Of a stretch of 64,000 bases of DNA, positions 1 to 64,000 are shown in pieces. The notes below the pieces were generated by a model that had not been told where the DNA came from, ran no database searches, and saw only the letters and a list, made by a program, of their open reading frames with translations. The position numbers and the translations under genes are program-made. Each line of letters begins with the position of its first letter. Positions within the stretch are counted from its first letter, which is position 1. This stretch comes from Halorubrum sp. Hd13 (GTDB taxonomy: Archaea > Halobacteriota > Halobacteria > Halobacteriales > Haloferacaceae): positions 1-64,000 of the forward strand of contig NZ_NHOY01000005.1 in NCBI RefSeq assembly GCF_002252755.1, in the 5' to 3' direction.

Positions 1-17
1 AGGCGCGGGAGGATGTC
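1..17 (+). mobile_element. Right-end remnant of an IS1341-type (TnpB) element, cut by the window edge
   Basis: The window opens with the bases GGGAGGATGTCAA. The 12-mer GGAGGATGTCAA recurs at 26911-26922, where it follows a clear hairpin. In haloarchaea this string typically ends the 3' (omega-RNA/right-end) region of IS1341-type tnpB elements. Only the last bases are visible here, so the element itself, if present, lies outside the window. Confidence 0.45.
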
Positions 18-361
18 AATGGCAGACTTCGAGTCGTTGATTCGGGCGTTGCTGTATACACAGTGCGCCTCGGTCTCTGGGTGTAATAGTCCGAACGGGC
101 CGGCCGATGAGTGGATGACTCGTGAATGTGTCTGTAGAAGTCTATTTTCCGGGTGAAGCCAAACAGTCGCCAATCAGCACGGAGCCAATCGTTCGGGATG
201 ATAAGCGCTGCCGGTTCGGCGAGGCCGACTCGTATCGTGCTCGATGGGTAACTGAGAGCTCGGTGAGGTAGACTCCTTCTCGACGTGCGTTCAGGTGGTA
301 CGCTGACTGTTGTGGGAACAGGGTTCGGAACGCGTATCTGAGTCGGTGATCATTCGAGGTC
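18..361. other. Intergenic, no convincing gene
   Basis: A 45-codon open frame (19-156, Cys-rich, MADFESLI... start) lies directly behind the IS right-end motif. It has no recognisable motif and no upstream promoter, so it is not called. The rest carries no coding pattern on either strand. Confidence 0.5.
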
Positions 362-928
362 ATGGGCAGTGAAAAAGAAAAAATGCTGAACGGGGAGCCG
401 TACGACGCAGACGTTCCCGAACTGTTGGCCGAGCGGGAACGTGCTCGCAAACTCGCAAGACGCTATAATCGGACGACATCGGACGACGCTGAGACGCAAC
501 GGAACCTGTTAGAGGAACTGTTCGGCTCACTTGGTGACGAATGCTACGTCGAGCCGCCGTTTCGCTGTGACTACGGATACAACATCCACGTTGGTGAGAA
601 CTTCTACGCGAATTTCGACTGCGTGATGTTAGACGAATGCCGGGTGGAGATCGGGCGGAATTGTATGCTTGGCCCGAGTGTGCATATCTACACCGCAACC
701 CACCCGCTCGACGCGGACGAACGGATCAGCGGTCAGGAATATGCCAATCCCGTCACGGTCGGTGAGAACGTCTGGATCGGTGGCCAGGCAGTTCTCAACC
801 CCGGCGTAACGGTTGGAGACAACGCAGTCGTTGCCTCTGGCGCAATCGTAACAGAAGACGTACCGGAGAATGTGGTCGTACAGGGTAATCCTGCAACGGT
901 AGTGAAAGATCTTGAGGCAGACGATTGA
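362..928 (+). CDS. maa: Maltose/galactoside O-acetyltransferase family (left-handed beta-helix)
   Basis: A 188-residue acetyl-CoA-dependent sugar O-acetyltransferase of the LacA/Maa family; length and layout are normal for the family. Residues about 5-55 form the N-terminal helical Mac domain ([17 protein letters not shown]). Imperfect hexapeptide repeats follow from about residue 75 ([16 protein letters not shown]) to residue 180. The catalytic histidine of this family is His114 in [11 protein letters not shown]. The C-terminal coil carries [20 protein letters not shown] and the closing GNPATVVKD typical of these trimers. The gene stands alone between an intergenic gap and a convergent amidohydrolase gene. 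The acceptor sugar cannot be told from sequence. Confidence 0.9.
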
Positions 929-1102
929 TTTTCGCCGTCCGTAACCCGTACCGAACAGAATCGGGTCGGCGTGCCGCTAGTTCAGGATGTACCCACACCA
1001 CCGACACGCGCTGTATAACGCGAGACCCAACGAGACGGTATTGGAGCACTCCCTCCGCTGAGATCGTCTGAATAGGTGATATCCGGAGAGCGGACGGCTC
1101 GA

Positions 1103-2668
1103 TTACGTCGAGCTTTCGTACGCGATTTTGCCGTCGATGACCGTGATATCGATGTCGATATCCGCGATCGACTCCGGCTCCGCGAATGGGTTCGCATCAA
1201 GCACGACCGCGTCGCCGAGTTTCCCTGATTCGAGTGTTCCTTTCTCGTCTTCGGTGAACTCGGCGTACGCCGCGTCCCGCGTGTATGCGGCGATCGCCTC
1301 GTCGACGGAGAGACGTTGCGTGTCGTGTGGTGCGTTGACCGAGTGGTGGATGCCGTGGAGCGGACCGATCGGCATCGTGTCGCTGCCGAACGCGAGCGGC
1401 ACATCCGCGTCGCGGACGCTCCGGAAACGGTTGTTCCCGCCACGGGCCTCGCTCCCGAGGACGGTCTCGTAGATCCCGTCTTCGCCGGCCCACTGGAGGA
1501 AGTTCGGTTGCATACTCGCGACGATCCCGAGGTCAGCCATCCGAGCTATCGCGGCGTCGGTCGCCAGTTCCAGGTGTTCGATCCGGAGTCTCGGGTCCGG
1601 TACGCGGTAGTCGTCGAGCACCGCCTCGTAGCAATCGAGCACAGTGTCGACCGCCACGTCCCCCAGCGCGTGGGTGGCGATCTGCTGATCGGCTCGGGCG
1701 GCGGTCCGGAACAGCTCGCGGAGCTCGGACTCGGTCGTCACCATCGTCCCATCGTTGTCGGGGTCGTCGACGTAGGTGCCGGAGATCTTGCCGGTTCGTG
1801 CGCCGAGTGACCCATCGGAGAACGTCTTGAGCCCGCCGATCCGGAGCCAGTCATCGCCGAACCCGGAGGCGATCTCGAGGTTCGACAGCGACTCCGCCTT
1901 CCCGGAGTGCAGATAAAAGGTCACGCGGAGTCCCAGCTCGTCGTCTCGCCACGCGCCGAAGAACGCTGCGTGGATCGGGCTGCCGAACTCCTGTGGCGCG
2001 GTGAGCCCCGACATGTTCTGAACCGACGTGACGCCGAGTTCGTGTGCCCGCTCGGTCGCCGCCGCCAGTGCGCGGCGGGCCTTGTCGCCGCGCGGGTACG
2101 TCGCTTGTTTCACGCGGCCGGCGGCGTCTTCCACGAGCACCCCGGTCGGGGTGCCGTCGTCGTTACGGTTCACGTCACGCTCCACACCATCGAGGTCGAC
2201 TCGGTCGAGCGCGAGACTGTTGACAGCCGCGGCGTGGCCGTCGACGCGCATCGCCGCGACGGGGTGATCTTCGCTCACCGCGTCGAGATCGGTTCGGGTG
2301 AGGTGTCCGTCCTCGTCTGGCCACGTCGTTTCGTCGAAGTTGTAGCCGAGCACCCAATCTCCTGGCTCGGTTGTAGCCGCGTTCTCTCCGAGCATTGAGA
2401 GCGCTTCGGCGCGGTCGTCTGTGTCGGCAAGATCGGTCTCCAACTGATCGATCCCGACAGACAGCAGGTGCGTGTGGGCGTCGTTGAACCCCGGAAGAAC
2501 GACCCGACCGTCCAGATCGACGGTCTGCGGATCTGTCGCGGCCGCCTCAACGGGTTCAGTGTCACCGGCGGCGGCGACGCGACCGTCGCGGAACAGGATC
2601 GACTCGACCACGCTCCGGTCGTCATCGAACGTATGCACGGCACCGTCGCGCAGGAGGAGCTCGGTCAC
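1103..2668 (-). CDS. YtcJ-like metal-dependent amidohydrolase
   Basis: A 521-residue cytoplasmic hydrolase of the amidohydrolase superfamily (Amidohydro_3/YtcJ type). The metal-binding motif DAHTH is at residues 63-67. Further family landmarks are THALGD, RIEHLE and the late FGSDTMP segment holding the catalytic Asp. The start is GTG and lies 3 bp after the stop of the aldehyde dehydrogenase at 2672, so the gene is the last of a tightly packed leftward operon. Members act on amides, N-acylated amino acids, formamides or imidazolones. Given the catabolic neighbours, cleavage of an N-substituted amine intermediate is the best guess; the exact substrate is unknown. Confidence 0.88.
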   Translation of the reverse strand: MTELLLRDGAVHTFDDDRSVVESILFRDGRVAAAGDTEPVEAAATDPQTVDLDGRVVLPGFNDAHTHLLSVGIDQLETDLADTDDRAEALSMLGENAATTEPGDWVLGYNFDETTWPDEDGHLTRTDLDAVSEDHPVAAMRVDGHAAAVNSLALDRVDLDGVERDVNRNDDGTPTGVLVEDAAGRVKQATYPRGDKARRALAAATERAHELGVTSVQNMSGLTAPQEFGSPIHAAFFGAWRDDELGLRVTFYLHSGKAESLSNLEIASGFGDDWLRIGGLKTFSDGSLGARTGKISGTYVDDPDNDGTMVTTESELRELFRTAARADQQIATHALGDVAVDTVLDCYEAVLDDYRVPDPRLRIEHLELATDAAIARMADLGIVASMQPNFLQWAGEDGIYETVLGSEARGGNNRFRSVRDADVPLAFGSDTMPIGPLHGIHHSVNAPHDTQRLSVDEAIAAYTRDAAYAEFTEDEKGTLESGKLGDAVVLDANPFAEPESIADIDIDITVIDGKIAYESST

Positions 2669-2671
2669 GGA

Positions 2672-4180
2672 TTACGCCTCTTGATCCGGCCACCGCTCGA
2701 TGTAGACGGTTTCGTCGGTGTAGAACCGGACGACGTCCTCGGCCTGCGCGTGGAGGTCGCCGAAGAACGAGTCCTTCTGACCGCCGAAGTGGAAGAACGC
2801 CATCGGGGCTGCGGTCCCGACGTTGATGCCGACGTTCCCCGCCTCGAGCTCGTGGCGGCACGTCGCCGCCTCGTCGCCGCGGTTCGTGAAGACTGACGCG
2901 GCGTTGCCGTAGCGGCTCCGGTTGGCAATGTCGACCGCTTCGTCTAGGTCACTGGCCCGAATCAGTGCCAGCACCGGTCCGAACAGCTCCTCCGTCGCGA
3001 CGGTCATCTCGGGCGTTACCTCACCGAAGACCGAGGGCGCGAGGAAGCATCCCTCCTCGGAGGCGGCCTGCTCGCGCCCGTCGAGCAGCAGTTCCGCGCC
3101 CTCCTCGACGCCGGTCTCGATGGCGGCTTCGATCCGGGCTTTGGCCTCGCCGGAGACGACCGGTCCGACATCGACGCCGTCCTCGAGGCCGTTGCCGACC
3201 GTCTGGGCCGCGGCCCGGTCGACGACCAGCTCCGCGAACTCGTCGTACACGTCGTCGTGCACGACTGCGACCGGATTCGCCAGACAGCGCTGTCCGGTGT
3301 TGGCGAACGCCGAACTCACGGTCTTCTCCGCGGCGTACGACAGATCAGCCGCGTCGCTCACGATGACGTGGTTCTTCGCGCCGCCCTGCGCCTGCACGCG
3401 CTTGCCGTTCGCGGCCGCCGTCTCGTAGACGTGTTTCGCGACATCGGTGCTCCCAACGAACGAGGCGCCGACCACGTCGTCGTGCGACAACAGCGCGTTC
3501 ACCGTGTCCGGGCCGCCGTGGACCAGCGAAACGACGCCGTCCGGGAAGCCGGCGCGCTCGAGCAGTTCGAACAGCGCGATCGCGGTGTACGGCGTCCGCT
3601 CGCTCGGCTTAAGTACGAACGCGTTCCCGCACGCGACCGCGTACGGGAGGAACCACAGCGGGATCATGCCGGGGAAGTTGAACGGCGTGATCGCGGTGAA
3701 CACGCCGAGCGGATGGCGGACCGCTGTCTCGTCGATTCCCGGCGCGGCGTGCTGGAGGTGACCGCCCTGCAGCAGCGTCGGCGCGCCGCACGCCACCTCG
3801 ACGTTTTCGATCCCGCGGCGGAGTTCGCCTTCGGCCTCCGCTCGCGTTTTCCCGTGTTCGCGGACGAGCAGTTCTGCGATCTCTGACTGGTGTTCCTCCA
3901 GCAGCGACTTGAACCGGAAGAGCGGCTGAATACGATCTTCGACCGGCGTCTGCCGCCACTCCTCGAACGCTTCGTCCGCCACGCCGACCGCGGCGTCAAC
4001 GTCGGACTCGGTACTGTTCGGCGTCTCGCCGAGCGCCTCGCCGGTCGCCGGGTCGACGACCGTCTCGGCGACACCGCCGCTCGGGCGCGTCCACTCGCCG
4101 CCGACGTAGTTCGCCATCGGCCGGTCGAGGAGGTCGTGTAGGTCGGTGGCTTCCTGCTCGCCGGTTCCTTCGAGGCTCAT
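2672..4180 (-). CDS. mmsA: CoA-acylating (methyl)malonate-semialdehyde dehydrogenase
   Basis: A 502-residue aldehyde dehydrogenase. The nucleophile is Cys299 in NTGQRCLANP. Where ordinary ALDHs have the general base in ELGGKNP, this protein reads QGGAKNH, the known signature of the CoA-dependent MmsA subgroup. Members convert methylmalonate or malonate semialdehyde plus CoA to propionyl-CoA or acetyl-CoA. FNFPGMIPLW (about 168-177) matches the same subgroup. The ATG overlaps the stop of the upstream saccharopine-dehydrogenase-like gene by 4 bp (ATGA), which indicates translational coupling. In this cluster it would be the step that feeds carbon into central metabolism, for example malonate semialdehyde from beta-alanine. 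Confidence 0.9.
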   Translation of the reverse strand: MSLEGTGEQEATDLHDLLDRPMANYVGGEWTRPSGGVAETVVDPATGEALGETPNSTESDVDAAVGVADEAFEEWRQTPVEDRIQPLFRFKSLLEEHQSEIAELLVREHGKTRAEAEGELRRGIENVEVACGAPTLLQGGHLQHAAPGIDETAVRHPLGVFTAITPFNFPGMIPLWFLPYAVACGNAFVLKPSERTPYTAIALFELLERAGFPDGVVSLVHGGPDTVNALLSHDDVVGASFVGSTDVAKHVYETAAANGKRVQAQGGAKNHVIVSDAADLSYAAEKTVSSAFANTGQRCLANPVAVVHDDVYDEFAELVVDRAAAQTVGNGLEDGVDVGPVVSGEAKARIEAAIETGVEEGAELLLDGREQAASEEGCFLAPSVFGEVTPEMTVATEELFGPVLALIRASDLDEAVDIANRSRYGNAASVFTNRGDEAATCRHELEAGNVGINVGTAAPMAFFHFGGQKDSFFGDLHAQAEDVVRFYTDETVYIERWPDQEA

Positions 4181-5313
4181 TCGATCTGCTCCCCTTCGAT
4201 GACGATCTCACGGCCCGCGAGCTCGTCGATGAACTGCTCGGGATCGAACAGCTCCTCCGGCGGCTTCGCGCCGTCGGCCGTCGCGTCGCCCTGTCCGACG
4301 AGCACTGCCGCGATCCCCATCGGGACGCCGGTCCAGACGGCGGTCGCCTTCAGTCCCCAGTCGTCGAGGCGCGATTCGACCACGGTCGAGTACCGGTATT
4401 GAGCGTGCTCGCCGTCTTCCGTCCCGGCGACGTCGACGCGGAAGGACTTCCACTCCTCGACCGGGCCGGGCTTCGGTTGCCGGTCGAGGTGCCAATCGAG
4501 GAACTCGCGGGGCGAGGTCTCGACGCCCTTGTACTCGACGGGCTCCTCGCTGGTGAGGTTCAGCCCGATGAGCACGTCGCAGATGTTGACGAGGTCGGGC
4601 GAGAATGCGACCCGGAAGTCGACGTCCTCGACGCCGGGGAACGTGGTCGGCATCGTCGCCAGCTCGGAGTGGATGCTGTGGAACCCCTCGACCTCGCCGA
4701 CCGGCGACGGCATCGTGTACGTCTCGCGGCCGGAGAGCGGATCGAGCGTCCGGTACTCGCCGTCCTCGTAGACGATTGGGTCCATCGTCAGCTCGTCGAG
4801 GATCGTCTTCGCGGAGTAGGCGAAGCCCTCGCCGCCGCCGCGCGCGCCGGTGCGAATGTGAATCGATTCGACCTCGTCGAGGCGGCTCGCCCCCATCGCG
4901 GTCGCGATGTTCGTCAACCCCGGGCTGGCACCCATTCCGAGGACGGCGGTCAGGCCGGCGTCGGCGAACATCTCGTCATACGCTAGCTGGTCCTGCGTCT
5001 TGTGGTACAGTCCGCCGAGGTCGAGGTAGTGACAGTCGGCGTCGAGACAGGCCTCCATCACCGCGACGTTGAACGCGTACGGGAGCGCGTTGGCGACCAC
5101 GTCTGCGTCGGCTATCGTCTCGACCACGCTCTCGTGATCGGTCACGTCGACGCGCGCCGTCTCGACGTCACCCGGGAGCTCGGCGGCGAACTCGTCGGCG
5201 GAGTCGATGTCCGCGTCCGCGATGAGGAGGTCGTCGACCGCCTCGTTCTCCGCGAGTTCCCACGACGTCGCTCTACCCATCGCGCCGCAACCGCCCAGCG
5301 CGACGACTCTCAT
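4177..5313 (-). CDS. Saccharopine dehydrogenase / lysine-6-dehydrogenase-like oxidoreductase
   Basis: A 378-residue NAD(P)-dependent enzyme of the saccharopine dehydrogenase superfamily. The Rossmann loop GGCGAMG lies at residues 7-13, followed by the acidic strand end LLIADAD and the conserved NALPYAFN and YHKTQDQ segments. The start at 5313 begins MRVVALGGCG; an upstream in-frame ATG would add 20 residues that look non-coding. The chosen start overlaps the upstream ALDH stop by 4 bp. Homologues include lysine 6-dehydrogenase (lysine to allysine) and carboxynorspermidine-type reductases. Oxidation or reduction of a basic amino acid or polyamine adduct fits the neighbouring transporter and aldehyde dehydrogenases. 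Confidence 0.82.
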   Translation of the reverse strand: MRVVALGGCGAMGRATSWELAENEAVDDLLIADADIDSADEFAAELPGDVETARVDVTDHESVVETIADADVVANALPYAFNVAVMEACLDADCHYLDLGGLYHKTQDQLAYDEMFADAGLTAVLGMGASPGLTNIATAMGASRLDEVESIHIRTGARGGGEGFAYSAKTILDELTMDPIVYEDGEYRTLDPLSGRETYTMPSPVGEVEGFHSIHSELATMPTTFPGVEDVDFRVAFSPDLVNICDVLIGLNLTSEEPVEYKGVETSPREFLDWHLDRQPKPGPVEEWKSFRVDVAGTEDGEHAQYRYSTVVESRLDDWGLKATAVWTGVPMGIAAVLVGQGDATADGAKPPEELFDPEQFIDELAGREIVIEGEQIE

Positions 5314-6737
5314 TCGGTGCCTCCGTAGTTCATCATCACAGATTTCACTTGTGTCATAGCTTCTAAGTGCCACTTACTGCCGTACCGCCCGCCCGAACCG
5401 CTCTCGCCGTAGCCGCCGAACGGGAGCAGTCGTTCCCAGTAGTTGTTCGTCTCGTTGATGAACACGCCACCTGCCTTGATGCGGTTCGCGGCGTCGTGAG
5501 CGCGTTCCAGCGAATCGGTGAATATCGCCGCCTGCAGCCCGTACGGCGAGCGGTTCGCGATCTCGATCGCCTCTTCGTACGACGACGCGGTGAGAACCGG
5601 CGTCACCGGGCCGAACGTCTCCTCGGTGGCGACGTCCATCTCCTCGGTCACGCCGTCGAGCACGGCCGGCGTGAAGAACAGCCCGTCCGTCTCCCCGCCG
5701 GTCCGGACCGTCGCGCCGCGCTCCACGGCGTCGTCGAAGTGCGCGCGGGCCTTCGACTGGATCCGCTCGGAGATCATCGGGCCGACGTCGACCCCGTCCT
5801 CGAAGGGGTCACCGAGTACGAGGTCCTCGGTCCGCTCCACGATGGCGTCGACGAGCTCGTCGTGGACGCCCTCGGTCGCGATGACGCGCTCCGTCGCACA
5901 GCAGACCTGCCCCGCGTTCCAGTTGCTGCCCGAGACGATGCTGTCGGCCGCGTGCTCCACGTCCGCGTCGTCGAGGACGACGATCGGGTCCTTCCCGCCG
6001 AGCTCCAACAGACACTGGGCGTTGCGCTCGGCCGCCGTCTCCGCGATCTCCTGGCCGACCGCGCTGCTGCCGGTAAACGCGATGAGCCGGATGTCGCGGT
6101 TACCGACGAGCGCCGCACCGGTGTCGCCGTCGCCGGTGACGAGGTTGAACGCTCCGTCCGGGAGGCTCGACTGCGCGAACGCCTTCGCGATGTGGTACGC
6201 CGTCAGCGGCGTCTCCTCCGCCGGCTTGAACACGACCGGATTGGCCGTCGCGACGGCGGAGTAGATGCTGCCGCCGGGAATCTCCAGCGGGAAGTTCCAC
6301 GGGGAGATCACCGCGCACGGCCCGTACGGCTCGCGCTGCGTGTACGCGAACCGGTCGCGCCACTCAGAGGGGACGACGTCGCCGAACAGGCGAATGGCGT
6401 CGTGCGCGTAGTCCTCGCTGGACTCGATGACGTACTCGGTCTCCTCGTAGGACTCGTGGAGGGGTTTCCCCTCTTCCTCGGTGATCCCCTCAGCGATCTC
6501 GTCCTCGTGTTCCTCGAAGTAGTCCGTCACCTCCTCGAGCACCTCCGCGCGCTCGAACGCGGTCATCTCTTCGAGTTCCGTCTGGGCTCGGCGCGCGGCG
6601 TCGACCGCGGCCGCCACGTCCCGGTCGTTCGCCTGCGGGACCGTGTCGATGACCTCTCCCGAGACGGGAGAGACGACGTCGATCCCGGCCGACGATTCCG
6701 AGTCGACCCACTCTCCGTCGATGTACAGTTGGCGCAT
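5310..6737 (-). CDS. NAD(P)-dependent aldehyde dehydrogenase
   Basis: A 475-residue ALDH-superfamily enzyme starting MRQLYIDGEW. The general base is Glu246 in LLELGGKDP and the nucleophile is about Cys279 in NAGQVCCATERV. SPWNFPLEIPGG and FTGSSAVGQE are the expected NAD-site segments. An upstream in-frame ATG at 6773 would add 12 non-homologous residues, so 6737 was chosen. A short untranslated region (6738-6890) separates it from the second ALDH and contains a TATA-like TTTTTCATG (minus strand), so a secondary promoter is likely. It would oxidise an amino- or semialdehyde made by the amine oxidase or dehydrogenase of the cluster. Confidence 0.9.
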   Translation of the reverse strand: MRQLYIDGEWVDSESSAGIDVVSPVSGEVIDTVPQANDRDVAAAVDAARRAQTELEEMTAFERAEVLEEVTDYFEEHEDEIAEGITEEEGKPLHESYEETEYVIESSEDYAHDAIRLFGDVVPSEWRDRFAYTQREPYGPCAVISPWNFPLEIPGGSIYSAVATANPVVFKPAEETPLTAYHIAKAFAQSSLPDGAFNLVTGDGDTGAALVGNRDIRLIAFTGSSAVGQEIAETAAERNAQCLLELGGKDPIVVLDDADVEHAADSIVSGSNWNAGQVCCATERVIATEGVHDELVDAIVERTEDLVLGDPFEDGVDVGPMISERIQSKARAHFDDAVERGATVRTGGETDGLFFTPAVLDGVTEEMDVATEETFGPVTPVLTASSYEEAIEIANRSPYGLQAAIFTDSLERAHDAANRIKAGGVFINETNNYWERLLPFGGYGESGSGGRYGSKWHLEAMTQVKSVMMNYGGTE

Positions 6738-6890
6738 GTGTCGTGTCCTCGGTGGCCATACAGCAACCCCCATGAAAAATCTTTCTCGATACGCCCCATT
6801 TCACCGAATTATATTCGGCAATCTGCGATCCAGAGGGGAATACCAACGGGTGTTCGCCGCTTATCGAGCGAAATTGTCTGCCCTGCGCGC

Positions 6891-8399
6891 TCAGTACGGG
6901 GGCTCGTCGAGCGCGAGGTTGACCGACTTCGATCGGGTGTGTTCTTCGAGCGCCTGCTGTGCGCACTCGCGGCCGAAGCCGGACTGCTTGAACCCGCCGA
7001 AGGGCGTGCCGGGAACCGTTCCGAAGTACTGGTTGACCCAGACGCTCCCCGCTTCGACGTCGGCGGCCGCGCGGTGGGCCACGGACGGGTTCTCGGTCGC
7101 GATTCCCGCCGTGAGTCCGTATTCGACGCCGTTGGCGATCTCGATCGCCTCCGCGTAGTCCGAGAACGTCATGAGGAACTGCACCGGGCCGAACACCTCC
7201 TCTTGGGCGATCCGCATGTCCGGGTCAACGTCGTCGAAGACGGTCGGCTGGTAGAAGGCGCCGTCGGCGTACTCGTCGCCCTCCGGGGCCTCGCCGCCGC
7301 TGAGGACGGTCGCTCCCTCATCGCGACCCACTTCGACGTAGTCGTCGACGCTCTGACGGTGGCCCTCGTAGGCCAACGGACCCATCACCGCTCCGTCTTC
7401 GAGCGGATCGCCGGGCTCCCAGCCGGCGAGTTCCTCTAGGTACGCGTCGACGAATTCGTCTTTCACGTCCTCGTGGACGAGGAGTCGCGTCGCCGAGTCG
7501 CAGGACTGGCCCGCGTTGTACATCCCGCCGGTCGCGGCGTTCGCGGCCGCCTCCTCGACGTCGGCGTCCGGGAAGACGATGAACGGGTTCTTGCCGCCAA
7601 GTTCGAGCGTCACGGGCGTGACGCTGTCCGCGGCGGTCCGCATGATCGACTGGCCGACGGGGACGGAGCCCGTGAACGACACCTTCCCCACGTCGGGATG
7701 GTCGATGATCGGCTCGCCCACGTCGGCTCCGGAGCCCGGAACGACGTTTATCACACCGTCGGGGAGGACGCCGTCGGCCAACTGCGCGGCCCGGATTACC
7801 GACAGCGGGGCCGGACTCGGTGGCTTGACGACCGTCGTGTTCCCGGCCGCCAGCGCCGCCCCGACCTTCCACCCCATCAGCAGGATCGGGTAGTTCCACG
7901 GGAGGATCTGTCCCGTGACGCCGTACGGCTCCTGCCGGACGTACGCATGCGAATCCGTTCCGGTCGGAACGTATTCGCCTTCCTGCGCGACCGAGACGTT
8001 CGCGTAGTACTCGAAGAAGTCGAGGCCGTTCTCGATGTCCGCCTTCGCGTACGCGAGCGGTTTGCCGACCTCCAGCGTCTGGAGGAGCGCCAGCTCGTCG
8101 ACGTTCTCCCGCATCTCCTCGACCCACGCGCGAAGCAGCGCCGCCCGGTCGCCCGCGTCCATCGCTCCCCAGCCGTCGTCGAACGCGGCGTCGGCCGCCG
8201 CGACGGCGTCGTCGACGTCAGCGCCGCCGCACTGCGCGACGGCCGTTATCGGCTCGTCGACCGACGGGTCGGTCGGTTCGAACGTCTCTCCGTCGCTCGC
8301 CGGTCGCGTGTCCCCGTCGACGTACGCCCCGAAGTCGAGCTCAGCGATTTCACCGTGCGCCTGTTCGTGTCGGTCCCGAATCGTACCTGTGAAGTTCAT
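6891..8399 (-). CDS. Aldehyde dehydrogenase, betaine-aldehyde/aminobutyraldehyde type
   Basis: A 502-residue ALDH of the betaine-aldehyde or 4-aminobutyraldehyde dehydrogenase type. It has the active-site glutamate in LELGGKNPF, the nucleophile in YNAGQSCDSATR, and the segments ILPWNYPILLMGWK and FTGSVPVGQ. The C-terminus GGFKQSGFGRECAQQAL matches the usual GGxKxSGxGRE ending. It lies directly downstream of the polyamine-type ABC transporter genes. An omega-aminoaldehyde such as 4-aminobutanal or 3-aminopropanal is therefore a sensible substrate, but this is inferred from context. Confidence 0.88.
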   Translation of the reverse strand: MNFTGTIRDRHEQAHGEIAELDFGAYVDGDTRPASDGETFEPTDPSVDEPITAVAQCGGADVDDAVAAADAAFDDGWGAMDAGDRAALLRAWVEEMRENVDELALLQTLEVGKPLAYAKADIENGLDFFEYYANVSVAQEGEYVPTGTDSHAYVRQEPYGVTGQILPWNYPILLMGWKVGAALAAGNTTVVKPPSPAPLSVIRAAQLADGVLPDGVINVVPGSGADVGEPIIDHPDVGKVSFTGSVPVGQSIMRTAADSVTPVTLELGGKNPFIVFPDADVEEAAANAATGGMYNAGQSCDSATRLLVHEDVKDEFVDAYLEELAGWEPGDPLEDGAVMGPLAYEGHRQSVDDYVEVGRDEGATVLSGGEAPEGDEYADGAFYQPTVFDDVDPDMRIAQEEVFGPVQFLMTFSDYAEAIEIANGVEYGLTAGIATENPSVAHRAAADVEAGSVWVNQYFGTVPGTPFGGFKQSGFGRECAQQALEEHTRSKSVNLALDEPPY

Positions 8400-8533
8400 A
8401 ATCGTGTGTCCGTCGTCGGTTGCGTCACTCCGGGCCGGTCTCCGGAGTCATCTCGTCTGCCGTGTCGTTTCGTCTGCCGTCTGAGGTCCGCACGCACCCG
8501 CGAACGCAGGGATCGTGCTCTCCCATTCTCCGA

Positions 8534-9667
8534 TTACTCGGTGAGTACCACGCTGTTCTCGGACGCCCAGCCGATCTGAACCGTCTCGCCCGGCTGGAGG
8601 TACGAGCCCTGGTCGCGGATCTGCATGTCCACGGTGAACTGCTCGCCGTCGTCCAACCGAACGACGAACTTGCCGAGATTCCCCTTGTAGATCTCGTCGA
8701 TGATCTCCGCCTGGAAGCTGTTGTCGAGCCCGACGGCGTCGTCGCCGATACGGATCTTCTCCGGTCGGACGGCGAATCCGGCCGTCGGTCCGGCCGCTGA
8801 ATTCTCCGGGACGCGATACGAGCGGCCATTCCGCCGAATGGTCGCTCCCTCGGCGTTTTCCGAGTAGTCGCCGCGGACCAGGTTCGTCTCGCCGATGAAG
8901 TCCGCGACGAACTCCGTCGCGGGCTCCTCGTAGATCTCGGTGGCGGTGCCGAGCTGCTCGACGTGGCCGTCGTTCATCACCGCGATCTGGTCGCTCATCG
9001 TGAGCGCCTCCTCCTGATCGTGGGTGACGTAGACGAACGTCGTGTTCAGCTCCTCCTGTAAGTTCTTCAGTTCGACCTGCATGTTCTGTCGGAGCTTCAG
9101 GTCCAACGCCCCGAGCGGCTCGTCGAGGAGGAGCACGGCCGGTTCCGTGATGAGCGCCCGCGCCAGCGCGATACGCTGTTGCTGGCCGCCGGAGAGCTCG
9201 CTCACCTGCCGGTCTTTGGTCCCCGGCAGTTCGACGAGTTCGAGCATCTCCTCGACGCGCGATTCGATCTCCTCGTTGGATCCGCGACGCACGAGCCGCT
9301 TGATCGACCGGCCGACGCCGCCGCGGCCCTCCTCGCCGCTCTCGTCGACGCCCTGCATCTGAAGCCCGAAGGCCACGTTCTCGCCGACGGTCATGTGCGG
9401 GAACAGCGCGTACGACTGGAACACCATACTGGTGTTGCGCTCGAACGGCGGGACGCGCGTCACGTCCTCGTCTTTGATGTACACCGCGCCCTCCGTCGGC
9501 GTCTCGAAGCCGTCGATACAGCGGAGGAGCGTTGTCTTTCCGCACCCGCTCGGTCCGAGCAGCGTGAGGAACTCGCCCGACTCGACACGGAGGTCGACGT
9601 CGTCGACCGCGGTGACGTCGTCGAACCGCTTCGTCACGCCCTCCAGTCGGACGTCGTAGTCCGTCAT
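8534..9667 (-). CDS. potA: PotA-type ABC transporter ATP-binding protein
   Basis: A 377-residue ATPase subunit of a spermidine/putrescine-type importer. Walker A is GPSGCGKT at residues 38-45; the ABC signature is LSGGQQQR and Walker B is LLLDEPLGALD. The switch His is in VYVTHDQEEALT. A C-terminal TOBE regulatory domain follows (FAVRPEKIRIG onward). A charged insertion of about 30 residues (ESGEEGRGGVGRSIKRLV region) sits in the helical domain. The gene lies 3 bp after the substrate-binding protein gene and belongs to the order potB-potC-potD-potA. Polyamines are the usual cargo of the family; other cationic amines are possible. Confidence 0.92.
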   Translation of the reverse strand: MTDYDVRLEGVTKRFDDVTAVDDVDLRVESGEFLTLLGPSGCGKTTLLRCIDGFETPTEGAVYIKDEDVTRVPPFERNTSMVFQSYALFPHMTVGENVAFGLQMQGVDESGEEGRGGVGRSIKRLVRRGSNEEIESRVEEMLELVELPGTKDRQVSELSGGQQQRIALARALITEPAVLLLDEPLGALDLKLRQNMQVELKNLQEELNTTFVYVTHDQEEALTMSDQIAVMNDGHVEQLGTATEIYEEPATEFVADFIGETNLVRGDYSENAEGATIRRNGRSYRVPENSAAGPTAGFAVRPEKIRIGDDAVGLDNSFQAEIIDEIYKGNLGKFVVRLDDGEQFTVDMQIRDQGSYLQPGETVQIGWASENSVVLTE

Positions 9668-9670
9668 TCC

Positions 9671-10873
9671 TCAGGCGCTCTTGATCTCTTGCCAGGCGTT
9701 GCTGTACAGCGTCGTCGCCTGACCGATGTTCTCGATGAATTCGAGGTTGCTCATCGTCTCGTCGTCGGGATAGATCGACTCGTTGTCGAGGATCTCGTCG
9801 AGGATGTACTCCTCGGCGGCCTCGTTGGGGCTCCCGTAGTACGTGTAGTTCGTGATCTCGGCGCCGACCTCGGCGTCGAGGAAGTGATTGATGAACGCGT
9901 GCGCCGCGTTGACGTTCTCCGCCTCGGCGGTGATCGCGGCGGTGTCGACCCACACGACGCCGCCCTCCTCCGGAATAACGTAGTTGACCGGGGAGCTCCC
10001 GTCCTCGAACGTCTCCCAGTACGCTTGGAACGCGCCGCCGGACCACGCGTGGAGCGGGCTGAGCTGCTCGTTGATCAGGTTCGTCGGGAAGTTCGACGAG
10101 TCGTACGTCGCGAGGAGGTCCTTCTGCTCGATGAGCAGCTCCTTCGCCTCCTCGATCTCGGACTCCTCGGTCGTGTTGAGGGAGTAGCCGAGGTACTTCA
10201 GCGCGGCGCCCATCGTCTCGCGCACGTCGTCGAGCATCGACATCTGCCCCGAGAACTCCTCGTTCCACATCGTCTCCCACGAGTTCACCTCGATGTCGCC
10301 GACCATCTCCTCGTTGTACGCGATCCCGGACGTGCCCCACTGGTACGGGACGGAGAACCGCTGCTCCCCGGGGTCGTACGGCGCCTCGCGGAACATCTCG
10401 GAGAGGTTCCCGAAGTTCGGTATGGCGTCGAGGTTAAGCGGCTGAACCATGTCCTGCTCGTTCAGGATGTTCACCATGTAGTCGCTCGGGAAGATCAGGT
10501 CGTACTGACCCGTTCCGCCCGCGTTCAGCGCGTTGAACATCTCCTCGTTCGAGGAGTACAGCGAGACGGAGACGGAGACGTCGTACTCCTCTTCGAAGCC
10601 GCTGATGAAGCCGTCGGGCCAGTAGTCGCCCCACTGGAAGATGCGGAGCTCGTCCTCGAGCTCGTCGCCGTCGTCACTCCCGTCGCTGCCGTCGCTGCCG
10701 TCGCTGCCGTCGCTCCCGTCGCTGCCGTCACTTCCGTCGCTGCCGTCACTCCCGTCGCTGCCGTCGCCGCCTCCGCCGCTACATCCCGCGAGTCCGACGA
10801 GCCCGGCCGCCGAGACGGCGCCTGTGGTCCGAAGGAACGTTCGCCGATCGCTGGTGGATTGCTGTTGTGGCAT
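9671..10873 (-). CDS. potD: PotD-type substrate-binding lipoprotein with Tat signal and GSD linker
   Basis: A 400-residue extracellular binding protein for a polyamine-type importer. The N-terminus has a twin-arginine signal (RRTFLRTTG) and a lipobox (GLAGC), so it should be exported folded and lipid-anchored. A low-complexity Gly-Ser-Asp linker follows at about residues 33-67. The binding-protein body begins LRIFQWGDYWPDGF, the characteristic PotD opening, and contains IAYNEEMVGD and YVIPEEGGVVWVDTAAI. The linker probably keeps the receptor clear of the S-layer zone. The upstream gap (10874-10964) holds a TATA-like AAATATTTATGG, so the gene may have its own promoter. Confidence 0.92.
   Translation of the reverse strand: MPQQQSTSDRRTFLRTTGAVSAAGLVGLAGCSGGGGDGSDGSDGSDGSDGSDGSDGSDGSDGSDGSDDGDELEDELRIFQWGDYWPDGFISGFEEEYDVSVSVSLYSSNEEMFNALNAGGTGQYDLIFPSDYMVNILNEQDMVQPLNLDAIPNFGNLSEMFREAPYDPGEQRFSVPYQWGTSGIAYNEEMVGDIEVNSWETMWNEEFSGQMSMLDDVRETMGAALKYLGYSLNTTEESEIEEAKELLIEQKDLLATYDSSNFPTNLINEQLSPLHAWSGGAFQAYWETFEDGSSPVNYVIPEEGGVVWVDTAAITAEAENVNAAHAFINHFLDAEVGAEITNYTYYGSPNEAAEEYILDEILDNESIYPDDETMSNLEFIENIGQATTLYSNAWQEIKSA
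10673..10768 (-). repeat. 9-bp tandem repeat encoding (Gly-Ser-Asp)n
   Basis: About ten near-identical 9-bp units (plus-strand form GTCGCTGCC with synonymous changes) encode the GSD linker of the binding protein. Repeats of this kind can change length by slippage without breaking the frame. Confidence 0.85.
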
Positions 10874-10964
10874 GGGTTGTCAGTGTCTCTTTTTCTCCAA
10901 CTACGACACCACACCATAAATATTTCGGGAGATCATGCGTTCAGTCGCATATATTTCACATAAT

Positions 10965-11792
10965 TCACCAGGTCGGACCCTGAAACCATTGGGCGACGGC
11001 GACGAGAGCCATGGTGACGACGATGATCAGCGCCGCGACGACGTTGACGCCGGGCGAGATCCCCTGCCGGACCATCCCGAAGAAGAAGATCGGGAGCGTG
11101 TTCTCCTGCCCGATGATGAAGAAGGTGACCACGAAGTCGTCGAAGCTCATCGCGAACGCGAGCAGCGCGCCCGCGAGGATCCCCGGTTTGATCATCGGAA
11201 GCGTCACGAACCGGAACGTCTCCAACTCGTTCGCGCCGAGGTCCATCGCGGCCTCTTCCATCGTCTGATCGAATGTCTGTAGCCGCGCGGCGACGACGAC
11301 CGCGACGAAGCTGATTCCGAACGCGACGTGGCCGATGATCGCGGTCCCGATCCCCAACTGGATCCCGACGATGTTGAAGAACAACAGCAGCGAGATTCCC
11401 ATCACGATGCTCGGGATGATGATCGGCATGAACACGACGCCGGTGAACAGCCGCTTGCCGGGGAAGTCGTAGCGGTCGAGGGCGAACGCCAGCATCGTCC
11501 CGAACACGCAGCTGATGACGACCGTCGCCGCGGCGATCTCGACCGAGTTGAGCAGCGCGTTCCACGCGGCGTTCGGGTCGACCCTGGCGACCGTTTCGCC
11601 CTGCAGCAGCGCCGTGTACCACTTCGTCGTGAACCCCTGCCAGACGACCGCGTACCGCGAGTCGTTGAACGAGAGCGTGATCAACACCGCGATCGGGAGG
11701 TAGAGGAACAGGTAGACGAACGCCGTCTGGGCCAGCAGGAACCCGGAACCGCGCTCGAACAGCGACGCGCGCGCTCGGCGGAACGCGCCCAT
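10965..11792 (-). CDS. potC: PotC-type ABC transporter permease
   Basis: A 275-residue inner permease with about six membrane segments. The EAA loop is EEAAMDLGANELETFRFVTLP, the contact site for the ATPase. The ATG at 11790-11792 shares one base with the stop of the preceding permease (TGATG), so the pair is translationally coupled; a GTG one codon upstream is also open. PIIIPSIVMGISLLLFF and the final SFDDFVVTFFIIGQENTLP are typical of PotC. It works with the neighbouring PotB, PotD and PotA. Confidence 0.9.
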   Translation of the reverse strand: MGAFRRARASLFERGSGFLLAQTAFVYLFLYLPIAVLITLSFNDSRYAVVWQGFTTKWYTALLQGETVARVDPNAAWNALLNSVEIAAATVVISCVFGTMLAFALDRYDFPGKRLFTGVVFMPIIIPSIVMGISLLLFFNIVGIQLGIGTAIIGHVAFGISFVAVVVAARLQTFDQTMEEAAMDLGANELETFRFVTLPMIKPGILAGALLAFAMSFDDFVVTFFIIGQENTLPIFFFGMVRQGISPGVNVVAALIIVVTMALVAVAQWFQGPTW

Positions 11793-12802
11793 CACGCGAG
11801 CTCACCCCCGCCGCGTTGGTAGGCGGCGATGCTGAGCAGCATGATCCCCATGAGGACGAACGCGCCCGCGGCTCCGAACGGCCAGTGGCCGGCCGAACCG
11901 AACTGGCTGGCGATGAAGTTCCCGATCATCTGACTGTCGGTGCCGCCGAGCAGTTCGGGGATCACGTACGCGCCCGCGCTCGGAATGAACACGAGGATGC
12001 TTCCCGCCATGACGCCCGGCTTCGACTGCGGGAAAATGACGTAGTAGAACGCCTCGAAGCGGTCAGCGCCGAGGTCCATCGCCGCCTCTTGGAGCGTGAA
12101 GTCGATCTCCTCGATGCTGGAGTACACGGGGAGGATCATAAACGGGATCCAGATGTAGACGAGCCCGAGGAGGACCGCGAACTGCGAGTTCATCAGCGAG
12201 ACCCCCTGCTCGACGAACGGGAGCACCGCGAACGCGCTCATCAGGACGCTGTTGGCCGACAACAGCAGTTGGATGGCGTAGATCCGGACGAGGAATGAGG
12301 CCCAGAACGGGAGGATGACGAGCACGACGAGGAGGTTCTGGTACTCCTCGGGAGCGATGTGGCCGATGTAGTAGGCCATCGGGTAGCCGACGACGAACGA
12401 GACCACCGTCGCGAGGATCCCGTAGCCGATGCTTTTGAAGAGGAGCCTGACGTACGGCGTCGGCTGCGTCGACGAGAGCGTCTGCGTTCCGGGAATCACC
12501 GTGTCGATCAGCCACGCGACCGTCGCCCAGAGCGCGCCGAGCATCGAGGCCTCCCCGGGGACGAAGAACCGGCGGTACTGCTGGAAGCCGAGGTTCTCGG
12601 TCGCGAGCAGGACCTCGCCGAACGCGCCTCGTTCGCCGAAGCTGAAGAAGAACATCACGGCGAGCGGTGCCAAAAAGAAGACGCCGAGCCAGAACGCGCT
12701 CGGTGCGAGGTTGACGATCGCACCGGTCCACTGGTTCCGGCGAACGCGCTGAACCAGCTGCGCGTCGACGCCCGACGCCCGATTGTTGGTATCGCGTCCC
12801 AT
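11792..12802 (-). CDS. potB: PotB-type ABC transporter permease
   Basis: A 336-residue permease with six predicted membrane helices, first gene of the leftward run. The EAA motif is QEAAMDLGADRFEAFYYVIFP. FIPSAGAYVIPELLGG near the C-terminus matches the conserved PotB segment. A poorly conserved N-terminal extension of about 60 residues precedes the first helix. The promoter region 12803-12980 is shared with the divergent Lrp-type regulator. A minus-strand TATA-like ATATTTCATG lies about 26 nt before the ATG, inside an inverted repeat at 12823-12845. Confidence 0.9.
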   Translation of the reverse strand: MGRDTNNRASGVDAQLVQRVRRNQWTGAIVNLAPSAFWLGVFFLAPLAVMFFFSFGERGAFGEVLLATENLGFQQYRRFFVPGEASMLGALWATVAWLIDTVIPGTQTLSSTQPTPYVRLLFKSIGYGILATVVSFVVGYPMAYYIGHIAPEEYQNLLVVLVILPFWASFLVRIYAIQLLLSANSVLMSAFAVLPFVEQGVSLMNSQFAVLLGLVYIWIPFMILPVYSSIEEIDFTLQEAAMDLGADRFEAFYYVIFPQSKPGVMAGSILVFIPSAGAYVIPELLGGTDSQMIGNFIASQFGSAGHWPFGAAGAFVLMGIMLLSIAAYQRGGGELA

Positions 12803-12822
12803 TCTCTCGTTGGCGTACCACA

Positions 12823-12845
12823 GCCCACATGAAATATGTTTGGGC
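12823..12845. promoter_or_regulatory. Inverted repeat over the potB promoter, candidate Lrp operator
   Basis: GCCCACAT and ATGTTTGGGC face each other around GAAAT, with GCCCA/TGGGC as perfect outer arms. The site overlaps the TATA-like element of the leftward operon and lies 135 bp before the Lrp-type gene. Lrp-family regulators commonly bind such AT-centred palindromes. Binding here is inferred. Confidence 0.45.
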
Positions 12846-12980
12846 GAATTCGATACTTACAGACAAACGTACGAGGAGAACCGCAGTTGAGGAAATATTA
12901 TCATGATAGATACCGTACCGACGAATAAACTCGTGCGATCAAACAAAACACATAGGGACCCGGCCATCGAATCACCCGGT

Positions 12981-13433
12981 ATGGACATCGACGAGGTCGA
13001 CCGGAAGATTCTCGCTATCCTTCAGGTCGACGGTAGGGCGGCTCTCTCCGAGATCGCGAGACGGCTTGATATGGGAACGGCGACCATTCATGAACGAACG
13101 AAGGCATTGGAAGAAGAGGGGTACATCCGCGATTACCGCGCGGTGCTCGATCCGGAGCTGCTCGAACGCAACGAGGTCGGCTTCATCCGCATCGTGGCGA
13201 CGGCCGGCCGGTCGTCGGAAGTCGCCGAACGCCTCGTTGAGGTGACGGCGATCCAAGAGATCCACGAGCTCACGGGCGATGCGGACCTGTTATTGAAGGT
13301 CCGCGTCGCCGACCGCCAAGAGATGACTGAACTGCTGCGAGAGATCGGTCAGTTCGAGGGCGTCGAGAGCACCGCGACTGACATCGCGCTCCGGAGCGTT
13401 AAGGAAGAACACACGCTGCGCATAGACGAATGA
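12981..13433 (+). CDS. Lrp/AsnC-family transcriptional regulator
   Basis: A 150-residue regulator with an N-terminal winged helix-turn-helix (DEVDRKILAILQVDGRAALS through TIHERTKALEEEGYI) and a C-terminal RAM ligand-binding domain (FIRIVATAGRSSEVAERLVE onward). The start at 12981 gives the standard Lrp opening MDIDEVDRKIL; the longer open frame from 12903 adds 26 residues without homology. The gene is divergent from the nine-gene catabolic operon and overlaps the next gene by 4 bp (ATGA). It is therefore the likely local regulator, sensing an amino acid or amine. Confidence 0.9.
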   Translation: MDIDEVDRKILAILQVDGRAALSEIARRLDMGTATIHERTKALEEEGYIRDYRAVLDPELLERNEVGFIRIVATAGRSSEVAERLVEVTAIQEIHELTGDADLLLKVRVADRQEMTELLREIGQFEGVESTATDIALRSVKEEHTLRIDE

Positions 13434-14320
13434 ACGAAATCTGGGACCTCGAACCGTCCGTCAGATCGGAGTACGGCTCGCTCGAACAGGTCCTGGTCCA
13501 CGAGCCGGGCGAGGAGTTCAAATCGGTAGTTGATCCGGACACGTGGAACTGGGACGGGCTGCCGCGTCAGGAGAAAGCCGCCAAAGAGCACCGTTCGCTA
13601 GTGGAGGAACTGGAGGCACACGGCGTCGAAGTGCTCACGCTCGAGGGCGTTATGGGGAGCCTCGCGGAATCGCTGTTCGTTCGCGACGTCGGGTTCGCGA
13701 TCGGCGGCGGAATGGTGATCGGGAAGATGGTGGAAGAGACCCGACACGGGGAGGAACGCCGACTCTCCGAGCGCATGATGGAGCTGGGAGCGCCGATTTA
13801 TCACACCGTTCACGGCGACGGCGGCTTCGAGGCCGGAAACATGGTTTGGATCGACCGAGATACCGTCGCTATCGGTCGATCGCAGACCACCAACGCGGCC
13901 GGGATCCGACAGGTCCGGAGCGTCTTGGAGACGTTTGGGGTCGAAGTGGTCGAAGTACCGATATTCGGCAGCACGGAGAGCACCGGCCAGACGCATCTCG
14001 CCTTGGTGTTCGGCATGGTCGCGCCCGATCTCGCGCTCGTCTACTCCGAGGCCGTTCCTCCGGAGTTCCTCGACATGCTCCACGACCGGGGCATCGAAAC
14101 GGTCTCGGTTCCGATGCGGGAGCAGCGCAACCGGGCGACGAGCGCCATCGTCGTCGATCCAGGGACCGTGCTCCTCCCCTCCGGGAACCACGAGGTGCGC
14201 GCCGCTCTCACCGACCGCGACTTCCACGTTATCGAGTTGACCCTCAGGGAAATCAGGAAGGCGGGGGGCGGTCCGCAGGGACTCGTGCTCCCGCTGTCTC
14301 GAACTGTTACCGGAGAATAA
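13430..14320 (+). CDS. Arginine deiminase/DDAH-like protein lacking all cysteines
   Basis: A 296-residue protein of the guanidino-group-modifying (amidinotransferase/deiminase) fold. Family landmarks are visible: FVRDVGFAIGGGMVIGKM (about 83-100), FEAGNMVWID (133-142), THLALVFGM (188-196) and the closing RKAGGGPQGLVLPLSR (276-291). In active deiminases the last segment carries the nucleophilic Cys (GGxxC); here that position is Gly284 and the whole protein has no cysteine. The HxD motif is HLA (His189, Ala191) and the EGGD motif is EAGN. It is either a non-catalytic ligand-binding relative or uses other chemistry. The overlap with the Lrp gene suggests a sensing or modifying role tied to that regulator. 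Confidence 0.75.
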   Translation: MNEIWDLEPSVRSEYGSLEQVLVHEPGEEFKSVVDPDTWNWDGLPRQEKAAKEHRSLVEELEAHGVEVLTLEGVMGSLAESLFVRDVGFAIGGGMVIGKMVEETRHGEERRLSERMMELGAPIYHTVHGDGGFEAGNMVWIDRDTVAIGRSQTTNAAGIRQVRSVLETFGVEVVEVPIFGSTESTGQTHLALVFGMVAPDLALVYSEAVPPEFLDMLHDRGIETVSVPMREQRNRATSAIVVDPGTVLLPSGNHEVRAALTDRDFHVIELTLREIRKAGGGPQGLVLPLSRTVTGE

Positions 14321-14364
14321 TACGAATCGCCGTATCTATTTCGGTATCAGATTGCTTCTGCCAA

Positions 14365-14376
14365 AGATTTATTTTC
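14365..14376 (+). promoter_or_regulatory. TATA-like element of the aminotransferase gene
   Basis: AGATTTATTTTC lies 23-34 nt before the ATG at 14399, the spacing of a leaderless haloarchaeal promoter. It shows that the aminotransferase has its own start of transcription despite the short gap to the upstream gene. Confidence 0.55.
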
Positions 14377-14398
14377 TGCCCCTCCGATATCTATCTCG

Positions 14399-15784
14399 AT
14401 GAGCCTCGGTGACAAGGAGCGCGACCATGCACGCCCGTTGGAAGAGAAGACGTCGAACAGCCGGGAGTTTCACCGGCGCGCGTCGAACGTAACACCGCTC
14501 GGGGTCGAGTCGAACGTGCGTTCGTTCGACCCGTACCCGTTCTACATTGAGGAGACGGACGGCTCGTACGTCTACGACATGGACGATAACGAGTATCTGG
14601 ACTTCCTCCTAGCGCTCGGTCCGATCATCCTCGGACACGGCCATCCCGAGGTCAAAGACGCCGTCAAACGGCAGGTCGAGCAGAGCGATCTGACCGCGAC
14701 GCCGCAGCCGGTCGCCATCGAGTTCATGGAGAAGGTCTGCGAAATGGTCCCCTCCATCGAGTCTGTTCGGATGGCGAACAGCGGCACGGAGGCGACGATG
14801 CACGCGCTCCGAGTCGCTCGGTCGTACACCGGGAAAGAGAAGATTGCCAAACCCGAGGGGGGATACGCGGGCGCGCACGACTACGCGCTACAGAGCGTCT
14901 ACGCCAGCGAGGAGGCGCTCGGTCCCGAGGACGAACCGAACACGGTGTCGTACGGGACGGGAATCCCCGACGCGGTGAGCGAGACGGTCGTCGCGTTCCC
15001 CTTCAACGACAAGGAGGCGACCGAGAAGATCCTCCGGAAGCACGCCGATGACATGGCGGCCGTGATCATCGAGCCGGTGATGTTCTCGTGCGGTTGTCTC
15101 AAGCCTCGCGACGGGTATCACGAGTTCCTCCGCGAACTGACAGAGGAGCTCGACATCGTCCTCATCTGGGACGAGGTGATGACCGGCTTCCGGCTGGGGC
15201 CGCAGTCCGCACAAGGTCGGTTCGGCGTCACGCCGGACATGACGACGTTCGCGAAGGCCGCCGGCGCCGGCTATCAAGTCGCCGGATTCGGCGGTCGAGA
15301 GGACATCATGGAGGAGATCATCCCGCCGAGAAAGAAAGAAGCCTCCAAGTGGAACTCGTCGGCGTTCCACGGCGGCACGTACAATGGACACCCGGTCGCG
15401 GCTGCGGCCGGCCTGAAGACCCTGGAGATACTTGACGAGCGCGACGTGTACGAACACATCGACCGTCTCGGCGACAAACTGTTCACCGGGCTTCAGGAAG
15501 CCGCCGACGACGTCGGGCTCCCGGTCAATGTCGAACACATCGGCTCGATGGGACAGGTGTACATGACCGACCACGACATCCACGCGTATCGTGACACGTG
15601 GCACGCAAACACCGATCGATTCGCCGACTGGTGGATGGAAGCTGCGGCCGGCGGCGTCCTCTTCGGTAACCCGCTGCAGGGCGAGCGGTTCTTCACGACG
15701 TACACTCACACCGACGAGGAGGTCGACCACGCACTGGAGGTCGCGGAAGACGCGTTCCGCTCGGTCGACCACCAGTACGAGTGA
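14399..15784 (+). CDS. Class III aminotransferase (glutamate-1-semialdehyde aminomutase-like)
   Basis: A 461-residue PLP enzyme. The Schiff-base lysine is Lys286 in TTFAKAAGAGYQ. DEVMTGFR (258-265) and MANSGTEATMHALR (about 125-138) match the GSA-aminomutase branch of class III transaminases. Its insertion PRKKEASKWNSSAFHGGTY and its place in a catabolic cluster argue against a role in tetrapyrrole synthesis. An omega-amine or beta-amino acid such as beta-alanine is a reasonable amino donor, because the resulting malonate semialdehyde would suit the MmsA-type enzyme of the divergent operon. Confidence 0.85.
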   Translation: MSLGDKERDHARPLEEKTSNSREFHRRASNVTPLGVESNVRSFDPYPFYIEETDGSYVYDMDDNEYLDFLLALGPIILGHGHPEVKDAVKRQVEQSDLTATPQPVAIEFMEKVCEMVPSIESVRMANSGTEATMHALRVARSYTGKEKIAKPEGGYAGAHDYALQSVYASEEALGPEDEPNTVSYGTGIPDAVSETVVAFPFNDKEATEKILRKHADDMAAVIIEPVMFSCGCLKPRDGYHEFLRELTEELDIVLIWDEVMTGFRLGPQSAQGRFGVTPDMTTFAKAAGAGYQVAGFGGREDIMEEIIPPRKKEASKWNSSAFHGGTYNGHPVAAAAGLKTLEILDERDVYEHIDRLGDKLFTGLQEAADDVGLPVNVEHIGSMGQVYMTDHDIHAYRDTWHANTDRFADWWMEAAAGGVLFGNPLQGERFFTTYTHTDEEVDHALEVAEDAFRSVDHQYE

Positions 15785-15839
15785 TGATGCCGAACCGGCC
15801 TAATTCATCGATTCGGGCCGTTAAGCGGTCGAATAGGAC

Positions 15840-17051
15840 ATGACGGGCGGCGATCTCGGGAAGACAAACGAACCGCTCGAACTCCCGGGGAGCAGAAGCG
15901 GAGACGACCCGTCTGTCGTGATCGTCGGCGGCGGCGTGATCGGCTGTGCGGCCGCCCGCGAGCTCGCGCCGGACCATCGCGTACTCCTGCTCGAACGCGA
16001 CCAGATCGCGAGCGGAGCGACGGCACGGGCAGCGGGTGAGGTGACGATGGAGCCCTCCTACACGGACTACCCGGAGATCGCCGATTACGCGACCGACTTC
16101 TTCAGAAGGTACGACGGAACGGGCTCGTTCGAGTACACCCAGACGCCGAGCGCGGAACTCGTTACCCCTGACCGTGAGGACGAGGCACGTGCGCGCGTGG
16201 ACCGTCTTCGAAAGGACGGAGTTGAGGTTGCGTTTTTGGAGCCGTCGGAGGTCGAGGATCGGTGGCCGCAGATCGACCCATCATCGTTCGCCGGTACGGT
16301 TCGGTTCACAGACACAGGTCACCTCGATCCGTACACACTCACGACGACGCTACAGTCCGACGCCGAGGCGCACGATGCTCGCTTCGAGACCGGGGTGACC
16401 GTAACGGAGATCCTCGAAGACGGCGAACGAGTCACTGGCGTCGACACCGAAGACGGGGCGATACGCAGCGACAACGTCCTCGTGGCCACCGGCTGGCGCG
16501 TCAACGAGTTACTGACTCCCATTCTGGAAGTTCCGATTCGACCGTACCGGACGCAGTGTCTGGTCTTGCGTCCGGACTCGTCGTTGTCCGACGCCTTCCC
16601 GATGGGGTGGATTCCCGGCGAGCACGTCTACTTCCGTCGCGAGGGGAACGGGGATCTCCTCGTCGGCGGCTGGTCGTTCGCCGAGGACGATCCCACGGCA
16701 GCGAGCGAACGTGCCGACGAAGCGTTCCAGGACCACGTCGCCGGCCTCGTTCCGCGGTTCCTCCGGGCAGATGGTCGCCTCCGTGTGGTCGACGGCTGGG
16801 CGGGAATCGACGGGGCAACGCCCGACACGCGTCCGATAATCGACTCGCCGGCGGACGCTCCCGACGGCCTCGTCATCGCCGCCGGATTCCACGGACGCGG
16901 TGTGATGTCCGCACCCGTCGCCGGGCGGCTCGTCCGGTGTCTCACGACCGGCGAGGATCCGCCAGTCCCGACCAGGCCGTTCTCACTGTCTCGGTTCGAT
17001 TCTCGAAGCCCAGACTTCGAGTTCCTGAGTATCAGTGCCGGTGGGGACTGA
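15840..17051 (+). CDS. FAD-dependent amine/D-amino acid oxidase (DAO family)
   Basis: A 403-residue FAD oxidoreductase. The dinucleotide-binding loop is VVIVGGGVIGCAAAREL (Gly30-Gly35 core), followed by the acidic strand LLLERD. The C-terminal GFHGRGVMSAPVAGRL is the conserved FAD-closing motif of the DAO/sarcosine-oxidase family. These enzymes oxidise secondary or primary amines to imines and aldehydes. It ends the rightward arm of the catabolic cluster, 55 bp after the aminotransferase, and would supply an aldehyde to the two ALDHs. Confidence 0.88.
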   Translation: MTGGDLGKTNEPLELPGSRSGDDPSVVIVGGGVIGCAAARELAPDHRVLLLERDQIASGATARAAGEVTMEPSYTDYPEIADYATDFFRRYDGTGSFEYTQTPSAELVTPDREDEARARVDRLRKDGVEVAFLEPSEVEDRWPQIDPSSFAGTVRFTDTGHLDPYTLTTTLQSDAEAHDARFETGVTVTEILEDGERVTGVDTEDGAIRSDNVLVATGWRVNELLTPILEVPIRPYRTQCLVLRPDSSLSDAFPMGWIPGEHVYFRREGNGDLLVGGWSFAEDDPTAASERADEAFQDHVAGLVPRFLRADGRLRVVDGWAGIDGATPDTRPIIDSPADAPDGLVIAAGFHGRGVMSAPVAGRLVRCLTTGEDPPVPTRPFSLSRFDSRSPDFEFLSISAGGD

Positions 17052-17227
17052 CGAACCACCGATCAGCAGTTTTCGCCGTCGTCGTACGAAGGGGCGTTGT
17101 TCGGACTTCGGGGGGGTGCTCCTCCAGGACGCATACGGCGCGTGTTCGTCTCAAGCGACGTACTGAGGGACAGCGATCGCTATCGCCTCGTCGGGTTTTA
17201 ATGCAGTCATCTGACAAAGTGCCTCGC

Positions 17228-17923
17228 ATGTCCGAGCCACCTACTATCGACCCTGAAACTGCCGACTGGTTAACCCTCGACGAAGACGAAGAGATCGTTT
17301 GGTCCGGAAAACCACACGAGAGCAGCTTGATCCCGGCGCTTGTCGTCGGAATCCCTCTCGCTCTCGTCCTCATCGGGTTATTCGTCATCGCCGGGACCTA
17401 TCTCCAGCGCGAGAATACGCAGTACGTCGTGACGACCGATGGACTGTACAAGAAGACGGGGATCCTCTCACGTGACGTCCAGCGCATCGATTTCGGAAAG
17501 GTCCAAAACACGTCCTACAGCCAGGGATTCTTCGGCTCGCAGTTCGGCTACGGGAACGTCGATATCTCGACCGCTGGCGGCTCCGGTATCGAGATGCAGT
17601 TCCGGTCGGTCCCCGAACCGCGCGAGGTTCAAGAGCGCATCAACAAACGCGTGAAGGGCAGCCGTGGTGAACCGACGACGGAATCAGGTGAAACCACGCG
17701 CGACGTACTTGACGAGATCCTCGTCGAACTCAGAGCGATCCGCTCTACCGTCGAAGCACAACGGGAGACGACGGGGAACACATCGGCCACGACGTCCAAC
17801 ACCGGTAATGCGGCGGACGAACGACCGACTGGTGAAGGGAGCACCGGCCACAGTGAGTTCGCGAGTAGCAACCCGAGAGCCGAGAACGCTACCGCCGACG
17901 AAGAGTCGGCTGATGAACGGTAG
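17228..17923 (+). CDS. PH-domain (bPH2/YdbS-like) membrane protein
   Basis: A 231-residue protein. Acidic residues 1-25 precede one hydrophobic stretch (LIPALVVGIPLALVLIGLFV) and then a bacterial PH domain starting YVVTTDGLYKKTGILSRDV, with the family hallmark FGYGNVDIST. The last 70 residues are hydrophilic and contain DEILVELRAIRSTVEAQ, a likely short coiled coil. The ATG at 17228 has TTTTA 29-33 nt upstream, consistent with a leaderless transcript; a longer frame upstream lies antisense to nothing known but reads as low-complexity. The gene pairs with the next one, 6 bp downstream. Confidence 0.8.
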   Translation: MSEPPTIDPETADWLTLDEDEEIVWSGKPHESSLIPALVVGIPLALVLIGLFVIAGTYLQRENTQYVVTTDGLYKKTGILSRDVQRIDFGKVQNTSYSQGFFGSQFGYGNVDISTAGGSGIEMQFRSVPEPREVQERINKRVKGSRGEPTTESGETTRDVLDEILVELRAIRSTVEAQRETTGNTSATTSNTGNAADERPTGEGSTGHSEFASSNPRAENATADEESADER

Positions 17924-17929
17924 CCAGCC

Positions 17930-18502
17930 ATGACGGATTCGATAGATCCGGCGATCCCGCTCGACACCACCGAATCGGTCGAATGGTCCGGCCGCCCGCG
18001 GGTCACTACCGTCCTTCCAGCAGTCGTGGTCGGCGTTCTCCTCATCGTCTCCGGAATCGTGGTCAGCGTTGCCAGAGGGACCCCGCTCTTCCTCGCGGTC
18101 GTTCCACTCGGAGCGGCGATCCCGCTTTGGAACTATTTCGCTCTCCAAGGCGTGCAGTACGTGATAACGGAGGAAGCACTCTACGTGAAACGCGGCGTGT
18201 TGACCCGGTCTGTGACACAGGCGAACCTCGAAACCGTCCAGAACAGCTCCTTCGAGCAGGACATCACGGGGTCGATTTTCGGATACGGCTCAGTGACGTT
18301 CGAAATCGCCGGTGGGGACGACCTCTCGTTCCGGGCGATCGAAGACCCTCGTGCCATCCGGGCACTCGTCGATCGAACGGCAGCGAACGACGACGGTCTC
18401 GGTGGAGACGGTCGACGGGAATCCGGCATCCCCGGAGATCTGACGCAGTGGCGGCAAATTCGTGACGAGATACGAGCGCTTCGCAGCTCTCTCGAAGAGT
18501 AG
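17930..18502 (+). CDS. PH-domain (bPH2/YdbT-like) membrane protein
   Basis: A 190-residue partner of the upstream PH-domain protein. Two adjacent membrane helices (VLPAVVVGVLLIVSGIVVSV and LFLAVVPLGAAIPLWNYF) lead into a PH domain (YVITEEALYVKRGVLTRSV) with FGYGSVTFEI. The ending WRQIRDEIRALRSSLEE resembles the C-terminal helix of the first protein, so the two may pair through it. Tandem YdbS/YdbT genes are widespread; their role at the membrane is poorly defined. Confidence 0.82.
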   Translation: MTDSIDPAIPLDTTESVEWSGRPRVTTVLPAVVVGVLLIVSGIVVSVARGTPLFLAVVPLGAAIPLWNYFALQGVQYVITEEALYVKRGVLTRSVTQANLETVQNSSFEQDITGSIFGYGSVTFEIAGGDDLSFRAIEDPRAIRALVDRTAANDDGLGGDGRRESGIPGDLTQWRQIRDEIRALRSSLEE

Positions 18503-18763
18503 TCGTTCGGGAAAGGCCAGAGAGTAGACGGTATCCCTGTGACGTGCCCGACTCGACGGGCGCCGAGTGAGCGTGGCGAGGAGACGAGCGAGGACGGACG
18601 GTCGAATAATTGCTTCTGGCAACTCACGACAGCAAGAGCGTCTTTCCGCGGCAACTGCGCAGCGAGACCGACACTCAGCATATACGTCTGCGAGCCTGAG
18701 TGGTGGTAGATGCGGTGGGATCCGCGACCCGCGCTTCGGCGACTCTCCAGACTGGTGACCCCG

Positions 18764-19387
18764 ATGACGCTCACACAAACACAGATACGCGAGTACGACC
18801 GCCGCGCGATGGATAGTGCGGAGACTGCCACGGCGACGTTCGGGATCGGCTGTTTCTGGGGGCCCGACGCCCAGTTCGGTGCGATGGACGGCGTCGTTCG
18901 CACTCGCGTCGGCTACGCCGGCGGAACAAAACTCGATCCGACGTATCGCTCGTTAGGCGACCACACGGAAGTGGTGCAAGTCGAGTTCGATCCCGACGCG
19001 GTAGCGTATCGAGACCTTCTGAATCGGGTGTTCACGTCGCACAACCCGCAGCACCAGACGAAGAAAACACAGTATCAGAGTATCGTGTTAGCCGAGACGG
19101 ACGACCAACGAGCGGTCCTCGATGAGTTCCTCGCTACGCGAGGGCTCACCGCCGACGGAATCGGCACACGCATCGAACAGCTCTCGCGCTTCTATCCCGC
19201 CGAGGACTACCATCAGAAGTACAAGCTTCGGTCCGTCTCCTCGCTCACGGACGCGTTCGAGGCGGCGGGATACGGCGGCGACGAGTTGCGTGAATCGCCG
19301 CTCGCTGCCACGCTGAACGGGTACGCCGCCGGACACGATGTTGCCATTGCCGAGGAACTACCGATATCCGACCGCGGGACGGCCTAG
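18764..19387 (+). CDS. msrA: Peptide methionine-(S)-sulfoxide reductase, one-cysteine type
   Basis: A 207-residue MsrA that reduces methionine-S-sulfoxide in proteins. The active site is GCFWG with Cys30; GYAGG, HTEVVQVEFDP and the Y-rich PAEDYHQKY are conserved. It is the only cysteine in the protein, so the resolving cysteines of most MsrA enzymes are absent and recycling must use an external thiol. The start at 18764 follows the last Met of the N-terminal extension; ATG at 18809 would also keep the whole catalytic domain. Confidence 0.9.
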   Translation: MTLTQTQIREYDRRAMDSAETATATFGIGCFWGPDAQFGAMDGVVRTRVGYAGGTKLDPTYRSLGDHTEVVQVEFDPDAVAYRDLLNRVFTSHNPQHQTKKTQYQSIVLAETDDQRAVLDEFLATRGLTADGIGTRIEQLSRFYPAEDYHQKYKLRSVSSLTDAFEAAGYGGDELRESPLAATLNGYAAGHDVAIAEELPISDRGTA

Positions 19388-19572
19388 ACCTCGCGAATTT
19401 GTTACCGACGGCCAGCGCCGTCGACGGAGAGTCGGTCGAACAGCGGACGCGGGTCGCCGACGGCGACGGTTCCGACACGGTCACGCCCGACGTGAAACGG
19501 CAAGCGGCGCGGGAAGCCACGCCGTATCGGCGGATCCGCAGGCTTTCACCTGTCGCGCAGTAACGGACCAGT

Positions 19573-20715
19573 GTGTCTAACGAACGGTCCCATCAGTCCG
19601 GTTCCGGTCTCGACGTCCTCATCTCCGGCGGATCGATGGGGGGGCTCTTCACTGGTATTGCGCTCGCACGGTCGGGCCACCGTCCGACGATCTACGAGCG
19701 GTCGGCAGGTGCGCTCAAAAGCCGCGGCGGCGGGATCGTCGCCCAACGGAACATCCGACGGTTTCTCGGCGATCACGACCTCGTCGACCCGGAAGCGATC
19801 ACGACGCGGTCTCACGAGCGCCGGTTTCTCGATGAGAGCGGTGACGTCGAACGCGCCGTGTCCGAGACGATGGTGTTCACGTCGTGGGACGCGCTCTATC
19901 GACAGCTCCGCGACGCCTTCCCCGACGAGCGATACCGGACGGGGACAGCGGTCACAGCCGTGACGCCCGAGACGGCGACCGTAACGATCGATGACGGGAC
20001 GGAACGGACTGCCGACGTAGTCGTCTCCGCGGAGGGCGGCCAGTCGACGACGCGCGCTCACCTGCATCCCAACGTGGAACCGGAGTTCGCATCCTACGTC
20101 GCGTGGCGTGGCGTCGTCGACGAAGCGGCCCTTCCGGCCGGGTGTGTCGAGGCCTTCGACGGGACCTTCACGTTCTACCAAGGGACCGATCAGCTCATCC
20201 TCGCGTATTTCATCCCGGGCCCGGACGGCGAGACCGAACGAGGATCGCGTCGACTCAACTGGGTGTGGTACGACACGCTAGACGGGCGGGACCGGCGTGC
20301 GATATTCACGGATACGAGCGATACCGAACGACGGTTCTCCGTCTCACCGGGTCGGTTGCGCGAACCGGTGGGTCGCCGACAGCGAGAGCGCGCAGCGACG
20401 CTTCCGCCCGTGTTCGAGACGCTCGTGGGCGAGACGCCGGAACTCTTCGTACAGGCGATCTACGACCTGACGGTGCCGGCGATGGTCGCGGGTCGGGCGT
20501 GTCTGCTCGGTGACGCCGCGTTCGTTGCCCGGCCGCACACGGCCGCCGGGACGGCGAAGGCGGCTGGCGATGCGACCGCGCTCGCCGACGCACTTGCGAG
20601 CCACGGGTCGGTCGACGACGCGCTCGAAGCATGGGGTCGAACACGCACCGAGTACGGCACCACCCTCGTTGCCCGCGGGAAACAGATGGGTGACGTGCGG
20701 CTGAACCTGGACTGA
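19573..20715 (+). CDS. FAD-dependent aromatic monooxygenase-like protein
   Basis: A 380-residue flavoprotein of the group A hydroxylase family, close in layout to 2,6-dihydroxypyridine 3-monooxygenase. The start is GTG. The FAD loop is VLISGGSMGGLFTGIALAR (Gly19-Gly24 core), and the second FAD motif is CLLGDAAFVARPHTAAGTAKA. RGGGIVAQRNIRRFL is a family landmark. The 185-bp upstream gap carries no clear gene. The substrate is unknown. Confidence 0.85.
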   Translation: MSNERSHQSGSGLDVLISGGSMGGLFTGIALARSGHRPTIYERSAGALKSRGGGIVAQRNIRRFLGDHDLVDPEAITTRSHERRFLDESGDVERAVSETMVFTSWDALYRQLRDAFPDERYRTGTAVTAVTPETATVTIDDGTERTADVVVSAEGGQSTTRAHLHPNVEPEFASYVAWRGVVDEAALPAGCVEAFDGTFTFYQGTDQLILAYFIPGPDGETERGSRRLNWVWYDTLDGRDRRAIFTDTSDTERRFSVSPGRLREPVGRRQRERAATLPPVFETLVGETPELFVQAIYDLTVPAMVAGRACLLGDAAFVARPHTAAGTAKAAGDATALADALASHGSVDDALEAWGRTRTEYGTTLVARGKQMGDVRLNLD

Positions 20716-20884
20716 TCGGTGGCTCGGAGTGACCGCCCGAACGAGCGCCGCGCGTCACCGGTCGTCGAGCGGACCGGCAACGGGTAGAAGCCGACGCACT
20801 TACTCACGGGCCAGACGGGCCTCCGTATTCCGACCACCGACCCTATCCGCTTCGACTGGTTTCAACGGCGTCCAAAGTCGAACG

Positions 20885-21100
20885 CTACCGGTCTCTGAAC
20901 TCCACCGTGTAGCCGTTCTCTCGAAGCGCTTCTACGAGGTCGTCTCCCCGCTCGATCTTGAATTCGTGGAACGAATTGTCGGGACTGTCTGCCGAATACA
21001 GCTCCGAGTCGATATTCTCCGGTATCTCGTTCTGATGGGTATTCTCTTGGACGACGACGGGTTGGCTGGGAACGCGCCCGGAACTGCTATCCTCTGTCAT
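20885..21100 (-). CDS. Small hypothetical acidic protein
   Basis: A 71-residue protein starting MTEDSSSGRVPSQPVVVQEN. The C-terminal half (FHEFKIERGDDLVEALRENG) looks like a folded alpha/beta unit. The frame stays open upstream to 21304, but those residues are low-quality, and the ATG at 21100 fits composition better. No domain is recognised and no partner gene is adjacent. Confidence 0.55.
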   Translation of the reverse strand: MTEDSSSGRVPSQPVVVQENTHQNEIPENIDSELYSADSPDNSFHEFKIERGDDLVEALRENGYTVEFRDR

Positions 21101-21394
21101 TTGAACACCTGTTGTTACAGCGAGACGGCTATTTGAATTCCGATTCCGGTTTCCGTCGAGACGGCTGTCTGACGCGATCACATCCGCCGAAATGGAACCG
21201 ATGAATCGCGGGTCTGTCAGGCCCTCGGACCCCGGCGCTGTTGCAGTTCTCCGCTGGGGGCCGCCTTGCAAAGCGATGCTGAATACAGCGCGCATGCCGG
21301 TCACGTGGCCCGGTCTGTGTCAGCGTCACACACAGAGCAGGCGGGTTGCGGCAGGCGAATCCGCATCTCGGCGACCGGGCAGCGACCGCCGGCG

Positions 21395-21772
21395 TCACCC
21401 GTGAAACCGGTACAGCGACGTGACGTACGGCAGCCGGTTGAGCATCCAGATCGCGACCGGGAGCCCCACGACCGTGACCGCGAGGAACGACGCCGCGTTC
21501 GCCCACAGCAGGCTCAGCCACCAGCCGACGAGGATGAAGTAGATCGCTCGGACGGCGAGCGAGCGTTGCCCCCGCGCCGACTCGGGCGCCGAAAGCGACC
21601 GCGGCTCCGCGAGCGTGAGCACCGTCGGCACGAGGTTGATCAGCTTGATGCCGACCGGGAGCAGGACGACCGTGACGTTGAGCAGCCACGCGGTGTTGAC
21701 GACGATCGGTGTCGCCCACCAGCCGACGAACACGAACCACAGCGCGCGAACGAGGAGGGATCGTTGTGCCAT
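21395..21772 (-). CDS. YccF-domain membrane protein
   Basis: A 125-residue integral membrane protein with two copies of the YccF (DUF307) unit. Each copy has a pattern like RALWFVFVGWWATPIVVNTAW or RAIYFILVGWWLSLLWANA, followed by a conserved LLPVGIKLINLVP or GLPVAIWMLNRLP. The start at 21772 was chosen because upstream residues are arginine-rich and have no homology. The function of the family is unknown. Confidence 0.85.
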   Translation of the reverse strand: MAQRSLLVRALWFVFVGWWATPIVVNTAWLLNVTVVLLPVGIKLINLVPTVLTLAEPRSLSAPESARGQRSLAVRAIYFILVGWWLSLLWANAASFLAVTVVGLPVAIWMLNRLPYVTSLYRFHG

Positions 21773-22117
21773 TGCTCGGAATAGACCCCCACGTAGTAAA
21801 TCCGTGTCGTCGATCCCGGCGATCCCTGAAAAGCGGATCTTCCGTTCTACGACGCGGAGGTACACGAGACGACGACCGAAGCGGAACGAGCAGAGCTGTG
21901 CTAGGCGTCGGGTGACTACCGACGGAACCTGCGGACTGGGACAAAACCAAGCGGGTGACTGTCTCCGAGGACGGCGCGTTTCGCGGCGGCAAAACACGCT
22001 CGTTCGCGCCGGGTGCCGGGAGGAGAGGTGCCGGATGCGACGGATGGGTCGTGACTCAGTGCGCAACTCCGTCAATACGCGAACAGAGCCCGGACATCAC
22101 CCCGTACTCTGATACGT
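21773..22117. other. Intergenic, 345 bp without a gene
   Basis: Neither strand shows a frame with haloarchaeal codon bias or a recognisable motif. The open frames here are arginine- and proline-rich shadows. Confidence 0.55.
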
Positions 22118-22864
22118 TCAAGCGTCGTCGTCGATTTCCGTTGCCGTCCGACGATACGTCTCGTCAAGCGAGGGACCGCCGAGCGTCGTGTACAGTTCGA
22201 TGAGGTCGGCGACGTCACTCAGGCAGTAATCTTCGAGGAGTCGGGTGAGCTCTCGGTGGACGCTGGTCCCCTCGATGCCGGCGGCGACGTTGTCGACGTA
22301 TCGCTCGCCGAGCACCTGCCCGACGTGTTTGCCTTGGACGCCGCTCCCGTCTATCTCTGAGAGGTACGTGTCCGGGAACTCGTAGTCGTCGTACCAGACG
22401 CTATCGTTGTCTACGCCGCCGAGGTCGTATGCTTTCCAGTCGGGGAGGATCTGCTGATCGTCCCAGAGTTCGTCGGCGTATTCGTCGGCCGCGGCGAGGG
22501 CGACGTCGACGTGGTTTTCGAACAGGGCCTCGGTCCGGTCGAAGAACCCGTGACCTGTCGCGGCGTCTATCTCTCGAGCCCAGTTGAGGAGGTGTTTCCC
22601 GTCGAACCAAGCACCGTTGTAGGTGAGGAGGCGGTCGACGTCCCGTTCGTCACACCACTCGAACATTCGCTGGTAGAGGTCGGTCGTGTGAGTGGCTTCC
22701 CAGTCCCCACGACGGAACGGTACCGCGGTTTCCGGCGTCGTCTCGAGACCGTCCGCGTACGCGAGACCGACGGCAACCAACTCGTAGTATTCCGTGTCGT
22801 TCGAGTTCTCGGGTGGTTCCTCGAAGGGGCTCGCGGTTTCGATGTCGAGGACGAGTGTCCCCAT
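22118..22864 (-). CDS. DnaQ/RNase H-like predicted 3'-5' exonuclease
   Basis: A 248-residue protein with the exonuclease I motif at the very N-terminus (VLDIETASPF, Asp6/Glu8). A second motif is LLTYNGAWFDGKHLL, and the late acidic motif is DYCLSDVADLIELY. This arrangement matches the RNase H-like Exo_III_2 group found in many haloarchaea. It stands alone; a role in nucleic-acid end trimming is inferred from the fold. Confidence 0.78.
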   Translation of the reverse strand: MGTLVLDIETASPFEEPPENSNDTEYYELVAVGLAYADGLETTPETAVPFRRGDWEATHTTDLYQRMFEWCDERDVDRLLTYNGAWFDGKHLLNWAREIDAATGHGFFDRTEALFENHVDVALAAADEYADELWDDQQILPDWKAYDLGGVDNDSVWYDDYEFPDTYLSEIDGSGVQGKHVGQVLGERYVDNVAAGIEGTSVHRELTRLLEDYCLSDVADLIELYTTLGGPSLDETYRRTATEIDDDA

Positions 22865-23045
22865 ATTACGAGAGTGCTCCCCGGATACTCAACTCGAGTT
22901 CGCCAGTCGGTGTCGCCATAGACACGTCTCACGAGCGGTCATGATAAACATTATCTTAATATTGGGAAACTCCGAGCCGGCCGGAGTTCAAATTCATCGA
23001 CGACAGTAGGATGACTGACTGATTAGTAGGACAAAATTTCCCATT

Positions 23046-23063
23046 TTCGACTCTGTTGAAATC
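23046..23063 (+). repeat. Left arm of an 18-bp imperfect inverted repeat (IS-end-like)
   Basis: TTCGACTCTGTTGAAATC here is the reverse complement, with one mismatch, of the sequence at 28924-28941. The CTCTGTTGAAAT core resembles ends seen around haloarchaeal insertion-sequence remnants. The two arms enclose the 5.9-kb lower-GC segment. Confidence 0.5.
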
Positions 23064-23161
23064 TCCAGATGCTGACAGGAACTGACTGCCGGATACAGAG
23101 GATAAGTTCAGCATCGGGAGCGCGTTCAATCCAGGCTGGGCGAGTGCAGTAGCCGACTTGT

Positions 23162-23176
23162 CGCACCCATCGTAGT
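23162..23176 (+). repeat. 15-bp direct repeat, copy 1
   Basis: CGCACCCATCGTAGT occurs here and again exactly at 23325-23339, 163 bp apart. No gene lies between the copies. It may be the trace of a small excised or decayed element. Confidence 0.6.
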
Positions 23177-23324
23177 GTTGACCGTCGTAATTGAGCTACT
23201 TTTCAGGATTCGTGCCGATCAGACAGCGCAGCACCGGGGTGGATGAGCGATACTAATCAGCCCTTCAAATACTTCCGGCGGCGGATTATAATTTGGTGAC
23301 ATATTGACCCCGAGTCAAGAAGCA

Positions 23325-23339
23325 CGCACCCATCGTAGT
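23325..23339 (+). repeat. 15-bp direct repeat, copy 2
   Basis: Exact second copy of CGCACCCATCGTAGT (see 23162-23176). Confidence 0.6.
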
Positions 23340-23462
23340 CGAGCGCCCCCCTGACCTCGAAGCCACCGCGGTCATCATCAACGTGAGAGCCAGCAGCAAC
23401 ACCGAAGAAACGGCCGATGTCGCCCCGACGTCAACACCCGCCTCCAACAGTCCAGCACGCAA

Positions 23463-23708
23463 TCAGAGTTGGCCAGCGGCCAGACACACGGTCCGCGTCT
23501 GCAAGTCACGCGGCTCTGGCAGTGAACTACACCCTTCCAAGAGAAGCGCAAACTCTCGGGCCGTGAGCACATCCTCGCGGGTGTGCCGCGTGGTCAACGA
23601 TTGTCGATGCCGCTGTGCCCATTCATTCGATCGATGATAGTTAATCGTCATCCACCACAAGAACGCTGTTCCCCCGAACCGAACGGCGACGTATCGGTAA
23701 CAAGTCAA
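23463..23708 (-). pseudogene. Fragment of a tyrosine recombinase/integrase
   Basis: An 81-codon minus-strand frame whose second half (EDVLTAREFALLLEGCSSL, then an arginine-containing CLAAGQL) matches the start of the catalytic domain of haloarchaeal XerC/D-like integrases. A stop follows at once, where intact relatives continue with GLRAGE and the first catalytic Arg. No catalytic residue remains, so the fragment cannot act. It marks this locus as a former integration site. Confidence 0.55.
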
Positions 23709-23735
23709 CCCTGTGCCCGCTGAATATAGAGGAAG

Positions 23736-24629
23736 TTAGTTTGCCGCCGCCAGCGACGGCGTAGGGACGGACGCCCGAACCGCAACCCATCGGTAAACGA
23801 CGATGAGCGCAAGATAGACGAGAAGCAACGCGATATAATTCGGCCAGATCCCTTGCCCTGGATCGACCATGAGCGGCCAGAAATTACCGACCCCGTGGAG
23901 GAAGACAACGAGATAGAGGTTCTGCGTGAGCGCGTAGATCGTGCCAAAGATCGTCCCCGACAGAGCGAGCAGCACCAGCGTCCCAGCGAGCTGCGAAACG
24001 GGCGTTCCGTTGACCAGAAGCTCAACCGGGATATGGAGCGCTGAGAAGATCACACCGGTCACCACGATACTGATCGCCGTGCGAACCCGGAGAGAGCTGA
24101 ACTCGAAGAGCGAAATCAGTTTGTTCTGTAGGTAGCCACGGAACGCCAGCTCCTCGACCGGTCCGGTGAACGCGTAGGTGGTGAACGCCCCAGCAGCGAT
24201 AACGGTGGTCGAGAAGTTGAACGGGTCCGACTGATAGAACGCGTACACCCCGAACGATATCTCGTTGCCCGCAAGAAGGCCCATCCCGACAACGACTGCG
24301 TTAATGACAACGATGACACCGACGACCGCGATCGCCGCAGGCCGAAGGAGTCGTCGTGACAGCCCGATCTCGTTGAGCGTAACGCCATCATAGCGGTACA
24401 CCGCTGCGACGATGCCGAACTGGACGAGACCGGACGGGATAGTCCAGAGCGATTCAACGAGGACCGAGGCGTCATCTCCGAACAGCCAGGTGAACGTGGT
24501 CGTCGAAATCATCACCCAGATAGTGAACGCAAGCACCAGTCCGACTGCGGGCCAGATACCGCATTGAAAGGTGGGCGACCACTGGGCCACTGAGCTTGAC
24601 GTATTCGACTGATTACTCGTCATACTCAC
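23736..24629 (-). CDS. CPBP-family intramembrane metalloprotease
   Basis: A 297-residue polytopic membrane protein with about eight hydrophobic segments. The CPBP (CAAX protease and bacteriocin-processing) motif EELAFRGYLQNKL supplies the Glu-Glu and Arg; the second motif His is in GVIFSALHIP, and a late His/Asn pair is in VFLHGVGNFWP. The start is GTG, overlapping the upstream gene by 4 bp (GTGA). Relatives process prenylated proteins or give bacteriocin self-immunity; the target here is unknown. Confidence 0.85.
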   Translation of the reverse strand: MSMTSNQSNTSSSVAQWSPTFQCGIWPAVGLVLAFTIWVMISTTTFTWLFGDDASVLVESLWTIPSGLVQFGIVAAVYRYDGVTLNEIGLSRRLLRPAAIAVVGVIVVINAVVVGMGLLAGNEISFGVYAFYQSDPFNFSTTVIAAGAFTTYAFTGPVEELAFRGYLQNKLISLFEFSSLRVRTAISIVVTGVIFSALHIPVELLVNGTPVSQLAGTLVLLALSGTIFGTIYALTQNLYLVVFLHGVGNFWPLMVDPGQGIWPNYIALLLVYLALIVVYRWVAVRASVPTPSLAAAN

Positions 24630-25039
24630 AGGTTGGCGACAACGAGCAATATCTGGGAGCCGAGCAGGACGCCGAGTGTGCCCAGCACGGCGACGACGTA
24701 GTATGGGCGGATGGCACCGAACTCGGCGGTGTCGTGCAACAGCGCGTCAAGCGCGCACGCGAGAACTGCCGTCGCGGCCACGAGCACTGGGAACAAGGTC
24801 AGGATGAGTGGAGTGGAGGCAAACTCCGGCCCGTAGTACGGTCCCATCCCGAGCGTCCAGTGAATCCGCAGCTGCTCCGCGAGCATCCCGTAGGCGATGA
24901 CGCTTCCGACCGCACTCAACAGGACCATCGCGAGACTACCAGCGGACAGTACGCGACTCGGAGCGTCATTGCCGGCGAAGCGGGTCACGAACGATACCAT
25001 CCGTGCGTCGTCGATGTTCGGTGGTACTTCCATTGTCAC
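24626..25039 (-). CDS. Hypothetical four-helix membrane protein
   Basis: A 137-residue protein with four hydrophobic segments (for example VLSAGSLAMVLLSAVGSVIA and YYVVAVLGTLGVLLGSQILL) and an acidic N-terminus. The start is GTG at 25039, or ATG two codons later. It is co-transcribed with the CPBP protease gene and is divergent from the regulator at 25140. No family is recognised. Confidence 0.7.
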   Translation of the reverse strand: MTMEVPPNIDDARMVSFVTRFAGNDAPSRVLSAGSLAMVLLSAVGSVIAYGMLAEQLRIHWTLGMGPYYGPEFASTPLILTLFPVLVAATAVLACALDALLHDTAEFGAIRPYYVVAVLGTLGVLLGSQILLVVANL

Positions 25040-25139
25040 ACCCCATGCTTCAAGCGGAAGTCAAAAAGGCGTACGAGCAGTCCTTCACTCCCTGAAGCGT
25101 TCGCCACCTCTTTACTCCCCGTGGTCGCAAATGGTGTCA

Positions 25140-25487
25140 ATGAGTGAGGATGATCCCGAAATCGAGACTGTTGCCGGTCTCCTCGAAGATCAGACGGTTC
25201 GAGAGATCCTCACCGAAACGAGCCGGGAACCCATGTCTGCAACCGCACTGAAAGAGCGCTGTGAGGCGTCGGGACCGACGATTTACCGCCGCCTCGAAGG
25301 GCTTCAGGAAGCCGATTTCGTCGTTGAACAGACCCGTCCGGATCCAGACGGTGGCCACCACCGACAGGTGTATGAACCGAACTTGGACCGCATCACGATC
25401 GGTCTCGAAGAGGGGTCGCTCTCGATGCAGATCACTCGGCGAGAACGGATGGCCGACCGGTTCACGCGGCTCGTAGAGGAGATGTAA
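25140..25487 (+). CDS. Winged-helix (ArsR-like) transcriptional regulator
   Basis: A 115-residue DNA-binding protein. The helix-turn-helix spans LLEDQTVREILTETSREPMS to CEASGPTIYRRLEGLQEADF, followed by a beta wing (RPDPDGGHHRQVYEP). The start MSEDDPEIE at 25140 is preferred over the in-frame Met three codons upstream. It lies 2 bp before a small membrane-protein gene, a common haloarchaeal pairing, and is divergent from the CPBP operon, which it may regulate. Confidence 0.8.
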   Translation: MSEDDPEIETVAGLLEDQTVREILTETSREPMSATALKERCEASGPTIYRRLEGLQEADFVVEQTRPDPDGGHHRQVYEPNLDRITIGLEEGSLSMQITRRERMADRFTRLVEEM

Positions 25488-25489
25488 CA

Positions 25490-25828
25490 GTGTTCGAAGC
25501 AATGCCCAGGGGCCTGGCAAAACTCGTCCTACAAGTCGGTAGCGAACTATCGGGAACCATTCAGACGGGGCTGTTGGCGTACGAACTGTTGGGGGCAGCG
25601 CTCGGAGTGTTCATCGCCTATCTCGCCTATCGGGGGTATCGCCGCAACCGAAGTCGGCCCATGCTGTTCGTTTCGCTTGGCTTCGCCCTCGCGCTTGGTG
25701 TTCCCCTCGCGATCACACTGGTGTATCTGGCACTCCCCGTCACAGGTGGTCGGGTGGTCGTGTCGGTCGTCAACCAGACGTTCGAAGTCGTTGGTCTCTC
25801 GTGCATCGTCTATGGCCTCCGTTCATAG
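25490..25828 (+). CDS. DUF7521-like small membrane protein
   Basis: A 112-residue protein with a GTG start and three membrane helices (LLAYELLGAALGVFIAYLAY, MLFVSLGFALALGVPLAIT, VVVSVVNQTFEVVGLSCIV). It is coupled to the winged-helix gene (stop and start 2 bp apart). Haloarchaeal pairs of this kind look like one-component membrane-linked regulators. The DUF name is from memory of the family layout and should be confirmed. Confidence 0.65.
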   Translation: MFEAMPRGLAKLVLQVGSELSGTIQTGLLAYELLGAALGVFIAYLAYRGYRRNRSRPMLFVSLGFALALGVPLAITLVYLALPVTGGRVVVSVVNQTFEVVGLSCIVYGLRS

Positions 25829-25948
25829 CAGTGATTCTCCAGCGAATCCGCGACCGTCGCTACAGTAGGTCCTCGGGCGAGAGACCCGATAGCTACAGCC
25901 GTAGTGAAATCGTCCCGCTTCAACGAGTGAAGTCCTGCTGGACGTGTT

Positions 25949-25954
25949 TTTTAT
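25949..25954 (+). promoter_or_regulatory. TATA box of the second CPBP gene
   Basis: TTTATA lies 23-28 nt before the ATG at 25977, the standard spacing of a leaderless haloarchaeal transcript. Confidence 0.6.
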
Positions 25955-25976
25955 ACCCCGTTCCACCCTCCGGGTG

Positions 25977-26855
25977 ATGACGCAGAGTTCAACGACACAC
26001 CGTCGCCGGCGTGTCGCATCGCTAATCGACTCACACCCGACTGGGGCGTTTTTCCTCCTGGCAGTCGCCATCTCGTGGGGGGCCTGGATTCCGCTGTTTC
26101 TGGTGATCCCCTCCGCGACGAGTGTCGTCATGATGCCGGGGGCGTTCGGCCCCGCCATCGCGGCGGTGGTCGTACTGTGGGTCCAGGGGGAGTCAGTTCG
26201 GGAGTGGCTGACCGACGGCCTGGACTGGCACATCGAAAAACGCTGGTACGGTACTACCCTTGGACTCGCGCTCGTACTCGCGCTCGTACTCGGAGTCGGG
26301 CTCGCGATCAGTACGGGGCAATTTACCACAGATCGCCTGCCGCAAGTAGCAGCGATGTATCCGGTCACGGTGCTAATTACATCGTTGCTCGGCGGTGGTC
26401 AGGAGGAGTTCGGGTGGCGTGGATTTGCGGTCCCGGCGCTTCAGGATCGCTTCGACGCGCTAACCACGAGCGTTATCGTCGGCCTTGTCTGGGCGGTATG
26501 GCACCTGCCCGCGTTCGCGTTCGAGATCCCGGGCTACACCTCTTCGTTCGCACTGTACACACTGCTCGTCGTCGGGATTTCGATCATCCTCACCTGGCTG
26601 TACAACAGCACAGACGGGAGTGTCCTGTTGGCGATGCTCTTCCACGGCGGGGTCAACGCGGCCCCAGGTATTGGTACGGCATTCGTTGGGGATCTCTCAC
26701 TGATTGACGTCTCACCGTACCTGGTTCTGGTCCCCGCTGTCTGGGTCGTCGCCCTCCTGCTGCTGTTTCGATACGGGCGAGACACGCTCTCGGCTGGCTC
26801 CAGTATGACAAACGCTATCGGGGACGCCCAGACCGAGATTACCGAAGTGTCGTAA
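25977..26855 (+). CDS. CPBP-family intramembrane metalloprotease (second copy)
   Basis: A 292-residue membrane protein with eight or nine hydrophobic segments. The protease motif is GGGQEEFGWRGFAVPALQ, the second motif is LVWAVWHLPAFAF, and the late motif is LLAMLFHGGVNAAP. The start at 25977 gives MTQSSTTHRRR and fits the TATA box at 25949. This is a different subfamily from the copy at 23736 (EFGWRG instead of ELAFRG), so the two are not a recent duplication. Confidence 0.88.
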   Translation: MTQSSTTHRRRRVASLIDSHPTGAFFLLAVAISWGAWIPLFLVIPSATSVVMMPGAFGPAIAAVVVLWVQGESVREWLTDGLDWHIEKRWYGTTLGLALVLALVLGVGLAISTGQFTTDRLPQVAAMYPVTVLITSLLGGGQEEFGWRGFAVPALQDRFDALTTSVIVGLVWAVWHLPAFAFEIPGYTSSFALYTLLVVGISIILTWLYNSTDGSVLLAMLFHGGVNAAPGIGTAFVGDLSLIDVSPYLVLVPAVWVVALLLLFRYGRDTLSAGSSMTNAIGDAQTEITEVS

Positions 26856-27313
26856 TTAGACTGCGAACCTGAAACTCCCACCGCTCGGGATTCCTCCGTG
26901 TTTACGCGGAGGAGGATGTCAACCCGGAGCAGAGCGGATTCAGCGAGTGGTTCGATCCCTTCGTCTTCGAGCGGGGAGAGAAGCCTGGCGTTCCGCCGCC
27001 TGACCCGCCACTCGGGAGCATACCAGGAGACCCGATCAACAGCGACCGTCTCCGGTGGTTCGGTGACGAGTGTCACGTTCGCGTCCGCCGGTTCTGGTAC
27101 TGTTTCGGGAGCGCACCTCGGCTCCACGAAGAGCGCTCGGCGCTGTCGCGGTGAGAAGAGGGGGAGGTGGTCGGTACTCCTCCGGTCTCTACCGCTCACC
27201 TCGCTGCAAGATACGCGCCCCCCAACCCGCGAGGAAACTCATACTCCCCGCGGAGCTACGGATCGGCCAGCCTTACTGACCGTTTGCGATGGTATCCTTT
27301 TGATAATATCCCC
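26856..27313. other. Intergenic region with an IS1341 right end, no intact gene
   Basis: The first 70 bp carry the IS1341 hairpin described separately. The remainder holds no start-codon-led frame with normal composition on either strand, and no tnpB gene is present. Confidence 0.55.
26866..26923 (+). mobile_element. Orphan right end/omega-RNA hairpin of an IS1341-type (TnpB) element
   Basis: The segment has the conserved shape of the 3' non-coding end of haloarchaeal tnpB elements: CGGGATTCCTCCGTG, a TTTA loop, CGCGGAGG, and the terminal GGAGGATGTCAA. CCTCCGTG and CGCGGAGG form a strong hairpin. It lies 10 bp after the CPBP gene, with no tnpB upstream, so only the RNA-scaffold end remains. 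The same terminal 12-mer opens the window at positions 6-17. Confidence 0.65.
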
Positions 27314-28708
27314 TCAAGTATTACAGTAGGTCGTATACTCTGCATCGAACTCTCGTGGCGGTGGTTGCTGGAACTGCGAATCCACGTCCTTCGAGGTATA
27401 GGGGTTTTCCAACACGGTCAATAACCCCTTGAATTTGGATAGATCCCCGGTTTCGAGATACTCATCCAGCGCCTCTTCAACCAGGTAGTTGCGGGGGACA
27501 TACCGCGGATTGGCTTCCTGCATCAACTTCTCATCTAGGCCGACAGCAGCCAACTTATTCCTGAGCCGCTCGAATTCTGCAGTTGCAAACACTGGGTCAT
27601 CAAACGTACCGGGCGTCTCTAACTCGAGGAACGTATTGGTGTAGTCCGCGTTCGATTTGCGAAGCCACTCCAAGAATTCATCGACCAGTTCCTCCTCGCC
27701 ATCTGAGTTGATCCCCAGTTTCTTCCGCGTCATCGCGTCGTATTGCGCATCGAATCGATCCTCAAATTCGTCTAGTTTGACTTCGAGTTCATCGTACGCG
27801 AGCGCTGATTCTGTACACAGCGGTTGGAGTGCCTCTGCGAACCGTTCGAGATTCCACCGCAAGATGGGTCGCTGGTTTCCGAATGCGTATCGCCCGTGCT
27901 TATCGATCGAGCTGAAGACCGTCTCCTCATCATAGTAATTTATGAAGGCACAGGGTCCGTAATCAAATGTCTCTCCGTCGATACTCATGTTGTCCGTATT
28001 CATGACGCCGTGGATGAATCCGACACGCAACCAGTCGACAACCATCTCGATCGATGACTGCATGACTGCATCGAAGAACTCGAGGTATGTGCGATCCGCT
28101 TCATTTAGCCGCGGGTAGTGCCTGTCAATAACGTAGTCAGTGAATCGCCGTAGTTCGTCGGATCCTTGACCTGCGACGTACTGGAAGGTCCCGTACCGAA
28201 TGTGGCTGTTCATCACTCGGACAAGGACGGCTCCGGGCTCTGTCCGTCGTCGTTCGACTGCTTCGTCAGTTTCGACGACTGCCAGGCTTCTCGATGTTTT
28301 GATATTTAAATTCCGCATCGCATACGAATACAGATACTCTCTGAGCATCGAGCTGATCGTTGCGTTGCCATCGCCTCTTCCGGAGTACGGCGTTCGACCG
28401 GCCCCCTTCAGTTGAATATCGTATCTATTACCATCGTGTACATGCTCGCCGAGTATCATCGCTCTCCCATCGCCCAAGATGGTAAAACTCCCATACTGGT
28501 GGCCCGCATACGCTTGGGCGATAGGTTCTTCCAAGCAGTCTTGGCCCGCTAGAATCTTAGCATTGAGCTTCGCCGTATCCAATCCGAGATCAGCACACAG
28601 CTCGTCATTGAGAAGCAACACGTTGGGATCAGCGATACTTTTTGGCGTTACCCTCGAATAGAGGTTTGAGTCTAAATCTTTGTAAGTGGTGTCAAATGAA
28701 AAGGACAT
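27314..28708 (-). CDS. selO: SelO (YdiU) protein adenylyltransferase
   Basis: A 464-residue pseudokinase-fold enzyme that transfers AMP to protein hydroxyls. Landmarks are AYAGHQYGSF, GDGRAMILGE, QLKGAGRTPYSGRGDGNAT and the catalytic block FIHGVMNTDNMSIDGETFDYGP, with the metal-binding Asp in DYGP. Length is close to the usual 480. The ATG at 28708 has a minus-strand TATA (TTATTAAAGC, 28736-28745) about 30 nt upstream. Codon use and GC are clearly lower than in neighbouring genes. SelO is patchy in haloarchaea, so recent transfer, perhaps from bacteria, is likely. Confidence 0.92.
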   Translation of the reverse strand: MSFSFDTTYKDLDSNLYSRVTPKSIADPNVLLLNDELCADLGLDTAKLNAKILAGQDCLEEPIAQAYAGHQYGSFTILGDGRAMILGEHVHDGNRYDIQLKGAGRTPYSGRGDGNATISSMLREYLYSYAMRNLNIKTSRSLAVVETDEAVERRRTEPGAVLVRVMNSHIRYGTFQYVAGQGSDELRRFTDYVIDRHYPRLNEADRTYLEFFDAVMQSSIEMVVDWLRVGFIHGVMNTDNMSIDGETFDYGPCAFINYYDEETVFSSIDKHGRYAFGNQRPILRWNLERFAEALQPLCTESALAYDELEVKLDEFEDRFDAQYDAMTRKKLGINSDGEEELVDEFLEWLRKSNADYTNTFLELETPGTFDDPVFATAEFERLRNKLAAVGLDEKLMQEANPRYVPRNYLVEEALDEYLETGDLSKFKGLLTVLENPYTSKDVDSQFQQPPPREFDAEYTTYCNT

Positions 28709-28735
28709 TTAGTTTCATACCGTGTTATCTTGCTT

Positions 28736-28745
28736 GCTTTAATAA
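28736..28745 (-). promoter_or_regulatory. TATA element of selO
   Basis: On the minus strand TTATTAAAGC lies 28-37 nt before the selO ATG, fitting a leaderless or very short-leader transcript. Confidence 0.5.
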
Positions 28746-28923
28746 TCTTGTCCTTAGAAATGTTAAGAACCGATCGATCAGAGAGGTTCAAATTGGCGTG
28801 TGTCGCATACACGCTCTGTATCTCGCATGGCGTTCCTCACAGAAGCGGGAGAGGAGTAGTCCGGCTTCGGTCCGTAAGTTCGCGATACCGACCGCAGCGG
28901 AACAGCATCTATCACTTCCTACG

Positions 28924-28941
28924 GATTTCAACAGAGCCGAA
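28924..28941 (-). repeat. Right arm of the 18-bp imperfect inverted repeat
   Basis: GATTTCAACAGAGCCGAA pairs with 23046-23063 at 17 of 18 positions in inverted orientation. Together they bracket the integrase fragment, both CPBP genes, the IS1341 end and selO. Confidence 0.5.
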
Positions 28942-29104
28942 GACGGTTGTTGATGCTTCCGTCGGCGGTGAGAGCGCCGCCGCGGTCCCGTCCTGTTTAG
29001 CCCGCGCTCCGTTCTGAGACCGCTCCCTTCCCGCGCGACCGGTCCGGACGCATCGGGTCCGGGACGTGTCCGGCGTTCAAGTGCGTAGAGCGTAACACCC
29101 AGCC

Positions 29105-29446
29105 GTGACTGACGACGCGTTCGATCCCGACGATGTCGGCCTCCCGACCGTCTCGTGTACCCGCTGTGACCGCGAGTGGAAGCTCGACCACGAACTCGAC
29201 GACCTACACGCCGGCAACCGCGCGGTCGAGCAGTTCGCGCTCGATCACGAACGACACACCGGCCACTTCCCGGACGACGTGACCCCGTGGGTCGTTCGGT
29301 GCCAGCGCTGTCCGGACGGCGACCAGTTCCTGTCGGAACGCCCCGCGCGGCGCTGGGCGACCACCCACGCGCGCCACACGCGCCACGTCGTGCGACTCGA
29401 CGGACCGGACGGGACGGACGAGGTCGTCTCCCCCGAGACGGAGTGA
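29105..29446 (+). CDS. Hypothetical protein with duplicated Cys2-His3 zinc-finger-like units
   Basis: A 113-residue protein with a GTG start. It consists of two similar halves: Cys18-x2-Cys21 followed by His48, His51 and His54 (DHERHTGH), and Cys66-x2-Cys69 followed by His88, His91 and His94 (THARHTRH). Each half looks able to bind one zinc ion. The gene converges with RNase HI, 17 bp apart. The family is not recognised; nucleic-acid binding is a guess from the finger-like spacing. Confidence 0.7.
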   Translation: MTDDAFDPDDVGLPTVSCTRCDREWKLDHELDDLHAGNRAVEQFALDHERHTGHFPDDVTPWVVRCQRCPDGDQFLSERPARRWATTHARHTRHVVRLDGPDGTDEVVSPETE

Positions 29447-29463
29447 GTCCGACCGGTGAGCCG

Positions 29464-30111
29464 TCAGCCCGGGCCGAGCGCGGCGATGTCCGCTCCGACC
29501 GCGGCCCGGGCGTCGGCCGGGTTCGGCTCGTGGTCGGCGAGGTGGGTCCACTCGCACGCCGACAGCGCGGACAGGTGATCCACGATCGCCGGACGGTACG
29601 GCGCCGCGGCGGCGACCCCGTCGCCGTCCCGCCAGACGTCGTCGATCACCGTCATCGAGTCGATGCGCACCTCGACCGCGACCGGGTCGCACCGGGAGAC
29701 GAGCGCTTCGAGTCCGAGGTGGAGCGCCGCGTACTCCGCGGTGTTGTTCTCCGCCCGCGACCCGACCGGCCGCCCGAGCGCGGCGAACGGCTCGCCGCCG
29801 GCTCGGAGCACGGCGCCCGCGCCGGCCGGTCCGGGGTTCCCGCGCGAACTCCCGTCGACGTAGAGCACGACGCCGGCGTCGTCGGCGCGCTCGCACCCCT
29901 CCCTCGCGGGCGGCGGGTCGCCGGCGAGCACCTCGTCGACGGCCGTCCGGACCTCGTCGTCGGTCGTTCCGGGGTCGAACAGCCCTCCGAATCCGTCGAC
30001 GGCCGCGTCGACCGCGTCGATGGCGGGCCCGATCTCGTAGTCGTACAGGGCGAGCACCGCGTCGACCCGGCCGGCGAGCGGTGACAGCGTCGCGGTCGGT
30101 AAGCGGTCCAT
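29464..30111 (-). CDS. rnhA: Ribonuclease HI family protein
   Basis: A 215-residue protein. The C-terminal RNase H domain begins VVLYVDGSSRGNPGPAGAG (first catalytic Asp), continues with AENNTAEYAAL (Glu), VRIDSMTVIDD (Asp) and HEPNPADARA (fourth acidic residue). About 75 N-terminal residues form a haloarchaeal extension. It would cleave the RNA strand of RNA-DNA hybrids. The gene is read towards the zinc-finger-like gene. Confidence 0.88.
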   Translation of the reverse strand: MDRLPTATLSPLAGRVDAVLALYDYEIGPAIDAVDAAVDGFGGLFDPGTTDDEVRTAVDEVLAGDPPPAREGCERADDAGVVLYVDGSSRGNPGPAGAGAVLRAGGEPFAALGRPVGSRAENNTAEYAALHLGLEALVSRCDPVAVEVRIDSMTVIDDVWRDGDGVAAAAPYRPAIVDHLSALSACEWTHLADHEPNPADARAAVGADIAALGPG

Positions 30112-30488
30112 CTACGGGTCGCCCCGCGCTCGCCGCCGCCGCCGGTTCGTCGCATTACTCATCGCTACGCGTACGTCGGGCGGAACGGGCAAAAGAGCGC
30201 GGGTCGGAACGGTCCGTCGTCGTCGGCCGGGGCGCCGGCGTCGCCTCGCACCAGCGACCGAGCCGCAAGGACGGTCGCGCACTCACCCGTTCGAGACGGT
30301 CGTGATCGCTCTGGAGTTGTAGCGTACCGTACACTATTGCAGTCTGTCTTGCGAGAGTCAGAGGCGGGCGTTCCTCCTCGATCCGTCCCGCACGCAAGCG
30401 TTCGCCGGCCACGTCGGGGGAGGCACCCGAGGACTTATGTCTTTTATCCGTAACTAATATCTGAGGTCTACGGCGCGGCGAGGAAACC
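30112..30488. other. Intergenic, 377 bp
   Basis: No gene is supported. The last 60 bp hold a TATA-like CTTTTATCC about 45 nt before the beta-helix gene at 30489. The rest has only rare-codon shadow frames. Confidence 0.5.
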
Positions 30489-31778
30489 ATGACACGGAAC
30501 AAGCGCGACACGGAGGCGACAGGGGTATCGAAACGGGAAACGCGGACGCTGGACCGGCGACGCGTCCTCCGCGGACTCGGCGTCGGAGCCGGCGTCGCCG
30601 CGCTCGGACTCGGCGGCGTCGGCTCGGCCGCCGCCGACACGGCGTCGGTCAGTGGGGGCGGAAACGCGCTCCAAGCCGCCATCGACGACGCCGACGACGG
30701 CGACACGATCGTCGTGACGGACGACGTGACGTACGACCCGGTGACGGTCGACGCCGGCGTGACGCTCGAAGCGGACGGAGATCCGACGATCGAGGGCGCG
30801 GGGGGAATCAGCACTGCGGTCAGCATCGAAGCCGACGACGTGACGATCACGGGGTTCACCGTCACGAACCCCGACGGGCTCCTCGGGATCAAAGTGCAAG
30901 AGGGGTACGACGGCGCGACGATCGAGAACAACGCGGTCGAGGACGTCGGCCCGACCGGCCGCCTCGGCGTGACGGGGATCGTCGTCGGGCAGGGCGACCA
31001 CGACGACGTTTCGATCGTCAATAACGTGATCCAGAACCTCGATCAGGAGACGACGGAGGATTCGGGGTTCCCGACCGTCAACGGCATCCTGTTCGACGCC
31101 GACAACAGCGATCCGGGGACGATCACGGAGACGACCGTGAACAACAACACGATCGAGGAGATCGAGAGCGACATCGCGCCGCTCGGCATCGTCGTCCAGC
31201 ACGAGACGGACGGCGTCACGATCAACAACAACGAGATCAGGGATCTCGTCGCCGCGGACGACACCGACTCAGACCCGGACGACGGTGTCGACTTCGGGTT
31301 CACCTTCGCGCAGGGGATCAATATCGCCTCGCCGGCCACGGCGGACACCGTCATCAACCACAACGTGATCGAGGACATCACGAGCGCGGAGACGATCCTG
31401 CCGGAGGCCGTGAAGATCGACGGGGACGGGAGCGGCCTGACGTTCCGGGCCAATCGGTTCCTCGTCGCCGTCGGCCTCAACAACCGGAACGGGACCGACG
31501 ACGGAAGCAGGGACCCGTCGGGCGACCCCGTAGTCGACGCGAAGAACAATTGGTGGGGCAGCGAGGACGGGCCCGAGAAGGCTGATTTCAACCAAGACGC
31601 GGACGACGACGACCGCAGCGACGTCGTCGGGAACGTCGAGTTCGAGCCGTTCCTCCGCAACCCGCCGGGCCCGAAGGGGAAGGGCAACGGCCGGGGCGGA
31701 GGCGGCGGCGGCAACGGCGGAGGCGGCGGGAACGGCGGGAATGGTCGGGGGCGTGGCAACGGTAAAGGCGGGACATAA
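30489..31778 (+). CDS. Tat-exported right-handed beta-helix protein
   Basis: A 429-residue exported protein. The signal is of the twin-arginine type (LDRRRVLRGLGVGAGVAAL, cleavage after the AAADT region). The body (about 60-395) is a parallel beta-helix of the NosD/pectate-lyase-like class, with recurring IENNAVEDV, IVNNVIQNL, VNNNTIEEI and INNNEIRDL turns. The last 35 residues are Gly/Asn/Arg-rich with no anchor. Such proteins bind or cleave surface polysaccharide; the catalytic type cannot be assigned. Confidence 0.85.
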   Translation: MTRNKRDTEATGVSKRETRTLDRRRVLRGLGVGAGVAALGLGGVGSAAADTASVSGGGNALQAAIDDADDGDTIVVTDDVTYDPVTVDAGVTLEADGDPTIEGAGGISTAVSIEADDVTITGFTVTNPDGLLGIKVQEGYDGATIENNAVEDVGPTGRLGVTGIVVGQGDHDDVSIVNNVIQNLDQETTEDSGFPTVNGILFDADNSDPGTITETTVNNNTIEEIESDIAPLGIVVQHETDGVTINNNEIRDLVAADDTDSDPDDGVDFGFTFAQGINIASPATADTVINHNVIEDITSAETILPEAVKIDGDGSGLTFRANRFLVAVGLNNRNGTDDGSRDPSGDPVVDAKNNWWGSEDGPEKADFNQDADDDDRSDVVGNVEFEPFLRNPPGPKGKGNGRGGGGGGNGGGGGNGGNGRGRGNGKGGT

Positions 31779-31819
31779 GAGCGCTCCGGCGCGGTTTCGA
31801 TCGACCGAAACGGACTGAG

Positions 31820-32692
31820 ATGGCGACGTACACCTACGATCTGAGCGGGTTCTTGACCGTCGACTCCGAGTTCGAACTGTGCCTCGTCGACGTCCCGCCG
31901 CGGCGGTCGGATGAGGGCGGAGACATCGTCGTTCGGCGGGGCGAGGCGGGCGCGCCTACCGTCGAGTGGACCGGTCGCCGCGTCGTCGTGACGGTGCCGC
32001 CGTCGATGACCGTGGAGAAGGACGCCGCGACCGAACCGGTGCGGTTCACTAAGATACTGCTGTCGGCCGTCCAGGCATTGCTCTTGCGGCGGGAGGCGAC
32101 GCTGGCCTTCGGCAGCGCGTTCCGGGCGCCGGACGGGAGCGGCGTCGGCCTGTTCGGACCGAGCGGCTGCGGGAAGTCCGCGGCCTCGTTCCGGCTCGCT
32201 CGGGAGCGGGGCTACCGACTGCTCGCGGACGACCTCCTCGTCTTCCACGACGGCCGGGTGTACCCGTTCCCGCGGTACCTGAACCTCCCGCGCGACGTCG
32301 CCGCAATCGAGCGGTGGCTCCGGTCGGAGGAGGCCTCGACCGAACGCGTCAGGCTCTGGCCCGACGCGGCGGACGTGCCGCGGCGATCGGTCACCGAGAG
32401 CGTGCCCGAGCGGATCGAACTCGACGAGGTGCTGGTGGTCGCTTCCCACGAGCCGCCCGCGGGGAGCCCGGAGCCGATACCGCCCGAAGACGCCGCCGCG
32501 ACGCTGATCGATCTCGTCGACAAGTCGCTGGCCGGGTGGATCACGGAGTCGCGGACGCGCGAGGCGATCGACGACCGCGGCGTCGACCGTCGACCGATCC
32601 TCCGATCGGCGGTGAGCGGCGCGGCCTGTTACCGGCTCGAAACGCCGCGAAGCGACCTCGCGCGGTCGGTCGCGGAGTTCGTGGAGCGGTGA
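31820..32692 (+). CDS. HprK-like P-loop protein
   Basis: A 290-residue protein related to the HPr kinase fold. The P-loop is GLFGPSGCGKSAASF, about residues 111-125, followed by a capping LLADDLLVFHDGRVYPFPRYL that resembles the HprK catalytic loop. No HPr or PTS gene is nearby. Relatives in archaea and actinobacteria occur next to peptide- or surface-modification genes. It lies 41 bp after the beta-helix gene, so the two may share a transcript. Confidence 0.75.
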   Translation: MATYTYDLSGFLTVDSEFELCLVDVPPRRSDEGGDIVVRRGEAGAPTVEWTGRRVVVTVPPSMTVEKDAATEPVRFTKILLSAVQALLLRREATLAFGSAFRAPDGSGVGLFGPSGCGKSAASFRLARERGYRLLADDLLVFHDGRVYPFPRYLNLPRDVAAIERWLRSEEASTERVRLWPDAADVPRRSVTESVPERIELDEVLVVASHEPPAGSPEPIPPEDAAATLIDLVDKSLAGWITESRTREAIDDRGVDRRPILRSAVSGAACYRLETPRSDLARSVAEFVER

Positions 32693-32728
32693 GCGGAGCC
32701 GGGCCGCGTCTCCCGACCCGGACGGTCG

Positions 32729-34234
32729 CTACCCGTCGAACCGAGCCGGCGGCCGCCGGTGATCGGTGGCCCGTTCGAAGGCGTACGCGAGCTCGAACAG
32801 CCGCTGCTCGGCGAACTCCCGCCCGAGGAGCTCGACGCCGACCGGGAGCCCGTCCGGAGTGAACCCGGCCGGGACGACGATCGCGGGGAGCCCCGTGTGG
32901 GCGGCGAGCTCGCAGTTCATCTCCGCGAACGGCTGGTTGTCGGGGATCTCGACCGGCGGTATCCGCGACGGCGGGTACAGCAGCGCGTCGAGGTCGTCGT
33001 CCGCCAGCCGCGCGAGCGTCGCGTCCCTGACCGCCTCCCGCCGCCGGAGGCTCCGCAGGTAGCCGGTGTTCTCGTCGAGCGCGTCGGCGTCGGTGTCGAG
33101 GATCGCGGTGCCCTCGAACCTGGCTCGCACCGCCGGGTGGAGCTCGCCGGTCGCGACGAGTTCGGCCAGCGAGTCCGGCGACGCCGCGTCGCACGTCTCC
33201 GAGAGGTAGGCGTCGAAGTCCCGGGCGAACTCGTACTCGAGGACGCGGGCGCTTTCGAGGCGCGTCTGGTCCACCACGTCGACGGGGTCGACGACCGTCG
33301 CGCCCGCCGCCTCGAACTCGGCGATCGCGTCCTCGACGACCGCCGTCACCCGCTCGGCGGCGCTCTCGGGGGCGCTCTCGTCGTCCCGGAGGCCGAAGAA
33401 CTGCCGAGCGACCCCGATGCGCGCCCCGTCGAGCCCGTCCTCGTCGAGGTGCGCCGCGTACCCTTCGTCCGGGACCCGCCGGTCGCCGCGCGCCGTGATC
33501 GGGTCCGCCGGGTCGTACCCGGCCATCGCGTCGAGGGTCCGCGCCGCGTCCTCGACCGTCCGCGCGATCGGGCCGGCCGTGTCCTGCGTCTCGCTCAGCG
33601 GGACGATCCCCGTCCGGCTGACCAGTCCCATCGTGGGTCGAACCCCGACGACGTCGTTGAACGCGGGCGGCGACCGGACCGACGAGCACGTGTCGCTCCC
33701 GGTCCCGACGACGGCGAAGTTCGCCGCGATCGCCGCCGCCGTGCCCCCGCTCGACCCGGACGGGCGCCGGTCGCGGTCGTACGCGTTCCGCGTCGCCCCG
33801 CCGAGGGAGCTCACCGTGTCGACGCCGAAGGAGAGCTCTTGCAGGTTGGCCTTCGCGAGGACGACGGCGCCGGCCTCCCGGAGCCGCGCCACCACGGTCG
33901 CGTCGCGGCTCGGCCGTGACTCGGCGAGCGCCGTGGAACCGGCCGTCGTCGGCATGTCGTGCGTGTCCTGGTTGTCCTTGAGAACGACGGGGACCCCGTG
34001 TAACGGGCCGACGAGACCGTCGCGGTCGAGCGCGGCGTCGAGTTCCCGCGCGCGGTCAAGCGCGTCGGGATTCACCGCGAGGATAGCGTTGAGGTCGTCG
34101 TCGTGCGCCGCGATCCGCGACAGGTACGCGTCGGCGACCGCCTCAGCGGTCGTCTCCCCCGCCTCGTAGGCGGCGTGGACGTCCGAGACGGTCGCTTCGA
34201 TCGGGTCGAAGTCGTCGGTGTCCGGCGGCGACAT
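32729..34234 (-). CDS. Amidase-signature family amidase
   Basis: A 501-residue amidase. The Ser-Ser-Lys triad is visible: Lys in PVVLKDNQDT, the cis-Ser in GTGSDTCSSVRSP and the nucleophile region PSGSSGGTAAAIAANFAV. The start at 34234 (MSPPDTDDFDPI) was chosen over an in-frame Met nine codons upstream. The gene converges on the HprK-like gene with a 36-bp gap. The Glu-tRNA(Gln) subunit A family is the closest relative, but a stand-alone amidase fits because gatB and gatC are absent. Confidence 0.88.
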   Translation of the reverse strand: MSPPDTDDFDPIEATVSDVHAAYEAGETTAEAVADAYLSRIAAHDDDLNAILAVNPDALDRARELDAALDRDGLVGPLHGVPVVLKDNQDTHDMPTTAGSTALAESRPSRDATVVARLREAGAVVLAKANLQELSFGVDTVSSLGGATRNAYDRDRRPSGSSGGTAAAIAANFAVVGTGSDTCSSVRSPPAFNDVVGVRPTMGLVSRTGIVPLSETQDTAGPIARTVEDAARTLDAMAGYDPADPITARGDRRVPDEGYAAHLDEDGLDGARIGVARQFFGLRDDESAPESAAERVTAVVEDAIAEFEAAGATVVDPVDVVDQTRLESARVLEYEFARDFDAYLSETCDAASPDSLAELVATGELHPAVRARFEGTAILDTDADALDENTGYLRSLRRREAVRDATLARLADDDLDALLYPPSRIPPVEIPDNQPFAEMNCELAAHTGLPAIVVPAGFTPDGLPVGVELLGREFAEQRLFELAYAFERATDHRRPPARFDG

Positions 34235-34487
34235 AGTGGCTTCCGTGACCAATTTGCACACAGCGTTCTCAATCTACCGCTTGACGTGGTCACCGAACGG
34301 TCGCCGAGAGACGCCTCGAACCGGACGCCCCGCGTCACGTCCCGCCACTCGACCGGGAGCGTAACACACCGAACAGTCACCGTTGAACGGTTTCGGTGTC
34401 CGGAAGCGGAAGTTCAGCACGTTTTCTCTGAGTATGTCCCGATTCTGAGCGCAATGCGTTTACAGTTGCAGTGCGTTGACACTGCAC

Positions 34488-34898
34488 ATGGAGACGGAGT
34501 CGACCCCCGTTTCGGAGCTCATGAGCACCGGCCTGCTGACGACGACGCTCGACACCGCCGTCGAGCACGCCGCGGAGACGCTGCTGACCGAGGGCGTCGG
34601 GTCCTTGGTCGTCCTCGACGAGTCGGGGGGACTCGCGGGCGTTCTCACGACCACCGACCTCGCGGAGATCGTCTCGTCGGGCCGGGTTCCCGGTTCGGCG
34701 ACCGTCGCCGACTACATGACGGACGACGTGACGACGGTCGCGTCGACGGACGCGGTCCACGACGCCGCGGTGAAGATGATCCGGGGAGACATTCAGCACC
34801 TTCCCGTCACCGACGGGGACGACGAGGTCGTCGGGATGCTCTCGGCGACGGACCTCACGGCGCAGCTGACGTACATGACCAGCAGCGGCACCGACTGA
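34488..34898 (+). CDS. Two-CBS-domain protein
   Basis: A 136-residue protein made of two CBS motifs (VSELMSTGLLTTTLDTAVEH and VADYMTDDVTTVASTDAVHD, each closing with a DL-T/S pattern). CBS pairs bind adenosyl ligands and usually act as energy sensors. The ATG at 34488 has a TTTACA about 27 nt upstream; an upstream TTG is less likely. It is a free-standing regulator between divergent or convergent unrelated genes. Confidence 0.85.
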   Translation: METESTPVSELMSTGLLTTTLDTAVEHAAETLLTEGVGSLVVLDESGGLAGVLTTTDLAEIVSSGRVPGSATVADYMTDDVTTVASTDAVHDAAVKMIRGDIQHLPVTDGDDEVVGMLSATDLTAQLTYMTSSGTD

Positions 34899-35001
34899 CC
34901 TCCCGAGTCCGGGTTCGGCTCGGACCCGAGCCGGGGGGCGTCCCGGACCGGGTCGCCGTCCCGGTGACCGAGTCGGAGGAGTAGACCCGGGCGCCGGTCG
35001 G

Positions 35002-35871
35002 TCAGGCGCCGTCCGTCGGCTTCCGGGCCTCGATGGCGGCGGAGACGAGGTAGTCGCCGAGGTCGCGGTCGGCGTCCCACTCGCTGATGAACTCGGTGCT
35101 GTCGTCCTTGGGCGTTATCTCGATCGCCTCGAAGCCGGCGCCGTCGAGCATCGATTCGAGCGCCCCGACGGTGGCCGCGCCGGCGACGCAGCCGGTCAGC
35201 GAGTCCGGGTCCCGCTCGACGTCGTCCGGGAAGGGCGCGGTCTGGACGACGTCGGAGACGGCCACGCGACCGCCGGGCTTGAGCACGCGGTAGGCGTCGT
35301 CGAACACGGCCCGCTTCTCCGGAGCGAGGTTGACGACGCAGTTCGAGATGACGACGTCGACGGTCGCGTCGGCGACGGGGAGGTGGCTGATCTCGCCGAG
35401 GCGGAACTCGACGTTGCCGGCGTCGTTCCGCTCGGCGTTCGCCCTGGCCTTCGAGACCATCTCCGGCGTCATGTCGACGCCGATGACGCGCCCCTCCGTC
35501 CCGACCTCCCGCGCGGCGAGGAAGCAGTCGAACCCCGCGCCGGAGCCGAGGTCGAGCACGGTCTCGCCGGGCGTCATCTCCGCGAAGGCCTTCGGATTCC
35601 CGCAGCCGAGGCCGAGGTCGGCGCCGTCGGCGACGGCGGCGACGTCGTCCGCGTCGTAGCCGAGGCGCTCGCTCCCGGTCGCGGCAGCGTCGCCGTCACA
35701 GCAGCCGTCAGCGACCCCATCACCGTCGCAGCACTCGTCGTCGGCGGCGTCGACGCCGGCCTCGTCGGAACCGTCCCGACCGCCCGACGCGATCCGGCCG
35801 TAGCGCTCGCGCACCATCTCGCGGATCGCCTCGGGGTCCCGGTCGGCCGGCGCCTCGGCGTCGTTACTCAT
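35002..35871 (-). CDS. arsM: Arsenite S-adenosylmethionine methyltransferase
   Basis: A 289-residue SAM-dependent methyltransferase that methylates trivalent arsenic. The SAM loop is VLDLGSGAGFDCFLAA. The three arsenic-binding cysteines expected in ArsM appear in LGLGCGNPKAF, VVISNCVVNLAPEK and LTGCVAGA. Extra Cys pairs (ECCDGD, GCCDGD) sit in the acidic N-terminal stretch, the usual place of a further arsenic ligand. Its start overlaps the ArsR-family gene by 8 bp, so the pair forms a small arsenic-detoxification operon. Confidence 0.93.
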   Translation of the reverse strand: MSNDAEAPADRDPEAIREMVRERYGRIASGGRDGSDEAGVDAADDECCDGDGVADGCCDGDAAATGSERLGYDADDVAAVADGADLGLGCGNPKAFAEMTPGETVLDLGSGAGFDCFLAAREVGTEGRVIGVDMTPEMVSKARANAERNDAGNVEFRLGEISHLPVADATVDVVISNCVVNLAPEKRAVFDDAYRVLKPGGRVAVSDVVQTAPFPDDVERDPDSLTGCVAGAATVGALESMLDGAGFEAIEITPKDDSTEFISEWDADRDLGDYLVSAAIEARKPTDGA

Positions 35872-36223
35872 CGGTCCCCCGCACGTCGTCGAGCGTTTCG
35901 AGGAGCGCCGCGGCCGTCTCGGTCAGGCCGTAGTACCGCCACGACCCCTCCTTGCGGCGCGTCACCAGCCCCGCGTCGCGGAGCCGCGAGAGCGCTTGGC
36001 TGACGGCGCTCTGACTGACGCCGACCCCGGCTTCGAGGTCGCAGACGCAGACGCCGCCGTCGGCGCTCGCGATCAGGCGGAGCAGCTCGTATCGCGTGTC
36101 GTTCCCCATCGCGGTCAGGACCCGGAGGTCCGTCGCCGTCGCCGCCGGGTCGACGCCGTCGAGCGACGCGCAGCAGCCGTCGGTCCCGTTTCCCGTCTCG
36201 TCGGCGGTCACGCTGTTCGTCAT
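35864..36223 (-). CDS. arsR: ArsR-family arsenic-responsive repressor
   Basis: A 119-residue winged-helix metalloregulator. The metal site CVCDL is in the recognition area, followed by SQSAVSQALSRLRDAGLV, the DNA-contact helix, and the wing RKEGSWRYYGL. Extra cysteines occur in GCCASLD near the N-terminus. ATG 36223 gives the longest product, but the TATA (TATAATATAT, minus strand) lies only 8-17 nt upstream; GTG 36211 would fit a leaderless transcript better. An inverted repeat at 36221-36258 covers this promoter. Confidence 0.9.
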   Translation of the reverse strand: MTNSVTADETGNGTDGCCASLDGVDPAATATDLRVLTAMGNDTRYELLRLIASADGGVCVCDLEAGVGVSQSAVSQALSRLRDAGLVTRRKEGSWRYYGLTETAAALLETLDDVRGTDE

Positions 36224-36258
36224 ATTAGCGATATATTATACAACCAAGCACTAATATG
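36221..36258. promoter_or_regulatory. Candidate ArsR operator and arsRM promoter
   Basis: CATATTAG (36221-36228) and CTAATATG (36251-36258) form a perfect 8-bp inverted repeat. Between them lies the TATA element TATAATATAT (minus strand, 36231-36240). A repressor bound here would block the promoter and so autoregulate arsR-arsM. Confidence 0.6.
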
Positions 36259-36344
36259 TTTCCCAGGCCGCGGTTCGCGGCCCGGGTCCCCGGATCACGC
36301 CGACCGGTCCCGCGGAACGGCGGGTGAGCGACGGGGCCCGCGCG

Positions 36345-37589
36345 TCACTCGCCGCCGACCTTCGTCGTCACCCGGAAGGTCTCCGGGGGGTTGAGGATGC
36401 CGGCGACGGTCCCCATCGAGTGAACGACGGTGATCAGGGGGGCCAGCGGGAGCGCCAGCGCCCACTGCCGGTGGTCGTCGCCGTAGTAGATGACGCCCAG
36501 GAGGAACCACCCGAGCGTACACAGCGCCAGCCCCATGGACGCGAGGAAGAACCATCCCCCGTACGCGATCGTCACGCTCAACAGCGACAGCGGGACCGCG
36601 ATGAGCGTCACGATCGGCGAGAGCGCCCAGGCGTAGTTTCGCACGCGGGTCAACAGCTCGTACCGGAACGGGAGCATCGCCGACGCCTGGACGTTACCGG
36701 CCGCCCAGCGGCGACGCTGCTGTGCGATCTCGTACAGCGACGGCGGGGCCTCGTTCCGGCACACCGCGTCCGACAGCGCGAACGTCACGTCGAGCTCCTG
36801 GAACGCCGCCCAGACGAACGCGGTGTCCTCGACGAGCGTCTCGCGGTCCCACGTCGTCCGCTCTTCGACGTCCGTGCGAACGGCGATCCCGCCGCCCCAC
36901 GCGAACAGCGGAATCGAGAGCCGCGCGAACGCGCGCTGCTCGAACTGGACGCCCATCCGGTAGATGTCGGCCAGATAGCTGAGGTTCGATCCCGTGCGAC
37001 GCGGCTTCTCGCGGAGCTGCACGATGTCCGCGTCCGGCAGCCCGTCGAGCGACTCGACGACGCTGTCCTCGTCGAGGTACAGCGCGAACTCCGTCTGGCA
37101 CTCCAGCGTCTGTCGCGCCCACTCCTGCGCGCGGCCCTTCCGGACCGCTCGGCAGGTGAACTCCTCGGGGACGACGTGGACCGTCGCTCCGGTGACGTCG
37201 ATGGGCGATTCCGCGATCACGTGGACGTCGTCGAGCCCGTCGGGCAGGGAGTCGACGGTCTCCTGCACGACGTCGGCGGCGTCGACGGTCATGATCCGAA
37301 CCTGGATCTCGTCGAGGCCGTACTCGTTCGGCGGCGTCTCGTACCCCGCCCCGACGACGGTCGTGAGGACGATCCAGACGAGCGCGGTCGCCCCGAACAG
37401 GAGCGTCACGCCCCACAGCGCGATCCCGAACAGCGACGCGACTCCGCCGTCGCCGATGGCGGTCGTCGCCGCCGCTCGGGCGGGGGCCGTGCCGGGCCCG
37501 GTAACGACGGTCGGTGCGAGCAGCGTCGCGACACCGCCGACGAGTAGCGTCAGCGTCACCGCGACCAGTGCGATCCGTTCGGTGTTCAT
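36345..37589 (-). CDS. Membrane glycosyltransferase, family 2-like
   Basis: A 414-residue membrane protein. Two N-terminal hydrophobic helices (IALVAVTLTLLVGGVATLLA, then ALWGVTLLFGATALVWIV) precede the catalytic domain. YLDEDS is the metal-binding region and QQRRRWAAGN is the QxxRW motif of processive family 2 enzymes. Four C-terminal membrane helices follow. The start MNTERIALV at 37589 was chosen because the upstream frame is poorly conserved. It probably builds a surface or lipid-linked glycan. Confidence 0.85.
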   Translation of the reverse strand: MNTERIALVAVTLTLLVGGVATLLAPTVVTGPGTAPARAAATTAIGDGGVASLFGIALWGVTLLFGATALVWIVLTTVVGAGYETPPNEYGLDEIQVRIMTVDAADVVQETVDSLPDGLDDVHVIAESPIDVTGATVHVVPEEFTCRAVRKGRAQEWARQTLECQTEFALYLDEDSVVESLDGLPDADIVQLREKPRRTGSNLSYLADIYRMGVQFEQRAFARLSIPLFAWGGGIAVRTDVEERTTWDRETLVEDTAFVWAAFQELDVTFALSDAVCRNEAPPSLYEIAQQRRRWAAGNVQASAMLPFRYELLTRVRNYAWALSPIVTLIAVPLSLLSVTIAYGGWFFLASMGLALCTLGWFLLGVIYYGDDHRQWALALPLAPLITVVHSMGTVAGILNPPETFRVTTKVGGE

Positions 37590-37949
37590 CGTACCTCTCC
37601 CTCTCTCGGCGACCCGTATGAACCGTCCAAACGCTGCACCGGGATTCGCCCGTTTTTCGACCGGATTTTCGGCCTTAATTCCGAACAATCCGGATTAATC
37701 GCACGACAGCGCCACTATGACGAGTTGTGACACGTGACAGTATAGCAAACAGCAGGATCGCCGCCGAGTCGACCGCGGCGCCCACGCGATCGCCTCGCGC
37801 GCACCGACGGCCCGCCGCTCCGATGCGCGTCGAGTCCCACTCGCACATCGGGCGTGTCGCGGTCTCGGACCGCCGCCACGCCGGGCTATCGCACACACTG
37901 CGCCCGCCGCCGCACGTAGTTTTTTGAAATCCGACTCCTCACATTGGTT
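37590..37949. other. Intergenic, 360 bp, holds the trpB promoter
   Basis: The space separates the divergent glycosyltransferase and trpB genes. TAGTTTTTTGAAAT at 37918-37931 is the likely TATA region for trpB (19-32 nt before its ATG). No gene is supported. Confidence 0.5.
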
Positions 37950-39113
37950 ATGGCCACACCTGGCGAGTTTGGTGAGTTCGGTGGTCGTCACGTTCCCGAA
38001 CCGCTCGAAGAACCGCTGGCCGAGTTAGCGGCCGCGTACGAGGACGCGATCGGTGACGAGGAGTTCATGGCCGAGCTCCGGCATCTCCTCGAACACTTCG
38101 CCGGTCGTCCGACGCCGGTGTTTCACGCGGAAACGCTGAGCGAGCGATACGGCGCCGACATCTACCTCAAACACGAGGACCTCCTCCACGGCGGGGCCCA
38201 CAAGCTCAACAACACGCTCGGACAGGCCCTGTTGGCGAAGCGCGCCGGTAAAGAGCGGCTGATCGCCGAGACGGGGGCCGGCCAACACGGCACCGCGACC
38301 GCGATGGTCGGCGCCCTCCTCGACCTGGACACGACGGTGTACATGGGCCGCCACGACATGCGGCGACAGGAGATGAACGTCTTCCGGATGCGGCTGATGG
38401 GCGCCGACGTGGAGCCGGTCGAGCGCGGCAACGAGGGGCTCGCGGAGGCCGTCGACGCCGCCTTAGAGGACTTCGCCGCCAACGTCGACTCGACCCACTA
38501 CCTCGTCGGGAGCGTCGTCGGTCCCGACCCGTTCCCGCGGATGGTGCGCGAGTTCCAGTCCGTCATCGGCACCGAGGCGCGCGAACAGATCCGAGAGCTG
38601 CACGGGTCGCTCCCCGACGCGTGCGTCGCGTGCGTCGGCGGCGGGTCGAACTCCATCGGGCTCTGGCACGCGTTCAAAGACGACGACGTCAAGTTCTACG
38701 GCGCCGAGCCGGGCGGGATCGACGACGAGAACCACTCGGCGCCCCTCTCGAAGACTGAACAAGACGAGCCGCGGATCTTCCAGGGGATGAAGACGAAGAC
38801 GATCGGCGACGACACCCAGAACCACTCCGTGTCGGCCGGTCTCGACTACCCGGCCATCGGGCCGGAACACGCCGCGCTGCAGGAGATGGGCCGCGCCGAG
38901 TACCACGCCGTCTCCGACGACGAGGCGCTGGCCGCGTTCCGCGAGCTGAGCGAGGCCGAGGGGATCATCCCGGCCCTGGAGCCGGCGCACGCCCTCGCGC
39001 TGGCCGCCAAGCTCGCCGAGGACGACCGCCACGACACGCTGCTGGTCAACCTCTGCGGCCGCGGCGACAAGGACATGCAGACGGCCGCCGAGCACTTCGA
39101 CCTCGCGGACTGA
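37950..39113 (+). CDS. trpB: Tryptophan synthase beta subunit, not next to trpA
   Basis: A 387-residue PLP enzyme that condenses indole and serine. The Schiff-base Lys is in HGGAHKLNNTLGQALLA, ETGAGQHGTATAM is the COMM-loop region, and the phosphate cup is VGGGSNSIG. The match to bacterial TrpB1 is strong throughout. No trpA, trpC or trpD gene lies nearby, although haloarchaea usually cluster trpCBA. It may be a second beta subunit or the tryptophan pathway is dispersed. Confidence 0.9.
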   Translation: MATPGEFGEFGGRHVPEPLEEPLAELAAAYEDAIGDEEFMAELRHLLEHFAGRPTPVFHAETLSERYGADIYLKHEDLLHGGAHKLNNTLGQALLAKRAGKERLIAETGAGQHGTATAMVGALLDLDTTVYMGRHDMRRQEMNVFRMRLMGADVEPVERGNEGLAEAVDAALEDFAANVDSTHYLVGSVVGPDPFPRMVREFQSVIGTEAREQIRELHGSLPDACVACVGGGSNSIGLWHAFKDDDVKFYGAEPGGIDDENHSAPLSKTEQDEPRIFQGMKTKTIGDDTQNHSVSAGLDYPAIGPEHAALQEMGRAEYHAVSDDEALAAFRELSEAEGIIPALEPAHALALAAKLAEDDRHDTLLVNLCGRGDKDMQTAAEHFDLAD

Positions 39114-39147
39114 GTCGGGGCGACGCGACGGGAGCGCGCGTCGGCGC

Positions 39148-39765
39148 TCACAGCTCTTTTTCGAAGTGAACGAGCTCGTACGCGCCGGCGACGGAGCGGG
39201 CCGCCTCTTCGTAGCCGTGCGCGCGGTAGAACTCGAGGGCCGCCGCCTGCCGAGTCGACGTCGTGGCGAGCAGGGTCTCGAAGTCGGCGGCGGCCGCGCG
39301 GCGTTCGAGCTCGTCGAGGAGCGCCCGACCGTACCCGCGTCGCTGGTACGGGGGAGCGACGCGCATCCGATGGAGCTCGGCCGCGCCGGGTCGGTCTCGC
39401 TCCTCGCCGTGGCCGGCGCGGTTCGGGAGGTAACCGCCCATCGCCGCGAGCGTGCCGTCGCGGGTGGCGAGACCGGTCTCGGACGCCTCGGCGGCGTCGG
39501 CCGCGGCGTCGGTTGAGCTGTCCGCGGGACCCGTCAGGCCGTTCGTGAGGGCGGCCGGGCCGTCCGAGGGATCGGTCGCGTCGACGACGCCGACGACGAA
39601 CTCGCCCCCGGCGTCGAGGTACGACGCCTCGACCGCGCTCAGGTCGTCCGTGCCGGGAACGTCGGTCGGGTCGACGCCGGCGTCCCTGAGCGCCCACTCG
39701 TGGAGGGCCCACACGGCCGCTTCGTCCCGCGGATCGTACGTCCGGAGCCGCAATACAGCCGTCAC
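39148..39765 (-). CDS. GNAT-family N-acetyltransferase
   Basis: A 205-residue acetyltransferase starting with GTG (VTAVLRLRTYDPRD). The acetyl-CoA loop is MRVAPPYQRRGYGRALL, the family R/QxxGxG/A motif. An Ala/Asp/Thr-rich insert of about 35 residues (around 72-105) separates strands near the middle. It converges on trpB. The substrate is unknown. Confidence 0.82.
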   Translation of the reverse strand: MTAVLRLRTYDPRDEAAVWALHEWALRDAGVDPTDVPGTDDLSAVEASYLDAGGEFVVGVVDATDPSDGPAALTNGLTGPADSSTDAAADAAEASETGLATRDGTLAAMGGYLPNRAGHGEERDRPGAAELHRMRVAPPYQRRGYGRALLDELERRAAAADFETLLATTSTRQAAALEFYRAHGYEEAARSVAGAYELVHFEKEL

Positions 39766-39934
39766 TACGTGCGACGGTACTCGCGCGTCGGCTTGAACAT
39801 ACGGGTCTCCGTCGAACTCCCCGACCGACGACTGACACCGAGCCAATCCCGACCGGTGCAGGGGGCTCGCGGACGGGTCCCGACCGCAGGCGCTCGATGC
39901 AACAGACTTTCCGTCTGGCACCTCTCGTGTTCGT

Positions 39935-40405
39935 ATGACGATAGAGACCGGCGATTCTGTGACGCTCGAGTACACTGGGCGGCTCGACGACGAGACCGTG
40001 TTCGACACCTCTCGGCAGTCCGTCGCCGAGGAGACGGGCCTCGCCGAGGCCCAGCCCGATCGAGAGTACGCGCCGCTCACGGTCGAAATCGGCGACGAAC
40101 AGGTCATCGAGGGGATGGAGGAGGGACTCATCGGCCTCGAGGCCGGGGAGACGGACACCCTGACCATCCCGCCGGAGAAGGCCTACGGCGAGCCAACCGA
40201 CGAGAATATTCAGACGTTCGACACCGACGAGCTCCGCGAGATGCTCGGAGGCCAGACGCCCGAGGAGGGCTCGTATCTCGAGGCTCAGAACGGCCGTCAG
40301 GGCGAGGTCGTCCACGTCGACGATGAGGTCGTCCGAGTGGACTTCAACCCGCGCCTCGCCGGGGAAACGCTGACGTTCGACGTCGAAATCGTCGACGTCA
40401 ACTGA
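39935..40405 (+). CDS. FKBP-type (SlyD-like) peptidyl-prolyl isomerase
   Basis: A 156-residue folding helper. The FKBP core begins GDSVTLEYTGRLDDETVFDTS and resumes after an inserted flap domain (about 75-130), the SlyD layout. VIEGMEEGLIGLEAGE is the conserved loop. It lacks a signal and should be cytoplasmic. The gene is monocistronic. Confidence 0.9.
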   Translation: MTIETGDSVTLEYTGRLDDETVFDTSRQSVAEETGLAEAQPDREYAPLTVEIGDEQVIEGMEEGLIGLEAGETDTLTIPPEKAYGEPTDENIQTFDTDELREMLGGQTPEEGSYLEAQNGRQGEVVHVDDEVVRVDFNPRLAGETLTFDVEIVDVN

Positions 40406-40724
40406 TCCCGAACGGAGGCGTCTCCGGCGGTCGACGGGAGCGGCGGCGAACGGGGGACGGTGGCCCGGTCGGACTTCTCGGGCTTCGGCGGAACCGGCCC
40501 GAGACGCGGGCGCCGCGTAATCAGCCGTTTAATCCGTTTCGTACTCGGAGGGCCGGCCGCCCGAGAAGAGACGCGCGGCTCTCGCGAGGTCTCGCTTCGG
40601 GCGGCGTCGCGCCCGGTTTTGACGGACGCGGGTCGCTCGGGACGGCCTTCCGACCTGACAACGAAGCATAGAATGCGGTTATCCCCGACAGCGACGTAGC
40701 TCTCTCCGGAGTACTGATACCCAA
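40406..40724. other. Intergenic, 319 bp
   Basis: No gene is supported. An 79-codon plus-strand frame (40460-40699) is Arg/Ser-rich with no promoter or homology. Confidence 0.5.
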
Positions 40725-40874
40725 ATGATAGACACCCGTCCGGTCCTCTGCAGGCGGTGCGGCGGTCCGACCGACGTCACCGACGTGGTCGTGAGACATT
40801 CCCCGTCCGATCCGCTGGTCGTCTCCGAGTGCGCCGGCTGCGGCGCGATAGTCGGCGTCGGCGCCCATCGGTAG
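40725..40874 (+). CDS. 49-residue zinc-ribbon protein
   Basis: A very small protein, MIDTRPVLCRRCGGPTDV at the start and ECAGCGAIVGVGAHR at the end. The CxxC pairs (Cys9/Cys12 and Cys36/Cys39) form a classic four-cysteine zinc ribbon. It is too short to be found by usual length limits, but codon use is haloarchaeal and the cysteine pairs are exact. Such micro-zinc-fingers are common in haloarchaea and often affect stress or biofilm traits; its own role is unknown. Confidence 0.7.
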   Translation: MIDTRPVLCRRCGGPTDVTDVVVRHSPSDPLVVSECAGCGAIVGVGAHR

Positions 40875-40974
40875 CCCTCAGGAGTCTCGGTGTCGTCGGA
40901 CGCGCCGCTCGTCTCGGCGGGGCGGCGCAGCCGGACCGGTCGCCTCCGCGCCGAGACGAGCGGCGGCCCGGGGG

Positions 40975-41259
40975 TCAGAACGAGGTCTCGTCCGACTCGA
41001 CGGCGGCGCGCCCGCGGTCGTCGTACCCCTTTCGACCGACGGCGTCCTCCGGGAGCAGCGAGGTGACGAACTCCTCCAGCTCGGCCTCGGACCGGAAGGC
41101 GTCCGGCTCGTCGTCGACCACGTCGAGGATCTCCGGAAGCGGCATCGTCTCGCCGTTCGCGAACTCGACGACGCCGTCGTCGCACTCCTCGACGACGGTG
41201 TCGTACGTGACGGGGTACTGGCAGTCGCAGACGTCGGTCATCGCCGCTTCCACGTCCAT
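40975..41259 (-). CDS. DUF5789-family protein
   Basis: A 94-residue acidic protein. YPVTYDTVVEECDDGVVEF and the C-terminal AVGRKGYDDRG match the haloarchaeal DUF5789 family. The ATG at 41259 gives MDVEAAMTD; the Met seven codons on is an alternative start. AT-rich TTTATTTTTC upstream (41261-41270) may be part of its promoter. Function unknown. Confidence 0.8.
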   Translation of the reverse strand: MDVEAAMTDVCDCQYPVTYDTVVEECDDGVVEFANGETMPLPEILDVVDDEPDAFRSEAELEEFVTSLLPEDAVGRKGYDDRGRAAVESDETSF

Positions 41260-41317
41260 GTTTATTTTTCGTGATGAATACTGAAAAGGCTGGTGCCGGC
41301 GGCGCTCGCCGGCGATC

Positions 41318-41442
41318 GCGGTCGGTGGTCGTGTACCGTGTGCCGTTCGGTGGTCGCGGAATGGATCCCGTTCGGTGGTCGCGGAACGGATGCCGTTCGA
41401 TGGTCGCGGAACGGATGCCGTTCGGTGGTCGCGGAACGCGTA
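41318..41442. repeat. Five tandem 25-bp units
   Basis: Five head-to-tail copies of a 25-bp unit, of which four (41343-41442) are nearly identical (TTCGGTGGTCGCGGAAC core) and the first is degenerate. The period is not a multiple of three, so it does not encode a protein repeat. It fills the space between divergent genes for the DUF5789 protein and the threonine-synthase-like enzyme, where it could bind a protein or slip in length. Confidence 0.8.
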
Positions 41443-41530
41443 CCGGGCGGCGGTCTGGCGGGAGCGGCGAGATGGGTGAGGGCCTCCGCGGGTCGGAGAG
41501 TATACGTTGCCGCGCGCCGCAGAACGCTCC

Positions 41531-42739
41531 ATGTCTCCCGCACTGCGGTGTTACCGATGTGGAGATCGCTACCGGGACCCGCTCCGCGTCCGTTGCGACT
41601 GCGGAGAGCCGCTCTGGTTCGAGCCCGACGCGGCGGCGTTCGGCTGGGAGGACTGCCGGGCGTACGACGGCGCGTGGCGGTACGAGCCGCTCTTGCCGAT
41701 CGACCGGCCCGAGGGAGTCGCTCGCGCCGCGGGCGGCACCCCGCTGGTCAGGAGCGAGGGCCTCGACGACGCCGCGGGCTGTCGCGTGTACGTCAAAGAC
41801 GAGGGCGAACACCCGACCGGCGCGTACAAGGACCGGGGCAGCGCCGCGGCCGTCCCGCACGCGGTCGCCGCGGCGGACGGCGCCGTCGGAACCGTCTCGT
41901 ACGGCAACATGGCGATGAGCACCGCCGCCCACGCCGCGAGCCTCGACAGGGAGTGCGTCGTCCTCGTTCCCGACGACATCTCCCCGGTCCGACTCGAGCT
42001 CATCGGCCAGTACGAGCCGACGATCGTGCGCGTCGACGGCGACTACGGGGCCCTCTACGGCGACGCGCTCGACCTCTCCGACGAACTCCCGGTCCGGTTC
42101 CTCGTCAGCGACGCCCCGGCTCGGATAAGCGGATACGCGACCGCGATGTTCGAGATCTGCGAGGCGTTCGCCCCCGACGCGCCCGACGCGGTCGTCCTGC
42201 CGACGAGCTCCGGCGGGTTCGCCTCGGGGCTCTGGCGCGGGATCCGCGACCTCGAGGCCGCCGGACTCCTCGACGACCCCCCGCGGCTGTGCCTCGTCCA
42301 GACCGCCGCATCAGACCCGATAACGCGGGCGTTCGAGTCGGGCGCGACCGACCCGACGCCCATCGCGCCCGACGAGACCGGCGAGACGATCGCTCACTCG
42401 ATCGGGAACCCGGACCCGCCGAGCGGCGGTCGCGCGCTCGCCGCGGTCCGCGACACCGCCGGCGCCGTCGTCTCCGTCGACGACGACGAGATACGAGCCG
42501 CGCAGCGGCGGTTCGCGGTCGACGGCGGGTTCTGCGTCGAGCCGGCGTCGGCGGCGTCGCTCGCGGGCGCGACCCGGCTGTCGGAGCGCGGCGAGATCGA
42601 CGACGACGACGCCGTCGTCCTCGTTCCGACCGGGACGGGGTTCAAAGAGCTCGGGACCGGCGACGCGTCGGTGGCGACCGAGCGGACGAACCGGTCGGCC
42701 CTCCCGGAACTGCTCGCCTCGCTGCTCTGCGCCTCTTGA
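41531..42739 (+). CDS. thrC: Threonine synthase-like PLP enzyme
   Basis: A 402-residue enzyme. An N-terminal zinc-ribbon-like segment (CYRCGDRYRDPLRVRCDCG) precedes a fold-type II PLP domain. The Schiff-base Lys is in PTGAYKDRGSAAA, and the phosphate loop is PTSSGGFASGL. Threonine synthase makes threonine from O-phosphohomoserine; haloarchaeal relatives often carry more than one paralogue, so substrate is not certain. The start at 41531 begins MSPALRCYRC. The last 134 bp are duplicated at 55348-55481. Confidence 0.85.
   Translation: MSPALRCYRCGDRYRDPLRVRCDCGEPLWFEPDAAAFGWEDCRAYDGAWRYEPLLPIDRPEGVARAAGGTPLVRSEGLDDAAGCRVYVKDEGEHPTGAYKDRGSAAAVPHAVAAADGAVGTVSYGNMAMSTAAHAASLDRECVVLVPDDISPVRLELIGQYEPTIVRVDGDYGALYGDALDLSDELPVRFLVSDAPARISGYATAMFEICEAFAPDAPDAVVLPTSSGGFASGLWRGIRDLEAAGLLDDPPRLCLVQTAASDPITRAFESGATDPTPIAPDETGETIAHSIGNPDPPSGGRALAAVRDTAGAVVSVDDDEIRAAQRRFAVDGGFCVEPASAASLAGATRLSERGEIDDDDAVVLVPTGTGFKELGTGDASVATERTNRSALPELLASLLCAS
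42606..42739 (+). repeat. 134-bp direct repeat, copy 1 (3' end of the threonine-synthase-like gene)
   Basis: The first 105 bp (42606-42710) are identical to 55348-55452. The last 29 bp differ at five positions, giving protein ends ELLASLLCAS here and ERLASLLGAR in copy 2. Both copies stop at the same relative base. The arrangement is that expected at the left border of an element integrated into the 3' end of a gene. Confidence 0.9.
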
Positions 42740-43261
42740 CGGTGTCCGCGACGACCGCCGTGTGACGTCCGTCGACGGGCGGGCCGCACCTTCTCAACTC
42801 GACGCGTGACGTCGTCGGAGCGTTCGGGGGCGCTCGGACTGACCGGGCGGTTCACCGAGCGAACGTCCGCCTCGATATCGGACACGGCGGACGGCCCGCA
42901 ATCTATCGAATGCAACCGTTCGAACCGGGACGTTCCGGTTCGCCCACCGTTCTGATAAGGGATGAGAAACGAACTCTCAGGCCTCTAGACGGCGGTGTTA
43001 CTGTGAAACTACCATGATTTCAGCACCGTCCTGAACGCGTGTTATTCTGCCTTTTATTAATAAACACATTGTATAAAATATCCTATAGTGGTCCGAAATC
43101 GGAACTGCACACGACCCGATCAGTAGAAAAAGTGTAACCTCTCTAATCACTTCTTGAATATTATTGTTGGACCCATAACAATAATAGATTGCGTTGTCAA
43201 TATGTCCGATGCTCCTCAGACGGAACCGGCCTGTCACCGTGTGCGCGGCGGCTTGTGACGC
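42740..43261. other. Intergenic, 522 bp, AT-rich left side of the island
   Basis: No gene is supported. The stretch from about 43,000 to 43,200 is unusually AT-rich and has an inverted repeat (43159-43186) before the first large exported-protein gene. A minus-strand frame of 79 codons (42998-43237) has atypical composition and is not called. Confidence 0.55.
43159..43186. promoter_or_regulatory. 10-bp perfect inverted repeat upstream of the island genes
   Basis: TATTATTGTT and AACAATAATA surround GGACCCAT, 76-103 nt before the GTG at 43262. It could be an operator or an RNA hairpin. No other copy is seen in the window. Confidence 0.45.
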
Positions 43262-46200
43262 GTGTACACGTCTGAAGCCAAATCGGCGGAGGAGGCACAG
43301 CGACGAGACGACCCTATCGAGAACGGAGACGAGATCACAGTGAGCGCATCCGCAACCACCCGGTTCTTCGCGGTCGCGTTCTCCGTGCTGATGCTGGTCT
43401 CGGCCATGGGGGCCGGGATAATCGGCGGGGCCGGCGTCGCGCAGGCGCAGAGCGGTGGGGATGTTATTGAGCGGGTGAACGCGGGTGGAGCGAGCGTGAG
43501 CACGTCGTCCGGACCGGACTGGACCGCCGACAGTGGCGGGAGCACGTACAGCTCCGGCGGCACGGCGTACACGGCGGATAGCCTGTCAGCGGGGGACGTC
43601 ACGAATCCGACGGACGCGCCGTCGGAGGTGTTCCTCACGGAGCGGTTCGGCGATCACTCGTGGTCGTTCGACGTGAGCTCCGGGACCGAGTACGAGGTCC
43701 GGCTCTACTTCGCCGAGATCTACTACGGCGTGAACCCCAATACAGATGGCGCGGACACGGGCGACCGCGTGTTCGACGCGTCGATCGAGGGACAGCAGGT
43801 CCTGAACGACTACGACATCGTCGCCGAGACCGGCGGCGCCGCGACGGCCACCGTCGAGACGTTCGAGGTGACCCCGTCTGACGGAACGATCGACGTCTCG
43901 TTCACGAACGAGGTGGACAACGCGAAGGTGTCCGCCATCGAGGTCGTCGAGGCCACGCCCGACCCCGGCGTGCTCGGCGGGCCCGACAGCGTTGACTTCG
44001 GGACGGTCGTCACCGGCGAGAACGCGACCGAGTCCGTCACCCTCTCGAACGAGGGGGAAAGCGGTGATCAGTCGATCACGGTCGACGGCGCCTCGGTGTC
44101 CGGCACCGACGCCGGCGACTTCTCGACGGACTTCTCCGGGAGCGTGACGCTCGCGCCCGGCGAGACGACCGACGTCCCCGTGACGTTCTCGCCGTCCGAC
44201 GCCGAGGCGAAGTCGGCGAGCCTGGAGGTGAGTCACGACGCGGAGAACACCACCTCGCCGTTGACGGTCGGTCTGTCTGGTGAGGGGTCCAGTTCGGTTC
44301 CAGTCGGCTTCGGACACACAGAGCTCGACGGCTTCTCCGCGGGCAGCCCCACGTCGATCGACTGGGGGCCCGACGGGCGGCTCTACGTCTCCACTCAGGG
44401 TGGCGAGGTGTTCGCCCTCACGGTCGAGCGGAACGGAGAGGACAGCTACCAGGTGACCGAGACGGAGACGATCGACGAGATTCTGGACATCCCGAACCAC
44501 AACGACGACGGCTCCTTCGCCAGTCTCGGCGACCAGCGTCTGGTGACGGGGCTGCGCGTCGGCGGCACCGCCGACCAGCCGGTCCTGTACGTCACCTCCA
44601 GCGACCCGCGCGCCCCCGTCGGGAACGACAACCCGCCGGAGCAGAGCCTCGACACCAACTCAGGGACTATCTCGCGGTTGACCCAGCAGAGCGACGGGAG
44701 CTGGGATCACGATGTCCTCGTGCGCGGCATCGCGCGCTCGGAGGAGAACCACGCCGTCAATGGGCTTGCCATCGCCGACGGCGGCGACACGCTGTACGTC
44801 GCGGTCGGCGGCCACACGAACCAGGGCGCGCCCGGCGACAAGCTGTCGTACCTGCCGGAGTACGCGCTCTCGGCGTCCATTCTGGAGGTCGACGTCGCAC
44901 AGATCGAGAGCAACAACCAGCCGAAAGACGCGCTCGACGAGAACGGTAACGCGTACGCGGACTACTACTACGACATCCCGACGCTGAACCCCAACCAGTC
45001 GAACGCGCCGAACGGCGGACCGTTCGGCGGGCTCGACGGCGTCAACATGGCCAAGCTGGTCGACGGTGGTCCCGTGCAGGTGTACTCGCCCGGCTACCGG
45101 AACCCCTACGACGTTGTGATCCGCCCGAACGGCGACCTCTACACGATTGACAACGGTCACAACGGCGGTTGGGGCGACCAGCCCGTCGGCGAGGGGACGA
45201 ACCAGTGCACCAACGAGATCAACGACGGCGGCGGCGGTGGCGACAACCCGCTTCACCACATCGATCAGGAAGGCTACTACGGCGGTCACGCGAACCCAAC
45301 GCGCGCGAATCCGGACGGCGCGAACGTCTACGCGGGCGGGTTCAAGGACAACGCCGGCGAGCTCTTGGTCAACTTCAGTAAGAACTCGCCGGTCGAAGTC
45401 CCGGCCAACCCGGTCGAGTGCGACTGGCAGGCGCCCGGCGACGACGGAGCGCTGACGACCTTCGGTGCATCAACCAACGGGCTGGGCGTCTACACGGCGG
45501 ACAACTTCGGCGGGGCGCTCGACGGCGCGCTGCTGGCGGCTAGCTTCGACGGTAACACCTACTACACGACGTTCAACGAGAACGGGACCGAGGTCGTCGA
45601 CAAGCAGGCGCAGTTCTCGGCCGGCTTGAACACGCCGCTCGACGTCACCGCGATGGACGACGGCGAGGCGTACCCCGGCACTGTGTGGGTCGCTGACTTC
45701 GGCGGGAACGACATCGACGTGTACGAGCCGGACGACTACGGCGACAGCACCGGCGGCGGTGACCAGTGTATCGCCGACGATCCGGACGATCCGGACTACG
45801 ATCCGGACGGTGACGCCGACGGCGACGGCTACACCAATCAGGACGAGAACGAAGCCGGATCCGATCCGTGTTCGGCCTCGTCCACGCCGCCGGACTTCGA
45901 CGACGACGGGATCTCGAACCTGAACGATCCCGACGACGACAACGACGGCACGCCGGACACCGAGGACCCGTTCGCCATCGACCCGGACGACGGGACGACG
46001 ACGACCGCGCCCGTCGAGTACTCGTTCCAGAAGTCCTCGGGGCCCGGAACGATCCTGGACCTCGGATTCACCGGCCTGATGACGAACGGGACGGACTATC
46101 AGGACCTGTACGACACTGAGAACGTCATCGCGGGCGCCGCGGCGCCGGTCCTCACGGTCGAGGACGTGCCACCCGGTGACGCGTTCGAGGGAACGAACAC

Positions 46201-49200
46201 CCAGCAGTACGCGTTCCAGTCCGGCGTTCAGGTGAACGACGAACCGCTGACCGTCCACACGACGCTGGAGGCGCCGTTCTCCTCCACGCCCGAAGGCGAC
46301 GGCTTCCGGTCGCAGGGCGTGTACATCGGGAACGGCGACCAAGACAACTACGTCAAGCTGGTCGTCACAGAGAGCGGGGCGACGAGCGGGACGCCCGGTC
46401 TGGAGCTGCTGACGGAGGTCAACGGGAACGCGACGAACACGAAGATCGACGAGACCGACGTGGTCGGCAGCAAGACGGTCGACCTCTACCTCGACGTGTA
46501 CCCGGGTAACGACACCGCGGTCGCACGGTACGCGATCAGCGGGAACAACATCGACGGGACGGTTACCGGCACGCTCGGCGAGACGGACGTTCCGTCGAGC
46601 TGGCTCGACAGCACCGACCAGGGGATGGCGTTCGGCGTCATCTCGACGTCCAACAGCGCCGGGACGTTCGGCACGGAGGACCCGTACACGGCGACGTACA
46701 CCCAGCTTGAGGTAACCCAGCAGGGGACGGAGACGGACAACACGCCGCCGTCGATCGACGCTATCTCGAACCAGTCGGTCGTCAGCGGCGAGAACGTCAA
46801 CGTCTCTGTGAGCGCGTCCGACGACGACGGCGACTCGGTGTCGCTGTCGCTGAGTCAGTCGCCGGAGTTCGTGACGCTCGCGGACGGTGAGATCAGTGTC
46901 GATCCGCAGTCGAGCGACGCCGCGAACTCGCCGTACACGGTCGAGGTGACGGCTGACGACGGCACCGACACGACCACCGAGAGCTTCGAGCTCGCGGTCG
47001 ACACGGCGACTTCGACCACGGCCGGTACGGCGCTTGCGCGTGCGAACGCCGGCGGGTCGACGCTCTCGGCCACCGACGACGGTCCCGACTGGACCGGCGT
47101 CACGGGCGTGACCGCCGACGGCCCGCTCGTCTCAGTCAGCGGTACTGCAGATAACTACAACGATGGTGACGACGTGACGCCGGGCGACGAGGTTTCGTCG
47201 AGCACCCCGTCCGGAGTGTACGACGCGGAACGGTTCGGTGCGATGACTTGGGAGTTCGACGTGCCGTCCGACTCCGAGGTCGAGGTCCGTCTCTACCTCA
47301 GCAATCAGTTCCCGGGGGCCAACACGAGCGGCGACCGACAGTACAACGTCGCCGTCGAGGGCGACCAAGTGCTGACGGAGTACGACCCGGTCCAAGACGT
47401 CGGTCAGGCCAACGGGACGGTGAAGGCGTTCACCACCACCGAGGACGGCGACGGGAACGTCTCGGTCAGCTTCACCGAGGGGGCGATCGAGTTCCCGCAG
47501 GTCAACGCGATCGAGGTCGTCGAGCCCGGGACATCGACGCCGGAGCCCGAAGCGTCGGCCGACGTGGCGATCACGCCCGGCAGCGGTATCGAAGCGAGCA
47601 CCTACGGCGGCGGTTCGTTCGAGGTCACGAACACTGGCGAACAGAACATCGAGTCGGTGACGATCGACCTGAGCACGACGACGCTCCCCGACATGGTGTT
47701 CGATCCCGAAGGCACGGCCGGCGACGGGGCCGCCAAGGGCCTGAGCATCGACAGCGAGTCGGGTGATGGCGTCGGCGTCGTCTCGGTGGCCGACAGCGAC
47801 GTGTTCAGCCAGCCGCACAACGGACAGAACGACTCGGACGGCTACGACGTGCTCACGATCGAGTTCACCGACTTCGATCCCGGTGAGACGGTCGCGTTCT
47901 CGGCCGACAACGATCCGACGAGCATCAAGGGTGCGACGATCTCCTCGCAAGAGGCGGGCCCGGTGTCCGGGCTCGAACTCGCACGGGCGACGGTCGATGT
48001 CGGGTACTCCGACGGCACGACCCAGACGACTCAGACGATCGGTGACGGGAGTCCAGGCGGCGCCGAGGCCGTCGCCGACGGTGACGTCCCGGCCGCGCCG
48101 AGCATCGGTGTCCAAAATGTCTCGCTGGACGGGAGCGTGCTCGACGGCTACCACAGCGCCGCGACGGTAACCGACGCCGCACAGACGGTTACCGTCTCCG
48201 GGCCCGCGAACGCCGATGTGACGCTCGTTAGAGTCGAGGGCGAACTCGAACTCGACAATGTACCCGACTACAACGGGACGCCGGGCTACGATATTGAGGA
48301 CTACGAGGCCAACAAGGCCGAAGACGTCGAGTACTACTCGACCACGCTCGACTCGAACGGCGAGGCAGCGATACCGGTGACGCTGACCGACTCGACCGAC
48401 GTCGGCAGTCTCAACTACTTCGTTGCCGCTGTGGAAGACGGTGACGGAGCGGGACTGGCCTCCGACGCGGTCGTCCTCGAACTCGACGAGGGCTCCGCCC
48501 CGACGGTTGATTCTATCACCGACAAGGGCGTCACCGAAGGCGAGTCGCTGACCGTCGACGTGCCGGCGTCCGACGCCGACGGCGACGCGCTCGACCTGTC
48601 CGTCAGCGGACCGTCGTTCGTCGCCCTCAACGACCAGAACGACACGCTCACCGTCGCGCCCGGTGACGACATGGTCGGCACGTACGGCGTGACCGTCACC
48701 GCCGACGACGGGAACGCGACCGCGAGCGAGTCGTTCGCGGTGTACGTCGACGAACCCGACCAGAACGGGACGGTCGTCACGGCAGTCAACGCCGGCGGAG
48801 GCAACTACACCGCCAGCGACGGGACCGAGTACGTCGCCAGCGCGGACAGCGACGTGTTCAGCGGTGGCTCGACGTACAGCGTCAATCAGTCCATCGCGGC
48901 CACCGAGGACGACACGCTGTACCAAACTGAACTGTTTGGCGAAGGCGACGGCGCGCCGAACGTCGACGTGCCTGTCGAGAACGGCACCTACGAGGTGACG
49001 CTGCAGTTCACGGAGATCTTCCAGGGCGTCTCCGACAGTGACTCGCCGGACTCGTCCACGCCGCCGACCGACGGCACGAACGAGAACGACCGCCTGTTCA
49101 GCGCGACGGTCGAAGGCGAGGAAGTGCTCACGGAGTACGACATCTACTCCGAGGTCGGCCCGCTGAACGCGACCGACAAGACGTACACGGTCAACGTGAC

Positions 49201-49549
49201 CGACGGAGAGCTGAACGTCGACTTCGCGGTGACCAACGACAACGCGAAGATCAGCGCGATCAAGGTCGAGGAGATCGACACGGGCGACGAGATCGACACG
49301 CCCATCGACGGCTTCGAGAACGCGCCGACGGACCCGGACGGCGACGGGCTCTACGAGGACGTCAACGGCGACGGCGACGTGAACGTCGGTGACGCTCAGG
49401 CAATCTTCAGCAACGCCGACGATCCGGTCGTCCAGAACAACACCGACGCGTTCGATTACAACGGCGACGGGTCGGTGAACTCCGGCGACGCACAGGCGCT
49501 GTTCGCCAACGGTCTCGCGGCCGGCGACGACGACGGGACGGAGGCCTGA
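43262..49549 (+). CDS. Exported malectin/sugar-dehydrogenase protein with C-terminal dockerin
   Basis: A 2095-residue exported protein. A signal segment (about 33-63, ending GGAGVAQAQS) precedes a malectin-like domain (66-232), an ASPM/SPD2/Hydin-like beta domain (236-343), and a six-bladed propeller of the soluble glucose/sorbosone dehydrogenase family (345-825) with GYRNPYDVVIRPNGDLYTID as the active-site strand. Then come Asp-rich calcium repeats (840-910), a lectin-like beta domain, cadherin-like and further malectin domains, and a type I dockerin at the end (two DxNxDGxxNxxD loops: DVNGDGDVNVGD and DYNGDGSVNSGD). It probably oxidises a sugar outside the cell while docked to a cohesin. 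The GTG start follows an in-frame stop; GTG 43340 is an alternative. Confidence 0.85.
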   Translation: MYTSEAKSAEEAQRRDDPIENGDEITVSASATTRFFAVAFSVLMLVSAMGAGIIGGAGVAQAQSGGDVIERVNAGGASVSTSSGPDWTADSGGSTYSSGGTAYTADSLSAGDVTNPTDAPSEVFLTERFGDHSWSFDVSSGTEYEVRLYFAEIYYGVNPNTDGADTGDRVFDASIEGQQVLNDYDIVAETGGAATATVETFEVTPSDGTIDVSFTNEVDNAKVSAIEVVEATPDPGVLGGPDSVDFGTVVTGENATESVTLSNEGESGDQSITVDGASVSGTDAGDFSTDFSGSVTLAPGETTDVPVTFSPSDAEAKSASLEVSHDAENTTSPLTVGLSGEGSSSVPVGFGHTELDGFSAGSPTSIDWGPDGRLYVSTQGGEVFALTVERNGEDSYQVTETETIDEILDIPNHNDDGSFASLGDQRLVTGLRVGGTADQPVLYVTSSDPRAPVGNDNPPEQSLDTNSGTISRLTQQSDGSWDHDVLVRGIARSEENHAVNGLAIADGGDTLYVAVGGHTNQGAPGDKLSYLPEYALSASILEVDVAQIESNNQPKDALDENGNAYADYYYDIPTLNPNQSNAPNGGPFGGLDGVNMAKLVDGGPVQVYSPGYRNPYDVVIRPNGDLYTIDNGHNGGWGDQPVGEGTNQCTNEINDGGGGGDNPLHHIDQEGYYGGHANPTRANPDGANVYAGGFKDNAGELLVNFSKNSPVEVPANPVECDWQAPGDDGALTTFGASTNGLGVYTADNFGGALDGALLAASFDGNTYYTTFNENGTEVVDKQAQFSAGLNTPLDVTAMDDGEAYPGTVWVADFGGNDIDVYEPDDYGDSTGGGDQCIADDPDDPDYDPDGDADGDGYTNQDENEAGSDPCSASSTPPDFDDDGISNLNDPDDDNDGTPDTEDPFAIDPDDGTTTTAPVEYSFQKSSGPGTILDLGFTGLMTNGTDYQDLYDTENVIAGAAAPVLTVEDVPPGDAFEGTNTQQYAFQSGVQVNDEPLTVHTTLEAPFSSTPEGDGFRSQGVYIGNGDQDNYVKLVVTESGATSGTPGLELLTEVNGNATNTKIDETDVVGSKTVDLYLDVYPGNDTAVARYAISGNNIDGTVTGTLGETDVPSSWLDSTDQGMAFGVISTSNSAGTFGTEDPYTATYTQLEVTQQGTETDNTPPSIDAISNQSVVSGENVNVSVSASDDDGDSVSLSLSQSPEFVTLADGEISVDPQSSDAANSPYTVEVTADDGTDTTTESFELAVDTATSTTAGTALARANAGGSTLSATDDGPDWTGVTGVTADGPLVSVSGTADNYNDGDDVTPGDEVSSSTPSGVYDAERFGAMTWEFDVPSDSEVEVRLYLSNQFPGANTSGDRQYNVAVEGDQVLTEYDPVQDVGQANGTVKAFTTTEDGDGNVSVSFTEGAIEFPQVNAIEVVEPGTSTPEPEASADVAITPGSGIEASTYGGGSFEVTNTGEQNIESVTIDLSTTTLPDMVFDPEGTAGDGAAKGLSIDSESGDGVGVVSVADSDVFSQPHNGQNDSDGYDVLTIEFTDFDPGETVAFSADNDPTSIKGATISSQEAGPVSGLELARATVDVGYSDGTTQTTQTIGDGSPGGAEAVADGDVPAAPSIGVQNVSLDGSVLDGYHSAATVTDAAQTVTVSGPANADVTLVRVEGELELDNVPDYNGTPGYDIEDYEANKAEDVEYYSTTLDSNGEAAIPVTLTDSTDVGSLNYFVAAVEDGDGAGLASDAVVLELDEGSAPTVDSITDKGVTEGESLTVDVPASDADGDALDLSVSGPSFVALNDQNDTLTVAPGDDMVGTYGVTVTADDGNATASESFAVYVDEPDQNGTVVTAVNAGGGNYTASDGTEYVASADSDVFSGGSTYSVNQSIAATEDDTLYQTELFGEGDGAPNVDVPVENGTYEVTLQFTEIFQGVSDSDSPDSSTPPTDGTNENDRLFSATVEGEEVLTEYDIYSEVGPLNATDKTYTVNVTDGELNVDFAVTNDNAKISAIKVEEIDTGDEIDTPIDGFENAPTDPDGDGLYEDVNGDGDVNVGDAQAIFSNADDPVVQNNTDAFDYNGDGSVNSGDAQALFANGLAAGDDDGTEA

Positions 49550-49697
49550 TCAGCCGCCGCTCCGCGCTTCGGCCCGATGCCACTCCAGAGGTATGGCACC
49601 CACGCGGGCCGGGCGCCCCCGGACAGACCACGCACCAACCACCCACGACCTGACCGACCCACGACACGAGACGACAGCCCAGACGAGAAAGAACCCG

Positions 49698-52145
49698 ATG
49701 AAACCCACAACACCGACCCAACGGAAGGCGCTGACCCTGTTGATAGCCGTGGTGGTCGCCCTCTCGGCGACCGCCGGCTTCGCAGGCGCAGCGACGACAA
49801 CCGAACTGACAGTATCGATTACGGACGACGACAACACGATCGAACCCGGCGAGACGACGACCGTCGAAATCGCGGTCGCGAACGCCGACAACGGCGTCGG
49901 CGCCGCAGAGCTCGGTGTCGAATTGAGTGACCCCGGAGTCGGGACGATAACCGACGTGACGATCCCGAACGCACCCGGAAGTACGGACAACAACATCACC
50001 GGCGGCGGCGCGGCGGCAGACATCAAGTACGCCTTCGCTAACAACTCTGACACCGGTTCGGTCACCATCGTCGAGATGACCGTTCAGGGCGCATCGGCCG
50101 GGACGACAGACATCGAGATCACCGAGAACAGTCAGACCGGCTTCCTCGCCGTCTTTGACGAGAACGGAGCCGGCTACACGCTCGATACCATCGGCAGCGC
50201 GACGCTGACGGTCAACACCCCGCCCGACGCGGACGCGGGCCCGGACCAGACCGTCGACGAGGGCGAGACGGTCACGCTCGACGCGACCGCGTCGAACGAC
50301 CCGGACGGCGACTCGCTGAGCTACTCGTGGACCCAGACCGGCGGTCCGGACGTCTCGCTGAGTGACGCAGACACCGCCAATCCGACGTTCCCCGCCCCGG
50401 AAGTCACCGAGGACACCGCGCTCGATTTCGAGGTGGAAGTCACGGACACCGTCGGAGCGACCGACAACGACTCGGTCAGCGTGACCGTCCAGCTGGCCGC
50501 GCCCGCGGCGGCGAACTTCCAGGTCTCGAACCTGAGCGCACCCAGTAGCGTCACAGAGGGCGAGAACATCACCGTCTCCGCGGACGTGGAGAACACCGGC
50601 GGCCAGACCGCCACTAAGTCGGTCGAGTTCCGCCTCGACACGGACGGCGACGACTCGATCGACGACGAGGGCGCGCTCGCGTCGCAGGGCGTCGAGCTTG
50701 CGCCCGGCGAATCGACGACCGTCACCTTCGATAACATCGACACGAGCGGGCTGTCGGGCACGCTCACGCACGGGGTGTTCACGGTAGACGACACCGAGAC
50801 CGCACAGATCACGATCAACGAGCCCGCGGCGGCGGACTTCCAAGTGTCGAACCTGCAGGCACCCGAGAACGCGACGCAGGGCGACGCGATCGACGTCTCC
50901 GCCGAAATCGATAACGCGGGCGAACAGACCGCGACCAAGTCCGTCGAGTTCCGCATCGACGCGAACGGTGACGGCTTCGGCGACGCCGGTGACGTGGCCC
51001 TCAGTCAGAACGTCGAACTCGCCGGCGGCGAGTCGACGACGGTCGAGTTCACCGACGTCGACACGAATCCGCTGGCGCCGGGGACCTACGACCACGGCGT
51101 CTTCACCGAGGACGACAACGCCACCGCGCAGATCACCGTCGAAGCACCGCCGGAGCCGCCGGGTGACAAGGAGACGACCGTAAGCCTCCAGCCCGCCGAC
51201 CAGACCACCGCCGTCGGCGTCACCGCGACCTATGAGATCGTCGTCGACAGCGCGGACGGCGGCGTCGGTGCGGCCGAGATCAGCGTCGCCGTCGACGATC
51301 CCGGTGTTGCGGCGATCACCGGCGCAAGCGCTATCGACGCGAACGCGAGCGAACAAGTTGATGTCGCCGCGGACGGCTCGTCGGTCGACCTGGATTACGC
51401 GTTCGCCGACACCGCCGAGACGGGCAGTGTCGCCGTCGCGACGGTGACCGTAGAGGGCGCCAGCGCCGGAACCGCGAACCTGTCGCTCGCACCGACCGAA
51501 ACGAACGACGAGGTACTCGTCTTCGACGAGAACGGCGCCCCCTACGACGTGACCGGGACCGACGGTGCGGCAGTTGAGGTGCAAGCGGTGCAGTTCCTCG
51601 TGGACGACCTCGAGGCGCCCGAGAAGGCGCCCGTCGGGAGCGACGTCACGGTCACCGCGAACGTCACCAACGACGGCGGACAGGCCGCCACGCAGACGGT
51701 GGAGTTCCGCCTCGACGTCGAGGGCGACGGCTTCGGCGACGACGACGACGTGGTCCTCTCACAGAACGTCCAGTTGGAGCCCGGAGAGTCGACGACCGTC
51801 GAGTACACCGACATCGGTACGGGCGGTCTCGCACCCGGTGACTACACCCACGGCGTCTTCACCGAGAACGACTCCGCGACCGCGACCCTCTCGGTGGAGG
51901 AAGCGGAGGAGGGGCCGCCGCCGGTCGGAAACTTCACCGACGCACCGACTGACCCTGACGACGACGGTCTCTACGAGGACGTCAACGGCGACGGCCAGTT
52001 CAACATCGTCGACGTCCAGGCGCTGTTCGCCAACCTCGACGACGAGACGATCGAGAACTACCCGGACGCGTTCGACTTCAACGGCGACGGTACCGTCGAC
52101 GTCGTCGACGTGCAGAAACTGTTCACGGAGTACTCAGACCAATGA
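49698..52145 (+). CDS. Scaffoldin-like protein: two cohesins, PKD, CARDB repeats and a dockerin
   Basis: An 815-residue exported protein. A Sec-type signal (residues 9-31) is followed by a cohesin-like domain (32-172, GETTTVEIAVANADNGVGAAE), a PKD domain (175-265, PPDADAGPDQTVDEGETVTL), two CARDB-like repeats (272-375 and 378-482), a second cohesin-like domain (492-630), a third CARDB repeat (631-733), and a C-terminal dockerin (745-812; loops DVNGDGQFNIVD and DFNGDGTVDVVD). Having both partner types makes it able to bind enzymes and dock elsewhere, as bacterial scaffoldins do. It overlaps the next gene by 4 bp (ATGA). The start MKPTTPTQRK suits the signal; upstream in-frame Met residues do not. 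Confidence 0.82.
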   Translation: MKPTTPTQRKALTLLIAVVVALSATAGFAGAATTTELTVSITDDDNTIEPGETTTVEIAVANADNGVGAAELGVELSDPGVGTITDVTIPNAPGSTDNNITGGGAAADIKYAFANNSDTGSVTIVEMTVQGASAGTTDIEITENSQTGFLAVFDENGAGYTLDTIGSATLTVNTPPDADAGPDQTVDEGETVTLDATASNDPDGDSLSYSWTQTGGPDVSLSDADTANPTFPAPEVTEDTALDFEVEVTDTVGATDNDSVSVTVQLAAPAAANFQVSNLSAPSSVTEGENITVSADVENTGGQTATKSVEFRLDTDGDDSIDDEGALASQGVELAPGESTTVTFDNIDTSGLSGTLTHGVFTVDDTETAQITINEPAAADFQVSNLQAPENATQGDAIDVSAEIDNAGEQTATKSVEFRIDANGDGFGDAGDVALSQNVELAGGESTTVEFTDVDTNPLAPGTYDHGVFTEDDNATAQITVEAPPEPPGDKETTVSLQPADQTTAVGVTATYEIVVDSADGGVGAAEISVAVDDPGVAAITGASAIDANASEQVDVAADGSSVDLDYAFADTAETGSVAVATVTVEGASAGTANLSLAPTETNDEVLVFDENGAPYDVTGTDGAAVEVQAVQFLVDDLEAPEKAPVGSDVTVTANVTNDGGQAATQTVEFRLDVEGDGFGDDDDVVLSQNVQLEPGESTTVEYTDIGTGGLAPGDYTHGVFTENDSATATLSVEEAEEGPPPVGNFTDAPTDPDDDGLYEDVNGDGQFNIVDVQALFANLDDETIENYPDAFDFNGDGTVDVVDVQKLFTEYSDQ

Positions 52146-54631
52146 GTGTCACAGAGATCGGTACGACGATCGAGGCGCAGAGCACGGCCGTTATCGCGGT
52201 GATAGCGCTGATTGCGACCGCCGGTATCGGCGGGGCTGCCCTGGCGGTCGGCCCGGACGCGGGCCTGCAGACGGGGGCGGCACAGCAGGAGAATCCGCTC
52301 GAGACGGGGGTGAGCCTCGAGCCGAGCAGCGCGACCGTCACCAGCGGTGAGACGACGACGTACGACGTGGTCGTTGACACCGCCAACGGGGGCGTCGGAG
52401 CGTACGAGTTCACCGTCAGCATCGCCGATCCGAGCGTCGCCTCGATATCGGACGTCGCCGTCGGCGGGAATCCGAGCGAGCAGACGACCGACGTCTCGAT
52501 CGCAGCGGACGGGTCCTCAGCCGACGTGACGGCGGCGCTCGCCAACACGTCGGATAGCGGGATGGTGACTATCGGAACGGTCACCGTCCAGGGGGACGCC
52601 GCGGGAAGCAGCGACGTGTCGCTCGCAGTCGAGGCGCTCGGCACCGAAGGCGGCGCATCGTACACCGTGACCGAAACGACGGACGCATCGATCACCGTCG
52701 AAACGGCAGACGATGGCGATGACGCCGACGATGGTGACAACGGTTCCGACGGCGGAGATGGTGACGACGGTGACGATAGCTCCGATGATGACAATGGAAA
52801 CTTCGACGTCAGCATCGTTACAACGAACTCACCGATCCAGAAGGGCGTAGACAGTGAATTTGTGGTGTTTGTCTCGGTTAGCAACACGGCTGAGCTACCC
52901 GACTCCGGGACTCCCGAGCCCGACACTCAGGACATCGAGCTCCGCATTAACGGGACCGACGTAGCCACGACATCACCCTTCACTCTCCGTCCCCAAGAGC
53001 AAGTAATTGACACTGGAATCTCAGTTGACGTTTCTGAGCTCGCCCCCGGTGAGTACGAGGCAGTAGTTGCATCCGATGATGATAGCGAGACAGTTCCTTT
53101 GATAATAACTCCAGGGTCCGAGTACGCTCTGTCGAACCTGGATCCAGCCGAAGCGACCGTAACGGCGGGAGATGATCCAATCGATATTTCCGCCGACATA
53201 GAAAACGTTCGTGACCTGACCGGCGACCAAGATATCGAACTGACCGTCACTGATGAGGTAACCGGTGAAGTCGTCTACAACGACACTGAACCGGATGTCA
53301 CACTCGACGCCGGTGACTCGACAACCGTCACGTTCGAAAATGTCCCAGCCGGTGACCTCGAACCCGGAGAATATACTCACGAAGTCTCTTCGGAGGACGA
53401 CTCCGTCGCTGGCAACCTGACTGTCGAAGAAGACGAGCAGAACGGTTCCGATGGTGACGACGGAGACGACGGTGACGACGGAGACGACGGTGCGGACGAC
53501 GGTGAAGACAGTGACGACGGAGATGACGGTGCGGACGACGGTGAAGACAGTGACGACGGAGACGACGGCGCGGATCTGGAGACTGCGGTGAGCCTCCAGC
53601 CGTCGGAATCGACGGTTACCGTCGGCGAGACGACGACGTACGACGTGGTCGTCGACACGGCTAACGGCGGTGTCGGTGCGTACGACTTCGATATCACGGT
53701 CGACGACCCGTCGGTGGCTTCCGTTACGGATCTCGAGTTCGGCGGAGACCCGTCCGCGGAAACCAGTAACGCGACGTTCGCCGACGACGGCTCGTCGGTG
53801 TCGGTCTCGGCCGCGCTCGCGAACACCAGTGACACGGGAAGTGTCACCATCGCGACGGCCACCGTCACCGGAGATGCTCCCGGAACGAGCGGGTTGTCGC
53901 TCGCGGTCGACGCACTTGGCACCGAAGACGGCGAGCCGTACACCGTGACCGAGACGACGGACGCCTCGATCACGGTCGAGTCTGATGACGGCGACGACGG
54001 TGACGCTGGCGACGGGGACGGTGATGACGGTGATACAGACGACGGTGATGACGGTGATGGTGCCGACGACGGCGACGATGACGATGCGGGCGACGGCGAT
54101 GGTGCCGACGACGGTGACGATGGCGAGGACGCCGACGATGGCGATGCGGGCGACGATGGCGATGCGGGCGACGGCGACGGTGATGACGGTGATGGTGCCG
54201 ACGACGGCGACGACGAAACCGTCTACTGGCAAGTTGACTTCAGCGAGGGTGAGGATCCGCCGACGCCGCCCTCGTACTGGCCGAACGATGTGATGTCGGG
54301 GCTCGGTAACTCCGAGAATGGGGTTACGGAAAACCCCTCACTCCGTAGACAAGAATCGGACGGACAGCTCGGTGACGTCAACATCGTCGACAACGAGTTC
54401 AAATTCGATGACGAGGGGAACCCGACGGAAGTCACGGTCAAATTCGAACTCGAAGAAGGCGCCGAAGCACGGGACCTGCACCTCGCAGCGTTTACGCTTC
54501 CGGGACCGTTCGACGAAGATGAAATCGACCAACAAGAGCTGTTCGAAGCCACCAGCGGGACCTACGAGGGAGGTGAGACGGGAGAGCTAACGGTATCGAT
54601 CCCGCAAGAGGACGGGGACGAGGACGGCTGA
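52142..54631 (+). CDS. Cohesin-bearing exported protein with Asp-rich linkers
   Basis: An 829-residue protein. A hydrophobic segment at 13-36 exports or anchors it. Cohesin-like domain A (53-188) and B (478-613) both show the pattern GETTTYDVVVDTANGGVGAY and end TVTETTDASITVE. Two CARDB-like units (220-325 and 328-430) separate them. Acidic linkers of Asp, Gly and Ala (189-219, 430-477, 614-692) flank the folded parts. A distinct C-terminal domain (693-829, VYWQVDFSEGEDPP) is unrecognised and has no PGF-CTERM or dockerin. It may be the cell-anchoring or matrix component that receives dockerins from the two upstream proteins. Confidence 0.8.
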   Translation: MSVTEIGTTIEAQSTAVIAVIALIATAGIGGAALAVGPDAGLQTGAAQQENPLETGVSLEPSSATVTSGETTTYDVVVDTANGGVGAYEFTVSIADPSVASISDVAVGGNPSEQTTDVSIAADGSSADVTAALANTSDSGMVTIGTVTVQGDAAGSSDVSLAVEALGTEGGASYTVTETTDASITVETADDGDDADDGDNGSDGGDGDDGDDSSDDDNGNFDVSIVTTNSPIQKGVDSEFVVFVSVSNTAELPDSGTPEPDTQDIELRINGTDVATTSPFTLRPQEQVIDTGISVDVSELAPGEYEAVVASDDDSETVPLIITPGSEYALSNLDPAEATVTAGDDPIDISADIENVRDLTGDQDIELTVTDEVTGEVVYNDTEPDVTLDAGDSTTVTFENVPAGDLEPGEYTHEVSSEDDSVAGNLTVEEDEQNGSDGDDGDDGDDGDDGADDGEDSDDGDDGADDGEDSDDGDDGADLETAVSLQPSESTVTVGETTTYDVVVDTANGGVGAYDFDITVDDPSVASVTDLEFGGDPSAETSNATFADDGSSVSVSAALANTSDTGSVTIATATVTGDAPGTSGLSLAVDALGTEDGEPYTVTETTDASITVESDDGDDGDAGDGDGDDGDTDDGDDGDGADDGDDDDAGDGDGADDGDDGEDADDGDAGDDGDAGDGDGDDGDGADDGDDETVYWQVDFSEGEDPPTPPSYWPNDVMSGLGNSENGVTENPSLRRQESDGQLGDVNIVDNEFKFDDEGNPTEVTVKFELEEGAEARDLHLAAFTLPGPFDEDEIDQQELFEATSGTYEGGETGELTVSIPQEDGDEDG
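53480..53557 (+). repeat. 39-bp tandem repeat in the acidic linker
   Basis: Two adjacent 39-bp units, differing at one base, encode GDDGADDGEDSDD twice. The wider linker (53440-53580 and 53985-54225) is made of similar short acidic units. Confidence 0.75.
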
Positions 54632-54984
54632 TCGCGACGGCCGCCTCCGAACGAATTTTTAGCCGAAAACGGATCGAAGACCCTTCCTCAGCGAGTGGCG
54701 AGAGAGGAAGGAGCGAAGGCGACGCGCTGAGAGAGGACGTCGACGGGTTCACAAACGCTGCGGTATCGAATTGACGGACCGCGGGGGGAGGACGACCGCG
54801 TACGTGTTCCGCATTGACCGATCCGGACGCACGCCCCACAGCTGACCCGTATGCGAGAGCGGCATCTCCTATTCGGCGGTCCTCGCCGGCTCGTCAGCGA
54901 CTGGACGTTTCGACGGGGTCGAACCAACCGATCCCTACGCCACGAGCTCGTCGATCAGTTCGCGCGATCCACCGGACGGCCGCG

Positions 54985-55255
54985 TCGCTCTCAACCGAGG
55001 ACTCCCAAGCGAAGTACGGGTACAACTTCTCGGATCGTAGCACCGAGGCCGCCGGCGAGGTCAAGGCGATCTTCGACCGCCAGCCGTTCCCCGACGGAAC
55101 GGAGCCGGCCGACATCCGGACGCGCGACGAGATCGCCAATGAACGCTACGGCCACGACTTCGACGACGTGTGCCGCGAGACGACGATCGAGATCCAGAAC
55201 GACTACGACGCGCAGTTCGAGCTGGATAACGAGCCCCGCGATCTTATTTTTATTC
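54985..55255 (+). pseudogene. Fragment of an unrecognised gene with an internal repeat
   Basis: A stretch in one frame reads like real acidic haloarchaeal protein: TEDSQAKYGYNFSDRSTEAA, then DEIANERYGHDFDDVCRETT and IEIQNDYDAQFELDNEP. KYGYNFSDRSTEA and RYGHDFDDVCRETT look like two copies of one unit. Both sides turn abruptly into Arg/Ser/Pro-rich non-coding-like sequence. No family was recognised, so it is called a remnant. Confidence 0.45.
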
Positions 55256-55347
55256 GAACGCCAGGGGATCGAACGGGATCGCCCGCTCCCAGTAGCGGTC
55301 GAATCGGTCGGTCGCCCACTCCCGGACGGGTGCCGATCCAGTGCTCA

Positions 55348-55481
55348 ACGACGCCGTCGTCCTCGTTCCGACCGGGACGGGGTTCAAAGAGCTCGGGACC
55401 GGCGACGCGTCGGTGGCGACCGAGCGGACGAACCGGTCGGCCCTCCCGGAACGGCTCGCCTCGCTGCTCGGCGCCCGCTGA
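55348..55481 (+). pseudogene. 134-bp direct repeat, copy 2: orphan 3' end of the threonine-synthase-like gene
   Basis: This copy repeats the last 44 codons and stop of the gene at 41531, with 105 identical bases followed by 29 bases with five changes. It still reads VVLVPTGTGFKELG in frame, but its upstream sequence is unrelated, so it encodes nothing by itself. It is probably the original chromosomal gene end, left behind when the island arrived. Confidence 0.85.
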
Positions 55482-55539
55482 TCCCGACGGCGGAGAATCT
55501 CCGCGTCCGCTTTTCTCGTCGCGGTACGAACGCCGACTG

Positions 55540-55974
55540 ATGAGACTCACGCCCGGATCGAAAACGGGGTCGGTTCGACCGCACGCGCTCCTGTATCCGC
55601 TGGGCGTCTGGGCGGTGATGGCTGTCATCGCCGTCGCCAACGGCGTCTTCCGAGAAGTCTTCCTCATCCCCCGCATCGGCGACTACCCCGGACACGTGGC
55701 GAGCACCGCGCTCCTCGTCGCCGCGATACTCCTCGTCTTGCTGGTCTACTTCTCCCGGACCCCGATCGACTACGAACGGATCGAGCCGATCGGTATCGGC
55801 GTCCTCTGGACGGCGCTCACCGTCGGCTTCGAGTTCGTCGTCGGGTACGCGGAGGGCACGCCCGTCTCGGTCACGCTCGGGCAGTACGACGTGCTCGCGG
55901 GGCAGGTCTGGATCGCCGTCCCGATCGCGCTGCTCGTCTCTCCGCTGCTGTTCGGACGATATTTGGCTCGCTGA
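55540..55974 (+). CDS. Hypothetical four-helix membrane protein
   Basis: A 144-residue protein with four membrane segments (YPLGVWAVMAVIAVANGVF, VASTALLVAAILLVLLVYF, IGIGVLWTALTVGFEFVVGY, IAVPIALLVSPLLFGRYL). The start MRLTPGSKTG is 58 bp after the thrC-tail copy, so this was probably the original downstream neighbour of the threonine-synthase-like gene. Related small membrane proteins are common but unnamed. Confidence 0.75.
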   Translation: MRLTPGSKTGSVRPHALLYPLGVWAVMAVIAVANGVFREVFLIPRIGDYPGHVASTALLVAAILLVLLVYFSRTPIDYERIEPIGIGVLWTALTVGFEFVVGYAEGTPVSVTLGQYDVLAGQVWIAVPIALLVSPLLFGRYLAR

Positions 55975-56020
55975 CGCCTCGTGTCCCCGACAGTCGAGGG
56001 ATGTCGGAAGCGGCGAGCGG

Positions 56021-56308
56021 TCACTCGGTCCGGATCCACCCGAGCGTGTCGCCGATCTCGAACGCGTCGTCCTCGGCCACGACGACCTCGTCGAGCGTCC
56101 CGGCCACGGGCGCAGGGACGTCGACGCTCACCTTCTCGACCTGTATCTCACAGAGCGTGTCGCCCGCCTCGACCGACCGGCCCTCGCGGGCGAACCAGTC
56201 GACGAGGATGCCCTCGGTCTCGTCGACGTCCGCTTCCCAGTCGCCGGTCGCGCGGACCGCGACCCGCATCCCGGTGCCGCCGTCGGCCGCCAGTCGTCGC
56301 TCGCTCAT
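56021..56308 (-). CDS. Lipoyl/biotinyl-attachment domain protein
   Basis: A 95-residue single-domain protein. The attachment lysine is in EIQVEKVSVDVPAPVAG, the lipoyl consensus. Such free-standing lipoyl domains accompany 2-oxoacid or acetoin dehydrogenase E1 genes. Here the ATG overlaps by 4 bp the end of a truncated E1-beta frame, so the partner enzyme has been lost. Whether the protein is still lipoylated or made is unknown. Confidence 0.82.
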   Translation of the reverse strand: MSERRLAADGGTGMRVAVRATGDWEADVDETEGILVDWFAREGRSVEAGDTLCEIQVEKVSVDVPAPVAGTLDEVVVAEDDAFEIGDTLGWIRTE

Positions 56309-56445
56309 TCCGCGGACAGGACCGCTCGAACGCGCTCCTCGATATCGCCCGCGTCCGGGATCACCTCGTCCTCCATCGGACGGGCGTACGGGATCGGGAC
56401 GTCCGGGACGGCCACTCGCTCCACGGCGTCGGTCCGCCTTCGATC
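56305..56445 (-). pseudogene. C-terminal remnant of a 2-oxoacid/acetoin dehydrogenase E1-beta subunit
   Basis: About 40 codons read ERVAVPDVPIPYARPMEDEV and continue to VRAVLSAE, a clear match to the last part of E1-beta proteins (kVaaPDvPiPfar...). Homology stops abruptly near the end of the neighbouring gene at 56460. The TPP- and heterodimer-binding parts are missing, so only the tail survives. Confidence 0.7.
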
Positions 56446-56459
56446 GCGGCTCCGGACGC

Positions 56460-57623
56460 CTAGCCCGGGTCGGCGACGATCCACGGCTTCTCGTCGGGGT
56501 CGTACTCGGCGATCGCCCCGCTGTGACTGCGCGTTTCGGGCGCGAGCACGCCGACGTGTTTCAGCTGCTGGACGAAGTTGAACAGGACGTTGGTGCGGAT
56601 CACGTCCCGCCAGACCGACGGGTCTCGATAGAGCCGAGCGGTCTTCCCCCGCTCGATCAGCTCTCGGGCGCGGGCGGCGCCCCGCGTCGTGCAGAACGCG
56701 CTCAGGAACACGTTCGGGTACTCGCGGACCAGCCGCTCGACGAGGTCGAGGAACTGCACGCGCGGCCCCTCCTTGCGGAGCGCGTCGAGCAGCAGCCCGA
56801 ACTCGGGGTGTCTGGAGAAGGAGTTCCGGAGGAGCACCGCGAGCGGCGGGTGGACCTCGGCGACCGTGTCCCGGCCGACGTCCGCCTTCGTCAATCGGAG
56901 GTCGCCGAGGTCCTCGATCCCGTACCCGCGGAGCACCGTCGCGGCCAGCTCGCCCTGCGAGGTCAGCTCGTTCGGCGAGCCGAGCGCGAGGAGGCCGAGG
57001 GTCCGAGCGCTCGCAGCGGTCTCGTCGCCGGCGCCGAACCCGTACTCGTCGGCGATGACGTCGACGAGTTCGTCGCGCGCGAGCGGGCCGTACCGATCGA
57101 GGGCGACGACCGGCGCGAGGTAGTTCAGCGGTTGCGCGAGGCTCAGGGTCGTGACGTCGCCGCCGAACGCGTCGCTCCGAAGCCTGACGGACAGCTGCCC
57201 CTCGATGTCGGCGACCTCCTCGGCCGACTCCGCGCTCGGCGGGTCGCTCCACGAGGTCGCCCCGTCGGCGTCGACGCCGATGACGCCGACCCCCTTCGAC
57301 CGGAGCAGGTTCGCGTGCGGCGCGACGGCCTCGCCGTCGCCCGCGAGGTACGAGACGTGCGCGCCCTGCTGGTACGTCATCGCCTGCCCGATGCCGCGGA
57401 GGAGGTTCGTCGACCCCTTCACCTCGATCGCGAACACGCGGTCCGCGTCGGTGAAGCCGAGCACGTCCGGGTACCGCCCCCGGATCGCGATCTCGTGGCG
57501 GCGACAGCGGTCGAGCACGTCGGCGTACGTCTCGCTGTGGGCGTCCGGGACGTGCACCAGCGGCTCGTAGTTCCGCTCGTCGAGCGCGGTCACGACGCGG
57601 TCGAACACCGCCGCCTCGTCCAT
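56460..57623 (-). CDS. PD-(D/E)XK-like conserved haloarchaeal protein
   Basis: A 387-residue protein starting MDEAAVFDRV. Residues about 45-75 hold the restriction-nuclease-like core: PDVLGF followed by VFAIEVKGSTNLLRGIGQA, the D...ExK arrangement, then YQQGAHVSYLAG. The rest is helical with no membrane segment. It could be a DNA-repair or defence-related nuclease; no methylase or partner is next to it. The stop abuts the E1-beta remnant, marking a rearrangement border. Confidence 0.72.
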   Translation of the reverse strand: MDEAAVFDRVVTALDERNYEPLVHVPDAHSETYADVLDRCRRHEIAIRGRYPDVLGFTDADRVFAIEVKGSTNLLRGIGQAMTYQQGAHVSYLAGDGEAVAPHANLLRSKGVGVIGVDADGATSWSDPPSAESAEEVADIEGQLSVRLRSDAFGGDVTTLSLAQPLNYLAPVVALDRYGPLARDELVDVIADEYGFGAGDETAASARTLGLLALGSPNELTSQGELAATVLRGYGIEDLGDLRLTKADVGRDTVAEVHPPLAVLLRNSFSRHPEFGLLLDALRKEGPRVQFLDLVERLVREYPNVFLSAFCTTRGAARARELIERGKTARLYRDPSVWRDVIRTNVLFNFVQQLKHVGVLAPETRSHSGAIAEYDPDEKPWIVADPG

Positions 57624-58261
57624 ACGGGGCCGTGCGCCCCGCGGGCAATAAACGATTCTCCCGTTCGATCGATGAGGTTCTCGACCTCGACGACGCGGTG
57701 GTGCCACAGCAGCGGATCGACAAATTACCAGATATACAGGTATAATATAATCCTTATATACAGCAGTTACGTGGATCGTCTCTGTTCGTTCCGTATCGGC
57801 GATCACATTGGCGTTTCGCGTCGACGGAGAAGCTGACCTCTCACGACGCCAGTTCTCGATATGCGCCGATAACGGCCCATATACGTCGGTCGAACGGGAT
57901 TCGAATCCGACGACGGGCCGCTCGGGCGAGGGGACCGACGACCGAGGACTGAGCGGTGACGGTCGAACGAGCCGTAGACGCGCCGATCGACGGTGACCGT
58001 TCGTCGACGAGTCGGCGTCAGAGACGGTTTCAGGCGTCTGATAACCCGATACCGCAAACGGAACGAACGCCGACGTATCGACCGACTCCGAACGACTGAC
58101 TCTCACGATCGAAATAACATCTATCCAGTATTTATCTATAACTATACGATTACTTATATAAATGTCGGCCCGGTCTCGGCTCGACCGCCGCCGTCGACGG
58201 AACGCATTGCCACCGCACCGCCGTCACAGCCGTCGCAGCCGTCGGAGGGGTCGCCGCCTCG
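57624..58261. other. Intergenic, 638 bp, no gene
   Basis: Two AT-rich patches (about 57,725-57,765 and 58,105-58,165) contain TATA-like runs such as ATATAATATAATCC and TTACTTATATAAATG. They could be promoters for missing or very small transcripts. No open frame with normal composition was found on either strand. Confidence 0.5.
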
Positions 58262-59083
58262 TCACCGATTCCGGCGGTAGTCGAGGTAGCTGTCGTCCTG
58301 CATCACCTGCGAGCGCCCGCCGTCGACGAGGAGGCTCTCGCCGGTGATGAAGTCCGCGTCGTCGCTCGCGAGGAACGCAGCGAGTCCGGCCACGTCGGCC
58401 GGTTTCCCGAGGCGACCGACCGGGTGGATGTCCTCCGTGTGCTCGTAGTCGTCGCCCAGTTCCTCCCGGGTCCGTTCGATCTCGATCCAGCCGGGGCTGA
58501 TCGTGTTCACCGTGATCCCGTCTGGACCGAGCTCCAGCGCCAGCGCGCGGGTCATTCCGTTGATCCCGGCCTTGACCGCGTTGTACGGGAACAGCCCCGG
58601 CATCGTGAGGAACGCGTGGTTCGAGGAGGTGTTGAGGATCGTCCCGCCCGGGGGCATCCGCTCGGCCGCGTGCTTCGCGCACAGCCAGAACGACCGGAAG
58701 TCGGTCTCGACGACGAACTCCCAGTCGTCGATCGTCGCCTCGCGAGCGGTCGTCTCCGTCTGGACGCCAGCGTTGTTCACCAGCACGTCGATCCGCCCGT
58801 GCTCCGCGACGGCGTGGTCGACGAGCGCCTCGATCTCCGCCGGCTCGCGCATGTCGGCCCGGACGAACGTCGCGTCGCCGCCCGCCGACTCGATCTCGTC
58901 GACGACGGCCTCGCCGCGGTCGGCGGAGCGCCCGGTCACCACGACCGCGGCGCCCTCGGCGGCGAAGCGACGGGCGACGCCCGCGCCGATCCCTCGGGTG
59001 GAGCCGGTGACGAGGGCGACGGTGTCCGCGTGTCTGTCCGCGACGGCGTTCTCGGTCGGATCGCTCGGTGACATACGTGTCAT
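58262..59083 (-). CDS. Short-chain dehydrogenase/reductase
   Basis: A 273-residue NAD(P)-dependent SDR. The cofactor loop is TGSTRGIGAGVARR, NNAGV follows, and the catalytic Tyr and Lys are in PYNAVKAG (YxxxK) with Ser in NTSSNHA. A TATA-like ATTATTT on the minus strand lies about 23 nt before ATG 59083; the Met at 59074 is an alternative. Beside galactonate-type dehydratase and KDPG-type aldolase genes, a sugar or polyol dehydrogenase role is likely. Confidence 0.88.
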   Translation of the reverse strand: MTRMSPSDPTENAVADRHADTVALVTGSTRGIGAGVARRFAAEGAAVVVTGRSADRGEAVVDEIESAGGDATFVRADMREPAEIEALVDHAVAEHGRIDVLVNNAGVQTETTAREATIDDWEFVVETDFRSFWLCAKHAAERMPPGGTILNTSSNHAFLTMPGLFPYNAVKAGINGMTRALALELGPDGITVNTISPGWIEIERTREELGDDYEHTEDIHPVGRLGKPADVAGLAAFLASDDADFITGESLLVDGGRSQVMQDDSYLDYRRNR

Positions 59084-59152
59084 GGCGACGCCGCCGGTGA
59101 AATAATCACCGCCCGCGGGCCCCCGCGCCACTCGCCTATCCCCGCGCTCGCC

Positions 59153-60307
59153 TTACCACTCGGCGACGCTCCCGTCGTCGTGTCGCCACACGGGGTTGTG
59201 CCAGTCCACGTCCCTCTCGGCCTGCTCGCGGACGTGCTCCTCGTCGATCTCGATCCCGAGCCCGGGGCCGTCGGGGATCCGCACGTACCCGTCCTCGTAG
59301 TCGAAGACGGACGGGTCCGCGAGGTAGTCGAGCACGTCGCTCGTCTCGTTGTAGTGGATGTCGAGGCTCTGCTCCTGGATGAAGGCGTTCGGCGAGCAGG
59401 CGTCCACCTGCAGGCAGGCGGCGAGCGCGATCGGGCCGAGCGGGCAGTGGGGGGCCATCGCCACGTCGTACGCCTCGGCCATCGCGGCGATCTTCCGCAC
59501 CTCGGTGATCCCGCCCGCGTGCGAGAGGTCCGGCTGGATCACGTCGACGGCGCCGCTCTCGAACACCTCCTTGAAGTCCCACCGCGAGTACATGCGCTCG
59601 CCGGTCGCGATCGGCGTCGTCGTGTGCGCGGCGATCTGCGGGAGGGCGTCGTTGTGCCCCGACAGGACGGGCTCCTCGACGAACATGGGGTCGTACGGCT
59701 CCAGCGCCGCCACGAGGCGCTTCGCCGTCGGCTTGGACACCCGCCCGTGGAAGTCGACGCCGATCCCGACCTCGTCGCCGACGGCCTCCCGGACCTCGCG
59801 CAGTCGCCGCGCGGCGGCGTCGACGGTCGCGGGGTCGTCGACCCGCTCCATCTCCTCGGTCGCGTTCATCTTCAGCGCCGTGAACCCGGCCTCGACCTGT
59901 GCGCGGGCCTGCTCGGCCACGTCGGAGGGCCGATCGCCGCCGATCCACTGGTACACCCGAATGCGGTCGCGCGCCGCGCCGCCGAGCAGGTCGTGGACGG
60001 GGACGCCGAGTTGCTTCCCCTTGATGTCCCACAGCGCCTGGTCGACGCCGGCGATGGCGCTCATCAGCACCGGCCCGCCGCGGTAGAAGCCGCCGCGGTA
60101 CATCGCCTGCCAGTGGTCCTCGATCCGACCGGCCTCCTCCCCGAGCAGGTAGCTCTCGAACAGCTCCTCGACGGCGGTCCGCACCGTCTTCGACCGCCCC
60201 TCGACGACCGGCTCTCCCCACCCGACCGTTCCGTCTGCGGTCTCGACGCGCAGGAAGAGCCACCGCGGCGGCACCTCGAACAGCTCGTAGTCGACGATTT
60301 CGCTCAT
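59153..60307 (-). CDS. dgoD: Galactonate-type sugar-acid dehydratase (enolase superfamily)
   Basis: A 384-residue enzyme of the mandelate-racemase subgroup. Metal ligands appear in GVDFHGR, EEPVL and ATGERMYSR; the general-base His is in APHCPLGP. RVYQWIGGDRPSDVAEQA precedes the barrel. The closest named relatives are D-galactonate and gluconate dehydratases, which make 2-keto-3-deoxy sugar acids for an aldolase. It is divergent from the KDPG-type aldolase gene by 121 bp, so the two steps are paired. Confidence 0.85.
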   Translation of the reverse strand: MSEIVDYELFEVPPRWLFLRVETADGTVGWGEPVVEGRSKTVRTAVEELFESYLLGEEAGRIEDHWQAMYRGGFYRGGPVLMSAIAGVDQALWDIKGKQLGVPVHDLLGGAARDRIRVYQWIGGDRPSDVAEQARAQVEAGFTALKMNATEEMERVDDPATVDAAARRLREVREAVGDEVGIGVDFHGRVSKPTAKRLVAALEPYDPMFVEEPVLSGHNDALPQIAAHTTTPIATGERMYSRWDFKEVFESGAVDVIQPDLSHAGGITEVRKIAAMAEAYDVAMAPHCPLGPIALAACLQVDACSPNAFIQEQSLDIHYNETSDVLDYLADPSVFDYEDGYVRIPDGPGLGIEIDEEHVREQAERDVDWHNPVWRHDDGSVAEW

Positions 60308-60398
60308 CTGATCGCCTGGGAGTACCCCACCGGCGCTGTTAGTCGTTTCGGGTGGATCGGCGGTCGCCGGGAGCGAGCGTTGCCTGCGAGCCGTCCCA

Positions 60399-60405
60399 TT
60401 TATTA
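60399..60405 (+). promoter_or_regulatory. TATA element of the aldolase gene
   Basis: TTTATTA lies 24-30 nt before the ATG at 60429, the spacing of a leaderless transcript. Confidence 0.55.
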
Positions 60406-60428
60406 GGGTCGCCGTCGCGGATGCGGGT

Positions 60429-61070
60429 ATGCACTCACGACGAGCCGACCGGATCCGCGAGGGCGGGGTCGTCGCGATCCTCCGCGGCGTGGACCCGGAC
60501 GCGGCGATCGACGTGGCGGACGCGGTCGTCGACGGCGGCGTCACGGCGCTCGAAGTGACCGCGGACACGCCGGCCGTCACGGAGACGATCGGCGCGCTCG
60601 CCGACCGGTTCGACGACGTCCTCGTCGGCGCCGGGACGGTCCTCGACGCGGAGACCGCCCGGGCGGTCCAGCTCGCGGGCGCCCAGTTCCTCGTCACGCC
60701 GACGGTCGACGCCGGCGTGATCGAGACCGCGAACCGCTACGGGACGCCGGTCGCGACCGGCGCGTTCACGCCGACGGAGGCCCTCCGCGCGTCCGAGGCC
60801 GGCGCCGACTTCGTGAAGGTGTTCCCGGCCGCGACCGGCGGACCCGAACACGTCGCGGCCCTCGGCGGCCCGCTCCCGCAGATCCCCCTGGTGCCCACCG
60901 GCGGGGTCGGCCCCGCGAACGCCGGCGACTACGTCGAGGCCGGCGCCGTCGCCGTCGGGGTCGGCAGCGCGATCGTCGACGACGACGCCGTCGCGAACGG
61001 GGAGTTCGAGCGCATCGCGGAGAACGCGCGCCGGACGGTCGACGCGGTCGCGGCGGCCAGAGAGCGGTAG
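60429..61070 (+). CDS. kdgA: 2-keto-3-deoxy-6-phosphogluconate/galactonate aldolase
   Basis: A 213-residue class I aldolase of the KDPG/KHG family. The Schiff-base Lys is in ADFVKVFPAA, the phosphate/carboxylate loop is GGVGPANAGDYVEAGA, and the opening GVVAILRGVDPDAA is standard. It cleaves a 2-keto-3-deoxy-6-phospho sugar acid to pyruvate and glyceraldehyde-3-phosphate. With the divergent dehydratase it forms the core of a sugar-acid route; a kinase for the intermediate is not seen in the window. Confidence 0.9.
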   Translation: MHSRRADRIREGGVVAILRGVDPDAAIDVADAVVDGGVTALEVTADTPAVTETIGALADRFDDVLVGAGTVLDAETARAVQLAGAQFLVTPTVDAGVIETANRYGTPVATGAFTPTEALRASEAGADFVKVFPAATGGPEHVAALGGPLPQIPLVPTGGVGPANAGDYVEAGAVAVGVGSAIVDDDAVANGEFERIAENARRTVDAVAAARER

Positions 61071-61085
61071 TCGGCCGGTCGCGAG

Positions 61086-61709
61086 TCAGTCGCCGTCCGC
61101 CGCGGCGTCTCCGGTCTCGCAGCCGCAGCCGCCGCGCCGGATGAGCTCGCTGACAGGCGCGTCAGCCCCGCAGTGGGGACAGACGGCCCGCACGTCGACG
61201 AGGACATCGTAGTCGTCTCGGTCGAGCTCGTCGGCGTTCGCGAGCGACGAGATCGCCGACTCGCTGACCGCCGAGAGCCGCCCCTGCAGCTTCTCGATCG
61301 TCTGGATCTTCCGTTCGACGCGGCCCTCATCGTCGGTCGGGAGGCTCGCTCCGCGGTCCTCGGTGAGGTACGTGTGGATCGCCTGGTGCGTGACGAAGTC
61401 CCCCGTCAGCTCGTCGACGTCCACGCCCTTGCGTTCGAGCCGCCGTCGCGCCCGAGTCACTTCCGAGCCGGTCCCGTCCTGCAGCGCCTCGTACGTGCTC
61501 GATATCTCGACGTCGAGCGACGGGTTGGCGGTCTCGCGGACCGCCGCCGTCAACACCGCCTCGTTGAACTCGTCGGCGAGATCCCGCAGGCTCGTGCGCT
61601 CGCCCGTCTCGCCCGTCCACTCGGCCTCGAGCGTCGGCCCCATCTCGTCGAGGTCGTACGCCTCGATCACTCGGCCGACCTTCGTGTTCGGTCCGTCCTC
61701 GCCGGTCAT
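61086..61709 (-). CDS. rdfA: Rod-determining factor RdfA
   Basis: A 207-residue haloarchaeal protein. KVGRVIEAYDLDEMGPTLEAEWT is the characteristic N-terminus and a C-terminal zinc site is formed by CPHCGA and GGCGCE. In Haloferax this family is needed for rod-shaped cells and lies next to the SMC-related gene, as here. Gene order and separation (99 bp) agree with that known pair. Confidence 0.88.
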   Translation of the reverse strand: MTGEDGPNTKVGRVIEAYDLDEMGPTLEAEWTGETGERTSLRDLADEFNEAVLTAAVRETANPSLDVEISSTYEALQDGTGSEVTRARRRLERKGVDVDELTGDFVTHQAIHTYLTEDRGASLPTDDEGRVERKIQTIEKLQGRLSAVSESAISSLANADELDRDDYDVLVDVRAVCPHCGADAPVSELIRRGGCGCETGDAAADGD

Positions 61710-61808
61710 ACCGATCGATCGAGGGGTAGCGTTACAAGGGTATCGGTGTCACGCCGCGTTCCGGCACCGGACGGCGCCGGTTCCGAACCGATCAGTGGCG
61801 GTCCGGAG

Positions 61809-63776
61809 TCACTCGATCTGCTCGACGTACGCGTACTCGTCGGGGAGCGCGGCGGCGTCCTCGGGGAGCAGCGCGGCCACGAGGTAGTCGGCGTGGTCGC
61901 GGAAGTAGTCGACCACGCGGGCGATGCGGTCCGAGTCGATCGCCTCCAGCGAGTCGAGGATGATGAACGGCACCGTCTCGTGGACGTCGTGAACCAGGTA
62001 TCCCGCCAGGGCGAACACCAGTCCGGTCACCTCGCGCTCGCTCTCGGAGAGGTGGTCGACGGTGTCCTCGTACGCCGCGCCGTCGGGAGACGAGCGGACG
62101 ATGTGGAGGTCGAACCGCGTCTGCGTGACCTTCTGCCGCCCCTCGCGCACGTCGGTCTCGCGGCGCTCGATCCAGATCCGGTCGAGGTTCTCGTACTCGA
62201 GGATGTCGAGGACGGTCGCCATGTGTTCGTTGAACTCCTCGACGGCGCTCTCCTCCAGCCGGTCGACCCGCGTTCGCAGCTCCGTCAGCCGGTCCGCGAC
62301 CGCCTCCCGCTCGGCTTCGAGATCCTCGCGGCGCTCGATCGCCTCCTCCCGCTCGTCGATCTGCGCTTCGATCTCCTCGATCTCGTCCTCTAGCCGCCCG
62401 ATCCGGAGTTCGATCTCGTTGGCCTCGCGGTGGCGCTCCAGCGCCTCGTTGTGACCGTCCACGTCGATCGACTCGGCCTCCGCCTCCAGCTCCTCGATAT
62501 CCGACTCCTTCGACTCGATCCGCGATTCGAGGTCGGCGATTCGAGACTCCGTCGCCTCTATCTCCGAGTGGACCGTATCGAGCCGCTCCTCGGCGCGCTC
62601 GACCTCGCGTTCCGCCTCGCGCAGCGCGGACTGTCGGTCGGTGAGCTCCTGGATCTCCGAGCGCAGCGAGCTGCGCTCGTCGAGCCGCTCCGACCGCAGG
62701 TCCCGGAGGCGGTCGAGCGTCGTCTCGATCTGTTCGGTCTCGACCTCGGAGCCGCAAGTCCAACACGTCGTCCGGTCGTCGCCGGTCAGCGCGTCGGTCG
62801 GACTGTCGCCGGCCCGGGACGCCCCGTCGGCGTCGGCCGCGCCGTCGCCGCTCCGACCGACGTCGATGGCGGGCGCCGACCCGTCGAGCATGTCCTCGTT
62901 GAAGTTGATGACGCTGCCGAGCTCGTTGATCGCGTCGTCGAGCGACCGCTGGCGGCGGCGCAGCTCGTCGACGCGTCCGGCGAGCTGATCGGGGCTCTCC
63001 TCCGGCTCCTGTGCCGACTCGATCGTCTGCCGGAGCTCGTCCCGCTCCGCCTTCAGCTCCGTCAGCGTCGACCGCTCGGTCTCGAGGTCGAACTCGAGGT
63101 CGTCGAGCTCCGAGCGAGCGTCGCGAACGCGCTGGAACGCCTCCTCGAGCTCCCGCTTCCGGGTGCGGCTCTCCTCGACGCCGGCGTCGAGGTCGTTCAG
63201 CTCCTCCCTGACCGCTTCGAGCTCCGCCTCGGCGTCGTCGAGGGCCGACCGCTTCTCCCGGAGCTCGGCCTCGAGCTCGGGGAGGTCCCGTTCGAGCCCG
63301 TCGAGTCGGTCGATCTCGGATTCGATCTCGGACCGCTCCTGTTTGCACTCCCGGATCTCGGCGTCGATCGAGTCGGTGTCGATCGGGCGCATGATGATCT
63401 CCTGGAGGTCGTCGCCGCGCGCGACGGCCCGACGCGCCTCGTTGTTCTCTAACAGGAACGCGAACAGGTCCGCGAGCTCCGGGTCGTCGAGGTACGGGTC
63501 GCCGCCGAACGCGACCGAGTCGCCGCGTCTCGTCAGCGTCCGGGTGTACGTCTCGTCCCCGACTTCGAGGGTCACAGCGCCCTCGTCTGCGTCGCCCTTC
63601 AACGAGCTCCGACGACTCCCGAGCCCGGCCATCAGCGCCTGCAGGAAGGATGTCCGGTTCGTCGCGTTTCGCCCGGCCAACACCGAGACCCCCTCGGGGA
63701 GGGTCACGGACGCCTCGTCGATGCCGCCAACGTTTCGAACGTCGACGCGCACGACCGATTGAGAGGTCTGAACCAT
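61809..63776 (-). CDS. Archaea-specific SMC-related protein with zinc hook
   Basis: A 655-residue SMC/Rad50-like protein. The N-terminal ATP-binding half starts VDVRNVGGIDEASVTLPEGV; two long coiled-coil arms flank a zinc hook (CWTCGSEV, about residue 337); the C-terminal half has HLSESEREVTGLVFALAGY (signature) and PFIILDSLEAID (Walker B). The Walker A loop reads AGRNATNRTSFL and lacks the usual GK-S/T lysine. It is upstream of rdfA, matching the known haloarchaeal pair affecting cell shape or chromosome organisation. Confidence 0.88.
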   Translation of the reverse strand: MVQTSQSVVRVDVRNVGGIDEASVTLPEGVSVLAGRNATNRTSFLQALMAGLGSRRSSLKGDADEGAVTLEVGDETYTRTLTRRGDSVAFGGDPYLDDPELADLFAFLLENNEARRAVARGDDLQEIIMRPIDTDSIDAEIRECKQERSEIESEIDRLDGLERDLPELEAELREKRSALDDAEAELEAVREELNDLDAGVEESRTRKRELEEAFQRVRDARSELDDLEFDLETERSTLTELKAERDELRQTIESAQEPEESPDQLAGRVDELRRRQRSLDDAINELGSVINFNEDMLDGSAPAIDVGRSGDGAADADGASRAGDSPTDALTGDDRTTCWTCGSEVETEQIETTLDRLRDLRSERLDERSSLRSEIQELTDRQSALREAEREVERAEERLDTVHSEIEATESRIADLESRIESKESDIEELEAEAESIDVDGHNEALERHREANEIELRIGRLEDEIEEIEAQIDEREEAIERREDLEAEREAVADRLTELRTRVDRLEESAVEEFNEHMATVLDILEYENLDRIWIERRETDVREGRQKVTQTRFDLHIVRSSPDGAAYEDTVDHLSESEREVTGLVFALAGYLVHDVHETVPFIILDSLEAIDSDRIARVVDYFRDHADYLVAALLPEDAAALPDEYAYVEQIE

Positions 63777-63818
63777 CGGTTATCTTACTCAATCCTCTCA
63801 CGGACTTAAATCTATCTT

Positions 63819-64000
63819 TCAATCGCCGCCGTCTCCGGTTTCGTGCGGCGTCGGCGCGACGAACCGGCCGTCGTCGAACTCGATCGGGCTCGGCTCCGCG
63901 AGGACCCGCAGGTCGTCGCGTTCGCGCGCCTCCTCGACGAGCGCCGGAGAGGCGTACAGCCGGCCGAGCCGCATCGTGTCCGTCGCCCGAAGCACGCGGG
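63819..64000 (-). CDS. C-terminal part of a conserved haloarchaeal protein (cut by window edge)
   Basis: The last 59 codons of a minus-strand gene that enters from the right. They read MRLGRLYASPALVEEARERD, then LRVLAEPSPIEFDDGRFVAP, and end in GDGGD. Composition is normal for the genome. The gene ends 42 bp before the SMC-related gene and points in the same direction, so it may be its operon partner. The product was not recognised. Confidence 0.7.
   Translation of the reverse strand, partial: RVLRATDTMRLGRLYASPALVEEARERDDLRVLAEPSPIEFDDGRFVAPTPHETGDGGD

Follow-up and report, generated by a model that had tools for sequence, protein, structure and literature searches.

An Arginine Deiminase-like Protein without the Nucleophilic Cysteine Coupled to an Lrp-type Regulator in a Putative Polyamine-type Operon of Haloarchaea

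RESULTS

Organization of the ADIx Locus in Halorubrum sp. Hd13

The window analyzed here, i.e. the whole stretch of 64,000 nucleotides from contig NZ_NHOY01000005.1 of Halorubrum sp. Hd13, contains an open reading frame, termed ADIx, that encodes 296 amino acids with zero Cys and whose start overlaps the stop codon of an Lrp gene by 4 bp (ATGA at 13430-13433). The coordinates, length, absence of Cys, residue numbering (Gly284, Ala191 and Asn137) and overlap given in an earlier sequence-only reading proved exact. The genes and features around ADIx are as follows.

1103..2668, minus strand: amidohydrolase family 3 protein, possible end of the operon (homology)
2672..4180, minus strand: methylmalonate-semialdehyde dehydrogenase (TIGR01722, above cut-off)
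4177..5373, minus strand: saccharopine-dehydrogenase-like protein, whose closest solved relative is carboxyspermidine dehydrogenase 8deb (homology)
5310..6773, minus strand: ALDH2, aldehyde dehydrogenase (homology)
6891..8399, minus strand: ALDH1, aldehyde dehydrogenase of the betaine/aminobutyraldehyde dehydrogenase type (homology)
8534..9667, minus strand: PotA-like ABC ATPase (homology)
9671..10873, minus strand: PotD-like binding protein of the spermidine/putrescine type (homology)
10965..11795, minus strand: PotC-like ABC permease (homology)
11792..12802, minus strand: PotB-like ABC permease, divergent from Lrp (homology)
12803..12980, no strand: divergent promoter region with conserved boxes (aligned loci)
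12981..13433, plus strand: Lrp/AsnC-family regulator, 150 amino acids from a conserved MDIDE start (the mechanical open reading frame starts at 12903)
13430..14320, plus strand: ADIx, Cys-less protein of the ADI/DDAH superfamily, 296 amino acids, with D86, R105, E134 and H189 kept and R153T, D191A, N238S and C284G (plus N137) changed (profiles, alignments)
14399..15784, plus strand: AT3, class III aminotransferase closest to proteins of the glutamate-1-semialdehyde aminomutase type (homology)
15840..17051, plus strand: DAO, FAD-dependent oxidoreductase of the sarcosine/glycine oxidase type (homology)

The start of the Lrp gene is more likely to lie at 12981 than at 12903. The potB-Lrp intergenic region carries the box AAATAN[GC]TTT[TG]G in 11 of the 11 aligned loci and, in most of them, a CAAAACACATAGG-like box ahead of Lrp; an inverted repeat was looked for in this region and none was found. 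As judged by homology, the Lrp-ADIx setting looks built for polyamine use, i.e. a polyamine-type catabolic operon with a putative substrate.

The gene order Lrp-ADIx-AT3-DAO was constant in 18 ortholog loci (16 genomes and two Haladaptatus). A second DAO-like gene lies between ADIx and AT3 in two of them, and an extra class III aminotransferase gene, whose product is 26-29% identical to AT3, between AT3 and DAO in seven (L034, L036, L037, L038, L043, L044 and L049); the latter is absent from the Halorubrum sp. Hd13 window. The PotABCD genes are present in 17 of the 18 loci and are not found near ADIx in genome G017, the saccharopine-like gene was found in 12 of the 17 ADIx genomes and ALDH2 in 13 of the 17. 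A nitrilase-type CN hydrolase, which scored 38 bits against the AguB model (cut-off 410), is encoded ahead of Lrp in three Haladaptatus loci and in genome G383. Two minor features of the window are a long (GSD)n linker past the lipobox Cys of the PotD-like lipoprotein (about 10669-10780), possibly a length-variable repeat, and a bPH_2 (bacterial PH domain) protein encoded at 17930-18502, downstream of DAO, the open reading frame before it looking similar.

Family Assignment of ADIx

ADIx exceeded the gathering scores of the Pfam families ADI (PF02274; E 2.2e-18, 66.9 bits vs 22.8) and DDAH_eukar (PF19420; E 4.4e-17, 62.7 bits vs 23), and by these sequence profiles it is a member of the ADI/DDAH (guanidino-modifying enzyme (GME), pentein) superfamily. 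It lay far under the cut-off of every NCBIfam functional model matched: it fell short of the arcA equivalog (91.3 vs 489.1 bits) and of the dimethylargininase model (62.2 vs 340 bits), the Cys expected of a DDAH also being missing, and no agmatine deiminase family appeared among its Pfam or NCBIfam matches at E <= 0.001. The public annotation of ADIx genes, "arginine deiminase family protein," is misleading as to function and is contradicted by the residues described below. An AlphaFold2 model from nine sequences (pLDDT 52, pTM 0.56) was of too low confidence for judging the five-bladed beta/alpha propeller of the superfamily or for placing pocket residues, and the Foldseek matches of this low-confidence model (ADI, NnhA, AGAT and DDAH at 1e-8 to 1e-6, TM about 0.4) simply repeated the family. 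No second PF02274 protein was found in the host genome and no relatives in viral contigs (four queries) or a phage collection; the open-licence literature searched yielded no report of an archaeal Cys-less ADI relative.

Active-site Residues of ADIx

When ADIx was aligned with solved ADI and DDAH, Gly284 took the position of the nucleophilic Cys, His189 that of the catalytic His, Ala191 that of the Asp of HxD, Glu134 that of the triad Glu (the Glu of the EGG motif), Asn137 that of the final D of EGGD, where active enzymes usually have Asp, and Ser238 that of the conserved Asn. The alignment thus bore out the fold landmarks that had been read from the sequence, with the Cys replaced by Gly284, HxD by HLA and EGGD by EAGN, and it added the N238S and R153T changes and the retained His-Glu dyad. 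In addition, Asp86 aligned with the guanidino-binding Asp of the FxRD motif and Glu80 with the position of an acid in DDAH. At the two carboxylate-binding Arg positions Arg105 is kept and Thr153 replaces Arg; which of them plays which part in carboxylate binding is an assignment that we presume here. Both ADI and DDAH bind the substrate carboxylate through two Arg, according to the NnhA report (PMC11659421). Arg150, invariant and near Thr153, might compensate, and the pocket would be altered rather than erased and still fit for a cationic ligand.

A functional comparison is provided by NnhA, the 2-nitroimidazole nitrohydrolase, a hydrolase of the same superfamily for which Table 1 of the report lists the C357A, C357S, D262N, N311D, H260N and H260F variants as each inactive (PMC11659421). 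The equivalents of C357, D262 and N311 are replaced in ADIx, i.e. three of these four mutated positions, and those of H260 and E197 are kept. Because DDAH has a Lys at the D262 position, as stated there (PMC11659421), Ala191 alone would not rule out activity; as the Cys is missing, the thiouronium mechanism of ADI, DDAH and NnhA is very unlikely for ADIx.

The loop ahead of His189, GST-x-STGQTH, has S181, T182, S184, G186, Q187 and T188 in 19 of 19 sequences and T185 in at least 90%. It aligns without gaps with canonical ADI 4bof and has the same length, so the idea of a new loop invented by ADIx was dropped. In ADI, the residue directly preceding the catalytic His (Met312) is described as touching the substrate (PMC3474736).

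Conservation of ADIx and Selection

A search of 391 Halobacteria genomes (E <= 1e-10) gave matches in 18, namely 17 ADIx orthologs (the Halorubrum sp. Hd13 gene and 16 others at 65-96%) plus a single distant protein that contains the Cys. Together with Haladaptatus and Natribaculum records, and counting Natribaculum luteum once (L013/L024, one record), 21 distinct orthologs were compared. Gly284, Asn137, Ser238 and Thr153 are present in 21 of 21, as are the guanidino-binding Asp86 and the general base pair Glu134 and His189, and Ala191 is present in 20, the remaining one having Thr; the Gly284/Ala191/Asn137 set pointed out from the single sequence is conserved in the clade. Of the arginine deiminase set formed by the HxD Asp, the conserved Asn and the two carboxylate Arg, the clade keeps R105 alone.

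The position equivalent to Gly284 is occupied by Cys in 25 of the 25 other relatives aligned, which comprise 17 bacterial plasmid proteins (of 26 non-haloarchaeal plasmid matches, 30 plasmid matches overall) and eight archaeal loci, six from a different family (f13) within the phylum and two other haloarchaeal ones; nine bacterial plasmid matches (H14, H15, H17, H19, H20, H23, H25, H26 and H27) lie outside this count. No ADIx ortholog keeps the Cys, nor is there a conserved Cys elsewhere in the protein; a Cys retained or moved in this way would have spoken against the proposal of a nucleophile-free protein. The observation that ADIx has no cysteine at all holds for the Halorubrum sp. Hd13 protein; it is no conserved trait of the clade, since only 11 of the 21 orthologs have none and the others have one to three, scattered and never at 284. 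When all 296 columns were scanned for clade-fixed differences, the result was just R153T, D191A, N238S, C284G and the loop right before His189. Asn137 is the weakest of the Gly284/Ala191/Asn137 set because several Cys-containing relatives also lack the Asp there (four Ser, one Gly).

The ADIx clade is monophyletic (100/100). Its placement beside a Thermomicrobium/Ensifer/Kozakia/Shinella group had weak support (80/32) with a long-branch warning and was not used. ADIx gave dN/dS values of 0.07-0.15 in ten pairs (0.105, 0.077 and 0.131 against three relatives), whereas the same comparison gave 0.05-0.09 for AT3, 0.10-0.26 for potA and potB and 0.21-0.36 for DAO; the ADIx values are lower than or similar to those of the operon genes for the transporter and the aldehyde dehydrogenases. 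The ADIx clade is, therefore, under strong purifying selection. The invariant residues were not significantly clustered around the old active site (49% vs 32%, matched by 32 of 295 circular shifts). Among the bacterial relatives, we also noticed a Cys-bearing ADI-like subfamily with EGG[SG] for EGGD (L020, L021, L022 and L025), which in Kozakia and Shinella adjoins ABC transporter and M20 or Xaa-Pro peptidase genes.

Association of ADIx with Lrp and Its Natural Loss

Of the 391 genomes, the 17 with an Lrp ortholog (61-100% identical) are the very ones that carry ADIx, the best Lrp in any other genome reaching at most 43% identity, and the ATGA overlap is found in 18 of 19 cases; the tight link to Lrp is thus seen across the clade. 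It may, nevertheless, mean just an operon-specific regulator, since AT3 and DAO are equally faithful companions of ADIx; Lrp also carries its own ligand-binding domain (PF01037).

Genome G292 retains potB and AT3 and has neither Lrp nor ADIx. Between potB and AT3 lies a degenerate stretch left over from the 3' end of ADIx (locus L092, 9356-9650), with local DNA scores of 76, 82 and 60 against three relatives vs 28-29 for the best of 300 shuffles each; at the protein level the match was weak (E 0.05 and 0.2, in two frames). Because the G292 aminotransferase groups inside an ADIx-bearing clade (100/99), this genome represents a loss of the ADIx/Lrp pair. A ligase of the glutamine-synthetase family is encoded 9.5 kb away, and G292 shows that the transporter and the aminotransferase are able to outlast ADIx once the neighborhood has changed.

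AT3 Clusters with and without ADIx

AT3 is more widely distributed than ADIx, being present in 28 of the 391 genomes, and in the 11 that lack ADIx the Lrp ortholog is likewise absent. Of these 11 genomes, 7 encode a glutamine-synthetase-family ligase no more than 10 kb from AT3 vs 0 of the 17 with ADIx (Fisher p about 0.0003, calculated by hand and ignoring relatedness; the label needs three changes on the AT3 tree); 5 of the 17 encode such a ligase elsewhere in the genome. One ligase cluster (L096) also contains a GATase and two DAO genes. The ligase scores under the cut-offs of gamma-glutamylputrescine synthetase and glutamine synthetase; by analogy with GlnA-2 of Haloferax mediterranei (PMC8394153), we infer that it would ligate polyamines.

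DISCUSSION

The ADIx clade has lost the nucleophile of its family while staying under selection in its operon context, where it co-occurs exactly with Lrp and has been lost together with it. The guanidino-modifying hydrolases and amidinotransferases compared here all act via a covalent Cys adduct. The clade is, thus, a natural test of the GME fold without covalent catalysis, in which the nucleophile, a substrate Asp and a conserved Asn are gone and the His-Glu pair of the general base is kept together with the guanidino-binding Asp. With the nucleophile gone, ADIx must either serve in binding or rely on a chemistry that is not known for the family.

ADIx shares with arginine deiminase (ArcA; PF02274, TIGR01078) the fold signature, the N-terminal VLVHEPG region, the REQ motif, the FxRD Asp, the Glu of the EGG motif, the His and the C-terminal GG..LPxxR, but it differs in the missing Cys, in the HxD Asp (Ala), the conserved Asn (Ser) and the second carboxylate Arg (Thr), and in lacking the helical insert (296 vs about 410 amino acids). 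It resembles DDAH (dimethylargininase) in its size without insert, overall profile match, EAG[DN] motif and HL-x for HxD, but has Gly for Cys and scores far under the DDAH model cut-offs. NnhA, matched by profile and Foldseek, likewise belongs to the GME superfamily and has been adapted to a different substrate; unlike ADIx, it keeps and requires Cys357, Asp262, Asn311 and His260, according to its report (PMC11659421). A precedent for a member of this fold without the nucleophile is RESC5, a kinetoplastid RNA-editing protein of trypanosomes that has a DDAH fold and in which, as described, Cys is replaced by Ala and His by Pro and much of the substrate pocket is retained in a pseudoenzyme-like member (PMC9980740). 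As in RESC5, a residue essential for catalysis is gone from ADIx, here throughout a clade under purifying selection, but RESC5 has also lost the His and is part of an RNA-editing complex core (PMC9980740), whereas ADIx keeps His and Glu and is a prokaryotic protein, encoded behind Lrp in an archaeal catabolic operon.

The reading that we tentatively put first is that ADIx is a pseudoenzyme that binds a ligand and acts together with Lrp or with the enzymes of the operon. As to ligand class, absence of catalysis and contact with Lrp, we infer that it would bind a small cationic metabolite of the polyamine-type operon in the old ADI pocket, would act without covalent thiouronium chemistry, would be produced together with Lrp through ATGA coupling as a putative ligand-binding partner, and would report this metabolite either to Lrp or to the operon's aminotransferase or oxidoreductase. 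In favor of this reading are Gly284 in 21 of 21 orthologs against Cys in 25 of 25 relatives, with the group-specific fixed changes limited to R153T, D191A, N238S, C284G and the loop before His189, the fact that three positions changed in ADIx are each essential in NnhA by the reported variants (PMC11659421), the dN/dS of 0.08-0.13 against three relatives, the lack of another PF02274 protein in the genome to supply the chemistry, and, for the tie to Lrp, the shared 17 of 391 genomes, the ATGA overlap in 18 of 19 and the joint loss in G292. Against it, the invariance of Asp86, Glu134 and His189 goes beyond the needs of a pure sensor or scaffold and the clustering of invariant residues at the former active site is not significant, and the role as Lrp partner has to face the ligand domain of Lrp itself and companions, AT3 and DAO, as constant as Lrp. 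The sequence-only reading had proposed a pseudoenzyme that senses arginine, agmatine or a methylated form for the regulator. A nucleophile-free family member fixed in an Lrp-linked clade is indeed what we find; the ligand and sensing part fares less well in view of Thr153 in 21 of 21 orthologs, the polyamine-type neighbors, the ligand domain of Lrp and the equal constancy of AT3 and DAO. Its alternative of an enzyme with a new mechanism is kept in play by the invariant Asp86, Glu134 and His189.

Such an active enzyme with a Cys-independent mechanism is a close rival with a substantial, if smaller, chance of being right. His189-Glu134 would activate water directly, Asp86 and Arg105 would hold the substrate, and the product would feed the aldehyde dehydrogenases and the aminotransferase; the reaction might be the deprotection step done in the gamma-glutamyl route by ligase and amidotransferase, e.g. 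guanidino or carbamoyl removal from an oxidized agmatine-type intermediate. The invariance of D86, E134 and H189 and a constraint resembling that of the undisputed operon enzymes agree with this possibility, as do the ligase near AT3 in 7 of 11 genomes without ADIx and 0 of 17 with it, the existence of polyamine-acting GME enzymes (HsvA, by its PDB title), and the CN hydrolase before Lrp in three Haladaptatus loci and G383, placed as a carbamoyl amidase might be but only weakly AguB-like (38 bits vs 410). We know of no precedent in the ADI/DDAH fold for direct water attack on a guanidinium without thiol or metal, which counts against a Cys-independent enzyme, as does the reported inactivity of NnhA upon changing any one of the three positions altered in ADIx (PMC11659421). 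In its most specific form, which we consider unlikely, ADIx would be the first Cys-independent hydrolase of the GME superfamily, in which His189-Glu134 would direct water, in a single step, at a polyamine intermediate protected by a guanidino or carbamoyl group, with guanidino replacing gamma-glutamyl as the protecting group; if true, guanidino protection would be an alternative to the ligase/amidotransferase route found in sister clusters.

Pseudoenzyme subunits are a familiar theme in polyamine metabolism, the AdoMetDC prozyme being an example, and the Lrp-ADIx-AT3-DAO neighborhood, irreducible in all 18 loci, would suit a protein that serves AT3, DAO or some other enzyme of the operon as a structural or allosteric subunit and has no part in ligand sensing; since AT3 occurs without ADIx in 11 of 28 genomes and the genome encodes no catalytic ADI paralog to activate, we regard this as improbable, and a prozyme for a live ADI is rejected by the lack of a second PF02274 protein. 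Still less probable is that ADIx works as an ordinary deiminase with its nucleophile relocated, e.g. to a Ser or Thr of the GST-x-STGQTH loop: this loop is nearly invariant and adjoins the catalytic His, and the residue preceding that His in ADI (Met312) is reported to contact the substrate (PMC3474736), but its length is that of canonical ADI 4bof, so that no new architecture is seen, and no reliable model (pLDDT 52) brings a hydroxyl group to the carbon that reacts. The lost catalytic residue and the real remnant in one relative (G292) could bring to mind a pseudogene in decay or a sequencing error; this is scarcely credible and is refuted for the Halorubrum sp. Hd13 gene by the same substitutions in 21 genomes, dN/dS of about 0.1 and intact frames.

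Whatever the role of ADIx, it marks an uncharacterized archaeal polyamine-type operon that exists in two alternative versions. The clustering of PotABCD, a DAO-family oxidase, aldehyde dehydrogenase and class III aminotransferase resembles Puu-type gamma-glutamyl polyamine catabolism, and AT3 orthologs occur in clusters of this kind; unlike the Puu-type route, the ADIx version has, in 17 of 17 genomes, no ligase resembling glutamine synthetase at 10 kb or less from AT3. Other haloarchaea, including Halorubrum-genus relatives, encode long ADI-like proteins of 409-448 amino acids with Cys (L152-L155, L158 and L163) that score far under the arcA cut-off; by eye, six longer haloarchaeal ADI-like proteins show the Cys motif GG[IV]HCM.

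Follow-up and report, generated by a model that had tools for sequence, protein, structure and literature searches.

A predicted two-joint cohesin-dockerin chain encoded in Halorubrum sp. Hd13, and related loci across the haloarchaea

Scaffoldin-like proteins that combine one dockerin with several cohesins are reported from ANME archaea (PMC9012536), so the background is richer than the first-pass annotation of the present DNA had it, which took archaeal cohesins and dockerins to be known in isolation. The ANME cargo includes ABC-transporter substrate-binding proteins, and the passages of that source considered here describe neither an ordered operon nor a specificity code, whereas the operon reported here has both, the code being a predicted one. 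Haloarchaeal dockerins have been described as substrate-binding in papers that leave cohesins unmentioned (PMC10963439, PMC13260240), and a comparison of cellulolytic haloarchaea names neither cohesin nor dockerin (PMC10267330); the silence of these haloarchaeal papers on cohesins probably arises because most of these domains escape the curated profile. We found no description of an ordered haloarchaeal cohesin-dockerin chain in the open-licence literature. As far as could be found, then, the building principle is known from bacterial cellulosomes and apparently undescribed in haloarchaea. The clostridial and ruminococcal cellulosomes resemble the locus examined here in using the same two module folds and two apparently orthogonal joint classes, and in having an adaptor with both cohesins and a dockerin that links cargo to a cohesin-only terminal protein.

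The window, that is, the whole stretch of DNA that was analysed, comprises 64,000 nucleotides from Halorubrum sp. Hd13 (order Halobacteriales; contig NZ_NHOY01000005.1). On its ORF list three co-directional open reading frames, here called P1, P2 and P3, span positions 43262-54631, with the following features.

43262..49549, + strand: P1 ORF, 2095 aa, GTG start, exported cargo protein; domain order (Pfam/NCBIfam) malectin, choice-of-anchor-D/ASH Ig, GSDH-like propeller, calcium-loop stretch, more malectins, C-terminal dockerin
44288..45775, + strand: GSDH-like beta-propeller of P1, residues 343-838; PF07995
49352..49501, + strand: P1 dockerin, GDAQ class; genome-wide PF00404 match at E = 8e-9
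49593..52145, + strand: P2 ORF, 850 aa, adaptor scaffoldin; domain order cohesin, PKD, two CARDB, cohesin, CARDB, dockerin
49806..50216, + strand: P2 cohesin 1, residues 72-208, class A (GVGAAE, YAF, VFDENG), from the profile search
51171..51584, + strand: P2 cohesin 2, residues 527-664, class A; the domain that was modelled and matched to the PDB
51972..52121, + strand: P2 dockerin, VDVQ class; PF00404, E = 4e-8 in the genome search
52142..54631, + strand: P3 ORF, 829 aa, receiver; two cohesins, linkers of acidic D/G type, X domain at the C-terminus
52301..52702, + strand: P3 cohesin 1, residues 54-187, class B (GVGAYEF, AALANTS, LGTEGGASYTV)
53579..53980, + strand: P3 cohesin 2, residues 480-613, class B
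54203..54628, + strand: C-terminal X domain of P3, unnamed in Pfam, which also ends other haloarchaeal cohesin-only proteins

Signal-peptide-type hydrophobic segments stand at the N-termini of all three proteins and bear out the earlier proposal that all three are exported; the likelier start of P2 is an ATG at residue 36, near 49698, directly before its signal peptide. The P2 and P3 reading frames overlap by 4 bases, and neither a dockerin nor a C-terminal transmembrane helix was found in the sequence of P3.

The two-loop dockerins that had been read at the ends of P1 and P2 are both matched by the Pfam profile Dockerin_1 (PF00404) above its cut-off of 22.9 bits, at residues 2031-2080 of P1 (34.0 bits) and residues 794-842 of P2 (29.6 bits). 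Read in the sequence, each contains two complete calcium loops, DVNGDGDVNVGD/DYNGDGSVNSGD in P1 and DVNGDGQFNIVD/DFNGDGTVDVVD in P2, and the loops of both proteins have the type I dockerin residues D1, N/D3, D5, N/D9 and D12. Loop positions 10, 11 and 13 are V, G, A and S, G, A in the P1 dockerin, and I, V, V and V, V, V in that of P2. A genome-wide Pfam search yielded a total of two dockerins and no hydrolase that carries one.

Recognition of the cohesins depended on fold. The Pfam Cohesin profile (PF00963) has no match anywhere in the genome and matches only 3 of 28 cohesin-like relatives, with a best E of 1.1e-4, and a profile search of the PDB with 28 diverse relatives returned cellulosomal scaffoldin cohesins as best matches at an insignificant E of 0.025. 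One of the four domains, P2 cohesin 2, was modelled with AlphaFold2 from 37 sequences taken from the window and related loci (pLDDT 97.4, pTM 0.91). All 50 PDB matches listed by Foldseek for this model are cohesins, the top among those listed, and hence the best structural match, being the non-cellulosomal cohesin 2xdh of Archaeoglobus fulgidus (E = 4.1e-9, TM 0.74, 14% identity); the other three domains align with P2 cohesin 2 over their full length at about 41-46% identity. Membership of another beta-sandwich family, which would have counted against the first-pass annotation, was considered and is rejected on the presence of cohesins alone among these 50 matches. We accept the cohesin identity because the predicted fold matches cohesins, the Pfam profile being silent. 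The claim that P2 and P3 together contain four cohesin-like domains stands on the predicted fold of one domain and its alignment with the other three, none of the four being matched by PF00963. The cohesins and dockerins of the operon are very likely genuine modules. A. fulgidus is known for isolated modules (see also PMC9012536) and is not known to have a multi-tier operon in which two classes occur.

Both families are common in the order. Among 392 genomes, a Pfam dockerin match occurs in 170 and a cohesin-profile match in 155; 121 genomes have both, 49 a dockerin alone, 34 a cohesin alone and 188 neither, which gives an odds ratio of 14 for co-occurrence, with relatedness uncorrected. Dockerin and cohesin genes adjoin almost universally in the surveyed loci, a statement that describes loci picked through cohesin or dockerin matches and not a random sample. 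Relatives of the operon that differ in cargo are present in several genera and include those of Haloarcula pellucida, Halomicroarcula rubra, Halorubrum sp. CBA1125, Halorubrum salsamenti, Halobellus and Halogranum. Other cargo that bears dockerins includes a subtilase (L094), a PQQ_2/BamB-like propeller (L076), a beta-helix protein (L065) and a malectin-PKD protein (L081).

To describe the joints, we assigned cohesins and dockerins to classes by regular expressions that were set post hoc, after the alignment had been inspected. Class A cohesins are recognised by GVGAAE, YAF and VFDExG, the last of these an insertion, whereas GVGAY, AALADT and LGTExG mark class B, and the dockerin motifs GDAQ and xDVQ differ at loop positions 10, 11 and 13, of which we take 10 and 11 to be the classical specificity positions of clostridial dockerins. 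In the window, the GDAQ dockerin of P1 is paired with the two class A cohesins of P2, and the VDVQ dockerin of P2 with the two class B cohesins of P3. Class A cohesins lie in the neighbouring gene for 10 of 10 GDAQ dockerins and for 1 of 55 other dockerins, the exception being L122 (Fisher P = 6e-11, a value inflated by relatedness). Because relatedness could itself yield this association, we compared the ten adaptors that have class A cohesins of their own: a class A gene comes next after all four with a GDAQ dockerin and after none of the six with an xDVQ-type dockerin (P = 0.005, or 0.018 when the sister locus L064 is left out), and therefore dockerin class tracks the next gene and not its own protein. 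When distance matrices of dockerins and cohesins were compared in a Mantel test, the correlation within the same protein was as high as that with the next gene; this test is uninformative because relatedness raises both correlations alike, and only the adaptor switch tells next-gene from same-protein pairing, genus-level relatedness inflating all of these associations. The gene order reads enzyme-GDAQ, then A,A-GDAQ, A,A-VDVQ and B,B,B in Haloarcula pellucida and Halomicroarcula rubra, and A-GDAQ, A-VDVQ and B,B in Halorubrum sp. CBA1125, and locus L066 has class A cohesins and GDAQ dockerins only. A third dockerin motif, QADAQ (QADAQALY), pairs with a third type of cohesin in L131-L134, L095 and L096, which form one genus-level group.

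On the basis of these sequence patterns, we think it likely that P1, P2 and P3 form an ordered, self-assembling surface chain with two joints. The roles proposed in the first-pass annotation, with P1 as cargo, P2 as scaffoldin and P3 as receiver, fit the class pairing, which recurs in other genera. The exported, calcium-loaded GDAQ dockerin of P1 would plug into a class A cohesin of P2, with at most two copies of P1 on each P2, and the VDVQ dockerin of P2 would plug into a class B cohesin of P3, with at most two copies of P2 on each P3. P3 in turn would tether the complex to the cell surface, by way of either the X domain or the N-terminal segment. A single P3 could then present as many as four molecules of P1, a glycan-binding (malectin) and possibly sugar-oxidising protein, and a difference in specificity between the two joints would preserve the order and keep P2 from polymerising. 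P2 holds both module partners, and a different arrangement would have its dockerin bind its own cohesins, producing a fibre of P2 decorated with P1 and leaving P3 as a separate adhesin; indeed, L063, L064, L066 and L084 each have one adaptor with class A cohesins and a GDAQ dockerin that could self-associate. The P2 dockerin in the window, however, is of the VDVQ class, and class A cohesins in the next gene accompany every GDAQ dockerin and just the one other, so that we regard the self-binding fibre as improbable. We give similarly little credence to the idea that the cohesins and dockerins of the operon bind outside ligands, such as glycans, the S-layer or other surface proteins, even though the dockerins of haloarchaea are called substrate-binding in the literature (PMC10963439, PMC13260240), the propeller protein lacks a dockerin in some loci, and the malectins of P1 and PKD domains of P2 can bind glycans or proteins. 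Against it stand the adjoining of dockerin and cohesin genes in almost all surveyed loci, the co-occurrence of the two families across genomes and a class matching that follows gene order.

The malectins that had been claimed for P1 are clear, in three stretches (Pfam, E = 1e-54), whereas the claimed glucose/sorbosone dehydrogenase propeller is borderline, scoring 25.6 bits against the PF07995 cut-off of 25 as an isolated domain, with no PF07995 match reported by the Pfam scan of full-length P1. Seven of eight propeller relatives match PF07995 at E <= 0.1. Besides its borderline match, the P1 propeller shares with the soluble glucose/sorbosone dehydrogenases conserved GYRNPYD and ENHAxNGL motifs, and it differs from that family in its setting, as part of a giant, dockerin-bearing malectin protein. 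Residues H497, R613 and N614, which do not vary across 18 sequences, are candidate counterparts of the His and the Arg-Asn pair that act in catalysis in soluble glucose dehydrogenase; sugar oxidation by P1 is plausible. The assembly part of our preferred explanation is compatible with a propeller that is a non-catalytic binding domain, in which case the chain would be an adhesin or matrix, and although we consider this somewhat less probable, it has to be taken seriously. The GSDH score barely exceeds its cut-off, the nearest PDB sequence matches of the propeller are weak and partial, and most of P1 consists of malectin, Ig-like and acidic calcium-loop sequence; the invariance of polar GSDH-like site residues, such as H497 and R613-N614, over 18 relatives argues the other way. 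The AlphaFold2 model of the propeller is poor (pLDDT 44.7), and a search for pqqC gave no match, as did its control. Strong matches to the propeller family occur in 24 of the 392 genomes, where the genes lie mostly within about 10 kb of cohesins. The enzyme joint is not universal, because many propeller relatives have no recognisable dockerin, though they are encoded directly upstream of a cohesin-dockerin or dockerin protein; some relatives are dockerin-less and end in a malectin domain, and others carry a dockerin.

At the other end of the predicted chain, the X domain of P3 has the pattern YYQVDF..GEP ... LSLVSYEKPGPG and occurs also in further haloarchaeal ORFs, with up to four matches per genome; it may be a sorting or surface-attachment domain. 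In other loci, many of the terminal cohesin-only proteins, mostly short ones, have a C-terminal hydrophobic or transmembrane segment, and further types end in an X domain, as P3 does, or in Y repeats. A C-terminal transmembrane segment is absent from all dockerin-bearing proteins in the surveyed loci. Downstream of P3, at about 55006-55228 of the window, lies the remnant of a Y domain (EVKAIFDRQPFPDGTEPADIRTRDEI). Its DNA is about 85% identical to that of the Y repeats with which the P3 homologue of Halorubrum sp. CBA1125 ends; the X domain may have replaced an earlier end of P3.

In contrast to clostridial and ruminococcal cellulosomes, the window has one non-hydrolase cargo, two cohesins per scaffold and no multi-enzyme set, P3 is without a visible SLH or sortase anchor, and the cohesins are too divergent for the Pfam profile. 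Where a cellulosome has several dockerin-bearing polysaccharide hydrolases, this genome has two Pfam dockerins on other proteins and a weaker third on a beta-helix protein. An adaptor scaffoldin is present in P2, with its class A cohesins and VDVQ dockerin, a specificity that we infer from sequence classes, and in the place of a cell-anchored cohesin protein stands P3, with an X domain and no C-terminal transmembrane helix. To call the assembly cellulosome-like, as the first-pass annotation did, is an overstatement, given two Pfam dockerins in the genome and neither of them on a hydrolase. With no hydrolase cargo, we reject the label of cellulosome for the operon, although the predicted chain would function much as a minimal cellulosome does.

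Ten genomes were searched with a diverse cohesin alignment, and clusters in four of them were read. In these clusters, GH5, GH9 and GH10 enzymes with dockerins lie beside proteins with two to eight cohesins, and three of the four genomes also encode short cohesin proteins that end in a hydrophobic tail. L180 (G368:C23:280000-299999) encodes GH5 and GH10 dockerin enzymes, a GH5 protein in which eight cohesins occur and one short, hydrophobically tailed cohesin protein; in L181 (G265:C1) one protein combines five cohesins with a dockerin; and in L182 (G140:C1) and L183 (G353:C3) several dockerin enzymes (GH5, GH9) adjoin proteins with two or three cohesins. The cohesins of the cellulase clusters match those of the window in a profile-profile comparison (99.1%, E = 6e-19) and also match a PDB cohesin from a scaffoldin C (5lxv, E = 9.8e-5). 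L180-L183 look like archaeal cellulosomes; these clusters lie outside the finding itself but raise its weight.

Taken across the order, we lean towards the view that haloarchaea possess a widespread, undescribed toolkit of at least two orthogonal joint classes, readable from gene order, that would serve both small ordered surface chains with exchangeable cargo, such as the one predicted in the window, and true cellulosomes, the latter meaning dockerins on cellulases and xylanases and, within one cluster, an eight-cohesin scaffoldin together with a membrane-anchored cohesin. Once the cohesin partner is recognised, dockerin annotations that had stood apart can be read as predicted complexes, and the question of how haloarchaeal multi-protein surface machines, cellulosomes included, are assembled becomes directly testable. 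For engineering, such a toolkit would supply plug-and-socket pairs that are adapted to salt and whose specificity code can be read.

Within the Hd13 genome, a profile of the four window cohesins finds two more cohesins on contig C37. The locus concerned, L065 (G000:C37:67751-71124), encodes a 442-aa right-handed beta-helix (NosD-like) protein with a weak third dockerin and, overlapping its gene, a 773-aa ORF that contains Y repeats and two cohesins of class B, both divergent; these cohesins could cross-react with the P2 dockerin. The operon itself is flanked by a 128-bp direct repeat, 98% identical, at 42606-42733 and 55348-55475, with a spacing of 12742 bases. A genome search found no further full copies of this repeat, and its upstream copy forms the 3' end of a threonine-synthase-like gene (41507-42739), an arrangement of repeats that suggests insertion or duplication of a 12.7-kb segment.
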